The notes under the pieces: model-generated | What the model saw: only the letters and a program-made list of their open reading frames with translations | Told to the model about the DNA's origin: nothing | Database searches by the model: none | DNA from: Bryum argenteum | Taxonomy: Eukaryota; Streptophyta; Bryopsida; Bryales; Bryaceae | Length of the DNA: 64,000 nucleotides | Assembly (NCBI GenBank): GCA_037043015.1 | Contig: CM073323.1 | Coordinates: forward strand, 62,001-126,000 | Direction of reading: 5' to 3' | Translations under genes and position numbers: made by a program | In this document: positions 1 to 64,000 of the stretch, in pieces | Position numbering within the stretch: the stretch's first letter is position 1 | How the letters are laid out: every line of letters starts with the position of its first letter

Positions 1-3000
1 GGGCTTGGCACCAACATAATCCGTGTCAGCTGGACATCGAGTAGCATTGCCGATTCCCACTTGTTTAATTGCTCAGTCGCCACCCTCTTTGTAGCGTTGC
101 GTCGACAAGGACGAGAGCTTCGTATGTTCAGGAACTTATCGGGTTTGTCCGGTGCTGGAATGCTTGCAATACTCGCGGCAATCGCCATGTCATCGCCGAA
201 CTGCCTCTCGCTTGGCATAGGTGGTCTCTGTTGCAGCTGGAATCCTGCATCCTCCAAAGTCAAAATCTCGCGTGTCGTGAGGTTAGTTCCCTTTAACACC
301 GGCCAGATACGTGGAACCTTGGGCGAATCAGGGAACCACCTCCGCCGCTTCCCCGCTAGGCACCCTACAACATTGTCTGCACAGAAATAGAAGAATTGTG
401 CATAATTCTTGTTCTTAGAGCGGACATGCTTCACGCCGTGGTATGCAGGAGCAGGATCACCATTTTGAAGCCCACGATTGCACTTTCGGTTGGAGTCGGG
501 AATTATGGCGGTACAAATACGGGAACCCACTGAAGGCAGGCGGCGAATGTGCCACATCTTTGGTGAGCAGTCCTCTTCCAAAACCTTCGTGACGTGCTCC
601 ACCGGTCGTGATGGAACATGTGTTGTCTCCTCTACAACATGGTCATCATCGTCGTCGTCACCGTTATCTTCGAGCCGAATCGGAGTTGAAGGCGAACCTT
701 GTTGCCGGGTCTTCATAGTCTTTGGTTGTGAAAAGTTGACCTTGTCGAACCGGTGAGAGTCGTCGTCGCAGCCTGGTTCGGCATCGAGCCTCCGCTTCGT
801 GGATCCAAAAATCTCTTCTCCTGCGAACGATGCGGCTCCACTGAGAAATTTCTCCGCTCCAGGGATGAGGTCCATTGCCCGATATACTGACTTCAAATTA
901 CCAGTCGCAGTAGCAGAGCGAGTTGCCGCGCGGAACCGCAACTCCTCTTTGGTGGGACCAGTACCTGATCCTCGACCTTTGTCGTAGGCATTGTATCGGG
1001 TGCACTGAACAAAGGCACGGCAATAGTCTTCAATAGTAGCCTCGAAAATGTTATCACAAGCTTTGCCAGATTGCTTGCTCCATGAGGCATGCACAGTCTC
1101 TGACAAGTTGCACATCGGCATCTCCGCCCTTTGTTCCTCTGTAAGATCCTGCAACAGCAAAATTTGGAGAAGATGACAATATGGAGTAAGTGAACTGGAA
1201 ACACGGGACGGTAATTTAAAGGCAGGTTGAAATGACAGAATATCGAAAAAGTAATGATGAAACGTACCATGTTCATGTATCCGCCCCACTGCCAATATCG
1301 AAAGTGCCACCATGCCAACCAGTTGTCTAGCGCACGAATGTCAGAGTCACTTGCTGCTCCACTCGTAGACCACCATGAACGAATCGCCATGTATCGGGAC
1401 TCCGCTTCATCAGGTGTGCGCGCGTCCTTGTACTGGGTACAGATTCGCTTGTGCTCGTCTCGAAGCTCGGGCTTAATGTAAGAGTTTGTTGCTCTTTGCA
1501 TGCAAGTAGTCCAATGTAGTAGACATGAGCGTTCCTTATTAGGCATTGGAACGGTCTTATCACCTGAACCGTAGATCTCTCGAACAGCATTCTAGTTAGC
1601 CTGCGCGCTGTCAGCCATGAATCCCGCGAAATTAACGTTGTGAACCCCGTGCTCAGCCATGACAGCATTGATCCCTCTCCACAGGTATGATTGAGCATCT
1701 TGGGTTTCTGACATCATATCGCAGATTGCAATCGTCATCACCTTGCGATACGCTGAGTCGTAAACGTGGCAGGCAAAAGTTGTGTACCGTTTGATGCGCT
1801 TGACGTGATCGAACATCACCCATGCATGCTCCAGATCCCCTCCTGGTTGCATTCTCTTAACGAGATCAACGCCAGATCCCGGTCCGATCTCCGACATTTT
1901 GAAGACGAACACCTTGTCGGTCTTACTACCTTGGCCAGGAAATCTGTTCTCCTGCACATAGGGCCACCGAGAGGTGCCTCTCAATTCGCACACTCCATCG
2001 ATTATGCCCTTCTTTCCCATCCTTCTGAAGTGGGACACATTGTGTCGAATAGTGGGACTCGTGAAGCTCTCAAACTTGAACATAACATCCTGCATTTCAG
2101 ATTCCGTTAAGAATGATTGGGACTCGCCATCCTTCTTCAATAGGTAATCTCCAAGGAACTCCGTGCTTGCAGACAATGCAATCGCAGAGGGTGAGGCCTT
2201 CGGTGATCTTTCAAGCGCACCCTTTAACAATTGGTCACGGAGCTCTAAGGACTTCCTACATGTACCTTCTCCTACCGGGTGAGTGTGGTATCCAATATGG
2301 ATACATGCTCTGGTTGTATTGGTATCACCTGTGACATAATACATGATAGCAGAGCATTGCAGAATACAAGTCGGTTTTGCCTTGCATATAGCGCACATCA
2401 GTGTCGACTCAGAGTCTGGGCATTTCCCAAGGAACGGCTTCTTTGCAAAGCCATCCCACAACTTCTCATTTATCTCATCCGCTCGCCCGGGCCTATGAAG
2501 GAATCCGCACTCTGGATTCTCACATCGCAAATGACCAGCACAAGAAGCTGTGCGGAACGTAAGACCATGATCGTTTTGAATGTTTCGAGTCTGCAAATGG
2601 CACCATGTGTGACCGTCGTATTGCTTGTCCATCCCCAACAGTCTCTTCGCAGAGTTTGTCTTGGCTTCCAGAGGTGGGGGCGGAAACACGAAAATTACAT
2701 TGCCGTCATACTGGGGCGGCAAGAACTGAACAAATGAGTACTGATACATACTTAGATCTAACCTACAGAGTTCGCTCTTGGCCCCCTTCCTGAACTGCAG
2801 ATTCCGAATGCATGTGACAACACTGACAGATTCCTTGATTGATGGTGGACGCGGAGGCTTCTTGCTTAAACTCTCGGACTTAGAAGGAGAATGTGTTACC
2901 GACATAGTGTGATTAGTCTTTAGTAGGTGAGAATCCTGGGAAGCTGGTACAACCGTCTCTTTTGAAGACTCAACATCACTATCATCTAGCTTGATAATAG

Positions 3001-3325
3001 GGGTCAACGTTGCACATGACGGGACGACCTTGCACTCCGACACGGACGTTGCAACTACCGGATGAGATTGGATGACAAAGACTTCAACACGATCTCTGCG
3101 AGGATTGTAATATCCAAAGATACATCTTTCTCGACGATGGGCTCCATGTGCACAAAGATAAGACAACTTGCCTACATCATCCATGACTTCTTCCTCAAGG
3201 AAGATCGAATCTAATCCCAAATTGAACTTTGCAGACAACATTCTAGCAGTTACGACAATGCGACCATCAAATTGCGGTAGTACACGTAAAGGGGCACGCC
3301 CAGCATCTACTCGAATCGTTGCCAT
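1..3325 (-). pseudogene. MULE-like transposase, element 1 copy (3' end outside window)
   Basis: DDE transposase expected to bind the terminal inverted repeats and move the element. Start chosen at the ATG at 3325 (MATIRVD); upstream codons in frame lack an ATG. Exon 1 is 3325-1268, with donor GTACG. Exon 2 starts at 1148 after a TTGCAG acceptor and runs off the left edge. N-terminal half: Cys/His zinc region including CAGHLRC and HIGYHTHPV, resembling WRKY/GCM1-type fingers. DDE core: MFDHVKR, then GFMADSAQAN, then a region ending HFRYWQWGGYMNM. Exon 2 has EMPMCNLSETVH and later NLTTREILTLEDAG, both matched in element 2. One in-frame TAG (1592-1594) replaces the Trp of element 2 right after ADSAQAN; the frame is otherwise open on both sides. 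MULE family assignment is by motif pattern, not by search. Confidence 0.8.
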
Positions 3326-4003
3326 TCGTGAGAAACACAAGACACAAACAAGGCATGCAACAAGCACTACTTAGACAAGCTTGCAGTTCATTCGAAACCG
3401 GTTCAAATTTAGAATAATAGTAGCTGACGAGGATAATAAGTGCTATAAGTGGTAGTACTATGAACTATCGAAGTGGAGTCTCCACTGACATTGATGGCCT
3501 TGGAAGCATACTCAATGGACGTCATTCTTGTAAACTGACAGATCACAGAAATAAGCATGGGCCGGAAAAGGTATTAAAGAGTCTACGGAAAAAATAGAGG
3601 ATGTGGGATACTATGGCTCAATAAATCCCATGGGCGGTTTCATGTCCTCTTCAGCCATTGATGGCCCGGTATGCAGAGAATAAAATATTGAGCCTTTCGG
3701 ACGAAGACGGCTACTTTGAAGTGTTCACCCTTAAATGACAAGCCCCTCTGAAAATACAGTGGATACCAAGCCCGAGGGGCATGCACTGACGATTACGGGT
3801 TAATGAGAGTTAAGTAAGAGAGACGGCGGTTTGTTACAAGGACGCTTCTTAACTAATTAGAAAACAACGCCGTTTTTTTAAGGAAACGTGCATAGAATTA
3901 AAGGTTTCTGTCCACGTAGTGTCAGTAGACATATAGGACACCTCCTAGAGTTAAGAAACCGAGCATCTGCCGGGCTTTACACATCAGGAGGTATATCTTA
4001 GTG
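3326..4003. promoter_or_regulatory. Divergent intergenic region, element 1
   Basis: Lies between the leftward transposase and the rightward small basic ORF, so it should hold both promoters. No coding sequence is evident. The equivalent spacer in element 2 (44920-45480) has a clear TATA box; here I see only AT-rich stretches around 3840-3900 and no convincing TATA element. Confidence 0.4.
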
Positions 4004-4267
4004 ATGCCGCGAAATACAGCTGAGTATGATCAAAGTAGCAAGAGTACTAGAAGTAAGAAGCGGAAGAAAAGAGTACCTGGGGGACGCTTGTATTTCTCTA
4101 AAAAGCGATCGAGTGCGAGGCAGATGAAGAACAAAGATAGTCGGGGCAGCACAGTCGATATAGGCGATACAGCGAAAGCTTTACTTCCGATTTTAGAGAA
4201 CTTGGGCTCGGATTCACAGATGGGGCGCGCTCGAACTACGTACACCAGGCGCAAGAATCAGGCATGA
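4004..4267 (+). CDS. Small basic protein of the element, copy 1
   Basis: Unrecognised 87-residue ORF from the ATG at 4004. It is strongly basic near the start (KKRKKRVPGGRLYFSKKR), followed by a more neutral tail containing ALLPILENLGSD. Element 2 has an ORF with a similar basic patch (KKKRRGGTKFTNSKALRR) in the same place relative to the transposase, so this looks like a shared element gene and not a chance frame. The basic patch would suit nuclear entry or DNA binding; that is inference. A further possible exon at about 4338-4420 (acidic, ending before a GTAAGC donor) may belong to the same transcript. Function unknown. Confidence 0.45.
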   Translation: MPRNTAEYDQSSKSTRSKKRKKRVPGGRLYFSKKRSSARQMKNKDSRGSTVDIGDTAKALLPILENLGSDSQMGRARTTYTRRKNQA

Positions 4268-5601
4268 CTGCTCATATTCTCTAATATCTGAGATTCAATG
4301 TTTGAAAAGATATTCTAATTTGATAATACATATGCAGGATAGTGAGGGTGAGCTTGAAAAGAGTCTCAACATGGAGAATCACAAAGATGAAACGAGCAGC
4401 AGCAAGGACGATGAAGAAGGTAAGCAGTATTCTAAGCCAACATAGACAGGAACAATTACGCGATCAATTGATTTCTTGTTAGTTGAGGATTATTGCTCTA
4501 TGTAAATGTCGTTATCGATATACGTGATTACGATGGACAACAAAATCACTCGGGACGGAGCATGGAGCTTGATGCCGAGTTGTACCCGTTAAGACGATCG
4601 CGATCACCCTGGAAATGACCACAGCGGCCCTTCTTCATTGACATCGCACGAGCGCAATCGTCCTCTCCACTACCGACGGCCCATTAGGGAGCGCGATATT
4701 TTCGCGGCAGCCTTCCGCCAGTAAACGTTGCTCGAGGCCAATCGTACCTTGGGCTGCCCTATGCACAAAGGATTCTAGCAACCACTGTTGGCACAACCAC
4801 GATACTATCACCTTTTCGAAGTACGCTGTTGGGTTTAGGGTTTCGGGGGTCCTGAGGCTGGAGTGGAAGTCGGAGAAGCAGTGGAGTGGCAATCGGAGAG
4901 GCAGTTCAGGATCACAGCGATTGCGGCGCCATTGGAGAGGTGGCAAGCTTCATCGGGGCGGTAGTGCGGTACTGCTCCATCGACGCGGATTCACAGAGGC
5001 ACCTGCTTCATCGAAGCACCTGTATCATCGAGGTGGCGGCCGTCGCGGAGGCGCCACCTGCTTCATCGAGGCAGCGCCGGTGTGCTCTTGTGAGAGCTTT
5101 TTGTAGCGCAATTCGTCTGCCACAACCGGCATTATCTCATCGAAGAGGCTTCCAGACATCTCGACGGCGCAGTTGGGATTTCTAAGATTGGTCGGAGAAT
5201 CCCCTCGCCGGCACATGCCGCAGCTCGCAGCCACGGAAGTCATCCCGACGGCGCAGACGGCATCTCCTCGGAGTGGTCGGCTACTCGCTTTGGCGGCATC
5301 TCCTCGACACTGCGATTGCTGTTTTAGAGGCACAGCGACCACAGCTTGCCGGCACTGGTGCTACATCTCGTGCTCATTGACGTTGCGGCACATCCGCCAG
5401 TCACAGACACAGAGGTCTGAGCGAACGAGTCACCGTTCTAGACAAACCCTAGGTTGCAGGATCCTTTGAAATGCAGCCTTGATTTCAGATCTTGTATTTA
5501 TACCGAGCTTGGCCTCTAAGATTGTACTCTGATAAGTATTATCCTCGTGGCTATGCAGGTTCAAGGCGAGCAAGAAGTAGAGTGACCGTGTTGTCGTGTT
5601 T
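4268..5601. other. Spacer, element 1
   Basis: No complete gene is supported. It has a possible short acidic exon at 4338-4420 and a GC-rich stretch at 4800-5450 with imperfect short repeats built on CACCTGCTTCATCGA. A telomere-like GGGTTTAGGGTTT string sits near 4830; it is too short to be a telomere remnant. Confidence 0.35.
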
Positions 5602-6052
5602 ATGGGCGACTTAGAAAGTACCGTTGACTTCTATGCAGGTGAAGCCATGACGCAAGGGTCGCCAGTCGATATGGACCATGCCACGTCGAAGAATGCATCT
5701 GTTGGATCGCCAGCTCTTTTGGGGGAGGACGCCGAAGAAAATGCGTCACCTGGAGCAAGTACACCTGTCCCATCTGGAGTCATTCGTATTCATGACACGC
5801 CCGATGCTTCTCCTGGTAAGAACATTGATCTTTATCATTTCATTTATTCTGTTGTAAATTTAGAAGGGAGGGTAATATGCCGGAACTAGAGAGATAGCCG
5901 GACTCGCGGCAGTGCAACAATCAAGACAAATTCCGGCTATTGGGACACGGCGTGGCCAACATTCTATTGCGATTGGCTCCCTACGACCAGTGTGGGGTGG
6001 GGTGACATGTGAGCTTGAGACTAAAGGCGTCAACAGCGGCCAAAGCTTGAGG
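5602..6052 (+). CDS. Candidate 5' exons of the ParB/methyltransferase gene, element 1
   Basis: Exon candidates 5602-5815 (ATG start MGDLESTVDF, donor GTAAGA) and 5898-6052 (acceptor GATAG, donor GTACGT) join in frame and encode an acidic, low-complexity leader followed by GLAAVQQSRQIPAIGTRRG. Element 2 has two short exons in the same place upstream of its ParB exon (47816-47935 and from 49175). The link to the ParB exon at 10375 would need a 4.3-kb intron, and the phase does not match without another exon or a different splice site. Treat as a plausible but unproven 5' part. Confidence 0.3.
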
Positions 6053-6059
6053 GTACGTA

Positions 6060-9000
6060 TCACCTTTCCGTGAATAAATACAAGTGTTTGATGTCAGTAG
6101 GATGCGTGTGATGGCCGGGTGTGGGCTGAGAGCTTCCGGAGAGAAGAGATGTGGATGTGTAACGAGAATGCAGCACCGATTTCATGGGACTGATCTGGTG
6201 CGTGGATTGAAGTCGTAGATCTCGCTGGACCTTATGAACACGACGTGCAAGGGAGATTCGCACGAAGATACTTGAGAGTGGCGGCACAGGCATTCGACAG
6301 CAACCACAAGATACGCTAAAATTTGCACATGGCTTCGCGGGTACATAGAGTATCACCACGGTGCTCGGCGATGAAACAGGATGTGTGATGGCGCTATTAA
6401 AAGTGTTGGCGGTGATTTACGGACGCTTGCTCGTGGATAGTCGCGCAGGAGCCTTGAATGTCGGCAGAGGCCCTTCACAGCTCGCTCAGTCGAGCCGAAA
6501 TGAGCAATTGGGTACATGGAAACATGGTGTTCTAAGCTGATCTCGAAGCTCCTACTCGTTGTTACTGGATCACGGCAAGAAGGCTAAGATACCGAGCACC
6601 CCTGTCTAGCATGACCACGAGAGCTACAAGGTAGGATTGACCATTCCGGGGAGGTGCATCACTTAGTTCATGAGAGCAGGATGTGGGCGAGGCATTTTGA
6701 AAGTGGGAGTTGGAGTGATGAATGTTTGATGCTCGAGTCCTTGCTGAAAGCTCGTTGTGAGCAGAAAATGTGTAGGTGCCAATAGAATGCACCATTGATT
6801 TCATGGGACTGATCTGGTGCGTGGATTTAAGTCGCAGATCCCGCTGGATTTTATGACGCTTCGCCGTTCCCAGGACACTCGCACGAGGATAGAAGAAAGT
6901 GGCGGCACAGGCATTTGACAGCATGCACAAGCTACGATGGATTTGCACGGGGTTCAGGGGTACCAAGAGTATGACGACGTAAGTGGCGGCAGGGGTTCGC
7001 AGCTGCAAGAGGATGAGAGGAAGATGTGGGCAAGCCGCTGTGAAGTTAATGGCGGTCGTTGCCGGGACGCTTGCTCGGGGACACTCGTGCATGAGTCCTG
7101 AGTGGCGGCACAGGCCCTTGACATCATGCACAGGCTAGCTGATATGTGCAATTGGATACTCGGATCCATGGTGTCCAAAGCCCTGGGTCTCGGCAAGCTA
7201 TGCTAAAAGCTCCTGAATGTTGTTACTGGAATATTGTTTGATTCTGCGATGGCAGGAAGACGAAGCTGTCGAGCAAACCCTGCCCAGCATGACTGCGAGA
7301 GCTCCAAGGTTCGGTTAACCTTCCCGGGGTCGAGTAGCATTGAGTTCATGAGTGCAGGATGTGTGCAAGTTCATGAGAGCATGCTCTGTGCGAGGCATTT
7401 TGAAAGTGGCTTTGGTAGTGAAGTGTGTTTGATGGTCGGATCTTCTCTAAGAGCATGCGGTGAGAAGAGAATGTGGATGAGAAGGCTGGACCGATTTCAT
7501 GGGACTGATCGGGTGCTTGGTTTTAAGACACAGATCTCGCTGGCTTTATGAACAAGTTCCTGATGCTCCGACGTCCACGGGACGATCGTTCGTGGATAGA
7601 TGAGTGGCGGCACAGGCATCCGACAGCGACCTGAAATTACGATAAATATGCACGGGGCTTCGGGGGTACACTCGCGCATGAGTCCTGAATGGCGGCAGAG
7701 AACCTACACAGCTTGCACAGACTAGCCGATTTGAGCAATTGGGTACATGGGAACATGCTGTACTAAGCCTAAGGTAGCGGCACAGGCTCAGAGCAGATCT
7801 CGAACTCCTTGACGTTGTTACTGAATCACGGCAAGAAGGCGAAGCTGTCGAGCACCCCTGTCCAGCAAGACCACGAGGGCTACAAGGTAGGATTCCGGAG
7901 AGGTGCATCAATTAGTTCATGAGATCAGGATGTGTGCGAGTCATTTTGAAAGTGGGAGTTGGAGTGATGAATGTTTGATGGTCAAGTCTTTGCTGATAGC
8001 TCTTGAAGAGCAGAAAATGTGGAGGTGCCGATTGAATGCACCTTTGATATCATGGGACTGATCAGGTGCGTGGATTGATGTCGCAGATCTTGCTGGACTT
8101 TATGAAGAAGTACCTGATGCTTCGACGTGCACGTTACACTCTCAGAAGGATAGATGGAGTGGCGGCACAGGCATTCGACAGCATCAACAAGCTACACTAA
8201 ATTCTACACTAAATTCTCAAGAAGATCTAGGGGTACATGCAGTATGACGACGTAAGTGGCGGCACTGGCTCGCAGCTGTTAGGGATGAGAGGAGGATGTG
8301 CACCAGCCGCTGTGAAATTCAGGGCGGAGGCTGCCCACTCGCTGAGTAGGGGACAGTCGCACATGAGACCCGAGTGGCGGCACAGGCCCCAGACATCATG
8401 CACATGGGAAGATTCTTGCATTGGCAAGTATGCGAAGATGTCGAGCACCCCTGTCCAGCATGACTTAGAGGGCTCCGAAGTTCGGTCGACCTACCTGGGG
8501 TCGTGCATCAATTTGATAATGAAAGCATTGTGTTTCCGAGGTGTTGGCCGGGAGGGACATAAGTGCCGGCACGCCCTCTCGTCAGCATCTCTGGCGTACC
8601 TCGTGTGGTACCCCTCCCCGAGTGCCGGCAGCGGCAGAACCCCCGATGCCGCCGGAAGACCCACCTGAGCCCCGGCACTCCCATTCCCAACTCCGGAGGA
8701 CAACTCCTTGGCTTAAAATGTCACTCGTTAGGCTCGGGAGGGCCTCTTTCGAAGGCGGTTAGCCACGCATTGCACTGAAAGGGATGCACCATGGCAATTG
8801 GAGGTGGCAGCAGAGGCAATACAATTGCCGGCAGAGGCATTCGCGGTGGCGGCAGGCCCTCGTAGGTGGCGGCAGTGTGCTCGTTCGTTGAACATGTTCG
8901 TCGCGGCGCAGGTTCGATGGGTTTGTGCTCACAGGTCGTTCGTTGCGGCAGAGGATCCGTGGGTGGCTGCTGATTGGTCGTGAGTGGCGGCACAGGCATT

Positions 9001-9154
9001 TTAGTTCGTGCTCAGGAGTCGCCCGTGGCGTTACAGGTTCCGTGGTTGGCTTCTCATGTGTGGCGGCACGCGCATCCTGGGAGAACACCTGCATCGTTGG
9101 TCACCGCACTGGCGTCCTCTCCGAACGGGCTCCGTGGCGGCATCGGCTTCGTGG
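6060..9154. repeat. Degenerate long tandem repeat block in a presumed intron, element 1
   Basis: Five or so diverged copies of a unit about 550-700 bp long. Shared landmarks include CATGGGACTGATC near 6184, 6802, 7499 and 8053, the phrase CGAGCACCCCTGTC, and the recurring core GTGGCGGCACAGGC. From about 8800 the GTGGCGGCA core becomes denser. No conserved reading frame runs through the copies, so the many short ORFs here are taken as chance. Confidence 0.7.
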
Positions 9155-10076
9155 GTGGCGGCACTGTCCCTTATCAGTATCCAGATCTTGAGTGGCTTCA
9201 CGGGTACATCGTGTACGAAGCCGTGTACCAAGCCGTAAGCTTGCAGCTGCTAGACGCTGTCTCTGCATTATTGCAAGAAGGCGTAACTGTCGAGCACCCC
9301 CGTTGAGCATGATTGGAGATGCTTCAAGGTACGGCTTATCGTCCGAGGTCTTGCCTCAATTTGTTGATACGAGCAGGATGTGTCCATTGTGCCTGGAGAG
9401 TGTGCGGGGCGGCCGGGACTCTTGCACCTGGATGCTTGCGCATTGAGAGCCCTGAGTGGCGGTACAGGCTCCAGAGTGCATCCAATATACACTAAAATGG
9501 GTTAGTATCTGGTAATGAACCATTCCCAGATTTGTGCTTAAAATCTCCGCACTGACTGTGTCGTGATATTGGGAAGCAGATCGTGATCTTGGCCTTCGTG
9601 GATGGTTGCTCACGCTTCGGGCTGCGCTAGAGGTGTCTTGAGTGGCGGCACTGTCCCTTATCAGCATCCAGATCTTGAGTGGCTTCACGGGTACATCGTG
9701 TACGAAGCCATGTACCAAGCCGTAAGCTCGCAGCTGCTAGACGCTGTCTCTGCATTATTGCAAGAAGGCGTGACTGTCGAGCACCCCCGTTGAGCATGAT
9801 TGGAGATGCTTCAAGGTACGGCTTACCGTTCGTGGTCTAGCCTCAATTTGTTTATTAGAGCAGGATGTGTCCATTATGCCTGGAGAGTGTGCGGGGCGGC
9901 CGGGACTCTTGCACCTGGATGCTTGCGCATTGAGAGCCCTGAGTGGCGGTACAGGCTCCAGAGTGCATCCAATATACACTAAAATGGGTTAGTATCTGGT
10001 AATGAACCATTCCCAGATTTGTGCTTAAAATCTCCGCACTGATTTTGTCGTGATGTTGGGAAGCAGATCGTGATCT
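9155..10076. repeat. Recent 435-bp direct duplication, element 1
   Basis: Bases 9155-9589 recur at 9642-10076 (offset 487 bp) with only scattered differences by eye. It lies at the right end of the older degenerate block and uses the same GTGGCGGCA core, so it looks like continuing expansion of the same repeat. Confidence 0.85.
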
Positions 10077-10374
10077 AGACGAGATGTGCACAGAGCTTCA
10101 CGGGAACATTGTGATCCGTTCCCTAAATGAAAGCACATGTGCAATAGGTGGTGGTTGGTGCTTGCGAGATGCAGACAATGAGAGTCTCAACATGCCACAC
10201 GTGGCATCGTCATTCCAATTTCTCCTTGAGCTACGAATCCCGGCACAGCTCTTCGGAAGACTAGCTGCACGTCTCGGAGGAGCTCGATTGCGATGTCCCG
10301 GCAAAGGGGCTGTTGGGTATTGCTATTACACAATCTCATTTTGTATCAACTTGAATGTATGTGTTGTTTTGCAG

Positions 10375-13300
10375 ATGGAGGAATAGTTGGTGATGACGCC
10401 ATGGAAGAGGCGGAGGGCAACGTCTCAAAGGAGTTCGACGTTGCGAATGAAGGATGTCCACCTGACGAGTTCCCTGCTCTCGAGGTCGAGGAAGAAGAGC
10501 AAGCGGAAGCTGACATTCTATCGGAGGCCGATGTGAACAAGGAGGTGAATAACCTTGTTAGTTCGGAAGCTGCAAAGAGTGTCTCGAGAATTCAGCAGTT
10601 GCGCTTCCAACCCGTTCACAAATCAAGGATGTGCATCCCGCTTTGTCGAATGTTGGGGCTGCCAGTTGTGAGGCCAGCGATGAAATCCGACATAGCCAGG
10701 CTCCAAGATCACTTTCGAGATGTCGGCTACGTTGAAGGTCAAGGAGTCTTTTACGTTGCGATCGAGAACGACAACAAAGAACCAGGCAAGGTGAACACTG
10801 TGGACGTGACGGCTGAGATCATCTCCTCGTGGAGGCCTAATTGGGTGAAGGTAAATGCCGAATTTGAAGACTTCTTGCAAGCCGATCCTGATCTTCACAA
10901 GTTTTCAGGGAAAATGTTTCACGTTTGAGACGGGAACCACCGGTTGGAGGCTTGGTACCCATACATCAACGCAGAGAAATCCCATGATCCATCATGGCAT
11001 TTCAGGGTCGATTGCATCTTGTTAGACCTCAAAGGTGACAACATGACGGCGTTGACGGCGCTCCACGAAATAAACTGGTAAGTGCTAATTCCAACTTGTT
11101 CGTGCTATTTATCTTGCGTGTGTATTCGGCCTCGTGTTGGAAGCTGGATGTTTCAGGTGACTTTCAATAAGAACATTTTGTTGTAATTTGTTCCATGTGC
11201 AGGCGAGTGGAGAACAGTCATGTGCAGTTGAACCTTGTGCACAAGCTGTACCGGGTGCAGAGGATTGGGCGGCAAGAAGTGTCTTACTTCAAAGGGATAA
11301 TTACACCGGAGGAAGAAGCAGCATCCAACCTCAAAAACCTTACGAAGTCCACCTGGTTTAAGCTCACTGCCAGTGCACTTTGCAACGTTCTGTATCAGGT
11401 ACAATTCTCTTACTTAATTGACACCAAAATTTAATTGAATGCTCAACTTACATGGGAATGTTTTGCAGACGGAGTTCGCTCAAGAAGCAGCGAAGGCTGC
11501 CTCAGATTTCCGGCGTGATTGTCAGGCAGACAAATACACAGCAGCAAGTATTCACGACGCAGTCAACAAACGAGTGCAAGAGAAGAAAACTTCCCTTCTG
11601 AGCGAGTTGAGGAAGCAGTTACCGATTTGCCACCCCGATAATACTCCGAGGTTCCTCGAACTCATCAAGGAGCATTACGAGACGTTCCGGGAGATTGAGA
11701 TGTCCCAAGAGAAACTGTGGTATTTTGCGATCTCAGCGATGGACATCGACACGAAGCTGCTTTGGTTGGAACGTTGGAACAAGCCGCCCAAGTTCCGCGA
11801 AAATCAGCGGTTTCCTAAGGTTGGGTTCAGTGAGCAGACATACCTCAATTTCCTGAACAAGGCGACGTGGTGGTCTCAGGTATCCAGTCCATCAACTTTG
11901 CAATTCTATTTGGTCTCATTTGCTGCCATATTTTTTCTAACGATTCTTTGTGGTGTGACTTACGCAGTTATCCATTGCTGTTGCAAAGGATTTCGAGGAC
12001 GAGATGGACATGGGAAAGCAAGAGGTAAACTACAACCCACCAGGTGTAGATGAGCCGGTCGACACAGTGAGCGAGTATGTCGAGAGGATGAGAATTGCGT
12101 TATGGGAAAACGCATTTTTCAGGGAATTCTCGATCAAAGACAAGGAGCTGAACAAGGAAGGGGGAGGGAAGGGCGTTCACAAGAACAACCCTCCCGAGAA
12201 GCAGCCGAATTTCGAGAAGGCATCCTCTAGAGTGCTATACCGGTATGTGAAGCATGTTCTTCTCCCGGTGAAGGCAATTTCAAAGTCTCCAACGAGCTTC
12301 GTGAACTACACGAACACGAGCGATGAGAAATGTATGTATACTGCTGCGCAGCTCAAGGAGTACAAGAAGCAGCACTATGTACCATGTGGTTGGTACATGG
12401 ACATGCCGAAGGGTATGTTTCCTGAGTTTGAAGAAGACCTTCTATCCAAGCTTGAGCCCGAGCTTATGAAGTTGAAGGCAGTCATCGACCTTGACGACAG
12501 TCAGGCCACCACGAGCCGGCGTAAGCGCAAACCCCGTCCTCCCGTGGTGTCCCCTCCTGTTGGCGCCCCTCTTGATGCGAAGATTGACAACGATAATCAA
12601 GCGATTCCGAAGGACGCTGCTCTCGAACTCGATAAACGGGCCAACTCTCCAGTCGACGCCGATATGATCATTGAGGACCACTTTCAGAGCAGTCCTGCTC
12701 ACAATGAACGTGGTCCGCTACAGAAGAAAGCCCGCCTCGGTCATTTTTCAGGAAAGTCCTCTTCAAGCGCTACTGATACCATGATTGCAGCCGAAAGTTC
12801 CATGCTTCCTTCTGCAATTCGTGGTATGATGCTTGATATTCATCCAATAGGGGCTCCTACTGGCGCACGTGTCAAAATAATCAACGACACGTTAGTGCGA
12901 TGGTGAGATCTGAAGAAAATGACAGGCTCTTTCCCTGAGGAGTTCGAGATGGCAAAGAGCTTCCTTTCTGAGGTAAACAACTTCTGCTTTGTTGAGTTCC
13001 ATTACATCCATTCAAATGAGCTTTTGCTCTTAATTGATATCTTTGAATGCCAGGTTTCCGTAGGTCGCCGCTTGTATTTTGAAGGCGTCCCCGAAGTCGG
13101 TCGGCCTGGCATCGATTTGATGCTAGCGGAGTACCCAGATGGTCTACGTGTTCCGGGAGTCTCGGATCCCGAGCACCAGATTCCTCGTTGGAATTCAGAT
13201 CAAGAAACATTTTTGAAGACAATCGCGGAATTTGCGTACAGGTACCTGCATGACGACGGGGCGATTGTAATCTTTTACCCGGATTCGTATGCCGTGCATA

Positions 13301-15726
13301 AGAAGATCGAGGCGTTCACATCGAACTTCAACCTCAAGATTGCGCTCGAGTGGAACATCCTCAACTCGCTTCCTCTATGCAGCCCATTGAACCCTGCACG
13401 ATCGGTAAGTTCGTCAATTAGTTAGCTTTTTACTTCTGTGATGAATGTGTTAGTCATTGTACTGAAATATGACTCAAGAATTGGTAGAACCTGGGCTCCA
13501 TCTGGAATTTGCATGGTCTAGTTTTGGAATTTGCCGGGAATACCTTGAACCTTCAACAGCACCGGCAGCCCTCAAGCCCGGCAACCTGTCATCGTTCGAG
13601 GTGACTGAAAACCAGCTCGCTGCATTGCTGTGCCGGTGGCGGCGTTGTCGTTGTAGTGCCGTTCTCCTGGAATTTCCCGCAGTGCCTGGACAGACCGTAG
13701 GCAATCCCGAAGAGCCTCCAGTCTATCGAAACAATTGAGTCCCATCCTCCCGGCAGCGTTGAGACTCGGCCGCCCCAGCATCCTTGAAGCCCCGGCAGCC
13801 TCAGGAACCTTGAAGCGCCGGCAGCCATTTCGGGCATCGATCGTGATGAAGAACGTCGCTATGAGCCTCGGCGGGTCGCGTTGTTGGCATGGCAGTGCAG
13901 GAAATTCCATCGGGAATGCAGTCCCGCGAGCTTGTCGTCCCGCCAGCTCCGGCAGTCTTGGAGCGCCGGCAGCCTTGAAGCCCCGGCAGCCCCAACTGCC
14001 CGCCTTCGCTGACCCTCTGCCGGCGTCGGCGTTGCTGTGCCTTCGCCGGCAGTGCCTTCGCCGGCAGTGCCCACTGAGGCCCCGGCAGGTCGTTCTCAAC
14101 CCCCTTCGTCCGGGGTGATGCATTCGTTCTCCCGACAGCCCCGGCAGGACTGAAGCGCCGGCAGCCGTGGCAGCATCAAAATCCCAAGGCCGTCTACTCC
14201 ACCTCGCTGTGTCCCTCTGCCGGTAGCGGCGGTGTAGTTGCAGTGTCGGAAATCCTTCTTGACACCCCGGCCGTGCCTTGAATGGTTTGAGCACACCGTA
14301 TTGGTTCCTCTACAGTCCGGCGCTGGTTTGTCTCCGCCAGCTCTGAAGCCCCGGCAGCTCCTGCTGCCCGTGCACCCACGGCAGATCTCAAGTTTTTCGA
14401 TGCTTACGCAAGGAGCGCATGACTGTCGACGTGGAACGCGCCGTGGGCGGCGGTGTGGGCTGCGGTGTGGGCTGCGGTGTGAGCTTCGGTGTAGGCTCCG
14501 GTGTGGGCTGCGGTGTGGTCACCCGGATCCATCAAGAGCTTCTGGTGCAGCATCACGTCGTTCAACCTTGACTGTTGTAAGAGGAAGTGCCGGCTCTCCG
14601 GAGTACTCTCGAGTCGCACCTTCGGCTGACCAGTTCAGCGCTGTTTGTGGCAATGAGCAGTAGCACCACCAAGACTTCCGTTCTCTTGCCGGCGTTGACA
14701 CTTCATTTGGCACTGACGGCCCTACTGCACATTTTCCGAGCAATTGGCATTCTTGTTGCAAGTTTGTATTAAAGAGATGATTGACTTTTTATTATTAATT
14801 GCTTTCCGTGTGTCAGTACTAAATCATATCCTGTGATTTTCTATGATGTGCAGACCTATATCTCCAAGGCCGTCGTTATGGTGCGGGCGCTGCCATCTTC
14901 TTGTCGTCGTCAGCCTATCCCGCTTGACATCAAACTCAATCCATTTACACCAGCCCTTGACCTGAACAAGCAAGACATGCTCTTCAACGCCATCGACGAG
15001 CAGAGTATTCTTCGGAGGAAGTCGGATGGCAAGCCATGGCGGGGTCCGAAGCAGCGCACTGAGCTTTCCTTCAAGCCCCTGATTTATGGAATGTGTCCTG
15101 AGCGGGGCTTAGTACTGGACTTTGCAGCTTCGACGGGTTAGTGATCGGTTGCTAATTCTAATGTAAATTTGCTTCTTTCTTACTCAGAATTTGTCATTGA
15201 ATTCAAAGAATGAAACTAACTTTGACTCTTTTTCTGATCGCAGGCGCATCAGTACAGGCAGCGCGGTCTCTCAACCGCAACATTCTCGCTCTGGAGGGGG
15301 ACCGCGAGATTTACACTGAGGTTCTATTACCACTGACCGTCCTAGCGCTGCCACCACCAAACACACCGATTGCATTAAACGCAGACAATGGCGACGACTC
15401 TCCAATCCGGGCTGAACATCGCGATGGATTTTGTGAGTGCGACTCAACTGCCTGATTGATTTTTGAATTTGATAAGTGCTTCTTTCATTATTCTAATCAT
15501 CTTGTGTGTTTTTTTGTGCAGTTTAGTGAGTGTCTTTGATAGACTCTCATCGCTTCAAATTAGTCCTCCAGTATCTTTTAGTCTTCCTTCGTACGCAGAA
15601 GGCTTAGCAGAGGCTTACGCCATAGTTTCCTCAGACTCCTCTCCGGATATTGTTCCGCGGTGGCCTCGTTATCATCCGGGGGTGAAGCGCTACTTGGACT
15701 TTAGCGCCTCGGAGTCTGACTCCTGA
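10375..15726 (+). pseudogene. ParB-like domain fused to N4/N6 DNA methyltransferase, element 1 copy
   Basis: Multi-exon gene with GT-AG junctions: 10375-11077, 11203-11398, 11469-11879, 11968-12972, 13054-13404, 14854-15136, 15244-15432, and a last exon from about 15527 to the TGA at 15726. The first exon has a ParB/sulfiredoxin-like segment: a basic HKSRMCIPLCR stretch, then DGNHRLEAW, then FRVDCILLD. Exons 13054-15432 have beta-class methyltransferase order: a motif IV-like GIDLMLAEYPDG, then GAIVIFYPD, then DGKPWRG, then SAM-binding motif I DFAASTGASV. DPPY is not intact (EYPD), so catalysis is doubtful. A basic, Pro-rich low-complexity linker (RRKRKPRPP) sits between the domains. In-frame TGA codons lie at 10926-10928, just before DGNHR, and 12904-12906. 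ParB-methylase fusions are known in phages and bacteria; presence in a plant transposon is unusual. Confidence 0.75.
13405..14853. repeat. Intron filled with CCGGCAGC-type repeats and a 12-bp tandem array
   Basis: This intron of the methyltransferase gene is about 1.45 kb in element 1, while the matching intron in element 2 (after VPKPKE) is under 100 bp. Bases 13540-14360 hold many copies of a GCCCCGGCAGCC-like phrase in both orientations. Bases 14443-14520 hold about six copies of a 12-bp unit, GTGTGGGCTGCG, with small variations. Confidence 0.75.
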
Positions 15727-16274
15727 GCATGTTTTTCTTGAGTTTACTATTCAGTACTATGTGTTTTTTCTTATCTTATACCGCAGTTCATACTACATTG
15801 CTTGAGACTAAAGAATCCGAATGTATCCAGTTCTAGTGTTATTAAACTCACCTTTTTCGTGTGACAGCGCACTACTACCACTGCTGCGAAGAAGGTCTAA
15901 ACTCTCTATTTCTACAAGAAAGGCACTGCACAAGGAAGTTGAGAAGCATGCACTCGATGTCATAAGTCGTATCATACTAGCATTGTCAAACGAGGCAGTG
16001 CTGGAAGTAATTTAGTCATCAGCACTAGACATGTAATTTTAACATCATCTCCATATAAAAAACAAGCATTCATGTGTTCAAATACGCCATGTCCCATTGC
16101 ATTCCAAATTTCCAACAAGTTTCCTATCATGTTTTAACCGCCCTCTATACACGAATCACAAAACATTCAGATCATTTAATTCGTACTCTAGCATTACCAA
16201 TCATTTTCATTGCTTAGAGTCGTCAACCACATTGTCTATGTTAATCGAATATTCCCTATATTCCCTAGGCTAAG
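15727..16274. other. Non-coding spacer after methyltransferase gene, element 1
   Basis: No gene or repeat can be supported here. It probably holds the 3' ends of the two convergent transcripts (methyltransferase plus, ADD gene minus). Confidence 0.3.
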
Positions 16275-16834
16275 TGTTAGGCTGGTCGATACCCGGCTGG
16301 TATCAACAGGGAGGTGCGTCAGCAGGCAGGAACAGTAGCTTCATCGAGTCCATCGACTCTGTCGAAGTCGACAGACTCTGTGGATCGACTGGTCGACCCA
16401 ACCGACCAGTCGACCTGGAGGATAGGTCTGACCTCTCGGTCGACCTTCCACCTATATGTACTCCCTTCTCACTTGGAGAAGGTGCTGTTGTTTTGTATGA
16501 ATTCTTTTTCTGCCTTACTTCAGTCTCTGATATATATCTGTCTGGGTATTGATTGTATCCGGATCTTTTTCGTTCTAGCGATTGGTTTCTAAGTCAAGTC
16601 GATGGGAGTAGAGAAATTACTCGTATCTTGATCTAGTCGATGGAAGCTAGGAGCCCAATGTGCTAATCGATTTGTAGTTAAATCGTTCAGTTATTGAAGG
16701 TGAGGGGTCGATTCCTTCCCCCATCGATCCGTTACTACCTCTTACCGATCGATTAGTAGGAGTGATGTATCGACTCCACAGTAGACAGTTGATTGAAATG
16801 AAGATTCGTTAGACTGCGGAAAGCGCAGCTAACA
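16275..16834. mobile_element. Solo-LTR-like insertion (Copia type) inside element 1
   Basis: A 560-bp stretch bounded by TGTTA at the left and TAACA at the right, the usual ends of Ty1/copia LTRs. It is rich in TCGAC/GTCGA palindromes and has a TATATGTACTCC promoter-like string near 16453, as many plant copia LTRs do. I do not see a matching target duplication on its two sides, so the boundaries are tentative. It lies just downstream (3') of the ADD gene stop. Confidence 0.4.
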
Positions 16835-16878
16835 GTCTACATTCAATTCACATAGCTTTATCACCTTCTTTCAAAGCT

Positions 16879-18352
16879 TCATGACGTACTACTATCTGTT
16901 TGTTCAAGCGCAATATATCCCTTCTGAAATGCCGCCTCATCTAGCAAACCATGCATATGTTCAGGAAAACATACGAAACAAGTCCAGCAGATGTCTCCGG
17001 CCGCTATCTCTTCTTCGATTAGGTCGTCACCATAATTACGAACGATGCACGTCGCGCACCAACATAATTCGCAGCAACTACACGCGATGAGATCGTCTGT
17101 CTTTCCACACCAATAGCACGTATCGACATCCTTTGCCTACACATAACCAATTTCAAATCAGCAGCACCTCACAATTAATCGAACTCGAACCTCACCACCT
17201 TACATGCTTCTGAACGTCGTTGCTCCTCTCAGTCCGATGCTCCAGAAATGCCACGCATACCGCACACATTACAACGTCGAGTTCCGCATGAAAATCCAGG
17301 TCGTCCAAACTTTCTATTTCTTCCCCGCAAGCTGTGCATGTCAATGTCCTCTCCGCCATTGTCACCATAAGTACCTGCAAATACAAACCGAGCTTCTAAG
17401 TGAACCGGACTGCTACAAACACATCGTCAATTAACCATCCGATATCTCAAGTGCGAGAAAAAAGGTTCTACGACCTACGTCGACAACCGACTGTCCATCA
17501 CAAGATCCTTACTGCGCTCACTACAGTTCTAACATGTTCTTTGTCGAGCAGCAAATGCGCTTGCGACTACACACCTCTCTCAAATTTCGATTAACTAAGT
17601 ACACGAGAAATGTGATGAAGTACAAAATCGAGCACAACTAGTAATGCTGGATTCCCAATGTAAACAATGCAGACCGATGAGTCCCGCAAATCGTGTTGAC
17701 TGTAATCCAGAGTCAAGTTTTCAGCTTTGACCAGATAATGAGAGCCGCGACAACCGCTCCATTAAACTGAAAGCCGGCACATGCTATTGACCAGCCTTTG
17801 GTACGCCATATGTGCGACATTGACATGTCGGAGATTAGCATGGGAGAGGTGGCTGTCACCTTGGTGCATGCTTCGAGGGCGACTGACAGGAATGTGGCTG
17901 ACAGCTACCTTACCATAGCATTTATTCTTGAGTACCATAAATAATTCCTTACGTCGATCCTCCCATCTTATGCATGTACATCAGATTTCTACCTCTATTT
18001 TTTAGATTACTCTCCCCAAACAATACTCGTTCACATTTCAATTGATTGTGAGGTGACAATGAATCTTCTCGACAATTCAGCTATTTCTATCTACGTGCGA
18101 TTGCTTACATGGATCAAGCCGACTTGTTGTAAGCCGACGATACGGACTCCATAACTTGCATCCATTGCGGACCTGTCCACCGGACAAAATTCCAAGTAAA
18201 CAAACTCGGAACTCAAATGAACATTCACAAATTAGCAAAAAGCAAAATATTTGACTTACCTTTGTCCAAATCGCCTCATCCCTGAACTCCACATAAAGTT
18301 CACACATTCCCAATCTTACACCACAACCCACGCCCTCACTGTTCTTGATCAT
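16879..18352 (-). CDS. ADD-domain (ATRX/DNMT3-type) zinc-finger protein carried by element 1
   Basis: ADD domains bind histone H3 tails (unmethylated K4, in ATRX also K9me3) and target chromatin or DNA-methylation enzymes. Two in-phase exons encode the domain. Exon 17374-17204 has the GATA-like finger, CTACGEEIES then CAVC. Exon 17136-16879 has the PHD-like finger: CYWCGKTDDLIACSCC, CWCATCIVRNYGDD, CWTCFVCFPEH, ending STS-stop. Spacing follows ATRX (CRWC, CKKCILRNLG, CYICHPEP). Upstream, an ATG exon at 18352-18260 ends at a GTAAGT donor and another exon lies near 18217-18113, but its phase is unsettled. No lesion is visible in the ADD exons. The gene is inside element 1, convergent with the methyltransferase gene; element 2 lacks it. 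No catalytic domain is visible. Confidence 0.6.
17375..18112 (-). other. Large intron or unresolved part of the ADD gene
   Basis: Between the upstream exons and the first ADD exon I find no reading frame I can support on either strand. It most likely represents intron sequence. Confidence 0.3.
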
Positions 18353-18838
18353 CGTTACATTCTACCACATCCAATACTAACACTAGACACCAAGTGCTAA
18401 ACACGGCAAAACAAACACTTGATTGTCTCCGTGTTCATATTTCAGTCTGGTGTACTCTCCAAGAAAATATGCCCTCGGTCAGCGTATTGATCGCACAAAG
18501 TAGCAGCAGCACACAATGTCGGAGATACACCTCCGGCAGCGTGGCCAATACAAGAGAGCACGCCTCGCAACCCTAGACCCTAAACTAAAAATCTCGGCTG
18601 ATTGATGACGTCAGCCCTAATTTGGTCCTTCCATTACAATTTCCAAATGACCTGAACTACTAGCCGGTGCCACGAGGTACTATATTTCTGTATGCAACAC
18701 TCTATTGTCGAGATGATTTTGACCTCTATTACCACGGATTTAGGACTTCCCACGGAATTGCACACCACTTCTTTATCTTTTTTTCCAAAATTTGGATACA
18801 CTTTGAGGACTTCCAAATGTTAAAATAGTCATTAAAAA

Positions 18839-18909
18839 TCTGCTCAATGAGCAGAAAAGTCTGCTCACTGCTCATCGGTTTCTGCTCACTGCTCGCACAG
18901 CTGCAATCC
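18839..18909. repeat. Right terminal region of element 1 (inverted-repeat end with TGAGCAG array)
   Basis: On the plus strand the block holds several copies of CTGCTCA/CTGCTCACTGCTC and ends GCAATCC. Read inward this is GGATTGC, then TGTGCGAGCAGTGAGCAG. Element 2 reads inward GGACGTTGC, then GTGTGAGCGTTGAGCGG. The parallel arrangement marks the end at about 18909. The upstream phrase GATGACGTCAGCCCTAATT at about 18605 is also matched near the right end of element 2 (about 54530). Confidence 0.65.
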
Positions 18910-18961
18910 TGAGTAACTCAATCTCCACGTTACTTACATGGTGGGCCGGTTGTTTAGCTTT

Positions 18962-20168
18962 CTAGTCCTTGTCCGCTAAAAACTGGTCCCATTGGGCCTT
19001 TAGAGAGCAGTTCCAACTCCTGTGTCCTGGTTGACCACACAAGTAGCACATATCTGGTCGATCATGAAAACCTCCTTGTTGACTAGTATCAGCTTTTGGA
19101 GTGGCTGGCCTCTGGTAAGTCATTGATGACTTCTGCACCGACACTTCATTCACTTCTACTAGTCCCCCATCATCCTTTGTAACGCCCGGTCCTTTTTGGT
19201 TTGCCGGGTTGAACCAGCAGTTTTTGTCAATATGACCAAACTTCTTACATAGTCCACATTGTACTCTGGCTGCTTCTAGTTCAGGCTCCTTCTTGGCCAC
19301 GTTCGCTGTTTTACTGGGGGTCTCCACCTTCCTGACCTCAAACTTGGTCGGCTTGCCACTGGAATCAGTGCAGTTCTCTTCACACCTCAAAGCAGCATCA
19401 ACCAATTCCGTCAGACTCCGTACCGGAGCTACACTGGTCGTAATCTTGATGTACTCCAGTAAACCAGCTCGAAAGTTTGTGATCCGTAATCCCTCTCCGG
19501 GTCCGACCGAGGCACTTGATCAATGTCATAAAACGATCATAATAATCATGCACCTTCTCCTTGTCTCCTTGCTTGAATGACTTCAGCTCCCGGTACACAG
19601 CCTCATTTGTGTTCTGGTCCTGGTATCGTCTCCGAAAAGCAGCCTTCACTTCCTCCCAAGAGCAGTAGAGATGACTCTCCAAGAAATTCTCATACTGCAG
19701 ACACCTACTTTATCCAACAGGTGGTACCCGTGAGGTTGATAATCACCGTTCATCTCCCTCTCCGTTGTGCCACAACGTTCGTTCAAACCGCTTGATATGA
19801 GCATCCGCATTAGTTCCCTCCTTGTACTTTGTGTGCGGCAACGGCTTCCTCTCGTACGCTTACGCCGATTGGTCCGAATCATCGGTGGTAGGTCTGGTCT
19901 CGATCATCGGTTTTACACCCGATCCAAGTACTGGTGGTACTCCTAGTCCGTATACGGGTGGTACTCCTGGTCCAGATGCTGGTGGGACCCTGCCAGTCCA
20001 AGGCATGCCCAGTATAGGATAACCGCTTCCTCGTGGTATGGGGGGTATTTCCTTCCCTAGTGTTGGCATAAGGCGTACTTCGGGCGCCCTACTGGTTAGT
20101 GGTGGCCCTCCCGACCCACGAAATCCAGTGCTTGCTGTCCGACCCCGTTTTTTTCGATTTTTGGCCAT
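18962..20168 (-). mobile_element. Ty3/gypsy-like gag fossil
   Basis: Minus-strand remains of a gag gene. It begins MAKNRKKRGRTAS, passes through a Gly/Pro/Val-rich repeat segment, then a capsid-like region (SWEEVKAAFRRRYQDQN), and ends with two CCHC zinc knuckles (CGLCKKFGHIDKNC and CYLCGQPGHRSWNC). Zinc knuckles after a retrotransposon-type gag domain are typical of Ty3/gypsy. Protease and polymerase regions are not seen downstream, because element 1 ends there. The copy is broken in a few places and looks old. Confidence 0.75.
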
Positions 20169-20504
20169 TATGTTCTAATGCGCATTAAGAATAAGTATAG
20201 TGTCTAGAATCCGACCTATGTATTTGCTAAGCCGTATAGTATAAGGCATTTACGTTTTTACAAATAAAGGACTTAGTTAAAATCTAGTTTGTGTTAAGTA
20301 GGACGGATTAGCCAATCCGTACTCTATCCCCGTACGGCTAAGACGTACTGTCAGAGGACGGATTAGGAGTTATGATGGTAGGTGAAGGACGGAGTGGCGA
20401 AGAATTTTAATAATGGCGAGAAATCTAGAAGGCGACCCCGTACGGGGAGGACAATTATGGCGGCGGACCATGTCATGATGGTCGGACTTAACTCCGGCCC
20501 CCTC

Positions 20505-20513
20505 GATATAAGG
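20505..20513 (+). promoter_or_regulatory. TATA box upstream of the 633-residue ORF
   Basis: The string GATATAAGG lies about 165 bp before the ATG at 20676, in a suitable place for a short 5' leader. It follows GC-rich DNA with GACGGATTAG-type palindromic phrases. Whether this is a host promoter or an LTR promoter is open. Confidence 0.4.
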
Positions 20514-20675
20514 CAACCCGTCCGCCCTTGTCGTCACCTGCCTCCTCGTTTTCTGCGCCCCTTGTCGTCTTGCGCCCCTGCCCTCCGTCTTTCTGCTTTC
20601 CGTCCTTAGCTGCGATCCGGCCCACTGGCCGATCTCAGCCCGGCTACTCTCTATTTCCTTGCGCACTTCTTTCCG

Positions 20676-22577
20676 ATGGCAGGAACGGCGTCCACTTCCG
20701 CTCAGGAGCAAGAGGAGCTGAAAATTTCCATCAAGCTCGTGTCCCCGTGTATTCCGATCGAAGAGAATGAGAAGAAGGCCTTGACGGAAGACCTCGAGAG
20801 GATGGGGTTAGCCAGCCTGCTGGATACGCCCTGGGGTTTGCGCGACGCGGAGATGGTGCGCGAGATCAAGGTCGGCGCGCCAAACCAGTTCGAGGGGACG
20901 GTTAGAGGGAAGCCGGCTTCCTGGACGGCCGAGCACTGGAGAGCTGTTTACGGCCTGACCGTAAACAACGGAGTAGGGTTGTGCGGCCGGAAACACAAGT
21001 GGGCGAAGAAGGCGTTCCACGGAGATCCGCACAAGCACAACGGCTACTCAATAGAAGATTGTAAGAATCCGAGGGAGCGCGCCGTCATCAAGTTCTTGGC
21101 GCCGATTATTCACGGGGAGAAGCCGCACCGCATCACCGTACGGCTGGCCAACACCGTCCTGGGTTCCTTGCGTGGCGAACGAGAGACGGACTGGGGGATG
21201 ATCATCCGCGACTTGGTCGCCCGGCTTGCGGAGAATGTAGGTAAAACCCGTCCTAGCCCTATTACTCCTTTTCTTTACCACCTGTACAAGAAGGAGGAGG
21301 TGCTGACGGATGAGGAGGAGTCGAACTATGAGGTCGCGCTGTCGTCGCAAAACAACGGCGTATTCGAATCGGAGGAGAGTATGGATAGCAAGGCCGTGTA
21401 CTCGGATGAGGAGGAGGACGAGGTCGGATCAGACGAAGGGGGCGTTCCACCCGACGCACCAGAGGAGCCGGCTCCGGAGGCAACCCCACCACGAGCGCGT
21501 CCAGAGGTAATCATCCTTCCGTCCCCGTCCCCTCCCACAAATCTGACCGAGGCCGGAACTCAGACTGAGAGAGGCCAGCCTTCGAGGCCGGTGGATGAAG
21601 GGGAAGTTACGGCCGATTGGGAGAACCCCATGAATCCGAACGACCCCCGACTCCCCCCACCTAACAGTCCGTCCGCCAACCACCCGGATCCCATGAGGCG
21701 AGCATGGCACCACTTCACGGAAGCCAGGTGCCAGTACTTCTTCTACCAAGACCTGCTGGCGAAGCTGTGCCAAGAGTTTGGAGTGAAGACGTTGCTGGAG
21801 GTGAAGGCGAAGTGGGAATCCAAGCCGGACGCGGAGCAGTTCCGACAAATGGAGAAGCAAGTGACCAAGCTGATCCTGGAGAATAGACGTCTTCGCGAGA
21901 CGGTCAGAAGAAGGGAGGAGGAACTCTTGGTCGGAAGACAGGCCGTAATCACGGCAAACGAGCAGGTCGTAAAGCTCATGGAAATCTGCGAGGTTCCGGC
22001 CGAGGTGCTGCAGAGGGCGAACTTGTTCGAGGCCGGAATCTTGGAGTCGGAGGTTTTCAAGGCGGAGACGTTCAAGAAGTTCCTCTTGGCGGCGAAGACG
22101 TACGCCACGAAGGTAGAGAAGAGCAACGCCGAGGTCAAAGTGCTGCTCGACGCCGTACGGGAGCAGATGAAGGAGGTGGTGATGCCGGCCTTCACTTCTA
22201 CTCCGGCCAAGACTCCACGGCCGGATGCAGCGAGGACGGATGCTGGACCCTCCAGTCCGACCGACACGAAGGGCAAAGCGAAGGTGAAGACGGAGACGGA
22301 TGCACCCGCCCCAGCAGACTCGCCGGCCAAGAACACGCGCACCGCGAAGAGGAAGCTCACGGCCGAGGAATACGAGAAGTCCCCCGGGGCGCAGAAACTT
22401 CACGACATCGGCCTCGAGCATTCCGAAGAGGAAGAGTTGAAGAGCGGGGACGAGACTAACTCCAGCGAGGACGAGTACGTGCTCACCGACACGGGCAAGA
22501 GAGTGAAGGCAGGACGTATCGCAGCGACGCCACTGAAGCGACCGAAGCACGGAGTTAGTTTGCGAAGGAAGAGGTAG
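20676..22577 (+). CDS. Unrecognised 633-residue ORF, acidic and coiled-coil rich
   Basis: Intact intronless ORF starting MAGTASTSAQEQEE. Residues 1-210 are compact, with WTAEHWRAVYGL and RITVRLANTVLGSL. Residues 215-330 are acidic and Pro-rich (SDEEEDEVGSDEGG). Residues 370-510 contain heptad-like Glu/Lys/Leu stretches suggesting a coiled coil (KQVTKLILENRRLRETVRRR). The tail is basic and Ser/Glu-rich (RPKHGVSLRRKR). I recognise no catalytic motif. Codon use is GC-rich. It sits between retroelement fossils, and the same GGACGG/GCCGGA phrases fill both flanks, so a gag-like or other retroelement protein is the leading guess; a host gene is possible. A long antisense frame on the minus strand is taken as a shadow. 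Confidence 0.5.
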   Translation: MAGTASTSAQEQEELKISIKLVSPCIPIEENEKKALTEDLERMGLASLLDTPWGLRDAEMVREIKVGAPNQFEGTVRGKPASWTAEHWRAVYGLTVNNGVGLCGRKHKWAKKAFHGDPHKHNGYSIEDCKNPRERAVIKFLAPIIHGEKPHRITVRLANTVLGSLRGERETDWGMIIRDLVARLAENVGKTRPSPITPFLYHLYKKEEVLTDEEESNYEVALSSQNNGVFESEESMDSKAVYSDEEEDEVGSDEGGVPPDAPEEPAPEATPPRARPEVIILPSPSPPTNLTEAGTQTERGQPSRPVDEGEVTADWENPMNPNDPRLPPPNSPSANHPDPMRRAWHHFTEARCQYFFYQDLLAKLCQEFGVKTLLEVKAKWESKPDAEQFRQMEKQVTKLILENRRLRETVRRREEELLVGRQAVITANEQVVKLMEICEVPAEVLQRANLFEAGILESEVFKAETFKKFLLAAKTYATKVEKSNAEVKVLLDAVREQMKEVVMPAFTSTPAKTPRPDAARTDAGPSSPTDTKGKAKVKTETDAPAPADSPAKNTRTAKRKLTAEEYEKSPGAQKLHDIGLEHSEEEELKSGDETNSSEDEYVLTDTGKRVKAGRIAATPLKRPKHGVSLRRKR

Positions 22578-23527
22578 GACGTCTTAGAGGACGGCTGTCA
22601 TAGGACGGCCAGGGTTAGGAGGCCGGATTGGTATCCGTCCTAGGCCAGGATAGTGTTTTCTTTTTGGGATTGCGTGCCGCTTTTTGAGGAGTAGGCCTGG
22701 TAGGCCGGCGCCGCAATCCAGTTAGGGATCTAAGTCATTGACTTAGAAGTACTTATAGGTGGGATTTTTGTCCACCAAAACATTCCTTCCTTGCTTGAGT
22801 GTTAATCGAACCTTCTTATGCGCATATTCGGTGTGATCATTTCCCTGTCTCCTTTTCAGTTGAGTGCTTGGAAAGCCGGATCTACTTGTGTGTGTTGTGA
22901 GTTGGGAGTTAGGAATCCGGATTCTTTGTTAGATCGTTTCTGTGGAGTCGAAGCCGGGTTAGGCGTATTCTTGAGTGCCTTGTGTCTTGAACTGGTCTAG
23001 GTGTCTGAGAGAGGGAAACTGCTGTGGCAAACACTTACGGTCTGGGAGGGTCTGGGAGTAGAGTGTGTGAGGCCGGATTCCAATCCGTCCTCCAGCTGCC
23101 ACAGACTTGGGTTCCTCTGTAGTCTCAGAGGACGGATCAAGCGCAGTACGTGACCAGAATACGTGTAGACGTCTTCTAGCCGGATTCGGAGCTCTTTGAG
23201 TCTGTCATTGTAGTAAGGGTGATAGGGTAACCAGGACGGCCTGCGTGACCTGCTAGTTCGGACGGATAGGACGGATTAGTTGTGAGGACGTAATGTGTGC
23301 CTTAGGGTGTGTGTGTGCATAGTCTAAACGTGGAGGTTTCCGCCACGATAAACATAAGGGAAAGAGTCTTTGTGCATCCCCTCTTTCAAAGGGATACCCT
23401 TGCCCTGCAAGGCTAAAACATAAGTTGGGACTAGAAATGTTTGTGGGTTTGGGTTGTTTTAGCACTACTTGTCTTGGTCACTTCACAGAATCCCTGGAAT
23501 GATACACGAGTCACCTAAACACGGGCT
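22578..23527. other. GC-rich non-coding DNA with repeated GACGGAT/GCCGGATT phrases
   Basis: No gene supported. The phrases CCGGATT, GACGGAT and CCGTCC recur here and upstream of the 633-residue ORF, which suggests a shared long terminal or untranslated region, but I could not align clear terminal repeats by eye. CACTTCACAGAATC near 23480 recurs near 29219. Confidence 0.35.
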
Positions 23528-26500
23528 TTACACCAATAAACGTGTAAGGGAAGATAAAGTGAATACATGGCACCCGACACTTGCTGATGAAGCTCCTGCC
23601 TCAGCTCTAACTCCGTCACCTGGCCAGTGTGCTGGCTTGGGCGCCTCTGGTAGATATTCATCACCAGTTAGGTGATCTACATAGGTCGGTGGGATTGCGC
23701 CTCCTCTCAACGGGCCTGTATGTGTTCCCTCTGGTCCGCTTGCGACAGCTGCTGGAGAAATTGGAATCCCCAATACTTCTCGTCCACCCCCTTGGATAAT
23801 TCACCCCTCCTGCATCTCAGGTGGTCCTGGCCATAACCATTGGGTAGCCTTATGCTGAGCCTCTCGTGCTTGTTCTTCTTTTCTCAACACTTCCTGCCAC
23901 TGAAGTATGGCAGCTTCACGTTGCTTTTCCTACCTTTGAGCCTCCTTCTTCTGCTCTTCTAGTCTTTGGGCCTCCTGCCACAACCGCAGGGCTTCCTGGC
24001 AAAGTGTCACATCCCTTTTTAAAGGATGCCCGAACACCGTGGTGAGCCAAGAGGACCCCGGGAGTGACGTCCCGGGCTTGGCAAGAGACAAGGTGAAGTG
24101 ACTAAGGGGAGTCCCGAGCAAACAGCACGCAATGGCGTTGTGTTCGGGACGAACTTGGTGGTGCGCTTTACATGGTTGGAAACCTTGTTCAAGCACGCAC
24201 CCATAGGTTCAAAGAACGCGCGATTTGGAGTTGTGAGTCATGAGATATGGCTCTCCAAAGGTTGGAGCGCGTTCCGGGACACTCCGGGACTTGGGAGTGT
24301 TACCTTTCGGGACTCAAAATGTCGCCCTCTTTGGATGGCGGCATGTTGCATGTCTTTGGAAAGCTCTAGACAAGAGCTTTCCAAAATGCTAAGGCTCGTG
24401 ATGAGCAAAGCAATGCTTTGGGAGATATGGCTCTCGAAAGCATCGGGACTTCGGGACTCCGGGACTGCTGCCTCCCGGGACTCCCGAATGTTCAGAGGAG
24501 CATAGCTCCCACATAGAAGCTCCGATTGGGACACGTGAGGAGTCTATCGACATCTACTCAAAGAGTAGATGTCGAAAATGGGCTCGCACGTCCCATTTGG
24601 ATAACTGAGCTACAAGTTAGCCCGAGAAGAAGATACGGCCCGTTTTTGAGGCTAAGGCAAAAACGGGTGGTCTTCCAAAACAAAAGTGTGTCATGGAAGG
24701 CCCCTCAACACAAGAGGGGGGGCCTACCGAAGACTCCAGAGAGTACTATGAGGAGGGGTGGTCTCCCTCCTCACTTGCACATGGTGCCTTGAGGAGCCGG
24801 GGTGGCTCCAAGGGGTGAGGCTTGGGATGGAGCCTCACTCCCGCACCTTGTGGAAAATGGAGAGTGCTTTGGAGCATCTCTAAACATGGAGTTGGGAAGT
24901 GTCCCTCTCCAAGTTAGTCCCCGTGATAAGTAGTGCCGGTTCCCGGGAGTAACCGGGAATGGCTCAAAAGGGTGAGGCATGGAAATGAAGCCTCACTCCC
25001 ACACCTTGGGCATTGTGGGATGCTCTTGAGCATCCTGCAACATTGGGTTGGAAAGAGCCCCGCTCCAAACTAGTCCCCGGGGAAACTAGTGCCGGATTCC
25101 GGGAGAGTTTCCGGTAATGTCCCGAGTGGAGTGAGAGACAAGAGTGGAAGGGGGACTAGTGGGAAGTTGGACAATGGATAAGGGCGGTTAGCTCCGGGGG
25201 TGAGTAGTGCCACCTTTGGGAGCTTGGACATTTGTGGAAGGCGGCCCCGTGCCACCAAGTGGCATGCCCATGTGTTGGTGGGAGTTCCGGGTAATGAGTA
25301 TTCGGTAATGAGTCATGGAGTCAAGGTGGGTTGGACACCTTGACTTAGAATGGTGCTAACATTGTGTGTGTGGGGCACATGCAAGTGTTAGCAAAGTCGT
25401 GGCTGGTTGCTACCAACTAAGTGAGCCGGGATTCCGCTACCAAATAAGGCTCACTAAGCAAAAAACTAAGTTGGAGTAATTAGGGTCGTGACACGAAGAG
25501 TCTCCTGTTGTAGGGCTTCGGCTCTTTCTGCTTCCTTCTTATGTTCTTCTCTTCGTTGAGCCTCCTGCCAGTACTTAAATTGAGTTGCTTGCTCCAACTC
25601 CTCCATTTGTCGGGTATACTGGTCCTTTCTGGCCTGCTGGTTTTTCTTTTCTCTTTCGTCGTGTTGTCTGGCCTTGAATTCTTTAAAACGCCATCTGTCT
25701 TCCTCCTCTTCATCGAATACTACTTCTTGTAGTTTGTCTTGTGAAAAGTGTACTGTCTGCTTCCTTGGAGTTGGTTGCTCGTTCCTGCTGGTCTTCGGCA
25801 TTTCTGGAGGTAAGGATGCTGCTCTTGTTGCCCTCTCCTCAGCCATGACCTCGTCCAACTTCTTCTTCAGAGTTTCGATCATCTCCACCAATTCACCAGA
25901 ATTTTGACCTCCTGGTCTTGGTGTGTTTGGTCTGCTACCACCTCTCCTGTCCTCCTTTGGGTGTTGGTCAAAAGAATTGACCCGTCCTAATGTAGGATGC
26001 CAGTATTGTTGTGCATCTCTATCTCCTGGTCCGGAAAATTCTCTTCTGCTTGTCCTTGGTGATGGTACCCGGCCTTCATACTTCCTTATTTCCTGCTCCT
26101 CCTGCCAGTCCTTGAAACTGGGTCCAGGTTCTGCTCTTGCACCTCTTGTATTTGTGCTTACTTCCATTACTGTCTCCTTGCTGGAGTTCTCTCCCACCAC
26201 ATCCATATCGATTAAATCCCTGTTGCTGCCTTTGGCAACGCTCTCATCTGAGCTGATCTGCCCTCCCATGTTCTTCCTTGTATTGACTGCTGCCCTCTGC
26301 TCCCTGAGCTCGAATCTGGCCAGCCTTTCTTCTGCTTCTCTCCTGGCTATGTCTTCCTTGATGCCTTCTTTGTGGTCTCGATCCATTATAGTGCAGCTGC
26401 TGCTTCTCCCTCCTGGTACTATCTGGTGATGTTCTCTGGTTTGCCTTGCTTCTCCAGTAAGTCGAGTCTGCTCCTCCACGTGATTTCTTGGGTAGGTGTT

Positions 26501-27158
26501 GAAGATCTCTGTCTCAGCCCTCCTCTGGTCTCCCGCGTGCTAGTCCTTCGTACTCCTGGTTCCCGGCCGCACATCCTCTCGCCACCCTGATCCCGGTCCT
26601 TGATTGGATCCATCAGTAGTTACTGCTCCGACTTAAATTTCCACTATTGTATAGGTTTTCAAGGTATTTCTTAGTCTAGGATTTTTACCAGATAAGGGTG
26701 CAATACAGTCCTACAAGTCTATTCCTAGGTGCATTTCCTATGCTTCTCTAGTTTTTATATTATCAGTTCTCGTTGATACAGTTATGGTGATCCCAACCCT
26801 GCTCATTCCAACTCTGATGTTCCTCCTTTGTTCTTGTATCGCTTCTAATATTTTCTACTGGTGTCCAACAAGTTAAATCAAAACAGTGGTGAGTGAGAGC
26901 TTACTTGAATATCGGCAACCATTCCCCTTTGCAGTGTAGAGTTGCCCTCAGCTCCTGGGATAGAACTTCAACTCCTGGTGACGGCTCCCTGGTCCTCCAC
27001 TGTCCAGTATCTGCTGGGTAATCTCTAGGTTGAACAATTGTCTGCGCCCCTCCCTAGATGGTCACTGTGCCTATGACCGCCCCAACACTACCACCTTGGT
27101 ACTGCCTTGACGTGTGCAGCAAGAGCCACATGGTTCGAACTTATGCATGGTCGCCAAT
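23528..27158 (-). mobile_element. LTR-retrotransposon fossil, gag-like, minus strand, interrupted by a solo LTR
   Basis: Reading leftward, an LTR-like end (ACTTTTACA) at about 27158 is followed by a primer-binding-site-like TGGCGACCATGC, a leader of about 530 bp, and a gag-like frame beginning MDPIKDRDQGGERMCG at 26613. The frame is charged, with repeated KYWQEAQRREEHKKEAER-type stretches and PTPRKQTVHFSQDKLQE. Matching text resumes left of the solo LTR (LWQEAQRLEEQKKEAQR) and continues to about 23528. No polymerase is seen. The element is old and broken, with a few breaks besides the insertion. The family is probably Ty3/gypsy, from the context and primer site. Confidence 0.6.
24005..25493. 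mobile_element. Solo LTR, 1489 bp, inserted in the gag-like fossil
   Basis: It begins TGTCACATCCC and ends GGGTCGTGACA, near-perfect inverted ends of the TG...CA type common in plant Ty3/gypsy LTRs. Flanks are CAAAG (24000-24004) and CGAAG (25494-25498), a 5-bp target duplication with one difference. Inside, about 24810-25080 holds two imperfect copies of a unit of about 170 bp starting near GTGAGGC and including GCCTCACTCCC. It splits a gag-like coding stretch, so it is younger than that fossil. Confidence 0.75.
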
Positions 27159-29300
27159 GTAAAAGTTGTATTCTTCATACCCCTCCAAATACCTTACCTA
27201 TGAAATTGTAACTCTCTAAAACCCTATAAATTCCATATATTGTCATGCCTCACTGCCCATAACACTGCTTCCCAATATCAAGCTCCTAACATCGCTTTCA
27301 AGATCGCTCCTAATATCTGCTTCCTAACATCAAGCCATAATATCTTTGCTCCTAACATCAAGCCATAATTCTCGCTTCCTAACATCGCTTCTAACATCGC
27401 TCCCCCATACTGCTCTACAACATAGATTCCCAACACAAACACTAACACGGAAATCTCCACACTTAAGTTTAATACATTTACAGACAAATCCATTCATAAT
27501 GTCATTGAAAAAAATGATGGTGGTATAGACATTTCCTGCCTTGGCAGTGTTACCTGGCCCTTCCAGGTACCATGAACTGACCTAAGCAGTAGTTCCTGCC
27601 ACTATCCAACACTCCACACACACACCCCCCACACGCTCCTAGCTCCAGCACCCGAGAGAGAGAGAGAGCTCCCAAACCCCCCAAAACCCGGCCGCCAAAC
27701 CCTAATCTCCAACCCTAGCCGCCTTCATCCATCCACATGATTTCATTCTAGGACAGATTTCATTCTAGGACAGGATTTCATCCCGCAATGGATTTCATCC
27801 CGGCGACAGATTTCATCCCGGACGACAGATTTCATCCCGGGACAGATTTCATCCTAGGACTCTAAAGTCTAGTGGTCTTAATAGGCTACTAGCGATTTAC
27901 TTTTATCAAGCTAGGTAAATCCCCGGTTAACACCGCCCCACCTCCATCGAAGCTTCAAGCGCTCCGGAACAGGTGGAAGAGCAGGAGAACCCAGTAAATC
28001 CTGCGACTTTCCGTTCCAAGCGTCACCCCGGACAGGACAAAGCAGTTTTCCCTTTTTGCAGATGAAGGGCATTCTCAGGAGGAATACCCCGCCGCCATTC
28101 ACCTCGAGCCGTCCAAACGCCGCCGGTAGAAGATAGTATCGAGTATTAGTTAGGTTAGATTTAGCCAAAAGTAGCAGATGCCTTACTGACATTCACCTCG
28201 GGAATCTTGGATTCCGGGAATTTCGGATCTGATAGGGCTTCCGGGAAAGCCGGTATCCTAAGTACTTAGCGAGGCCTCTGCGGAATGCTTCGCGTCTTTT
28301 CTGTAATTTCGCATCTGTGAGTAAAGGTTGAACTTGCATCTAAGAAACTCATGTCCTTGTGTTGTGCGGGTAAGGGATTCCGAGATTGTGTGTATGCAAG
28401 TGAGTTCTGAGTCCGGGCGTGGGTATAGAGAGTCCCTTGTTGATTCGGTAGTTACTACTTTAGTACCCGGTGAGGGAATGCTGGAGGAGTAGTACGGTCA
28501 GTAAGAGGTCCGAGTGGGAGAGTCCGAGCGACCCTAGGGGGTGTTTTGTCGGTTAGGTGAGCTGCTACTTTATTCGGATTGGACAGAGGCGTTAAGGTTG
28601 GTGAGTAAAGCCGCCCTAACTGTCGACCTCCCGGACGGGATATTCGGTTGAGGAAAGTCCTCCTTCGGAATCGTGCACAAACCTGGGTACGGATAAACCC
28701 CCCTGGTTTCGTTAGTAGAAATCTCGCGGATCGAGTGGTGGAATGCCACTCACTGTAATCCGGGTAACCCCCCCCCCTCTTGACTAGTAAGAGGGAGAGA
28801 ACCGGATCGCTGCTGTGTGACCCACTATTCGGGAGGAAAACCGAATAGTGGCAGTAGTAGTAAGGGAAGGACTCCAGGAGAGGAGAGGATACTAGGACAC
28901 AAGATGGTGAAACTCCGATCACCCTAATCATCCGGTAGAGAGTGATATTCCGCGCTCTTCCAAACTAATAGGAAGGATCCCTCCGAGGATTTACGGAGAT
29001 TAAACTAAATCACCCATTGTCACTAACTCCTACCCGGCCAGGAGACCAATTGCGCTGAGAAGGGAAACCGGATCAGGGCCAAACCGGTCACCCTGGGGTT
29101 TTGGGTTGGAAAACGATTAGGTCTAAACCACCGAACCCACTAGTCCGGTGTACCAAGATTGGAGTAGGTCGTTGTAGCGTCGAACCGGTAGTCAATCCGG
29201 ATTTCATCTTGTCTTTACACTTCACAGAATCTCCGTGGAACGTTACTCGGAAGGTGCACCATTTTGCTGAGTTTTAGAGGTTAATTGGGTCATTTTTGGT
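27159..29300. other. LTR-like and repeat DNA right of the gag-like fossil
   Basis: Starts TGTAAAAGTTG at the primer-site junction, as an LTR of the minus-strand element should. Bases 27250-27420 have loose repeats of CCTAACATC, 27655-27670 a short GA run, and 27737-27862 about seven copies of an 18-20 bp unit built on GATTTCATCCCGG. From about 28200 the DNA is GC-rich (CCGGA phrases) without coding potential. The far boundary of the LTR is not resolved. Confidence 0.4.
27737..27862. repeat. Short tandem array, GATTTCATCCCGG unit
   Basis: About seven copies of an 18-20 bp unit built on GATTTCATCCCGGGACA, with the early copies reading TTCATTCTAGGACA. Direct tandem arrangement is visible in the sequence. 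Confidence 0.8.
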
Positions 29301-29372
29301 CTCATCGGTTTGGTAACTCACGACATTGGACATGTTGAACAAGATTGTTTCAATCACAATTTCAGAGAAGAG

Positions 29373-30680
29373 ATGGAGTCAGCTACATTTACAGATGAAC
29401 AACAACGGGTTTTTGATAGGATGAGCACATCACAGAACGGTATCCATTTTTTGGAAGGTACACTAGGGAGTGGAAAGAGTTTCTACATTCGGTACTTTAC
29501 AAACTACTTGCAGGGCTTGGCAAAAAAAGTTCTTCTTTCTGGAACAACCGCTGCAGCAGCCAGACGATTGTCAAGTACAGCAACAACAGCTCATACACAT
29601 TACAGAATTCCAGTTCGTGGCTACTTGTATGGTCTCCATAAACCAAATGGTACTTTGCAAAGGTTGAAAGAAGCTGATGTGTACATCATTGACGAGATGA
29701 GTATGATGACAAGTGGTTTTTTAAATGCCATTTATTCCAGAGTTAAACAAAGCATAAACGGATCTAATGATCCATTTGAGAAAAAATTATTGTTGTTGGT
29801 GGGAGATATGGCTCAATTGCCTCCGATATGTCATCACCGTGGAGAGGATTCGGTCACGATATGTGAATTGTGTTTCTTAGAGAATTCTCCACACTGGTCA
29901 TCTTGAATTCACTGGAAATTGAAGGCATCTGTACGACATAGCAAAGACCCTTTGTATCTAGATTTCCTAAATATCATACGTGATAGGAAACCCACACAAG
30001 AAGAAATTGACTTCTATTTAGATGAATGTGTTATTGGTGAAGGCAAAATTATGGCGAACCTTGATAATCAAACAACAGCTCTATGTACCCATCGAATAGA
30101 TGTCGACAAATATAACGAAATCATGATAACCAATCTCTTCGATCCTAAAGAAGTGTTCCCAGTGCCCATTGACTCTAATGCATTCCATATTGAAGAACTG
30201 AGTGATTGGATAGAAGATCCAAAATTCAACCAATTGAAAAAAGTTGCTGTAGGTGCGCTTGTTATGGTTTTGGACAATATCAACATTGAAAAGGGAATCA
30301 ATAATGGTGCAATGGGTAAAGTGGAAGCTATTCATTTTAAGGAAAATACGAATGTTGAAGGAATTACAATATGTATGCTCGAATCCGGGTACAAAATAAA
30401 ATTGAAGAAAGGAAAGACAAAGTTTAATTACACCTATACAGGAAAATATTTCAAGTCTACATTTTCATTGGCTTTGGCATATGCAATGACTGGACATAAA
30501 GCTCAAGGAGCCACTATTGCTACGAAAGTAATTATTGACATCCGCGAGGCATTCACACCGGGATTGACATATGTTCTGTTATCAAGAGTAACAGAAAGAA
30601 AATATCTTATGCTACCTAGAAGACTTACGGTTGATGATTTTAACCCAGTGAAGCGTAAGATACTTAATACTGAAAAGTAA
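29373..30680 (+). pseudogene. PIF1-family DNA helicase (Helitron-like), one internal stop
   Basis: 5'-3' DNA helicase fold of the PIF1/RecD type. Motifs in order: Walker A EGTLGSGKSF, TTAAAARRL, Walker B VYIIDEMSMM, LLLVGDMAQLPPI, and the C-terminal YAMTGHKAQGAT and YVLLSRVTERKYL. The frame is open from 29310; the first ATG is 29373. It runs to the stop at 30680 with a single in-frame TGA at 29904-29906. Base composition is AT-rich compared with the GC-rich DNA to the left. The motif details differ from the PIF1 of the second Helitron at 34265-40531 (NKSQGQS there, HKAQGAT here), so they are different families. No HUH Rep domain is seen beside it, so it is a partial element. Confidence 0.7.
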
Positions 30681-30724
30681 ACCTAGATCTGCAAGGTACT
30701 AATGAAAGACACAACTTTCTTTCA

Positions 30725-31240
30725 TCGCCAAGCTCACAGTCGAGGAGAATGCCTCGGTCCTCAAATTTGACCCTGGTCAGTTTCTCTTCCTCTCCTTTAA
30801 GTACTTCTGATTGATGGGGTTAAAGGATCAGAGATACTGATGGATTATGTGTTGTAGGTATGGCGATATTGGGGTGTGAGGTGGTGGTAACCGATCAAGC
30901 CGAGGTTTTGTCATCACTGCGAAGAAAAATGGAAAGGAATATAACTCAGGTCAAATACTCTGCCTCAGAATACTCTCATTTAGGTAATTCCTTCCTTCTC
31001 TAACCACAAGACTTTCCGTGAAAATCTGGCATGTTCTATGCAACTCTAACTTTTTTGGTTCCTTGAGAGAGTTGCTTTTGACATCATTTGTATGCTGTGA
31101 TTGATCTATGTGCAGGACCTGTTGGATCAGTGGAGGTCTCTGAACTCGACTGGTAGTGCTTGGTATACGGAGCAAGACTACGATTCAGAATTTGTGGACG
31201 TTGTGAAGCAACAATGCTTGCAATTCATCACGAGGCAGGT
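30725..31240 (+). pseudogene. Fragment of a METTL21-like protein methyltransferase gene
   Basis: Spliced remnants of a host seven-beta-strand methyltransferase. A piece near 30725 reads KLTVEENASVLKFDPGQ. The exon at 30858-30983 reads GMAILGCEVVVTDQAEVLSS and continues RRKMERNIT, the end of the SAM-binding region. The exon from 31116 starts PVGSVEVSELDW, a phrase conserved in plant METTL21-type proteins. GT and AG splice borders are kept, so this is a DNA-level copy of a gene. It lacks the start of the SAM site and the C-terminal half, and a stop follows ELDW. Assignment is from memory of plant family members. Confidence 0.65.
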
Positions 31241-31958
31241 GAGATACTATCACATCTCAAGCCTCGCAGCCCTCACTTCACTTTTCAGTTCTTTCCGAGT
31301 CTGATTTTGTGAGAATGATCACCCTTGCGAACTAGAGTCACAAATGAAGATGTTATCTCCCGATTCTTCTTTGGCATCAGTGGAGACAACTTTGTTACAA
31401 ACTACCGTTGAGCCACCAGAGAATCATACGATGCTCTCACGATGCTTTAGAAATGCACTTTTCTTGAGAGTGGTGGTTTTAGCGTTCGCGAGAGCTGGTT
31501 TGCGCAGAGATCGTCGTAGCAGTGGATGGAAGGATCAGTATTTGGATGTTGTCTCGGTATTTCTGGAATTAGAGTTGGTGGAAGGTTCAAAGATTTCGCA
31601 ATTTTATTGAATGAAAGGGGGTGTGGACAGGTTTGTAGATATGAATAATTTCGATGATCGTCTTGTCCTTGCACTGACTGTTCTGCATGCCCAGTCAATG
31701 TTCTTGAAGTTGAAATAATTCTGTCGTGTAAAAGTAGGCTAGATTGATAGCTTATGTGTTCAATCTCTTTGTTCCAAACTGTGGTGTTGATTGTCGGAAT
31801 TTGCAGCCTTCTTGGATAGTGAAGATTGACGTTGGATGCATCGCCTGCCCATTTCTGATGCTACTAATGATCATGACTCTTTCGGATGGTTGCGCATATC
31901 CATGTGCATTGTTTCATAGTTTCGTGAAGGTAATATCCTCATACATGTTCCAATGCAG
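31241..31958. other. Unassigned stretch between captured gene fragments
   Basis: No gene can be named. A frame at 31344-31610 (FRNALFLRVVVLAFARAGLR and following) may be another exon remnant, but I do not recognise it. Confidence 0.25.
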
Positions 31959-32675
31959 CTGTTTGGAAATATGGAAGCAAGCGTGGAGGAACATGATATG
32001 GAGATGGTGAAGCATTACGCCAAGAAATTCTGCCCCACTCCTACCTGGTCGCACTTTTCTGGCTGTTGCGTCTTCTTTCTTCGTCCCTTCCATTCAACGT
32101 ACTAATTCCGTAAACCTGATCGCTACCCAATACATTTCGAATTAACAATATGGTTTCTCATTGTATCTGCAACAGTAGATATTGACCACGCATTTAGATG
32201 TCTTTCGGAGTTTCTTAAATCATTTCATTATTATTGCAAGAATGAAGAAGCTGCTAATATAACAATGGAGGTGGAGATGCAGGAAGGCACCGTCTCCAAA
32301 AAGTTGACACGTAAAGTCACTCACATCGTGGCTTACACACCGTCAGCGAGTCCTGTGACATTCCAGACGATACTAAAGAGGTACACTTGCAGATTCCTAT
32401 AATTTGATTAGCTAAAAATTTGGCTAGATTGATTACTTCATTTTGTTCTCAGCTGATTACATTGATAGCTGATCTCATTTACAGATTGTGCTGACCACTC
32501 GCTGCTTCAGTGTCTGTTTTGGAAGTTGATGATTGCTTTTGCATGGGTGCAGCGCGGGTGAGGAGAGAAGACGGTTGTTGTCAAATCGGGTCAAGGTGGT
32601 CAGTCATCGTTGGATTGAGGACTCAGCTGACAGCAATAGCTGCTCTCGTCCTGTAGAAGACAACTACGATCTCAG
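31959..32675 (+). pseudogene. LIG4: Fragment of DNA ligase IV, C-terminal (BRCT) exons
   Basis: DNA ligase IV seals double-strand breaks in non-homologous end joining; its C-terminal BRCT repeats bind XRCC4. Three exon-like pieces on one strand match that end in order. The first, from 31959, reads HYAKKFCPTPTWSHFSGCCV, like the plant segment before the second BRCT. The second, about 32172-32380, reads EGTVSKKLTRKVTHIVAYTP. The third, 32553-32675, reads LLSNRVKVVSHRWIEDS and ends VEDNYDLR. Splice borders remain. The catalytic half is absent, so this cannot encode a ligase. Confidence 0.7.
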
Positions 32676-33009
32676 GTTCGTGTTTCAGTAGGATCCATTC
32701 TGTCTCATTTGGTCAATGTACCTCCTGTTTATATTGAAATAACTCTGTAGGCCTTTCGTTTGTAACCGAAATTTGTTTGCGTCAGAGGACAATTCAATTT
32801 CCTTGGGTGATAATAGCAAGTGCCTTCAATTTCATTTCTCTAATTTCTGAAGCCGTGACAATAATCATCATCGATGAATATAGTTGAATGACCAAAGTCT
32901 ATAAAGCACGGAGAAAATGGAATAAATTTGCTTACACAAGGCAATCCTCACAGATATGGGGAGTCCTTGGAGTCAGAGGACGAAGGAGAAGCAGAAGACG
33001 AAGAAATGG

Positions 33010-33604
33010 CGGCAACCATTTGCGCAGACAGCTTCTGGAACATTGACTCTTAGTGTAGCTAATGGAACAGTGGCACCCGTAGGCACATTAGTGTAAGTAC
33101 TTTTCATTCCTATCGTTCAACAAAATTCTTGCAGTAAAAGTATTGATCTAAACCTAACGTGAGTCTTTTCTTGCCGATGAAGATATGTATTCATGTTCGC
33201 TCTAGGTGCAGGACCAATGCCAGACCTTGATTTTACCCGAGCTTTTCGCACGATCGATCCGCGCTAAAGCCCTGTCCGTTGCAATGTGTGTCCATTGGGT
33301 AAGCATCATAGTCGTTTTCAAAGCTCATCGGCATGATAACTATCAAATTTAGTCTGTTCTTGCATGGAGTAAAAAGCCTTGATGATTGACAGAAATAGGC
33401 GTTTGGGATTGTGTGTTGCAGGTAGCCAATTTTACTGTTGGATTGACGTTCCTGTCGTTATTGAAAAAGTTGGGAACTGGCAACCTCTACACTGGGTTTG
33501 CATGCATATGCCTGGCAGCTGCATTGTTCGTCAAGAGATATGTGTTGGAAACGAAAGGTCGATCGCAGGGAGAGATTGAAGCTTTGCTTATGGCTAACAT
33601 CTAG
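33010..33604 (+). pseudogene. Fragment of a plastidic glucose transporter, last exons
   Basis: Member of the major facilitator superfamily that exports glucose from the plastid stroma across the inner envelope. The last three exons are present: to 33092 (GTVAPVGTLV), 33183-33298 (FALGAGPMP, then LPELFARSIRAKALSV and MCVHW) and 33422-33604 (VANFTVGLTFLSLLKKLG and KRYVLETKGRSQGEIEALL, then TAG). These match the end of plant pGlcT proteins. One frameshift lies in the middle exon near 33228, between GPMPDL and ILPEL. The first ten or so membrane helices are missing. It follows the ligase fragment on the same strand. Confidence 0.75.
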
Positions 33605-34264
33605 AGCAGCAACCGGAAGATCTATTGCAGGAGGAGGAATCCTCGGAGCGGTAATAGCAATTTTTGCAAGTTAGAGAATCTATGTACAGAAAGATTCGGT
33701 GTAGCTTTCTGTAGCTTCCGAGAGTTGCTGGAATTCAGCCACTCGAAGTAGATTTGAGTGTACATATATGTACTTTTGAGTTCAGTTTATCAATTTTTTA
33801 TTGGATATGATCCATGCTTGTGTCTTATTACGATGAATATTTTCCAACAGGAGAGTTTTTAATTTGTTAATTCTTCTTCTTTGCATTGTTACTTTTGCTG
33901 TGCTGATTCTCTGAAGTTTGATCATTTGAATGTTGGAAAACTATTGGACCAGTGTTAGGTCAACTTCATAAATTATAGAAAGGTACGATTTTATAAGTTT
34001 CATGCTGCCTACCTTTCCATTCAACATTTTTTATTGGTTTTATGTATAAATAGTTATCAAAACGTCACTTCTTCAGTAACTCGTCTTAAGAAATATTCTT
34101 ATCGATCGTACATTGGAAGTGCCAGCCTTGTTGGTTGCAAAAATATGAATTATGTAAATTTGAACGAAATTTGATATCTAGTTACAAGTAAAAAAAGAAA
34201 GCTTTTGTCATATTTCATGTGACATTCACAAATCAGAGATTATATGACATCCACCAAATAGAAA
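33605..34264. other. Non-coding, AT-rich
   Basis: Probable 3' flank of the transporter fragment. No gene and no clear Helitron 3' end is visible here. Confidence 0.3.
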
Positions 34265-34299
34265 TCATACTACTAAAATCACAACACCCAGCTGGACGT

Positions 34300-34445
34300 G
34301 TACTTTACCTTTTACTTTATCTTTTACTTTAACTTTACCTTTTACTTTACTTTTACTTTACTTTTACTTTACTTTTACTTTACTTTTACTTTACTTTTAC
34401 TTTACTTTTACTTTACTTTTACTTTACTTTTACTTTACTTTTACT
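34300..34445. repeat. TTTACTTTTAC tandem array
   Basis: About a dozen copies of an 11-bp TTTACTTTTAC unit near the proposed 5' end of the Helitron. A looser repeat of GAAATTGCAAGTTTTG-like phrases follows at 34640-34800. Confidence 0.85.
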
Positions 34446-34819
34446 ATTACTGTTACCTTTTACATTTTATGTTACTTTTTACTTCTATACTGTACTTCTA
34501 CTTCTCCACAGTGTTTTTGAACGTTGAGTTTGTGGGTTTGTGAAAATGCACTTGTATGTTGCAATTTGAGCTTAAACACAACACATTGCAAACTTTTTTG
34601 ACACATTTGAGTTCAACACTTGAAGATTTATGACAAATTGTGAAGTTGTGAAGTTGTGAGGTTGTGATCTTGGACGTTGGAATTTACAAACTTGGAGTTG
34701 CAAAATTGCAAGTTCAAGTTGTGGAGATTGAAATTGCAAGTTTTCAAGTTGAAATTGCGAGTTTTGAGGTGAGATTGCAAGTTTTGAAGTTGAAATTTCA
34801 CAAATTGAAGTTCACCAAG

Positions 34820-35461
34820 CGCGAGATAAAGTGGCGCGCGATTCTGCGTTTCACGAACTCCGCCCGCGAACGAACGCAAGCAAGCTGCGCGCGATCGCGT
34901 GGTTCTGCGTGAGTTGCGCATTCCAGCTCGCGCAGAGAATCGCTGATCGCGATTCTTGCGCGCGCGGTTCGTTCGTTCGCGGCGCGCAGATTACGTGAAC
35001 GCAGAATTGTGCCGATTGATGTTCCTTTTCTTTTTTTTTTCTTTTTTTTTTTTCAAAATTTAAAACCTAAATTTATTATTCTTTTGGAATGATGATTGGT
35101 GAAGCTTAGTGCATTGGAGGTAAACTTCTTGGAGTGGAGCAAGTGGTGGTAAACTTCTTGGAGTGGAATCTCTTGGAGCACAAGTCTAAAAGGTATTATC
35201 ATTGACTTTACTCTTGTGATTTTAAAAAGATTGAATTTAGGATTTATAGTAGGATTTTTTTCCTACACTAAATCCTACTTTATAATAATTTTTGAAATCT
35301 TTGTTGGATTTATAGGGTTTAGAATAGGATCTTTGTTATCCTATAATAAATCTTATATTTGTGATAACCTTCGTTGAAATTTTGTAAACTTTATATGATT
35401 TATGATAGGATCTTCATCATCCTATCATAAATCCTACTTTTTTTTAGTGCCTTTTTAGACA
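34820..35461. other. Helitron leader, non-coding
   Basis: GC-rich start (34820-35000) with CGCGCG and GAACGAACG phrases, then AT-rich DNA with several copies of a phrase like AGGATTTATAGTAGGAT up to the first RepHel ATG. No gene seen. Confidence 0.35.
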
Positions 35462-38400
35462 ATGGCACGTGCTTTGTCTACCATTGATAATTTTCTAGAT
35501 GTCAATGTTGATAGTGTTGGATCAATGTGCATCCAATGTCCAAAATGTTTGGCATTTCGTTTTAAAAAAGAAAAAAATACCATTTGTTGTTACAATGGCA
35601 AAATTGCTAATGAACATGTTAATCACCCAATCGTCCATCCAATGCTCAATGAGCTTTATATGGGCACTACACCTAAATCTCGAGAGTTTATTAAATATAT
35701 TCGAAAGTATAATCAAGCTTTTGCATTTACGAGTATGAGAAGTAAGTTTCAATCTAGCCAAGTTGAAGGTAGAGGGGTATATACTTTTCGTGTAAACGGA
35801 GAATTATGCCACCACATTGGAAATTTACAACCCGATTTAGACCAAGGTGCTAAATTTGCACAAATTTATTTCTTGGATGATGGTTTACAAACGAATCGTC
35901 GTATGGAGATTTTTGATGATCTTCATCGTGATACTCTTAATAACATTCAAGAAGTTTTAGAATCCGTAAATGCATTAGTTCGAGGTTTTAAGTCTTCGCG
36001 TGATGTTCTTCAAAGGGGATCAAACATGGGACTTCGTATCTCCGGTGAAGTTCTTTCTGTGGAGAACATCCCCGTCGATATAATCGCCAAGTAGTTCCAG
36101 AAGTTGCTGCTATTGTTCTTGACGAACAGTACATGAATTTAGGTAGAGATATTATTCTTCACCAACATGGTGGAAATTTACTACGAATAAAAGAAATTCA
36201 CCCAGCGTACGATGCTTTATCCTATCCTTTGTTATTTCCAGAGGGACAATGTGGATGGTCACCAACTTTTAAAGCAAATACTGGAGTGACTTTAAAGTCA
36301 TATGTCCAATATTTGCTTCAAAAGCGACCGGAATCTAATGTACTACATAGGGCTGGTAGATTATTCCAGCAATATGTGGTAGATCAATATTTACGTGTAG
36401 AACATGAAAATTTGTTATTCATTAGACAACATCAAAATGAACTTCGTGCAGAATGCTATCAGGGGATTGTAGATGCTTTGCAGGAGACAATAGAGCACGC
36501 ATTGGGCGTCGCATTGTCTTACCCGCAACATTTATTGGCTCCCCTCGATACATGCAAAAACTTTTTCATGATAGTATGGTTTTGGTTAGAGTTTTAGGAA
36601 AACCCAATTTGTTTGTGACAATGACGTGTAATCCGACCTGGCCTGAGATTCTTAATGAGCTTGAACCAGGTCAAAGTCCTCCAGATCGTCCAGATGTTGT
36701 TGTACGTGTTTTTGAACTTAAATTAAAAACTTTGATGGATGAGATTACCAAGAAGAATGTCATGGGAGAGACAATTGCTTTTTGTTACACTATTGAGTTT
36801 CAAAAACGTGGTCTTCCTCATGCACACATTCTTCTTTGGTTAAAAGACAAGGTCAATGACTTTGTCACCTTATAGATAGAATAGTATGTCTTTGAGATTC
36901 CCGATTTAGATAGACAACTTCAATTGTATGCATGATTGCCAAACATATGATGCATGGACCTTGTGGTTTGGACAATCCCAATTGTCCATGCATGGAAGAC
37001 AATAGTAGATGTACAAAAACTATCCTATGCAAGTTCAAGATACTACCGAGGTAGATGGTGATGGTCATGTTTTATACCGTCGTCGAAACCAAGGTCGATA
37101 TGTCGAAAACGTGTACATGGACAAATCGTTCGCTTAGACAATCGATGGGTTGTACCATACAATCCATATTTGATAGGTCGATTTAATTGTCACATTAATG
37201 TGGAAATTTGTAGTTCGGTAAAAACAATCAAATACCTCCACAAGTATATTTTTAAAGGTCCGGATCGTGGTGTTGTAGAAACAGATGAAGTTGTTGATGA
37301 GATTAAAGATTTCTTGGAAGGTCGTTATGTGGGCGCCTGGGAAGCATGTTGGAGACTTTTTGGTTTTGAAACTAACAATAAGAGTCATAGTATTTGTCGT
37401 TTACCCGTTCACCTTCCTGGTCAACAATATGTTACTTTTGAGGAGGCAACATCTTTGCAAACGGTGATTGATCAAAATCTTTGAGACTAAACTCACTAAG
37501 TTTTTGAGCTCAATCGCCACATTCGTGCCTTGATTGCTTCTGGCAATCAAGGCAATCATATGCTTCTTCGTTACATGGATCTTCCACTCCATTACAAGTG
37601 GGATGTGAAGAAAAACATGTGGGAAAGAAGACTACGTAATATTAAAGTTTTTGGTAGAATAAATATGGTTCCCATGGGTACCGAAGTATTTTACTTACGT
37701 TTGTTGTTGACTCATGTTGAGGCACCAACTTCATTTGATGACCTACTTTGTTTTAATGGTATGGTGCATTTAACGTACAAAGCGGCTTGTATTGCAAGAG
37801 GACTTTTACATGATGATATTGAGTGGGAAAATTGTCTACAAGAGGCAACTCTCATTGCGTTGCCTAAGCAAATTCGGCGGTTGTTTGCAACACTTCTTGT
37901 GTTTGGACAACCACTAGATCCTCTTAGTTTATTAAGGAGTCATCTTGATGCTATGTCTGATGATTGGCGCAATGATCAAAATCGCTATTGCAAAGCGATT
38001 TTGTCCATTGAAGAATATTTGTCATCATCAGATAAACATCTTACAGATTTTTTTAATATCGAAGAATTGAATGAGTTTGGTTATCCAAACATTGTTGATG
38101 TTGGTAGTGATACCAATGACAATATTGATTTTGATAACCAAAACATTACTTTTCTAGAAGAGGATGTAGGTAGACTCAACGAAGAACAAAACATTGTTTT
38201 TAATGCAGTGACCTCTGCTGTTTTAAATTCTGATTCTTCAAATAGGCTTTTCTTTTTAGATGGTCCTGGTGGTACAGGTAAGACTTTTTTGTATAACACC
38301 ATATTAGGTTATCTTCGTGGTCGTAATGTCAAGTGTATGGCAATGGCAACAAGTGGAATTGCCGCATGCCTTTTGAATGAAGGGCGAACCGGCACATTCA

Positions 38401-39511
38401 TCTCTTGCTATTCCTTTACAGTTGCACGATGCATCAATTTGCAACATTAGTGCCCAATCTACATTAGGTCAAAGCTTACGTGAAGTACAATTGATTGTAC
38501 TTGATGAAGCTTGTGCTGGACATCGTTTTATGTATGAAGCTATAGATAGATCTTTGCGAGATATACGCGGTTTTGACAAATCAAATGGCGGTGTTGTAGT
38601 TTTATATGGTGGTGATTTTCGCCAAACTTTGCCCGTAGTTATGCGTGGAGGTCGCAAGCAAACTGAGGCTTGCTTGCGACATTCATATTTATTTCCACCG
38701 ATGCAACATTTTCATCGACCACTAACATGCGTTTGCAAAGTCAACCGGACTTTCAACGATTTTTGCTAGATATTGGTGAAGGCAAAACCGGTCCAAAGGT
38801 AGATTTACCGCGAATTAGTTGCTCCCGGAAATTCTTTAGATGGTCTCATTGATGCTATTTTTGATGATCCGGTTGATTTTTCCGAACGTGTCATTTTGGT
38901 CATTCAAATGATGATGCTCAAGAAATCAACCGAAAAATTACCGATCGTTTACCCGGTGATGTGCATCAATGTTTTAGTGCTGACTTTGTTCACGAGAATG
39001 ATGAACATGCTCATCATTATCCCGTAGAGTTTTTGAATTCTTTACAATTGAGCGGTTTGCCTCCTCACCAATTAGATCTTAAATGTGGTCAATATTTGAT
39101 GTTGCTAAGGAACTTGAATCCGGCAAAAGGTTTGTGCAATGGTAGTCGTTTGCGTCTTTTGCAAGTGTCTTCCAAAGTGTGTTGTTGTGCAAAATTGTAG
39201 AAGGACGCTATCGTAGCCAAGAGGTGTTGATTCCTAGAATCACCCATCATTGCAATGATAGCCGCTTGCCATTCACACTTTGCCGGAAACAATTTCCTCA
39301 CATCGGTGCTTTTGCCATGACAATTAACAAATCGCAGGGCCAATCATATGATTGAGTCGGCATTTATCTTCGTAATGAAGTATTTAGCCATGGTCAATTA
39401 TATGTGGCATTGTCTCGTGGTAGACATCCTGCAAACATTAAGGTTGCCAATGACAACAATGAAGCCGTGAGAACGGTGAAAAATGTTGTTTATCATGAGG
39501 TTTTTACATGA
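35462..39511 (+). pseudogene. Helitron Rep/helicase (RepHel), decayed
   Basis: Rep nicks and joins DNA at the element ends; the PIF1-type helicase unwinds it. Order of parts: Helitron N-terminal domain (35462-36600, starting MARALSTIDNF), Rep with FVTMTCNPTWPEI and the two-His motif QKRGLPHAHILLWL (about 36610-36845), linker (37170-38100), helicase with Walker A FFLDGPGGTGKTF (about 38246), Walker B-region VLDEACAGHRFMYEAIDRSL, VVLYGGDFRQTLPVV, and TINKSQGQSYD (about 39325) with LYVALSRGRH. The frame is broken at about six or more points: frame changes near 36100, 36550, 38430 and after 38770, in-frame stops near 36873 and 37482, and another after QSYD. It is inactive. Confidence 0.85.
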
Positions 39512-40502
39512 CATTGTCATGTATAATATATAATAATTCCTCTAAATTTTTACACCTGAAACAAGTGGATGGAAAAGTTAAGAATTTGTTTCAAACTCTG
39601 CATGTTTAGGGTTCATGCACGCTTCGGCGACGTCCCCTTCCATCCAATTGTATTCTTTTGGTGTTTATCATTATCATGTTATTGTTTCAAATGAGACATC
39701 TTACAAGTTGTGTAAATGAAGATTGTTATACATAACCGGTCAAGAACCACAATTGACATGTAACACACAAAAACCATGCATAAAAACAAATGTGATGAAC
39801 ATATTCTCAAGCCTTCAAAGTTTAGACTCTAAATTCTTCTTTTTGAAGACACTATAAAATGTCGATTTTTGAAAAAATTTGTCACAATCTTTTTTCTATC
39901 CTACAAGATGAAAATGTACCTAATAAGTTCAAATCCGAAGTCGGAATTCAAAAAAAATATGTATTTTGGGAGATAATAACTCACTGTCAAATTAATTCTG
40001 CTCAAAATACAGTTTCATCCACACTGGATGAAAATATATGCGATAGATGAAAAATCGCGAAGGTGTGACAAATCTCACAGTGGATGAAAAATTGCACAGT
40101 GGATGAAAATCGACGCATTGAATGGAAAAAATGTTGGGGATGCAATGGATGAAAATAGGTTATGGATGAAAGTTGTTGCAACCTTCGCTCCCCACTTCAA
40201 TTCTTTTACCACTCACATTTTGCTCAAAAATGATCGAAATGAAGGGCCGTTTGTTGCATCATACTTGAAAATGTTAAAATTTTGTTTGAGGAATGTCTGC
40301 TTCGGTCATAATGCATTCTTTTGGTGTTCAATTATATTGTCTCCCTTCAAGCAATGTATCATTCAATTGAAAAAGGTTATACTTTTGATTTTACAATTCA
40401 ATGAATGTATATTTTCCAATGCAAACATTCTTTTGTTACCTTCCTTACTTTTTTACTTTCCTTTTGTGTAATATAAAAACCACATTAAAATGGTTGGACT
40501 AA
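39512..40502. other. Helitron 3' region, non-coding
   Basis: Between the RepHel stop and the terminal hairpin. It has several GTGGATGAAAA-like phrases (40010-40170). No gene supported. Confidence 0.4.
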
Positions 40503-40644
40503 TGCGTTGCAACGCAAGCGCCAACCGCTAGTATTCTCTTAAGAGAATAAGAATTGATGTTGCATTACTACCAATTATTTATACAATTGATTGTGGTAAT
40601 TGATTGTGGTGAAAGCTCTCAGAAATGAATAACGTATGGACGAA

Positions 40645-40655
40645 CCATTTGCGTA
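40645..40655. repeat. Left target-site duplication of element 2
   Basis: CCATTTGCGTA directly before the left end of element 2; the same 11 bases lie at 54909-54919 directly after its right end. MULEs usually make duplications of 8-11 bp. Confidence 0.9.
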
Positions 40656-40667
40656 GGACGTTGCTAC

Positions 40668-40712
40668 CGTGTGAGCGTTGAGCGGTGAGCGGTGAGCGGT
40701 GAGCGGTAAGAT
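40668..40712. repeat. Left terminal inverted repeat with TGAGCGG array, element 2
   Basis: GTGTGAGCGTTGAGCGG followed by three further TGAGCGG units and TAAG. Its inverted partner is at about 54841-54897. Confidence 0.9.
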
Positions 40713-41599
40713 TTAGAATTTTTAGGGCTGAGTTTGTATTTTTAGTAAAAATATTTCTAAAAATAGTTATTTTTTATAAAAAGAGAATAATTTTCGAATA
40801 TTCTTGGGACTATTCGAATATTCTAGACTTATCACCGTGGATTTAATGACCCAAACCCGTGGAAATAAGGCTTAAATTCCTTGAATTTGTGAGACTTGAG
40901 CTACAAAACTCGACAGTAAATCACAATTTTTTAAATGTGAAGAGGTTTTTAAGGTAATATTTCTAAGTGAATAGTACTCCGAGTTAGACAAATTGGCAAG
41001 GTTTGCTGTACATGTAGATACTAATATAATAATTTATAATAAGTTGAGAAAAAATATCACATATAGTGTGGAGCACCCAATCATAAGACTAACATATAGC
41101 GTATGTAGATGAGGAGATATAAGGCATTCTAATCTATAGCATGGTCTAGGATTCCTCCCTCCGAAATCTTCTTCACCTCGTTGAAACTAAGAGTGGCCGC
41201 GTGGATGAAGAGATCGGATCCGGATCAAATTTGCAAACCAATACCGTGATGAAGTATAGGTGCTTGCACGGTCGATATGGATCTCTCCGTCCTAACGAAG
41301 AAATTGTTTTCTTGAACACCGGCATGAGCAATCCGGGAATTTACTAATTGAAAGTCTATAAACCGCATCCGAATCGGACTCCAAATCTATGATACACCCA
41401 AAACCAGTGTCATGGGATCATGGTCACCCTCGTAATTTTGGCCTGCATTGACGCGGCGACTCAATATTCTTCATGTGCTTTGAAGTCATAGCTGGAATGC
41501 GTTTCATGTTCTTCGATCTTCTGACCTAGGGAACACGTCCGCTTCTCCGGATCGGAATATGGGACAAGTCTCTTGGTGGGGCAAGATTATTGAAAGTGC
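40713..41599. other. Subterminal region, element 2
   Basis: AT-rich near the end, with no independent gene. The part nearest the transposase (41150-41600) may hold its last, badly decayed coding sequence and 3' end. Confidence 0.35.
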
Positions 41600-44500
41600 G
41601 GTTCGTAGGAAGTCGTTTCTTTTTGTGGTAGTCGAAAGCCCGCATTCTCCAACGCCTCCATCTCATCACGTGTAAGGTTAGTCCCTATCTTTACAGCCAT
41701 ATTGAAGGAATAGGGGTCTGCATCCGGCTTAGAGAGAATGGTTCAATCCACTTGCGACGATGACCCTTTCACACACCTCTCAATATCATCTCGCACAAAA
41801 AAGAACTCGATCAATTTTTCTTGGCCCCTCTTGAGGCGTTGCCATACTCCGGTGTAAGTTGGAGCTACGGTCGCCTTCCCTTTCGAATAATTCGTGAGTC
41901 ACATCTTTTTTTACTCTTTCGCATGATACCCCAACATGCCTTGGCGAAATTCTCCTCAAACGGGCAATGTGCCACGACCTCTCGTCTACTTTAGTCTCCC
42001 CGAATAGTCACACGTTCAATACTAGGTCCAAAGCAAAGTGGATGGTATTGTCCGTAACTCTTCAACTTCATCCTCCTCATGGATAGTACTCGATTTTCAA
42101 GACAAGCTCGGGTAACCCTTCTTCCACCCGAGGACGTGAGTAGCTCAAGGTGTCGGTGTCCGTGCGTTTCATCATCGGCTCAATCGGAACATCGCCCTTA
42201 CGTTTCTTGGATCCGAACCTCGGCCCCCTCAAGGTGGGCGTCTCGGTACAAATCTTTTCCGCTCCCGGATAGTCGAAATCGCTTTGTGAGGCCTGATGGA
42301 TCGCCGGTTCGTTGAGCTTTATGGGCAAGACGAAGTAAGAGTTCTTCGGATGTTGGTCCACTACCACCCTTGCCACCTCCGTTGAAGTCGTGGTAACCCA
42401 CAACTTGGAGGAAAGCACGAACATGATCATCAACAGCTGCAACGTACAAGTCCCCACCCTTGTTGCCGGACGCTTGCAACCATTTGTTATGGATAGATTC
42501 CGCAAGGTTACATGAAGGCATCTCCGCCAACTCCTCTGCTGAATATTTATTTTCCTGCAAGGTGCAAAGACAAATGACTTAGTAACAAAAAAAGTTGATC
42601 ACAATATCCATGGCGAGTTAGACTTGCGTCACAGCAAGTCTGATCTAAAATTGATTATTATTATTTTTTTAAATGATTAATATTGATAAAGATTAAGAAA
42701 GCAGAATATTCTATACTAAAAAAGTAAATATATTTTACAGAATTATTAGACATCAATTCACGTGTATATAATAGCTACAGTAATTGTGGACTCACCAATT
42801 CCATGAAGCCACCCCACTGCCTATATCGGAAATGCCAGAATGCAAGCCAGTGTTCGAGGTGACTTAATCCAACTTCGGAGGTGGCTTGCGCCGACGCCCA
42901 CCACGCTCGGATCGCCCAGTATCTTGTCTCCGCCTCAGCCATGGTGCGTGCATCTTTGTATTGCTTACAAAGATGTCGATGTTGATCCTGCAACTCGTGT
43001 ACGATGTACTGTTTGGTGTGTTTCTCTAGGGATTGCGTCCAATGGAAGTAGCAAGTCCGCTCGTGGCCTTCCATGGGCACTTTAGGGTCTCCGGAGCCAT
43101 AAATGATCCGCACAGCGTTCCAGTTGGCCTGCGCACTGTCGGCCATGAACCCTTGAAACTGCGGCGCTTCCACTCCGTTCCTGCCCATGACGTGGTTAAG
43201 ATTCTTCCAGAAGACGATTTGAGCATCCCCGTCTTCAGACTGGAAATCACAGCATGCAATAGTTAGAATGCGGCAGATTTTTGAGTCATAAACGTGGCAT
43301 GCCATGGTCGTCCAGTTTTTGACACGCTTGACGTGGTCGAACATCATCCAAGCATGTGACAAGTCGCCCCCGGGCTGCATACGACGAACAAGGTCAACAC
43401 CGCTTCCGGGGCCGACCTCGGACATCTTGAAAATGAACACTTTGTCACTTTCATCTCTTTGGCCCGGGAACTGGTTACGTTGGATGTAAGCCCAGTTGCT
43501 GAGGCCTCGAAGTTTGGTGATCCCATCAAGAACACCGTATCTGCGCAAGTGCTTAAAAGTGGTAATACGATTCCTGACGCTGGGAGAGTTCAGCTCTTTA
43601 CACTGATCGAAGATAGGTTCTAGCTCCTGGAGGGTGAGCTTAGAGGTTACAGGGTCACCTTCTTCACGGAGAAGTAAGTTTCCGAGTAAGTCCTTGCTAG
43701 CCTCCATGACTATTTTGGATGTGGTAGCTTGTGGGTTACGTTCTACGTGCTCCTCTATTAACTCATCAATCATTTTACGTGCACATCTGTAGTCTCCGAC
43801 TTTAACAGGATGTTCGTGCGTACCGATATGCACACATGCCCTCTCTTGACTCTCTTCTCCGAATACGTAGAAAATTTTAGCAGGGCATAAAGCAACACAA
43901 ATGGGAGGTTCTTTGCAGATCTTACAGACCAGTGATGACGAAGGAGGAGGCGCTTGGCCGACCGAGAAGGGGTCCTTGGTAAAGCCCTCGAACTCCACCT
44001 CATTAACTTGTGATCTACGGTCAGGTCTTAGCAAGAATCCGCACTTGCCATTGTGGCATTGAAGATGACCTACACAGTTAGAGTAGCGGAAAGACAAACC
44101 GAGGTTGTTACTGATGTTAGTAGTCATTGTCCTGGTCCACACATGGCCGTCGTATCTTTTGTCCATCCCTTCCATAGATTTGGCTACCTTGGCAGCAGTA
44201 GTTGGTAGAATAGGAGGGAGAATGTAGAGGACATCACCATTGAAAGTGTGAGGCAGGAAAGAGACGCTATGAGTTCGGATGGAATGGAAATCTATTTTTT
44301 TGAGTATAGTTTTGTTGCGAGACATACTACCTAGTCTACGGAGCGAGGAAAGAATGTTTTTGGGTTTTACGAATTTGGACGCGGGAAGAGAAACGGGGGT
44401 GGTTCTAAGACTGTGTTCAGAACCTGAGGATGGAAGAGGCAGATTCGATGATATTCGACGGGACTTGATGGACGATTTTCTTTCATCTTCAGATGAATCC

Positions 44501-44919
44501 GAAATATCGATTCGAACTTGGAGTCCGGGTTCGACTTTGACACGAGCAAGAACTGGTACGACAGTGGAGATGGTAGAAGAACTACGGGGAGTGAGGAGGA
44601 CGGTGGAGGCGTTCATGACGGACTCTGTCAAACCATAGAGTCGATACTGACCGGGCTGTAGCTTATACATTTTAGAGTGACTCTCTAGGTCGACTGGTTC
44701 GACAAGGACGGAGTACTGGACAAGCCTAGTGTTTGGATCCAAGACATGTTTCTCTAACCACAGAGAGGACTCATCAAACCCAAAACGAATTGCTAGCCAA
44801 GACGGAGTGACTTCAGCCACTCCATCCACCCCCGGAGGAATGCAGATAGGGGGACTTAAGTCTTCAGACCTAATGGCAATGATGTCTGCAGCGGGAGGCA
44901 AGGCAGCGGAGGAAGCCAT
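41600..44919 (-). pseudogene. MULE-like transposase, element 2 copy
   Basis: Same family as the element 1 transposase. Start at the ATG at 44919 (MASSAALPPAAD). Exon 1 is 44919-42796, about 708 residues with no internal stop. It has a Ser-rich leader, zinc region CVGHLQCHNGKCGF with CKICKEPPIC and a WRKY/GCM1-like HIGTHEHPV (rough residues 280-375), then the DDE core with MFDHVKR, GFMADSAQANWNAVR and CYFHWTQSLEKHTKQY, ending FWHFRYRQWGGFMELV. After a GTGAG donor, exon 2 starts at 42554 (AEMPSCNLAESIHNKWLQ). Exon 2 is damaged: the frame changes near 42250 and decays further left, where NLTRDEMEALENAGFRLPQ still matches element 1 (NLTTREILTLEDAGFQLQQ). The long intact first exon suggests fairly recent activity. 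Confidence 0.82.
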
Positions 44920-45471
44920 GTGGTACGGGGGCGACGAAGACAACATCAACAAGTGCGCAATGAAAGAGAGTCTGAGGTGCGTTTCGAATGTTCAAATACA
45001 ACAAATTGCTGTAGAATGTTTGCATACGTATTGAATACTTATTAAACGTAATTTCTTAAAGAAGACGTACATATACCCGATACTCTGATTCGTGAGCATG
45101 ATGAATTGAAAGCACATTACCTATAATACTTAAATTAGCTGAACTGACATTATTGCATTAAATACTGACGATTAAAAATATTAGATTCGTTGATATATTA
45201 AGTAGGTGTAGAAGGTAAATTGACGGCCGCAGTCATTGTCAGAGATATAGTTGGATAATAGATGCATTCAGTAGTTAGCTTAGTAGGGGTTGTCAGACAC
45301 GGTGAAAGCATGATGTTAGGGAATACGCGATGACTGATTAGGGTTTCTTAGCCGCATAGTGGAACTTATATAATGGAGTTCACACTCATAGATCGACCTC
45401 TTCAATTGCAGCGAGAAAGCTTGGGCTTGTTAAGTGCAACGTGACAGAAGTTATTTCATTGCAAGCAAAGA
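44920..45471 (+). promoter_or_regulatory. Divergent promoter region, element 2, with TATA box
   Basis: Spacer between transposase and small basic ORF. TATATAAT at 45367-45374, in the context GGAACTTATATAATGG, is a good plus-strand TATA box about 100 bp before the basic ORF. The minus-strand promoter is not obvious. Confidence 0.5.
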
Positions 45472-45846
45472 TGGGACGAGACCGCTAGCGGTAGTGAGAG
45501 AGAGAAAAGGAAATGGGTCGAGAGGAAGAAGAAGCGGAGGGGTGGCACGAAGTTCACTAACTCTAAAGCACTGAGACGTAGTGCTTTGCGGAAGCGCGAT
45601 GAGATAAGCTGTACTAGCGAAGATCAAGAGCCTGATGGGTACGATATCTTGATCGACGATGATGTGCTACCGCCATTTAGGCGGATTATTAAGATGCGAT
45701 CGTTGAATCTCGGCAGTGTCCCGGAGAGTCTCCCGACGGACGAAGGCCAAGAAGAGCCGGAGGAAGGGCGTACAAGCGAAATAGGACGTCTTTCGAGATT
45801 GATTGCGTGGATGGCGATGACCAGGTGGTGTAGACTCTACATATGA
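45472..45846 (+). CDS. Small basic protein of the element, copy 2
   Basis: Open frame with a basic start (KRKWVERKKKRRGGTKFTNS), then SKALRRSALRKRDE, then an acidic middle (DQEPDGYDILIDDDVLPPF) and a tail ending WCRLYI before TGA. The basic patch and its place beside the transposase match the 4004-4267 ORF of element 1. There is no ATG in this frame before the basic patch; the first in-frame ATG is at 45652, with a GCG codon at 45586, so a spliced upstream start or a broken start is likely. Function unknown. Confidence 0.4.
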   Translation, partial: WDETASGSEREKRKWVERKKKRRGGTKFTNSKALRRSALRKRDEISCTSEDQEPDGYDILIDDDVLPPFRRIIKMRSLNLGSVPESLPTDEGQEEPEEGRTSEIGRLSRLIAWMAMTRWCRLYI

Positions 45847-46018
45847 GGTAATGAAGTTACGTATGTTATCAACTTGTGGATAATCGTGAATAATAAACTA
45901 GACTCAAATATGTATATGGTTTAATATAAACATGTGATGACTTGAGGGCGTAGAGGATCGGAAGAGGAAGACAATCTATCCGGAGATCAAACAAAGGTGT
46001 TTGAGGAGATAAGAGTCA

Positions 46019-46207
46019 ATGATTCGTGACGAGAGAGCGAAGCCTCTTCTCATCGTGAAACACATTATGATACAACTGATGGATTTGACACAAGTGCGAA
46101 AAGAATTAGAGGAGGTACATGAGAAACCTTACTTCTTGGTTTATTGGGAGGACTTAGGGTTGATTAAGTATACAATCAACGAGAGTTCATTATTCGGTTC
46201 GATGTAG
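46019..46207 (+). CDS. Short ORF after the basic protein, element 2
   Basis: A 62-residue frame (start MIRDERAKPLLIVKH, end FGSM) ending in TAG. It could be the last exon of the preceding small gene or chance. No family recognised. Confidence 0.25.
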   Translation: MIRDERAKPLLIVKHIMIQLMDLTQVRKELEEVHEKPYFLVYWEDLGLIKYTINESSLFGSM

Positions 46208-46439
46208 TATGCATTTTTGCTATGATATACTTTGAAGATATTTGTGCACTCAAGACAAGGTCGATATTTTGTACTTGCGGGTGCTTGTATCTATAGGTCC
46301 CGATTCGTACATGAGGGTACTTAGTTTGTACTTCCGAAGAATATGACTCACTGCGAATAATATTGATGTTCTTTCCACTTTATGCCTATACTTACGCCCG
46401 TGTAAAAAAAATGAGTGATATCTCATGTGAATATGTAGC

Positions 46440-47215
46440 ACAATTTTTACGAACCGGGTAGGTACGGATGAGTAAGATCGGGTGGGGTGCGGTCGGCTCG
46501 GGTAGGGTCGGTGTTCAAACCGAGTATTGGGAGGGTAATGACCGGGTAGGCCCACTTATTATGACCGGGAAGGCCCATTTGTTATGACCGGGTAGGCCCA
46601 CCGTTATGACCGGGTAAGGTCGGTGTATGTGCAAAGTACCGGGAAGGACCGGGAGTGCGTACCATGTCTGCCGGCGAGGGCCGTGGTTAGGACCGGGTAG
46701 AGCCGAACTAAGTACCCGTTCACCGGCAAGACCGTAAGTAAGTAGCAAGAACCGGGTTGGGCGGGGGTAAGGTCGGGGTAGGTCCGGGTAAGTACCATGG
46801 TACCGGGGCGGGGACCGAAGTAAATAGCAAGTACCGGGTTGGGCCAGGGTAATGACCGGGTAGGGCCGTGGTAAGTATCGTAGTGCAGACAGGACCAAGG
46901 TATATACCATGTACCGGGTAGGCGGAGTTAGGACCGATAAGATCCGGGAAAGTGCGGGGTAGCGGGCAAGACCAAGGTATGTAACAAGTTCCGGGTAGGC
47001 GGGTCCGGACCGGCAAGGACCGGGTATGTGCCGGGTGCGGGTAGGACCAAGGTAGGTTCGATGTACGTGGTAGGCGGAGTTCGGACCGGTAAGGGCACAG
47101 TTAATCGCCAGGTATACGGAAAGGCGGGGTTAGGACCGGTGAGGGCCGGGATGCGCGCCGAGGGAACCGCGGGGACCATGGTAGCTACGGGATACGGGTA
47201 GGACCGGGTGTCAAT
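46440..47215. repeat. GACCGGGTAGG minisatellite, element 2
   Basis: About 775 bp of degenerate tandem repeats built on GACCGGGTAGG/GGTAAG, with a period near 26-30 bp at the left (TTATGACCGGGTAGGCCCA) and more variable to the right. Short minus-strand frames rich in Tyr-Pro-Gly here are products of the repeat, not genes. Confidence 0.85.
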
Positions 47216-47815
47216 AGGGAATCTCGCCGGACCGGTGGAGAAGGTGCCCCGATGGCAGTCCGCATTATTGGCTGTCGCGCATCGATCGTATCAGCAGTCC
47301 GCATTGAAGCCAGTTCCCCGTCCGCAGCCGCCGTAGGAACGGCATTGGTCGCATTATCTTCACTTCCATCGGCGCGCTGCATTCTAGCTTCTAAGAGATC
47401 CATCGGAATCAAGTGGCACACCATCGTGCGCAACCCATTTACTGATGCGTTGTGGAGGCGATCCCTTCGGGGACGACGTTCGTGAATCTGGCCAGAGAAT
47501 GGTCTCTCTGCCGCACTGGCGATGTTTCCAAAGGAGGATACGACAATCGGCATTCAATAATCCTAGCTGTTGATTCCTGATCTCTGTCGCCTTGCTCAGT
47601 GGGTAGTTGGAAGCGTGACATATTTAGAATTGATGAGGAATCTACGCTGACAAAAGCAGAATCGCTATGGCTGTTAGTGCTGAAAGCAGAATGCCGAACT
47701 CACTGGAGAAATTGATGAATTTTTCCACACACTCGATTTTAGGACCGTTGTTGGTTTACTTGTGTGTTTTTCGAATTGAAGGAGAGAGGTCTTGAGTTCG
47801 AGAGAGGAAGGAAAA

Positions 47816-50800
47816 ATGGCAGACGAACTTTGCGAACAGAGAACACTACTGCGAGAGGAGGCCGAAGTCGAACTGCAAGGAGAGAAGCAAGTTGTGCAGC
47901 CAGAAGAAGAGCAAATCATGAAGGATCAACAGAATGTGAGTTCTCAATCATCGGAATCAAGGTTCTTTTCTTCCATTTACAGGACGGATCCATATTGGGG
48001 CCAAACAATGAAGACTCGGGGCGGGTTAGAATTCTCCAACTCCAGAAGCATTAAGGTATGATCTACAGAAAACCCTACAGAGGACAAGTCAGTATCAAAT
48101 CCGACCATTTCATGTTATTTTTTGCTTCCCTGAATTTCTATCATACTTTTCTTGAGGATCTGTGCGTTTGTATTCAATCTATCAACGTGTTGTTGGGATG
48201 GGCCATCTCGGGAATGCCCTGGCGTGATCCTCCAGCTTCCGCAGTGCAGGCCATCGGCAATGAAGCGAGAGGCTGAGCCCCTGGCATGAGCTCGGTGAAC
48301 CGCCCGTGGCGAGTCTCGGCCGTGTCGGACCGGTCCGTGAGCCTGGCTGCTTTGAGCCTCAAAGGGGTCGGTGGTGTCGTGGTGACGGTCTCAAGGTTCT
48401 TTGTAGCCCCGGGATTGTTGGGGGTGGCACTGCTTTGACCCCCGGTGTGGTGTTGGGCGATTGATGTTTTTTGAGAAGTGGTCGGATTCGCTCCGGACTT
48501 GCGTCGACGCAAATGAGCAAATCCGACCATTTCATGCTTTTTTTGCTTCCCGGGTTATTCATCAAACTTTTCTTGAGGATCGTGCGTTTGTATTCAATCT
48601 ATGAACGTCTTTGTTGGGATGGGCCATCTCGGGAATGCCCTGGCGTGATCCTCCGGCTTCCGCGATGCGAGGCCATCGGCAATGAAGCGGAGGCCGAGCC
48701 CCAGCATGAGCTCGGTGAACCGCCCGGTGGCCGAGTCTCGGCCGTGTCGACCGGGTCTGAGCCTGCCCTGCCGAGCCTCAAAGGGGTCGGTGGTGTCGTG
48801 GTGACGGTCTCAAGGTTGCTGTAGCCCTGGGATTGTTGGGGGGTGGCACCTGCTGTTGACCCCGGTGTGGTGTTGGCTGATTGATGTTTTTTGAGAAGTG
48901 GTCGGATTCGCTCCAGACTTGCGTCGACGCAAGTCTGGAGCAAATCCGACCATTTCATGCGTTTTTTTGCTTCCCGGGGTATTCATCATACTTTTCTTGA
49001 GGATCTGTGTGTTGGTCTATTATTTTTGGATTAAATGATCGTGCTTGCCTCCCTTAAGATGCTCTTTCGAGATGCGGGATTGTTGCTCCATTAAATCTCG
49101 AGTGCATAGTTTTACTTTTTATTTCATTTGTATAAGTATATTTTTCGTTCTAATAGTTTTCATTTCTATGGCAGGATGCACAAAAGCACGCACGTGTTGT
49201 TGAAGAAGAAGAATCGGACGCGGATAGCGATCTTTCCGCTTTGAGGGTCCATGTCCAAGCTTATGTAGAGTCTCGTCGATTAGCAATACCCCTGTCCGCT
49301 GTTCCCGAAACGCCCTCTTCTGCAACTCCTGTCCGTTGTACTTTTAGTGACGGCGTTGATCGGATTGCACGAGGGACTTTCAAAAGACCGAATTATTATG
49401 CAGAGGCGAAGGCGCGTCGTGCCCAAGCGATAGCAATGGCTAGAATTGAACCACGTCGTTCACCACAACTTTCAACCAAATGTACATCGAAATGGATATA
49501 TGCTTAGAGTATATGAAATATATGTGAACCTGTGCCGTATGTGACAAATATATAAATCTAATGATATCTAATTTTCATTCTCATAATTTCTTATTTTCTT
49601 GTGCGATGTTGTACTTGGTTTTTGGATTGTCAGATGATAGCATGTGAAGTGCCTGACCTTCGAGATGGACAAGACGATTCTCTCACTCCAAACAATATAG
49701 CCATGTCGGCGCACGATGCCCATGGTGGGAGTCCCGATGATAACACGATTCAGGCATTACAACAAATTGTTGGAGTTCCAGACGATGCGATGATAAACGA
49801 CATTCATCTCGGAACTGAAGATCTGCATTTACCGTCTCGAGACCATGACGGACTTCAGTCTTTTTCGGATGATGAAGAAACTACATTGCCAGGAGGTGTC
49901 AACGTTGGAATCATTCACATGCCTCAACATTTGCAAAACAAGGACCCTGAGTGGAGTGCGAACGAGATGCGCATGCTCCACAAGAGTGATTCCATAGCTA
50001 TCATCAACAGGTTACGCTACAAACCTGTCAAGAAGTCTCGTATGCTAATTCCGCTTTGCCGCCTCGTTTGTTATCCAAAGGTTCGCCCGATCTCAGAACA
50101 AGACGTCAGAAAACTTGAGAACGAGTTCAACAAGGGATACCGCGAAGGCGATCGGGTAATGTACGTGTCTCCCTTTGACAGAAAAGGCCGTGAAAAGATA
50201 GTTGACATTGAAGACGAACTCTGGAAGAACCCGCTTTGGAAAGCCGCAAATGAAGAGTTCGAGAGTACGCTGCGGACTGATCCAGATCTTTGTAACCTTT
50301 CTGACAAATATTTCTATGTCTACGAAGGTAACCACCGTGTTACAGCCTGGATGCGCCATATCGAGAGGTATCACAAGAATGATCCCTCGTGGTACATTTC
50401 GGTTGATTGCATCGTACTCGATGCCCGTGGTGAGAGCAATCTCCTCCTCGATGCTATGAACGACATTAACTGGTAAGTGAATGTCGCATTTTTTTATAAT
50501 AAATATCTTTCATGATTTCGTCATATACCATTCCCCTAATCTTTTATTCTATGTTGTAGGTCCACTGAACATGATCACGTCGAAGATAGTTTATGTGCGA
50601 AACTCCAACGCATGAGGAAGTTTGGCAAGTTGAAACTCGAAGATTTCAAGGACCTCATCTCTCCCGAAGATTACAGGATCTGTAAGAACGCCAAAGCAAA
50701 AAGGGAGACTTGGTATCCCGTCACAATAGACGTTTTTGTGAAATTCCTATACGCGGTAAGCTCACTACATATGAGCCGGACTCCTCTTCATCATTTTTTA

Positions 50801-53800
50801 TAAATCAACTTCTAATTTGTTTTCCGGTTGTCATATAGCGGAAGTTAGCGAAAAAAACATCCGATGAAGTCGAAGCTACGTACTACGCCACGGTTCCAAA
50901 AGACAAACAAATGGACTGGTGTATGGAGTGCCATGGACAATGCAATCAAGGCTGAAATCAAGTCAATACGTTGGAAGAACTTTGACAAGATGGTCGTTGT
51001 GGCCAATATCAAATTGGGGAAACAATTTGCGAAAGAGGTATTGATGGCTTGGTTCATCGTTTTACATCTGTATATTTTCATTTATGTTCTATTGCTCAAA
51101 TCAAAACCGTGAGTCGATGTGCGATTAATTCTCATTACTGACCAAAACCGAAACCCGACATGACGCTTGATCGCTTACACATGGTCGCCACTACCAATGT
51201 TAACTTTGATTTCAAAGCTAAGTGGGCGCAGTGGTGGTGGAACTCATCAAACGAAGATCGACGTTCGATTCGCTTTCAAAGATCGCCCTATGAAAGATAA
51301 AGCATTGGTTGCATTTCTACATCGTGCTTCTCTTTGGCGCGCGGTAACTTGCTTACATATTCCGGGATTACAAAATTTGAGTTTTTATGTTACTTGGAAT
51401 ATTAACGTATTTCCTGTATTCTCAGCTTGAGCAATCACTAGAAAGTGAATTGCAGAATCTGGTAGACAACGAGAACCTCAACATTGAGTGGTCTAGTGTT
51501 GTCCAAAAGCCATCGGCCTATATCGAGAAGTGGAGGTTAATCTTATGGGAGAAGGCATTCGGAAACTATCTTGCTCCAAACGCAAGTCCAAAGTTCATTA
51601 AAGGCTCGGATCTTCATAGAATTACTGGAGGCAAAGCTACAATTAAGCGGCTTGTATTCCGGTATGTATTCTTTTTCCTATAAAATTTTATAGATATTCC
51701 TGCAACATATTCAATTACCCCTATCTAATTTGTTTACTTTCATGTAGGTACTTAAAACAAGAGCTCGTTGCTAAGGGAGCATTACCTTCGTTCTCCATTC
51801 ACATGGAATTCGAGGACATTTCAGTGACGAATGATCCCCGCAGCTTTTTTTCCTCAGCCCAACAAGAGCGGTTCACTAACTCTCAATTGACGACCGGTGG
51901 ATGGTTCTTTGAGTGCGGCGACAAACTACGTCTACAAGGAGGAGAAGCATCTCTTTCAAACCCGCTTCAAACCCACCGACTCCGCACCGATGGACATTGA
52001 CGACGATGATGACGATGACGACCTCTCCATTTTACCGGATGGACTGATCCAATCTCTTCTCCTTCTTCACCAGTTCCAGGCGCCCAAGTCTCGTGCAACC
52101 AGGAAGCGACGCAATGCGGTTGCGGAACTGTAGTGGATCTCCGGCAAGAATCGGAAGAAACTCGCTCCCCTCCCGAAGACATTGCGAGCCGTAAGATGCC
52201 GATCGACTCGAGGCTTGGCGGAAGCAACAAATGCGAATCGACGCAATGCAAGATCGACTCGACTTTCTACAGTGGACTTACGAATGCGGGATCCCCTCCT
52301 CAATCGTTCACCGTGGACCATAACTCACAGCAGTCTCCGCGTCGCATCAGCCAGCCATTGTTTCCGAAACGCCCTCTTCCGAAACCCAATCACATTGGTA
52401 GCAGCTCGTCGTCAAAAATTTCGGTGACTCTGCCAATCTATCTCGAGAAGGGCAACATTGGAGACTTGGTTCATCAGTCGTCGAAGACTGCAAAATGGGA
52501 TTCGCAAATCCTCGATATCGTCGAGCACATTAGAAAGGTATTATTTCTTACATTAGTCATTTATAATCTCCTACTCATAAATCTTACTTGTAAATCTATT
52601 TGCCACTTTCTAATAGTTGATTTGTATCTCAGATTGGCAAAGACCGTAAGTACCCGTGTTCGGCGATGGAGTATGAACCCAAGCATCCAGGAATTGATCT
52701 CATTTTTGCAGATGCTCCCGAAAACTTGCCTGTTCGGGTGTGTCTCCAACAAAATTCCATCCTGGAATCGGCGTGACAAAACCTACTTTGAGAGCCTCTT
52801 CGTGTTTGCCGCTTATCATTTGACGGACGTTGGAGCCATACTTCTCATGCATCCAAAATGTCGTAGAATCGAGCGTACTCTCGATTCTGAGTCTGCAACA
52901 TATGGTTTTCGTGCAGTTCGAGACCGGTGGGGATATAATCCCCTTCCTATGGCCTCTACCGTACCCAAACCGAAAGAGGTGCGTAATGATTCCAATTTCA
53001 AATTTCACGATTCATGATTATTTCCGACTATGCTTCTATGTTAACGTATATTTACTTGTGTTTTGCAGACTCACTGCTTCCACATCAAAGTCTATGTTCG
53101 TAAAGAGTATGTTTCGAAGTTCCAGACTCGGCAAGTGGCACACGATACATGGTGGGGTGTGGCAATCGTGCTGATGATGAAAGACCACCTCGGTAACTGC
53201 GAGAGAAAAGAAACATTACGTTATCGTCCGGACGGTACGCCGTGGCGTGGCTCACGAGAGAAGGACCCCTCCTTCATTCAGTGTTTCGTTGATTGTCTCA
53301 CGGACGACGGAGGTATAGTCTTCGATTGGAGCGCTAGTACAGGTAATGTTTCCGTAAACACTACATTCGAGTTTGTTTATACACACTTCGCTTTTCTAAC
53401 GTGGGCTTCTGTTTTTGTAGGTGCATCTGTAATTGCTTGCGCGCGCTCCAACCGACACCTCATCGCCATGGAACCTGACGAAGAAATCTTTGATGGTGTG
53501 CTAGCCGATTACAAGAACGGTCCTCCCGGTGATGAAGAAAGTGGAGAATCTGCCCCTCCCGCGGATTATGACTCTGACGAACCGGTCGTGAAGAAGCCAC
53601 GAAAGTTCATTGGTGCGTAATTCCATCTTGTATTCTTTTTCTGGATTTTTATTTAGCACTTACAAATCTGTTGGGTGACTTTCTTTGCAATTTTAGGATC
53701 GCAGTCTGAAGGAGCGATTGACTCGCAACGCTCATCTCTACAAGAGCCCTCCATCAAAATTCACCCTACCATCGTACGAGCGACGACTTGCTCAAGAGTT

Positions 53801-53852
53801 TGTTCAAGCTCCATCTCCCATACTCTCTCGACACTCCACGTCGACGTTATAG
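47816..53852 (+). pseudogene. ParB-like domain fused to N4/N6 DNA methyltransferase, element 2 copy
   Basis: Candidate 5' exons: 47816-47935 (MADELCEQRTLL, acidic) and from 49175 (DAQKHARVVEEEES). ParB exon 49634-50472 is intact, with KKSRMLIPLCR, then YVYEGNHRVTAW and ISVDCIVLD. Later exons: 50560-50755, from 50838, to about 51346, 51427-51662, from 51750, 52133-52540, 52634-52978, 53070-53341, from 53421, and a last one to TAG at 53852 (FTLPSYERRLAQEF). Methyltransferase part: GIDLIFADAPEN at the motif IV place, GAILLMHP, DGTPWRG, motif I DWSASTGASV. Frameshifts lie near 50915, 51290 and 52740. Several introns fall at the same places as in element 1, showing common descent. DPPY is again not intact. 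The 51662/51750 intron is absent from element 1. Confidence 0.75.
48085..49017. repeat. Tandem array of a 422-bp MITE-like unit inside an intron
   Basis: Unit starts (AAATCCGACCATTTCATG) at 48097, 48519 and 48942, so 2.2 copies at a period of 422-423 bp. Each unit starts with CAAATCCGACC and ends with GGTCGGATT, so it carries terminal inverted repeats. Where copies 2 and 3 meet, 48900-48951 forms a 52-bp near-perfect palindrome with one mismatched pair; 48911-48940 is perfect. The third copy is cut off after about 75 bp. Confidence 0.85.
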
Positions 53853-54840
53853 CAATAGTGTGCTTAAGTTTATAGACTTTGAGGCCGATCGTGTGATCGG
53901 CACTTTAATGGTTCAACACCTTCCGCCTAGAGTGTGATTTGTTTTCCGATAGGTACTGGACATGGTACTAGAGTATTCGTTTACCTCGATCTATTATCTT
54001 TGCTATAGCATGTATTTGTGTTTTTCAATATATATGGTTTTATATATTTATGTATTGTGATTATCGTTTATAGCTTAAGCTACACTAAGTGTTTCAAGTA
54101 TCACTTTAAGTATCTCACTACAATGTAATCTAAAGCCATGCTTGATCAGAATGAAGACGTCGGCCTAATTTTGATGTAACTTAAACTCCGGTTTCGATGC
54201 ACCGGTGTATGTAAATGCTTAAGTTCTAAACTAAATGCAGACTAAAAGTTTGAAAAGGTCTTTTTTTATTTCCATTGGAGTGATTGATTTTTGCCAATGT
54301 TGGTAGGGGCTATAGTGCAGTATTTGTATAGCTCGGGATAGCGACTTTAAGACGCGATTGCAACGCTCAAACGAGGCCGAGGAGAATCGAACTCGGACCA
54401 CCGCAATGCCACGTGAATGTCTTTTCGTACATCTTACAAGGAGACACGGAACGACGACGTGTAGTGATAATTTTCGGATAATATATGCCAAGCATTTACA
54501 TATAATTCTAACAAGTGCAATACGCTATTGATGACGTCGACCCTAATTAGTCTGTAAAGCTTATTGTTGATAAATTAAACTTATTGATTACCTAAATGGA
54601 TCATCCCAAATTTCGGTTTATATTTTGGATATGATTTGAATTGTGTTGGTTACACATGATGATGCTAGTCCATAATTTAATTAACTTTTATCTAAACTTA
54701 CAAGTGTGGATAATTTTTGAAATATTGTGTGACCTATGTCCACGGTTTTGGGTACTTTTATGCCTAAAAATGACCATTTCAAAAATTATAAACCACCCAT
54801 TCCATGGTAATAGGGCCATTAACTTTAAATTTTTTTTTTC
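53853..54840. other. Spacer before the right end of element 2
   Basis: AT-rich, no gene supported. The corresponding part of element 1 holds the ADD gene; I find no ADD cysteine pattern here on the minus strand. GATGACGTCGACCCTAATT near 54530 matches a phrase near 18605 in element 1. Confidence 0.45.
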
Positions 54841-54908
54841 CTTACCGCTCAAACTTTACCGCTCACCGCTCAGCGCTCACCGCTCAACGCTCACACCGGT
54901 GGTTTCCC
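54841..54908. repeat. Right terminal inverted repeat with CCGCTCA array, element 2
   Basis: Plus strand shows CTTACCGCTCA, several CCGCTCA/GCGCTCA units, then CAACGCTCACAC and CGGTGGTTTCCC. It is the inverse of the left repeat at 40668-40712 with one or two differences in the paired part. Confidence 0.9.
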
Positions 54909-54919
54909 CCATTTGCGTA
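54909..54919. repeat. Right target-site duplication of element 2
   Basis: CCATTTGCGTA, identical to 40645-40655. Confidence 0.9.
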
Positions 54920-55634
54920 CGGTATTTTACAAACACTTTGCAATTTAAAGTCACTCTTTACCAGAGAGCGTGTGGAACTAAAGCTACTTTTCTAATTGAG
55001 GGGCATTCGAGGTCCGACACGACTTATTTAGGTAACGTAAAAGGTTACAATCCTTCCATAATTATAAATATGTGGTCATGAGACACTTCTAAGACATCTT
55101 TTTCATTAATATCTTATTTTTGTTGTCTCTCTCTTTTTCTCACAACAGCAATATCAATGATGGTACTATTTTTGGTTTACAAATGTCTCTTTAGTTGTAA
55201 TTAGCTGAAAAAATCAGCACTTTCCAAACTTGACAAGTGTTACTAATAAACTAAGATTGTCATTACTGTCCGAACGCTTTTGCTAACCACTGTATGTTGC
55301 ATTGTGACTATCACTCAGCTTGAAAAGTGTCAATCTTCTTCTTCTTCTTCCTCCACCTTGAGATACGTTGATTTACCTTGTTGGATTCGCCTCAAAGCTC
55401 CGGGAAGATTTCGGGCGCCTTGGAATGCTAGTGTTGTTCGGAGCATCGCCATTTCCAACATCCATCTGGGTTGAGTCTCAGTTAATACGACAATTGCAGT
55501 TGGAACCCTAATTTCTTCCCTAACACAGCTGCACCAATTCCTCAACCACCATCGCCATCGCTGGAGCTAGCGCACTGCCCCCAGGCATCATCCTCACGCT
55601 AGGGATTGTGAGTGTTGTTTGTGATCGAGCACGG
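54920..55634. other. Non-coding, right flank of element 2
   Basis: AT-rich with a short CTT microsatellite near 55332-55350. Probably promoter and leader for the ORF that follows. No gene seen. Confidence 0.3.
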
Positions 55635-56414
55635 ATGAGTAGGCCAGGACCAGTGAACCGGCAGAGAGTGGTGCAAGTGAAATATTTACATCAACACCAT
55701 GCAATTGAGATAACATATGACGATGTGTACAAAGCAATCGGGTGTTTGGCGCAGGTTGAGAATCTGAAAGCGCATCCGTGGCATGAGAAAAGGAGGTTTC
55801 TCGGGTTTTATGTGTTTCCATCACGTTCGAAGGCGATGGCATACGAGTATTTTGCCGACATTTTTTATGGTAAACCTGAAGATCTATGCCCCCTGTTAGC
55901 GAATTCGAAAACCTACTCGCATTTCTCTCATAAAATCTGCGAGGATTGCTTCAAGGGCCTTGTATCGTCAGGGAGGCTAGATTGTTACTGTGTGGGACTA
56001 GATGGGCAACCGGAGAGCAATCATACGAAGAAATACAAGGGGAAGTAGCTGAAGCAACAGATTCAGATTGTGGGGAGCAAGAGGGAGGCTAAAGTTGGTG
56101 CGAAGGAAGTGGCGACAGCCAAGGTTGGTACTAGGAAGGTACTAGTGGAACCGGCTAAGACAATGGACCTTCAGAGTGAGGAGGATTTCAACGAGGAGAA
56201 TGGGTTGTTAAAGCGGATTTGTGAGCTGGAGGACCAGCTGAGAGACTTTGAGGAGGATGTAGACACAGGTCGTGACCTTGTGTCCCAGCTCACAGTCTCC
56301 CACCGGCTGGCCAAGGACGAAATCGAAGATGCCAGGGCCACATTGTTGGCTTCAAGAGTGAGTAGTTTTCCTGCGTTGTCACTTTCCATGCAGAAATTGG
56401 TACCTGATCGGTAG
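55635..56414 (+). pseudogene. Unrecognised coiled-coil ORF with one internal stop
   Basis: Frame open from the ATG at 55635 (MSRPGPVNRQRVVQVKYL) to the stop at 56414, with one in-frame TAG at 56046-56048. The first part has HPWHEKRRFLGFYVFPSRS and a Cys pair in HKICEDCFKGLVSSGRLDCYC. The second part is predicted coiled coil (LKRICELEDQLRDFEEDV). The end, HRLAKDEIEDARATLLASR, loosely recalls the beginning of XH domains in plant RdDM proteins (IDN2/FDM), but this is weak. A possible splice donor (GTGAGT) at about 56358 means the gene may continue in another exon. I do not assign a function. Confidence 0.35.
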
Positions 56415-56875
56415 TAAAACTCATTCATTCTGGGATCACAGCGAGCTAAGGAATATATCTATTATCTAATAGCTTCTGTCTGTTTGGAATTGAGAATGAT
56501 TTTTTTTTTAAAAAACAAAGTCGAAATATCATTCGAGGGACACATGTAGCATGAGGGACCCTGGTCATGGCCAAACCTCAAATGTTCACATGCAGTGCAT
56601 ACAAGGCGACTCATATGTACGCATGAGTGACATCCATGGCCGGAGATCCCTAATGATACATTCTACCCTATGATTCTGATTCACTTCTCTCGGTCCGCTT
56701 CATCTCTTACCCAATCCAGAAAACCAATTGAACATTACGATCTCTGCTGAGTGAGCTCCTTTGCTGAAAGGAGGTTCGGGCGACTTCGTTGTTGTGTTTG
56801 TTGTGAAGGAATTCTAGTACTTACATTGCTCGGAAGGTATCTGTACATTGCCGATCAAGATACCTACCATAAAGA
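56415..56875. other. Non-coding
   Basis: No feature supported apart from a T-run/A-run near 56500-56517. Confidence 0.3.
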
Positions 56876-57794
56876 ATGAACATATTACTAGCAAGACCCA
56901 TAAAATCAACAACAAATAAACCCACAAGGATTCTAAACCCGATTTCACAAGATAATTTAGAAAACTTCAAAAGAATATTTTTTGAAGAAAACTCACACCA
57001 AATAAACGAACTCACAACACTTCTTACAAACAAACAAATAACCAACAACCAATGGCAAACAACATGCACAAAACTAGACCAACTAATACAACAAATATCT
57101 CAAAAAAATGAAATAACTTGCAGCGCCCCCCCCCCCACCCCAATACCCACTCTAACACAGCGCACAAACGAACAAGACGGATATCTACCTAGAAAACTAC
57201 AAAAACAATGGAAAAAACAACTATCCACCTATCATTTGATCAGAAAAGCGATATATATCACCAAAAACACACCGAATTGGCTAGACCACCCAATAATAGA
57301 CGAACTAAAAAAGCACTGCTACATAAATATCCCCACCCTCCACGCAAGAAATCGACCCACAAGAATGGACAAAAACCCTTGCAAAACTAGCCAAAACGCA
57401 AACAAAGAAGCACGAAAAATTACCACAAAATACTCCCAAACTTGCGTAAAAAAGGCCATCACAAAATATAGACAATTATATGAAAAAAGCCCCAAAAAAA
57501 TTAACAAAAGTCTTCAAAAACCAAGAAACACCACCACTTGATTGCATTTTAGATAGCCACAACAACTTACTTACGAATCCTCAAGATACTGCAAATGAAA
57601 TATACACTCAACAATCGAGTAACAACCGACCCTCTGTTCTAACATGCTACTACCAACCTCAACATCCGTCCAGATGCACATGCGTGGTAAGACAATATCC
57701 ATGGCATGATTTAGGCGGGTTCGTATTAGAAAAACGAGGCAATCCCGAAAAACAACTTCCCCTTGCCTCACTTATCATACAAAATATTGGATAA
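56876..57794 (+). mobile_element. LINE-like (non-LTR retrotransposon) fragment, AT-rich
   Basis: Two overlapping frames. The first (56876-57541) is rich in Asn, Lys, Thr and Gln: YLPRKLQKQWKKQLSTYHL and ARKITTKYSQTCVKKAITKY. The second (57480-57794) has a phrase like FKNQETPPLDCILDSHNNLL, then TNPQDTANEIY, then TCVVRQYPWHDL and GFVLEKRGNP. A basic helical stretch followed by DSHNNLLTNPQDTANEIY resembles the region between endonuclease and reverse transcriptase in LINE ORF2 proteins. The catalytic reverse transcriptase motif (YxDD) is absent and a frame change lies between the two frames, so this is a truncated remnant. Base composition is much more AT-rich than its surroundings. Confidence 0.45.
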
Positions 57795-58283
57795 AAGTAC
57801 AATGCTTGTCTTGTAGAACAAGCATATTTCCTCTTATTCATGTTTACTCTTATTCACACCTTGTAGGATTCAAACTCCAATCATGGAACATTGTGAAGAA
57901 GTTATGTGCAACACTTAACTTGATTTTTTTGACTTAAGTAAATTGAGCTTCTGTGAAAATTGGGGAGGATAAGCAATGAGTACCCCTAAAGTCTAGACAA
58001 AAGACCAAGAAGCCAATTCAGTGGAAAAGAAGTTCTAGGAATTTAACCTGAACAAATTACCCTACCTATCTGTACTTCTAACAAAATTGATCTCTACATC
58101 ATCACAAATTGGTTTGCAACTCTAATCACATCACAAAATTGGATACAAATTTGGTTTGTAGGTATGTGAACCTCAGTCCTGATCCTAAAGCCAATGGCGG
58201 AAACAATGCAATCCTAGATTCCTGACTACCCATTCAATCCAAGCTCGACATAAGCTTGACATGTGCTTCTACCTCCTAGTCAT
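57795..58283. other. Non-coding
   Basis: No feature supported. Confidence 0.3.
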
Positions 58284-60886
58284 TTATTTGTAGTTGAGTG
58301 TACAGGTCTCCTTCACAAAGGAAGATTTGGCATCTCTCATTGTCTGGTCTTCACCCAACCCACCAGTCTTGTTGTTCTGAACATAGTCAAGTATATCAGT
58401 CCAAGCACGAGATAAACTTGACAAATGCGTGGAACTCGTCGACTGATCTCCACGAAGACAAGGATAAATCGCTGGCTGGAGTGAGAAAAGACCAATAATC
58501 ATTTGAAAAGGGTCCTCGGAGCTCTCATTTAAGCTCCTTTTACGTTTCTTCGTCCTCTTTGGCTCCTGAGCGAGCTCCTGGATTGGCTCCTCAGTTGGCT
58601 CCTCAGGATATCTCTTTGCAAGTGGAACTGCACTGAGATCAGCAACATGGTGCTTCTCATATTTGAGATTGTAGACCCTCGGATCTCTGTAGCCTAGGGA
58701 CAAATAGAGGGCAAGGTATGGATAGTCCACCTGCCTCTTTTCTAAACCAGCACTTTCGGGCGTAACATCCACGCTGGCCCACTTATATTTTGGATCTGCG
58801 TCCCTGTAGTTCCGGACTTGTACCAAAATGTAAGACATAACCCCTGGTCTTAACCTCACTGGAATTATCAAGTCAATGCTCTGTTCACCTCGCTTGCACA
58901 TGACGGCAGCACTACTTTCGAAGAATTCTATCAAATCAGGCCGTTCGACACGGTAGGTGACTGCAGTAAAGTGGGTAAAGAATACCTTCCCATCTAGAAA
59001 CCTCTGCATTTCTCGATCAGCAATTTGCCCTTTGAGAGCGGCATGCAATCGTTGTTCATCGGCCAAAGAATGTAGAAACTGGCGTACCGTTAGAGGTCTG
59101 GTGTAGAGTACTCGATGGCCCCCGCAGATGTCTAAACGTGGTGTGTATGCAAGGGCATCCTTCATGCAGGCATGATCCCAAGCTAAGAGGAAAAGAAGTC
59201 GCGCCGCCAACTCCCCTCGTACACCCCCTTCGACGATTCCCTCCCGTATGTAAAGTAACAGGGGTTCTAAGAATTCACCCAAACCCGAATCCTGGCGTCG
59301 ATTCATGATGTGACACGCAGCTTCAGCAAGCACTGGTTCCGACGGATACCCAGTGAACACCGAGCGCCTGTCAGAGGAAATTGCAAGGCACATGCCAAGA
59401 TGACTGGCCACCAAGGACGATGCCAACTCCGACTGGGGTTTAACAAAAACAGCGGCACGAACAGATAGCAATGCAACCCCTATGTTATAGTCCACCTTTA
59501 AGTCCTTAAAATCATTTGGTGGGACGCCCCAAGCAACTTCGACACAGCCAAACGCACCACATCTTTCACCACTTCGGAGCCCAGGCGAGAACGCACCACA
59601 TCATTCACCACTTCGGAGCCCAGGCGAGATCGAATGTAGCTTCCAAACAAAGGCCGCCCTCTCATGAAATGTGAGGTCAACAAAGATGCCAAGTCCGAAG
59701 TAGAATCCTGTATGTCATTCCACTTTCTCTCCCCAGGAGCGAGGATATTGAAGGTGTTGACCGTGTAAAACGGTGGAAGCAGTTGTGTGCCTCCTACTTT
59801 TGAATACCTGTACGATATATCTTTAATCGTCGCCGGTTGAAAGTTGCTGATTTTCGAAACAGTGTCGACCAGTACTATAAAGATGCCACAGCCTTCCTTA
59901 AGATAACTTGCCATCCACCGAAATATGCTGAAGTATGAGGTGCCACCATATTCGTAAAGCAGACACCGTGCTTCATCCAAAGCAAAGGTAAGCAAAACCT
60001 GATCTGCATTGAATACCTTAGAGGCCCTGCAACTTGCCACTAAGTTTTCACAACTCAGTCGTATCGTGGTCTGCAAGAACTGAGAGTCTTGTTTTTCAGA
60101 TTCGAAATTCTTAAACTCGTGCACTCCGAAATTTCCCATTCGATCGTGGATTTTCTCCCAAAAATCACCTCCACTGACATTGTCCCCCTCCTCCAGTTGC
60201 TTCTCACACCATTGTTGTCGAGTAATGCCGGTTTTCACAGATTCGGCTAGATGATCAATGCAGGCACAAATGAATGAAGCATAGAGAAAGCTACATTTTC
60301 GTCTGTCCTTCTCCTCGTCTACGACTACACCAGGAGCCGGTAGAAGCTTGTCCGCTATCCAGGAACGCGCAGGAATGCCGGAACTCTCTTTAGATCTAAC
60401 ACAGCAGTATATCACATACCGCTTGTTGGCGAATTCTTTCAACAGTCGGCTTTTCCCGGTACCTGAGCTTTGCACAAGAGACGTATAGGGGGCAATGTAA
60501 ATCGCGCGATCCCATCCAACTGCACACTTGTCAACAAACTCGGTGAACGTCTGTACGCAGGACCGCTCATCTTTATACGGATCAGAGAAAGCCTTCACCA
60601 AATCTGCTCTTTCTCTGGAGCAAAGCTGGGGGGCATCGGATCCACGCAAAGAAGGTTCGGGATCCAACATAAACTTCAAGGCCGACACGTTTGCTTCAGA
60701 CTGCGCTTCGCAGCACTTTCTCAAATACTGCTCCAGAGTATCATAGCTTTGACGAAACCAGGCACCGTAATCCGCCGGTGCGGCGGTTGGAAAATGCTCG
60801 AGAACATACGCGACTGCAAGGCCTTTCCAAGCCATATCATCCTTCCGTGGTGGAGGAGAGGGCCGAGAGGGCGGAGTATCCACCAT
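58284..60886 (-). pseudogene. Crinkler/RHS-like P-loop NTPase effector-family locus
   Basis: Minus-strand locus starting at the ATG at 60886 (MVDTPPSRPSPPPRKDD). First part: an NTPase domain with Walker A VQSSGTGKSRLLKEF and a Walker B-like LLTFALDEARCLLYEYG, as in CR (Crinkler-RHS) proteins known from oomycetes, fungi, trypanosomes and some early plant lineages. The second part has a conserved-looking alpha/beta region and ends with a basic KRTKKRKRS patch that could act as a nuclear signal. An 18-residue-scale direct repeat (SRLGSEVV) sits near the middle. The locus looks nearly whole, with about one break, and is intronless in its coding part. Family assignment is by motif and layout only. 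An intron acceptor-like string lies just upstream in the leader. Confidence 0.55.
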
Positions 60887-63800
60887 CTTGCTCCAACCAA
60901 CGGCGTTCTGCAGAATTCAACTTTCCTGCGGTTCCAACTTCAGTCCACGATCAACGGGTTCGGTTCATAAACCTGCACCAAAACAAAACAAGCGTCAAAC
61001 CGATGGCCCCGGAACAAAATCACAGGACCTTCTCTACCTGACCCCCTCGACCATTACACAAGCCCATCCAATAAGTGGAGAACATAGGCTTGCTTGCATA
61101 TGGCTGCCCTGCCCCCTGACCATGTCAATCAACTTGATGTAAGAACCCTCTGTCACCGCTTCACACATCCACAACTGATCCTATCCGAAACGGCTACATC
61201 ACTTTCCTGGTGGTACAAAACCGTTCATCGATCACAAGCATAATCACTCTAAAGAGAGTACAGAAGATGAAACCCTCATAACAGCCAGGACGCTGCAACC
61301 TTGATTCCAGCATTCACGCTCATATGGTGCCCTCCGTGACTACCTCCGCGTCCTCTTCGCCGATGCCCCCGTAAATTTCTCTTTCCGACCGAGAGATTTC
61401 GAAAATGATTGTCACAGAAGCACACTTTCTTCCCGCGCTCCCTACACGGCGCTGTCCAAAACCACTGCCGAATCCGAACGTCCTTCCTGTCGAAATGTTC
61501 GCTACGAGGCCACCATCGATACAAAGCATCTCCGCCCGAAACTTGTACGCACCTGCACACGCGAACCTCCCAACACAAAACACAAATCCCCCCTGTCAAA
61601 CCCAAAACGTCGAACTCCAACTTCGAAACCATCGACAAAACCACGGGTTCAACCTCACAAACACAGGTTGGCAGCACGGCACAAACATGTGCCCAGTAGC
61701 ACGAATCACTCACCCATCGCGACGCAGGCCGCACTGCTCTCAGCCTGGCTACGGCGATGAAGGAACGGCTACTACCACCTCACTGCGAACCTAAAGGGTT
61801 TAGGGTTTCATGGATGTTCTGGTGTATGCCCTACGTGTTGAGATGGAAACTTCCTCCTAATTCTTGACCCTTACGGTTCCAAGTTCCAACGGAGCAATGG
61901 AAATTCGCATTTCAGTTGTGTCTTTTGGGAAATATGGGAGGTTTGACTCGTAGGTGGTTTTGGTTGACATACTAGGTTGCCAAGAGTTTGGAAGTTTTGA
62001 TGTGACCTATCTCCCTCACCATTTGATGTGCTTGCGATTGTTGTGGTATGTTTATTTTTTGAAACAAGTGTACAGTTTTGGGAGGTCCAGATGGTTGAGT
62101 TGCCTACAAGGATTTGGAGTTGGAATTTCAAGGTTTTAGGGCTATAGGTTTAGCGTTGCATGGGTATTCTAAGGCTTTAGGGTTTGGGAGTTAGGATCTG
62201 GATGGAGTCTATCTCCTTCTCTTTTTGACCACTATGATTCCAATAGTGCAACAAAAAGCCCAAAGGTCTCAACAACAAGAATGCAATGCATTCGTGGGGA
62301 CACAGTTACACCTTCTTACAAAGAAGGTACATTGGTGTAACTTATTCTTTAAGAATGCGAGTTGAAATCATCCACCTCTTAAAGCATCTGTGCATGGTTG
62401 CTTGTCCTTCGCTCTAGAACCTATTATGCCCCATGTATCCGTTGATCTCTCTTTGCTAGCCTAATCATAATTCTACAGCAAACATATACAAACTTGACAA
62501 GACAAAAAAGAGTAAACTCACCAGACGGGACTTGTTTCAGGCTCAAGGACCCATCACACATAAAATATCAAGAAAATATATTTCAAGCATAACAAACATA
62601 AAGAAGAAAACAAGACACTGAGTCTCTTACAACTCATCCTTTAAATATTAAAACTTCCTAACGTAAAAGTGTTACTCCGAACATTCGCCCACACCACTGT
62701 AGTCGCAGACGGCAGCAACGATAAGGATTGGGAGTTAGCCGCGACTTCCAAAGACGACCTTTTAGTATAAAGGCATAGGATCAGAACTAGGCAGGTCTCT
62801 CGGAATTTTGTTAAGAGCTTAGTCTTAGGTTAGGAAGACATTCCTAGCTAGAACTTGGACGACCCCTATTTTTGTAAGCTCTCATGCTCCAACGTTTTGA
62901 CTAACGAAAGACCTATTTTGGCCAAACCCTTGCTCCCTTGTCTGGTCTCTTGCTTGCTTGTTTACTGTCTGGTTGTATACACCTCTGCTCCCTTGTCTCT
63001 CTTATTATCTGAATGATATTCTCCTTGACTCCAAGACACCGTGGCCCTCCAAGATCTGTTTTTCCTCTCTATGAAGTCTAAGACGACCTTTGCTCACTTC
63101 CTACTCCTTGTCTCATCTCACTCTCGTCGTAACCTCCTTCACTAAGACTACCTGACCAACCCTAACGTCGAGGCGTCCCGCCCCTGTGACACCCGACCCC
63201 CTTGACGTCTCGGTCGTTGGATCCAACCCGGATATGAATTGTAACCAGATTATTCCCTTTTTCCCAACTTCTAACAAAATTGATCAATCATGAAGCAGGT
63301 TTAATTTTTGGGAATAGTTCAATTTGAAGGACACCACTGATGCATGCATTAGTTTTAGGGTTTAGGGATTAGGGTTGCAAGAGGGTGGGAGTCCTTCATC
63401 ATGTATGTTGCCTCTTGATGTCTTAGAGCCTATCTAGCAGCCGGTCCTCTACTTGAGAATGACAGGGCTGGCGCAGTTTAAAAAGCCTTTAGGCTCTTGC
63501 ACCCATGTTTTCCAAGTGAGCTCGCTGGGTGTATACTTGGGATGAATTGACAGAGGCAAACAAGAGCAACATCGACACGATCGGCTTTGGAAGTCTAAGC
63601 CTTCTCCAAACCATAGAATGGTGGCTGCGTCTTAAGGGGCATTGATATTGGTTGGCCAGTTGTGATGTCTGTGAGGGAATGCGGTTTGATTGGAGAGTGT
63701 TTCGGAGTTGTGGAGCAATCTAGACTGTCTCAAAAAACCTTTGTGTGCGTTGTTGGTAACTATAGAACCAACGTAAGATTGGGATGCATTCATGTTCAGG

Positions 63801-64000
63801 TGAACGGAATAACAAAGTTCGATCTAGAGTTTTGTATCACGGTGCACTTACTATTGGAAGTTCAGGATAAATGCTATGAAATGATTATACTGTTTGTTGT
63901 TGCTGGTACAGATTGCTCAAACGTCGTAGGAAGATCAAGTTCTAATCCGTTTTTTAGATTAATCCATGCCAAATACCTGATTGATTTCCTTGATGATGTT
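60887..64000. other. No supported gene; promoter-like and repeat DNA
   Basis: 61276-61734 holds a minus-strand frame with Cys/Arg-rich content that I do not recognise and cannot support as a gene. TTTAGGG strings occur at about 61797 and 63353, common in plant promoters. A TGTGACACCCGACCCCC string at 63185 resembles the start of a plant LTR, but the rest would lie outside the window. Nothing else is supportable. Confidence 0.3.

Follow-up and report, generated by a model that had tools for sequence, protein, structure and literature searches.

A large family of two-gene DNA transposons in the moss Bryum argenteum carries a ParB-like/methyltransferase gene under purifying selection

The VANDAL elements of Arabidopsis are plant DNA transposons that encode a transposase and a second protein, VANC, and have tandem motif arrays upstream of the transposase gene and in the introns of the second gene (PMC5735166). 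In the same report the targets of VANC are described as often forming tandem repeats, located within introns in the case of VANC21 and VANB21 and upstream of the gene in that of VANA21. Enzymes of base modification are carried by fungal DNA transposons, which have TET/JBP dioxygenases (PMC12730594), and by retrotransposons of dinoflagellates and charophytes, which have captured a DNA methyltransferase, once in the green lineage (PMC5890265). In bacteria, an adenine methylase is joined to a ParB domain in the protein Bce_0392 (PMC5512222). We analyzed a 64,000-nucleotide stretch of Bryum argenteum contig CM073323.1 (assembly GCA_037043015.1, positions 62,001 to 126,000, forward strand), hereafter the window, in which a transposon carries a gene having a ParB-like part and a methyltransferase part. 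Among the open-licence PMC titles and abstract beginnings listed, none describes a ParB-methyltransferase gene on a transposon of a plant; reviews of eukaryotic adenine methylases mention mobile elements. The host is indeed a plant, as the first-pass annotation had assumed: the LOB domain is plant-specific and gave 22 matches in the genome and 0 in 14 control genomes, which are prokaryotes where named and so exclude random matches only.

The element in the window is 14,254 bp long (about 14.3 kb, positions 40656-54909; Table 1). Its two termini have 46 nt of inverted repeat in common, 93% complementary, which include GTGTGAGCGTTGAGCGG as well as tandemly arrayed copies of the 7-mer GTGAGCG. 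Eight left-end loci were examined and the right end was available for seven of these: the window copy, C3:4959271, C11:2553490, C3:23377224, C4:5285448-, C5:8233799- and C8:1997338-, the eighth (C2:15337402) being outside the counts of two-ended copies. As all seven two-ended copies have perfect 10-bp target duplications, and seven different ones, the ends of the element are not due to chance, and its standing as a DNA transposon is supported. The lengths of the other six range from about 13.8 to 16.4 kb. The first-pass annotation had recognized the defined ends, the inverted repeats and the duplication, but gave the latter as 11 bp, the eleventh base being a chance match. It had also called the element complete, which is correct for the ends but not for coding, since several cargo exons are frame-broken and transposase exon 2 changes frame.

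Table 1. Features of the two elements in the window
Feature	Positions	Strand	Remarks
Left target-site duplication CATTTGCGTA	40646..40655	.	Same sequence as right copy; perfect 10-bp duplications of different sequence flank six other copies
Left terminal inverted repeat	40656..40714	+	Starts GGACGTTGCTACCG; contains GTGAGCG tandem array
Transposase-like gene, exon 2	42201..42578	-	Candidate catalytic E (NLAESIHNKW), by eye; frame changes towards exon end in window copy
Transposase-like gene, exon 1	42778..44919	-	714 aa open; candidate D528 (MMFDHVKR), D594 (FMADSAQ), C-x2-H; motifs by eye
Iteron array	46450..47230	+	CCGGGTA 10 times on +, 0 on -; between two divergent genes
Small ORF, exon 1 (MADELCEQRT...)	47816..47935	+	Donor GTGAGT; splice sites by eye; own gene or 5' exon of cargo gene
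420-bp tandem repeat, 2.2 copies	48096..49013	+	Within small-ORF intron
Small ORF, exon 2	49175..49507	+	Basic stretch ARIEPRRSP; terminates in stop
ParB/Srx-like exon	49634..50472	+	IPLCRL ... YEGNHRVTAW ... VDCIVLDARG
Cargo middle exons E3-E7	50560..52531 (approximate span)	+	Frame breaks in window copy
Methyltransferase exon E8	52633..52978	+	Motif IV position (IDLIFADAPENL; DAPE for DPPY); frame broken in window copy
Methyltransferase exon E9	53069..53342	+	Ends in motif I position (GGIVFDWSASTG)
Methyltransferase exon E10	53421..53612	+	Remaining motif I / II (ASVIACARSNRHLIAMEPDEEIF)
Right terminal inverted repeat	54851..54909	-	Terminates in GGTTTCCCC
Right target-site duplication CATTTGCGTA	54910..54919	.	
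Element B transposase	896..3370	-	One stop between two open stretches; further exon below 1340
Element B ParB-like exon	10230..11078	+	One stop before DGNHRLEAW
Element B methyltransferase exons	12907..15316	+	Motif IV position EYPD, motif I LDFAASTG; insertion between exons

The gene content proposed earlier (a transposase-like gene, a small ORF and a ParB-like/methyltransferase gene) was found, together with an iteron array that the first-pass finding does not list. The window also holds, at about 1-16 kb, a second element of the same layout that the first-pass finding did not include. This element B is diverged and decayed; its transposase is 40.8% identical to that of the window element over 701 aa. 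The layout of transposase plus cargo is common to the two window elements, diverged as they are. Loci of a third family (C) lie at C4:20498341 and C7:9878472.

Genome searches scored 62 transposase copies among 1749 candidates (the others being 88-94% identical), 130 ParB-exon matches among 1228 candidates and 150 methyltransferase exon matches among 876; a ParB-exon word occurred 327 times and its reversed pattern 0 times. The cargo exons are present in 7/7 two-ended copies, and the gene belongs to the element. Among the copies listed, no two-ended one has the same inverted repeats without the gene; gene-less copies may exist elsewhere. The spacing is also regular. ParB matches could be paired with a listed right end in 29 of 130 cases, 25 of which lie 4.79-5.04 kb from it, and methyltransferase matches in 31 of 150, with 29 at 1.84-2.01 kb. 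At least 21 of the 62 transposases have a ParB match in the expected place and strand; the controls gave 0 pairs on the opposite strand and, upon shifting, 0-1 in five of six trials and 8 in the sixth. The window element belongs to a large family of two-gene DNA transposons that move as units.

The first-pass annotation had filed this element as MULE-like. Target duplications of 8-11 bp are a feature of the MULE/MuDR superfamily, as are long terminal inverted repeats; the duplications here are 10 bp in 7/7 two-ended copies and the repeat arms are 46 nt. The superfamily is further marked by a DDE triad having C-x2-H between its second D and the E. Candidates for such a triad with CYFH were picked by eye (D528, D594 and an E in exon 2), and candidate D and E residues are also seen in element B, the E there lying in NLSETVHASW; copy L084 likewise has the E. 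Where the window copy changes frame, exon 2 has an open frame in L084 and element B. The Pfam MULE transposase profile PF10551, which matched 74 places genome-wide at E<=10, fell on none of the 62 scored transposases nor on element B (compared by eye), and hmmscan against Pfam matched no family to the transposases of the window element (E<=1) or element B (E<=5). Upon hhalign comparison with five MULEs found in this genome, D2 and the C-x-H fell in register at an E value of 0.6; an unrelated control gave 0.36. Given the lack of PF10551 matches on any scored transposase and the non-significant profile comparison, a firm MULE filing is not supported. KDZ transposons, which are marked by Pfam KDZ / CxC domains, were also considered and rejected, since neither exon 1 of the window element (E<=1) nor the element B transposase (E<=5) matched any Pfam family. 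The predicted transposase structure was of poor quality (pLDDT 36.3).

The cargo gene on the plus strand reads from a GNHR (ParB/Srx-like) exon through the middle exons and a linker to the methyltransferase exons. GNHR is present in all seven aligned rows of the ParB exon and its arginine is invariant. The profile phrog_1033 (ParB-like) matched six of the seven rows weakly (best E 0.0036), and no Pfam ParB-type profile matched any of the seven (alignment A5) at E<=5. Searches with this exon gave no match in phages (tblastn, E<=1), no confirmed relative in viral contigs and, with the alignment, no match in the PDB at E<=1; its predicted structure was of poor quality (pLDDT 40.3). The fusion proposed in the first-pass annotation, a ParB-like part joined to a beta-class N6/N4 methyltransferase fold, is supported; its ParB assignment is weak and rests on the motif and the phrog_1033 match.

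The methyltransferase part is, by profile comparison, a real relative of CcrM with the beta-class fold. Motif IV precedes motif I, the permuted order found in beta-class N6/N4 DNA methyltransferases, and a three-family profile matched CcrM (PDB 6pbd) over profile positions 17-229 (E 1.2e-5), the two being alike in domain order and in a long alignment that includes IDLIFAD..P around motif IV. Against the PF01555 cut-off of 26.7 bits, family C scored 31.8, element B 26.7 (E 6.4e-6) and family A 15.6, which is below it. The family C part matched 396 phage records at E<=1, and of the 20 listed among them 19 carry a methylase or methyltransferase annotation, the remaining record being unannotated. 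The catalytic motif of the beta class is (D/N/S)PP(Y/F/W), and known enzymes require the DPPY residues. Unlike CcrM, the cargo has DAPE (9/9 A-type copies read), EYPD (element B, one copy) or DTPF (family C, one copy) for DPPY, and FxGxG of motif I is absent in all three families; in the window copy a stop follows soon after DAPENLP. Hence, the earlier suggestion that the protein may modify DNA is doubtful as regards ordinary adenine methylation, because DPPY reads DAPE or EYPD in families A and B.

Purifying selection acts on the cargo across element lineages (dN/dS about 0.1, with dS extending to saturation). For the ParB exon omega was 0.097 among 23 intact copies and 0.123 among all 31, the copies being best protein matches, a choice that biases dN down. 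Values for the methyltransferase exons were 0.067-0.103 (E8) and 0.114-0.128 (E9), and those of other exons ranged from 0 to 0.21. The transposase gave 0.17-0.22 between subfamilies (four pairs, each including copy L084) and 0.57-1.47 in six pairs within the subfamily of the window copy, the members of which are expected to decay. A dN/dS of 0.1 indicates that the protein is needed; it does not tell the function.

The transposase-like gene (minus strand) and the cargo gene are divergent, and the array between them is made up of one-directional CGGGTAGG iterons. The 10 CCGGGTA motifs compare with a mean of 0.6 and a maximum of 4 in 500 shuffles, and the matching place in the diverged copy L085 has 7 on the plus strand and 0 on the minus strand. 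The most frequent 7-mer of the array occurs 11 times, barely more than the 10 reached at most in 300 shuffles (mean 4.1), and therefore the iteron argument rests on the count of the named motif and on the diverged copy that has retained it. Not all copies have the array: no such array was found between the genes of element B (a stretch full of other repeats), copy L081 has 3 plus and 3 minus motifs, and 2 and 4 scattered motifs were seen in L079 and L083, which are stretches of other copies that lack the transposase at its expected place. An ORF of the same kind as the small ORF stops at the same position in both other copies read (C5e and C7e). An Rfam search of the window gave no match.

As selection has kept the protein intact, the cargo probably helps the element to survive, perhaps by countering silencing. 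The reading that we tentatively prefer, which falls somewhat short of an even chance, is that of an element-encoded DNA-binding epigenetic regulator or anti-silencing factor that binds the iterons in the manner of VANC. The protein would bind the one-directional iterons in the upstream region common to both genes and there spread or recruit, such that the region would stay free for transcription, much as VANC does for the VANDAL elements of Arabidopsis. In families A and B the methyltransferase part would be mainly a SAM-sensing or base-reading module with altered chemistry; that of family C (DTPF) might still methylate. Escape from silencing had been raised before; it is strengthened by the selection and the iteron array, and we still infer it. 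A rather doubtful extension is that a prokaryotic-type ParB-methylase was made into a self-recognition system that would find its own iterons and determine the state of the chromatin at every copy, the methyltransferase part (DAPE/EYPD) being a reader or an enzyme of new chemistry.

Among the rival explanations, the cargo could be an active N6A/N4C methyltransferase that places 6mA or 4mC on DNA of the element, or on DNA just excised, so that the element escapes silencing or steers transposition. Homology to CcrM and DpnA, selection on the exons of this domain, and family C, which scores above the PF01555 cut-off and whose single copy read has a near-canonical motif IV, would fit such an enzyme, but the altered motif IV of the A-type copies and of B and the loss of FxGxG in three families make it unlikely. 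It is somewhat improbable that the protein is an accessory of transposition, in which the ends would be nicked or loaded by the ParB-like part, working with the transposase, and the methyltransferase part would aid only DNA binding or base flipping. Both diverged window elements have the cargo, the GNHR arginine is invariant, the GTGAGCG arrays at the ends are candidate binding sites, and DNA nicking has been reported for Bce_0392, a ParB-adenine methylase fusion (PMC5512222); an array between the genes, however, better suits a regulatory than an end site. Very improbable is a passenger, which would be a functionless gene picked up a single time from the host or from bacteria. Plant MULEs commonly carry captured genes, but this cargo is present in 7/7 two-ended copies and in two elements whose transposases are 41% identical, and a passenger is disfavoured by its purifying selection, which is also seen for the transposase between subfamilies.

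Transposons with chromatin or DNA-modification factors as cargo offer test cases of the contest between selfish DNA and silencing. A prokaryotic-type cargo with 327 ParB-word occurrences and clear selection makes the question of silencing escape directly addressable, and the departure from DPPY common to the families puts in question the role of a methyltransferase fold that lacks the usual catalytic motif. If the self-recognition reading were true, a transposon would supply its own epigenetic control to a plant genome. To our knowledge, VANC has neither a methyltransferase nor a ParB-like part. It carries DUF1985/DUF287 (PMC5735166), for which Pfam scans of all cargo exons but E3-E5 gave no match. 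The fungal transposons have another enzyme, on the demethylation side, and other hosts, and the main text describing them is without ParB (PMC12730594), whereas the dinoflagellate and charophyte elements are retrotransposons with host-derived C5-cytosine enzymes shown to methylate CGs (PMC5890265). Bce_0392 is prokaryotic (PMC5512222), and the moss cargo differs in having introns, a eukaryotic DNA transposon as its carrier and a changed catalytic motif.

The assembly holds 258.8 Mb in 25 contigs, and the window is C3:62001-126000. LOB domains are specific to plants; 22 matches to this domain were found in the genome and none in 14 control genomes (all those named being prokaryotes), and the 22 matches speak for a land plant as host. 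The window copy of the transposon bears at both ends an inverted repeat of 46 nt, 93% complementary, with a GTGAGCG array, and is flanked by the target duplication CATTTGCGTA. The first-pass annotation had reported a duplication of 11 bp. The duplication is present but is 10 bp long: on the right the extra C still belongs to the element, as its final base, and on the left it matches by chance. At least 40 copies matched the left 295 bases of the element (40 scored of 777 candidates) and at least 40 the right 308 bases (40 scored of 541 candidates). A two-ended set was assembled from eight left-end loci, seven of which also had the right end, and in all seven copies the 10-bp duplications are perfect and mutually different. 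Hence, the family of the window element moves as a unit.

Coordinates of features in the window and of the family C methyltransferases
Feature	Position	Strand	Description
Transposon, window copy	40656-54909		left end starts GGACGTTGCTACCG; right end terminates GGTTTCCCC
Element B	~1-16 kb		second element of the window
CCGGGTA array	46450-47230		between the divergent genes of the window copy
420-bp tandem repeat	48096-49013		in the small-ORF intron, on the cargo side
PIF1-type helicase piece	37530-38447		PF05970, E 9.7e-19
PIF1-type helicase piece	29919-30677		Pif1 domain, 18.3 bits, under cut-off
TTTACTTT repeats	33600-35000		up to 20 occurrences per 800 bases
Two long ORFs	58284-60886	minus	one with P-loop-like SGTGKS; Crinkler-like look by eye; no Pfam match at E 0.01
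Methyltransferase family C	C4:20498341 (L095)		over Pfam cut-off
Methyltransferase family C	C7:9878472		over Pfam cut-off

The cargo gene is present in all seven two-ended copies. Its ParB exon was found in the window copy and in those at C3:4959271, C3:23377224 and on C8, with several stops in the last two, and in the C11 copy at 97.2% identity over 460 bases; in the C4 and C5 copies the cargo is known from the methyltransferase exon, with one stop in each. Genome-wide there are at least 130 matches to the ParB exon (130 scored of 1228 candidates), at least 150 to a methyltransferase exon (150 of 876) and at least 62 to the transposase (62 of 1749). With up to three mismatches, a 24-base word taken from the ParB exon occurs 327 times, the reversed pattern not at all. 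Spacing within the element is regular: a listed right end could be paired with 29 of the 130 ParB matches, at 4.79-5.04 kb in 25 cases, and with 31 of the 150 methyltransferase matches, at 1.84-2.01 kb in 29 cases. For at least 21 of the 62 transposases, a ParB exon lies on the expected side and strand at a distance of 3.5-10 kb; the pair counts are minimum values, since the ParB lists (the 130 scored matches and 100 of the 327 word matches, which overlap) are incomplete. The opposite-strand control gave no pairs and five of six shifted controls gave 0-1. The shift of 20 kb exceeded the others with 8 of 62, the ParB exon being correctly oriented at a distance of 23.5-30 kb, and these pairs may be elements with nested insertions. 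Among the matches listed, contig C1 (44.1 Mb, 17% of the genome) holds 58 of 130 for the ParB exon, 85 of 150 for the methyltransferase exon and 17 of 62 for the transposase; as a guess, C1 might be a sex chromosome.

The cargo coding sequence is under purifying selection. For the ParB exon, omega (dN/dS) over 203 codons was 0.097 when the 23 intact copies were used and 0.123 with the full set of 31, and pairwise medians went from 0.25 at dS <0.05 (9 pairs) to 0.05 at dS 0.8-2 (46 pairs), estimates that are biased downward since the copies were picked as best protein matches. Among near copies the methyltransferase exons gave 0.10 (E8) and 0.11 (E9); against the copies L086 and L087 their values were 0.07 and 0.13, respectively (six/nine copies usable). 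The remaining cargo exons gave 0 to 0.21, with E3 saturated in the far comparison; these counts took copies with open exons only and are likewise biased downward. Transposase values were 0.17-0.22 between subfamilies (four pairs, each with L084) and 0.57-1.47 inside the subfamily of the window copy (six pairs), and the latter range shows that the method detects decay where it is expected.

In L086, read from open exons with junctions placed by eye, the cargo gene runs from the ParB-like part through four middle exons and a long linker to the methyltransferase part. A profile of the methyltransferases of the window family (A), element B and a third family (C) matched CcrM over profile positions 17-229 (E 1.2e-5) and DpnA (E 1.9e-5); PF01555 scored 31.8 bits for C, 26.7 for B and 15.6 for A against a cut-off of 26.7, and the A part matched phage DNA methyltransferase families (E 2e-4). 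By these profile comparisons the homology of the methyltransferase part is genuine. The position of the CcrM DPPY motif reads DAPE in all nine A-type copies read, EYPD in B and DTPF in C (one copy each, that of C being the C4 copy, from which all family C motif readings come), and in none of the three families does motif I contain FxGxG. The assignment of the first part as ParB-like is based on GNHR, invariant in the seven aligned ParB-exon rows, and on phrog_1033, which matched six of the seven (best E 0.0036). No Pfam ParB domain matched the seven rows at E<=5, a PDB search with the alignment gave no match at E<=1, and tblastn found no phage relatives of the exon at E<=1.

The stretch between the divergent genes of the window copy contains CCGGGTA ten times on the plus strand of the element and never on the minus strand (shuffled stretches: mean 0.6, maximum 4 in 500 shuffles). 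As a guard against choosing the motif after the fact, the commonest 7-mer of the stretch was compared with that of 300 shuffles and occurred 11 times (shuffle maximum 10, mean 4.1). L085, a diverged copy covered in part, with 78% identity in the aligned intergenic part, has seven plus and no minus occurrences at the matching place; L081 has three on each strand, and L079 and L083 have two and four, scattered. Between the genes of element B there was no ACCGGGTAG at up to one mismatch.

The cargo protein is needed by the element, and with dN/dS values this low a passenger gene is very improbable. A needed protein in which a ParB-like part is joined to a methyltransferase fold with an altered catalytic motif, and which is encoded beside the array, therefore points to regulation or anti-silencing. 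We tentatively propose, at somewhat under an even chance, that the cargo protein serves the element as its own regulator or anti-silencing factor and would read the element's iterons (the CGGGTAGG arrays). The one-directional array adjoins the start of the cargo gene and lies also upstream of the transposase gene. A role for the protein as an accessory in transposition is rather doubtful. Active methylation of the element's own DNA we consider unlikely.

Element B has a minus-strand transposase with 40.8% identity over 701 aa to that of the window copy and then a plus-strand ParB-like exon followed by methyltransferase exons, all diverged and decayed. As A and B have the same layout, the two-gene arrangement probably predates their split.

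The window copy is itself decayed. It has about 95-98% identity to three sister copies, with many small indels; the ParB exon is open, the motif IV methyltransferase exon stops early and other exons shift frame. Exon 2 of the transposase, open in L084 and element B, has a frame change. Frame-breaking indels against substitutions in the transposase exon numbered 7/40, 17/57 and 25/71 in the relatives L076, L077 and L078, and 3/152 in L084. The excess in the relatives reflects either fast decay or assembly error, and some indels of the window copy could also be assembly error. Elsewhere in the window, the two PIF1-type pieces are perhaps Helitron remains.

Among the matches listed in the open-licence literature, no paper on a plant transposon with a ParB-methyltransferase gene was found. 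A ParB-methylase has already been described in bacteria (PMC5512222). DNA transposons with TET/JBP genes (PMC12730594) and retrotransposons with cytosine methyltransferases (PMC5890265) are likewise described, and thus mobile elements do acquire DNA-modification genes.
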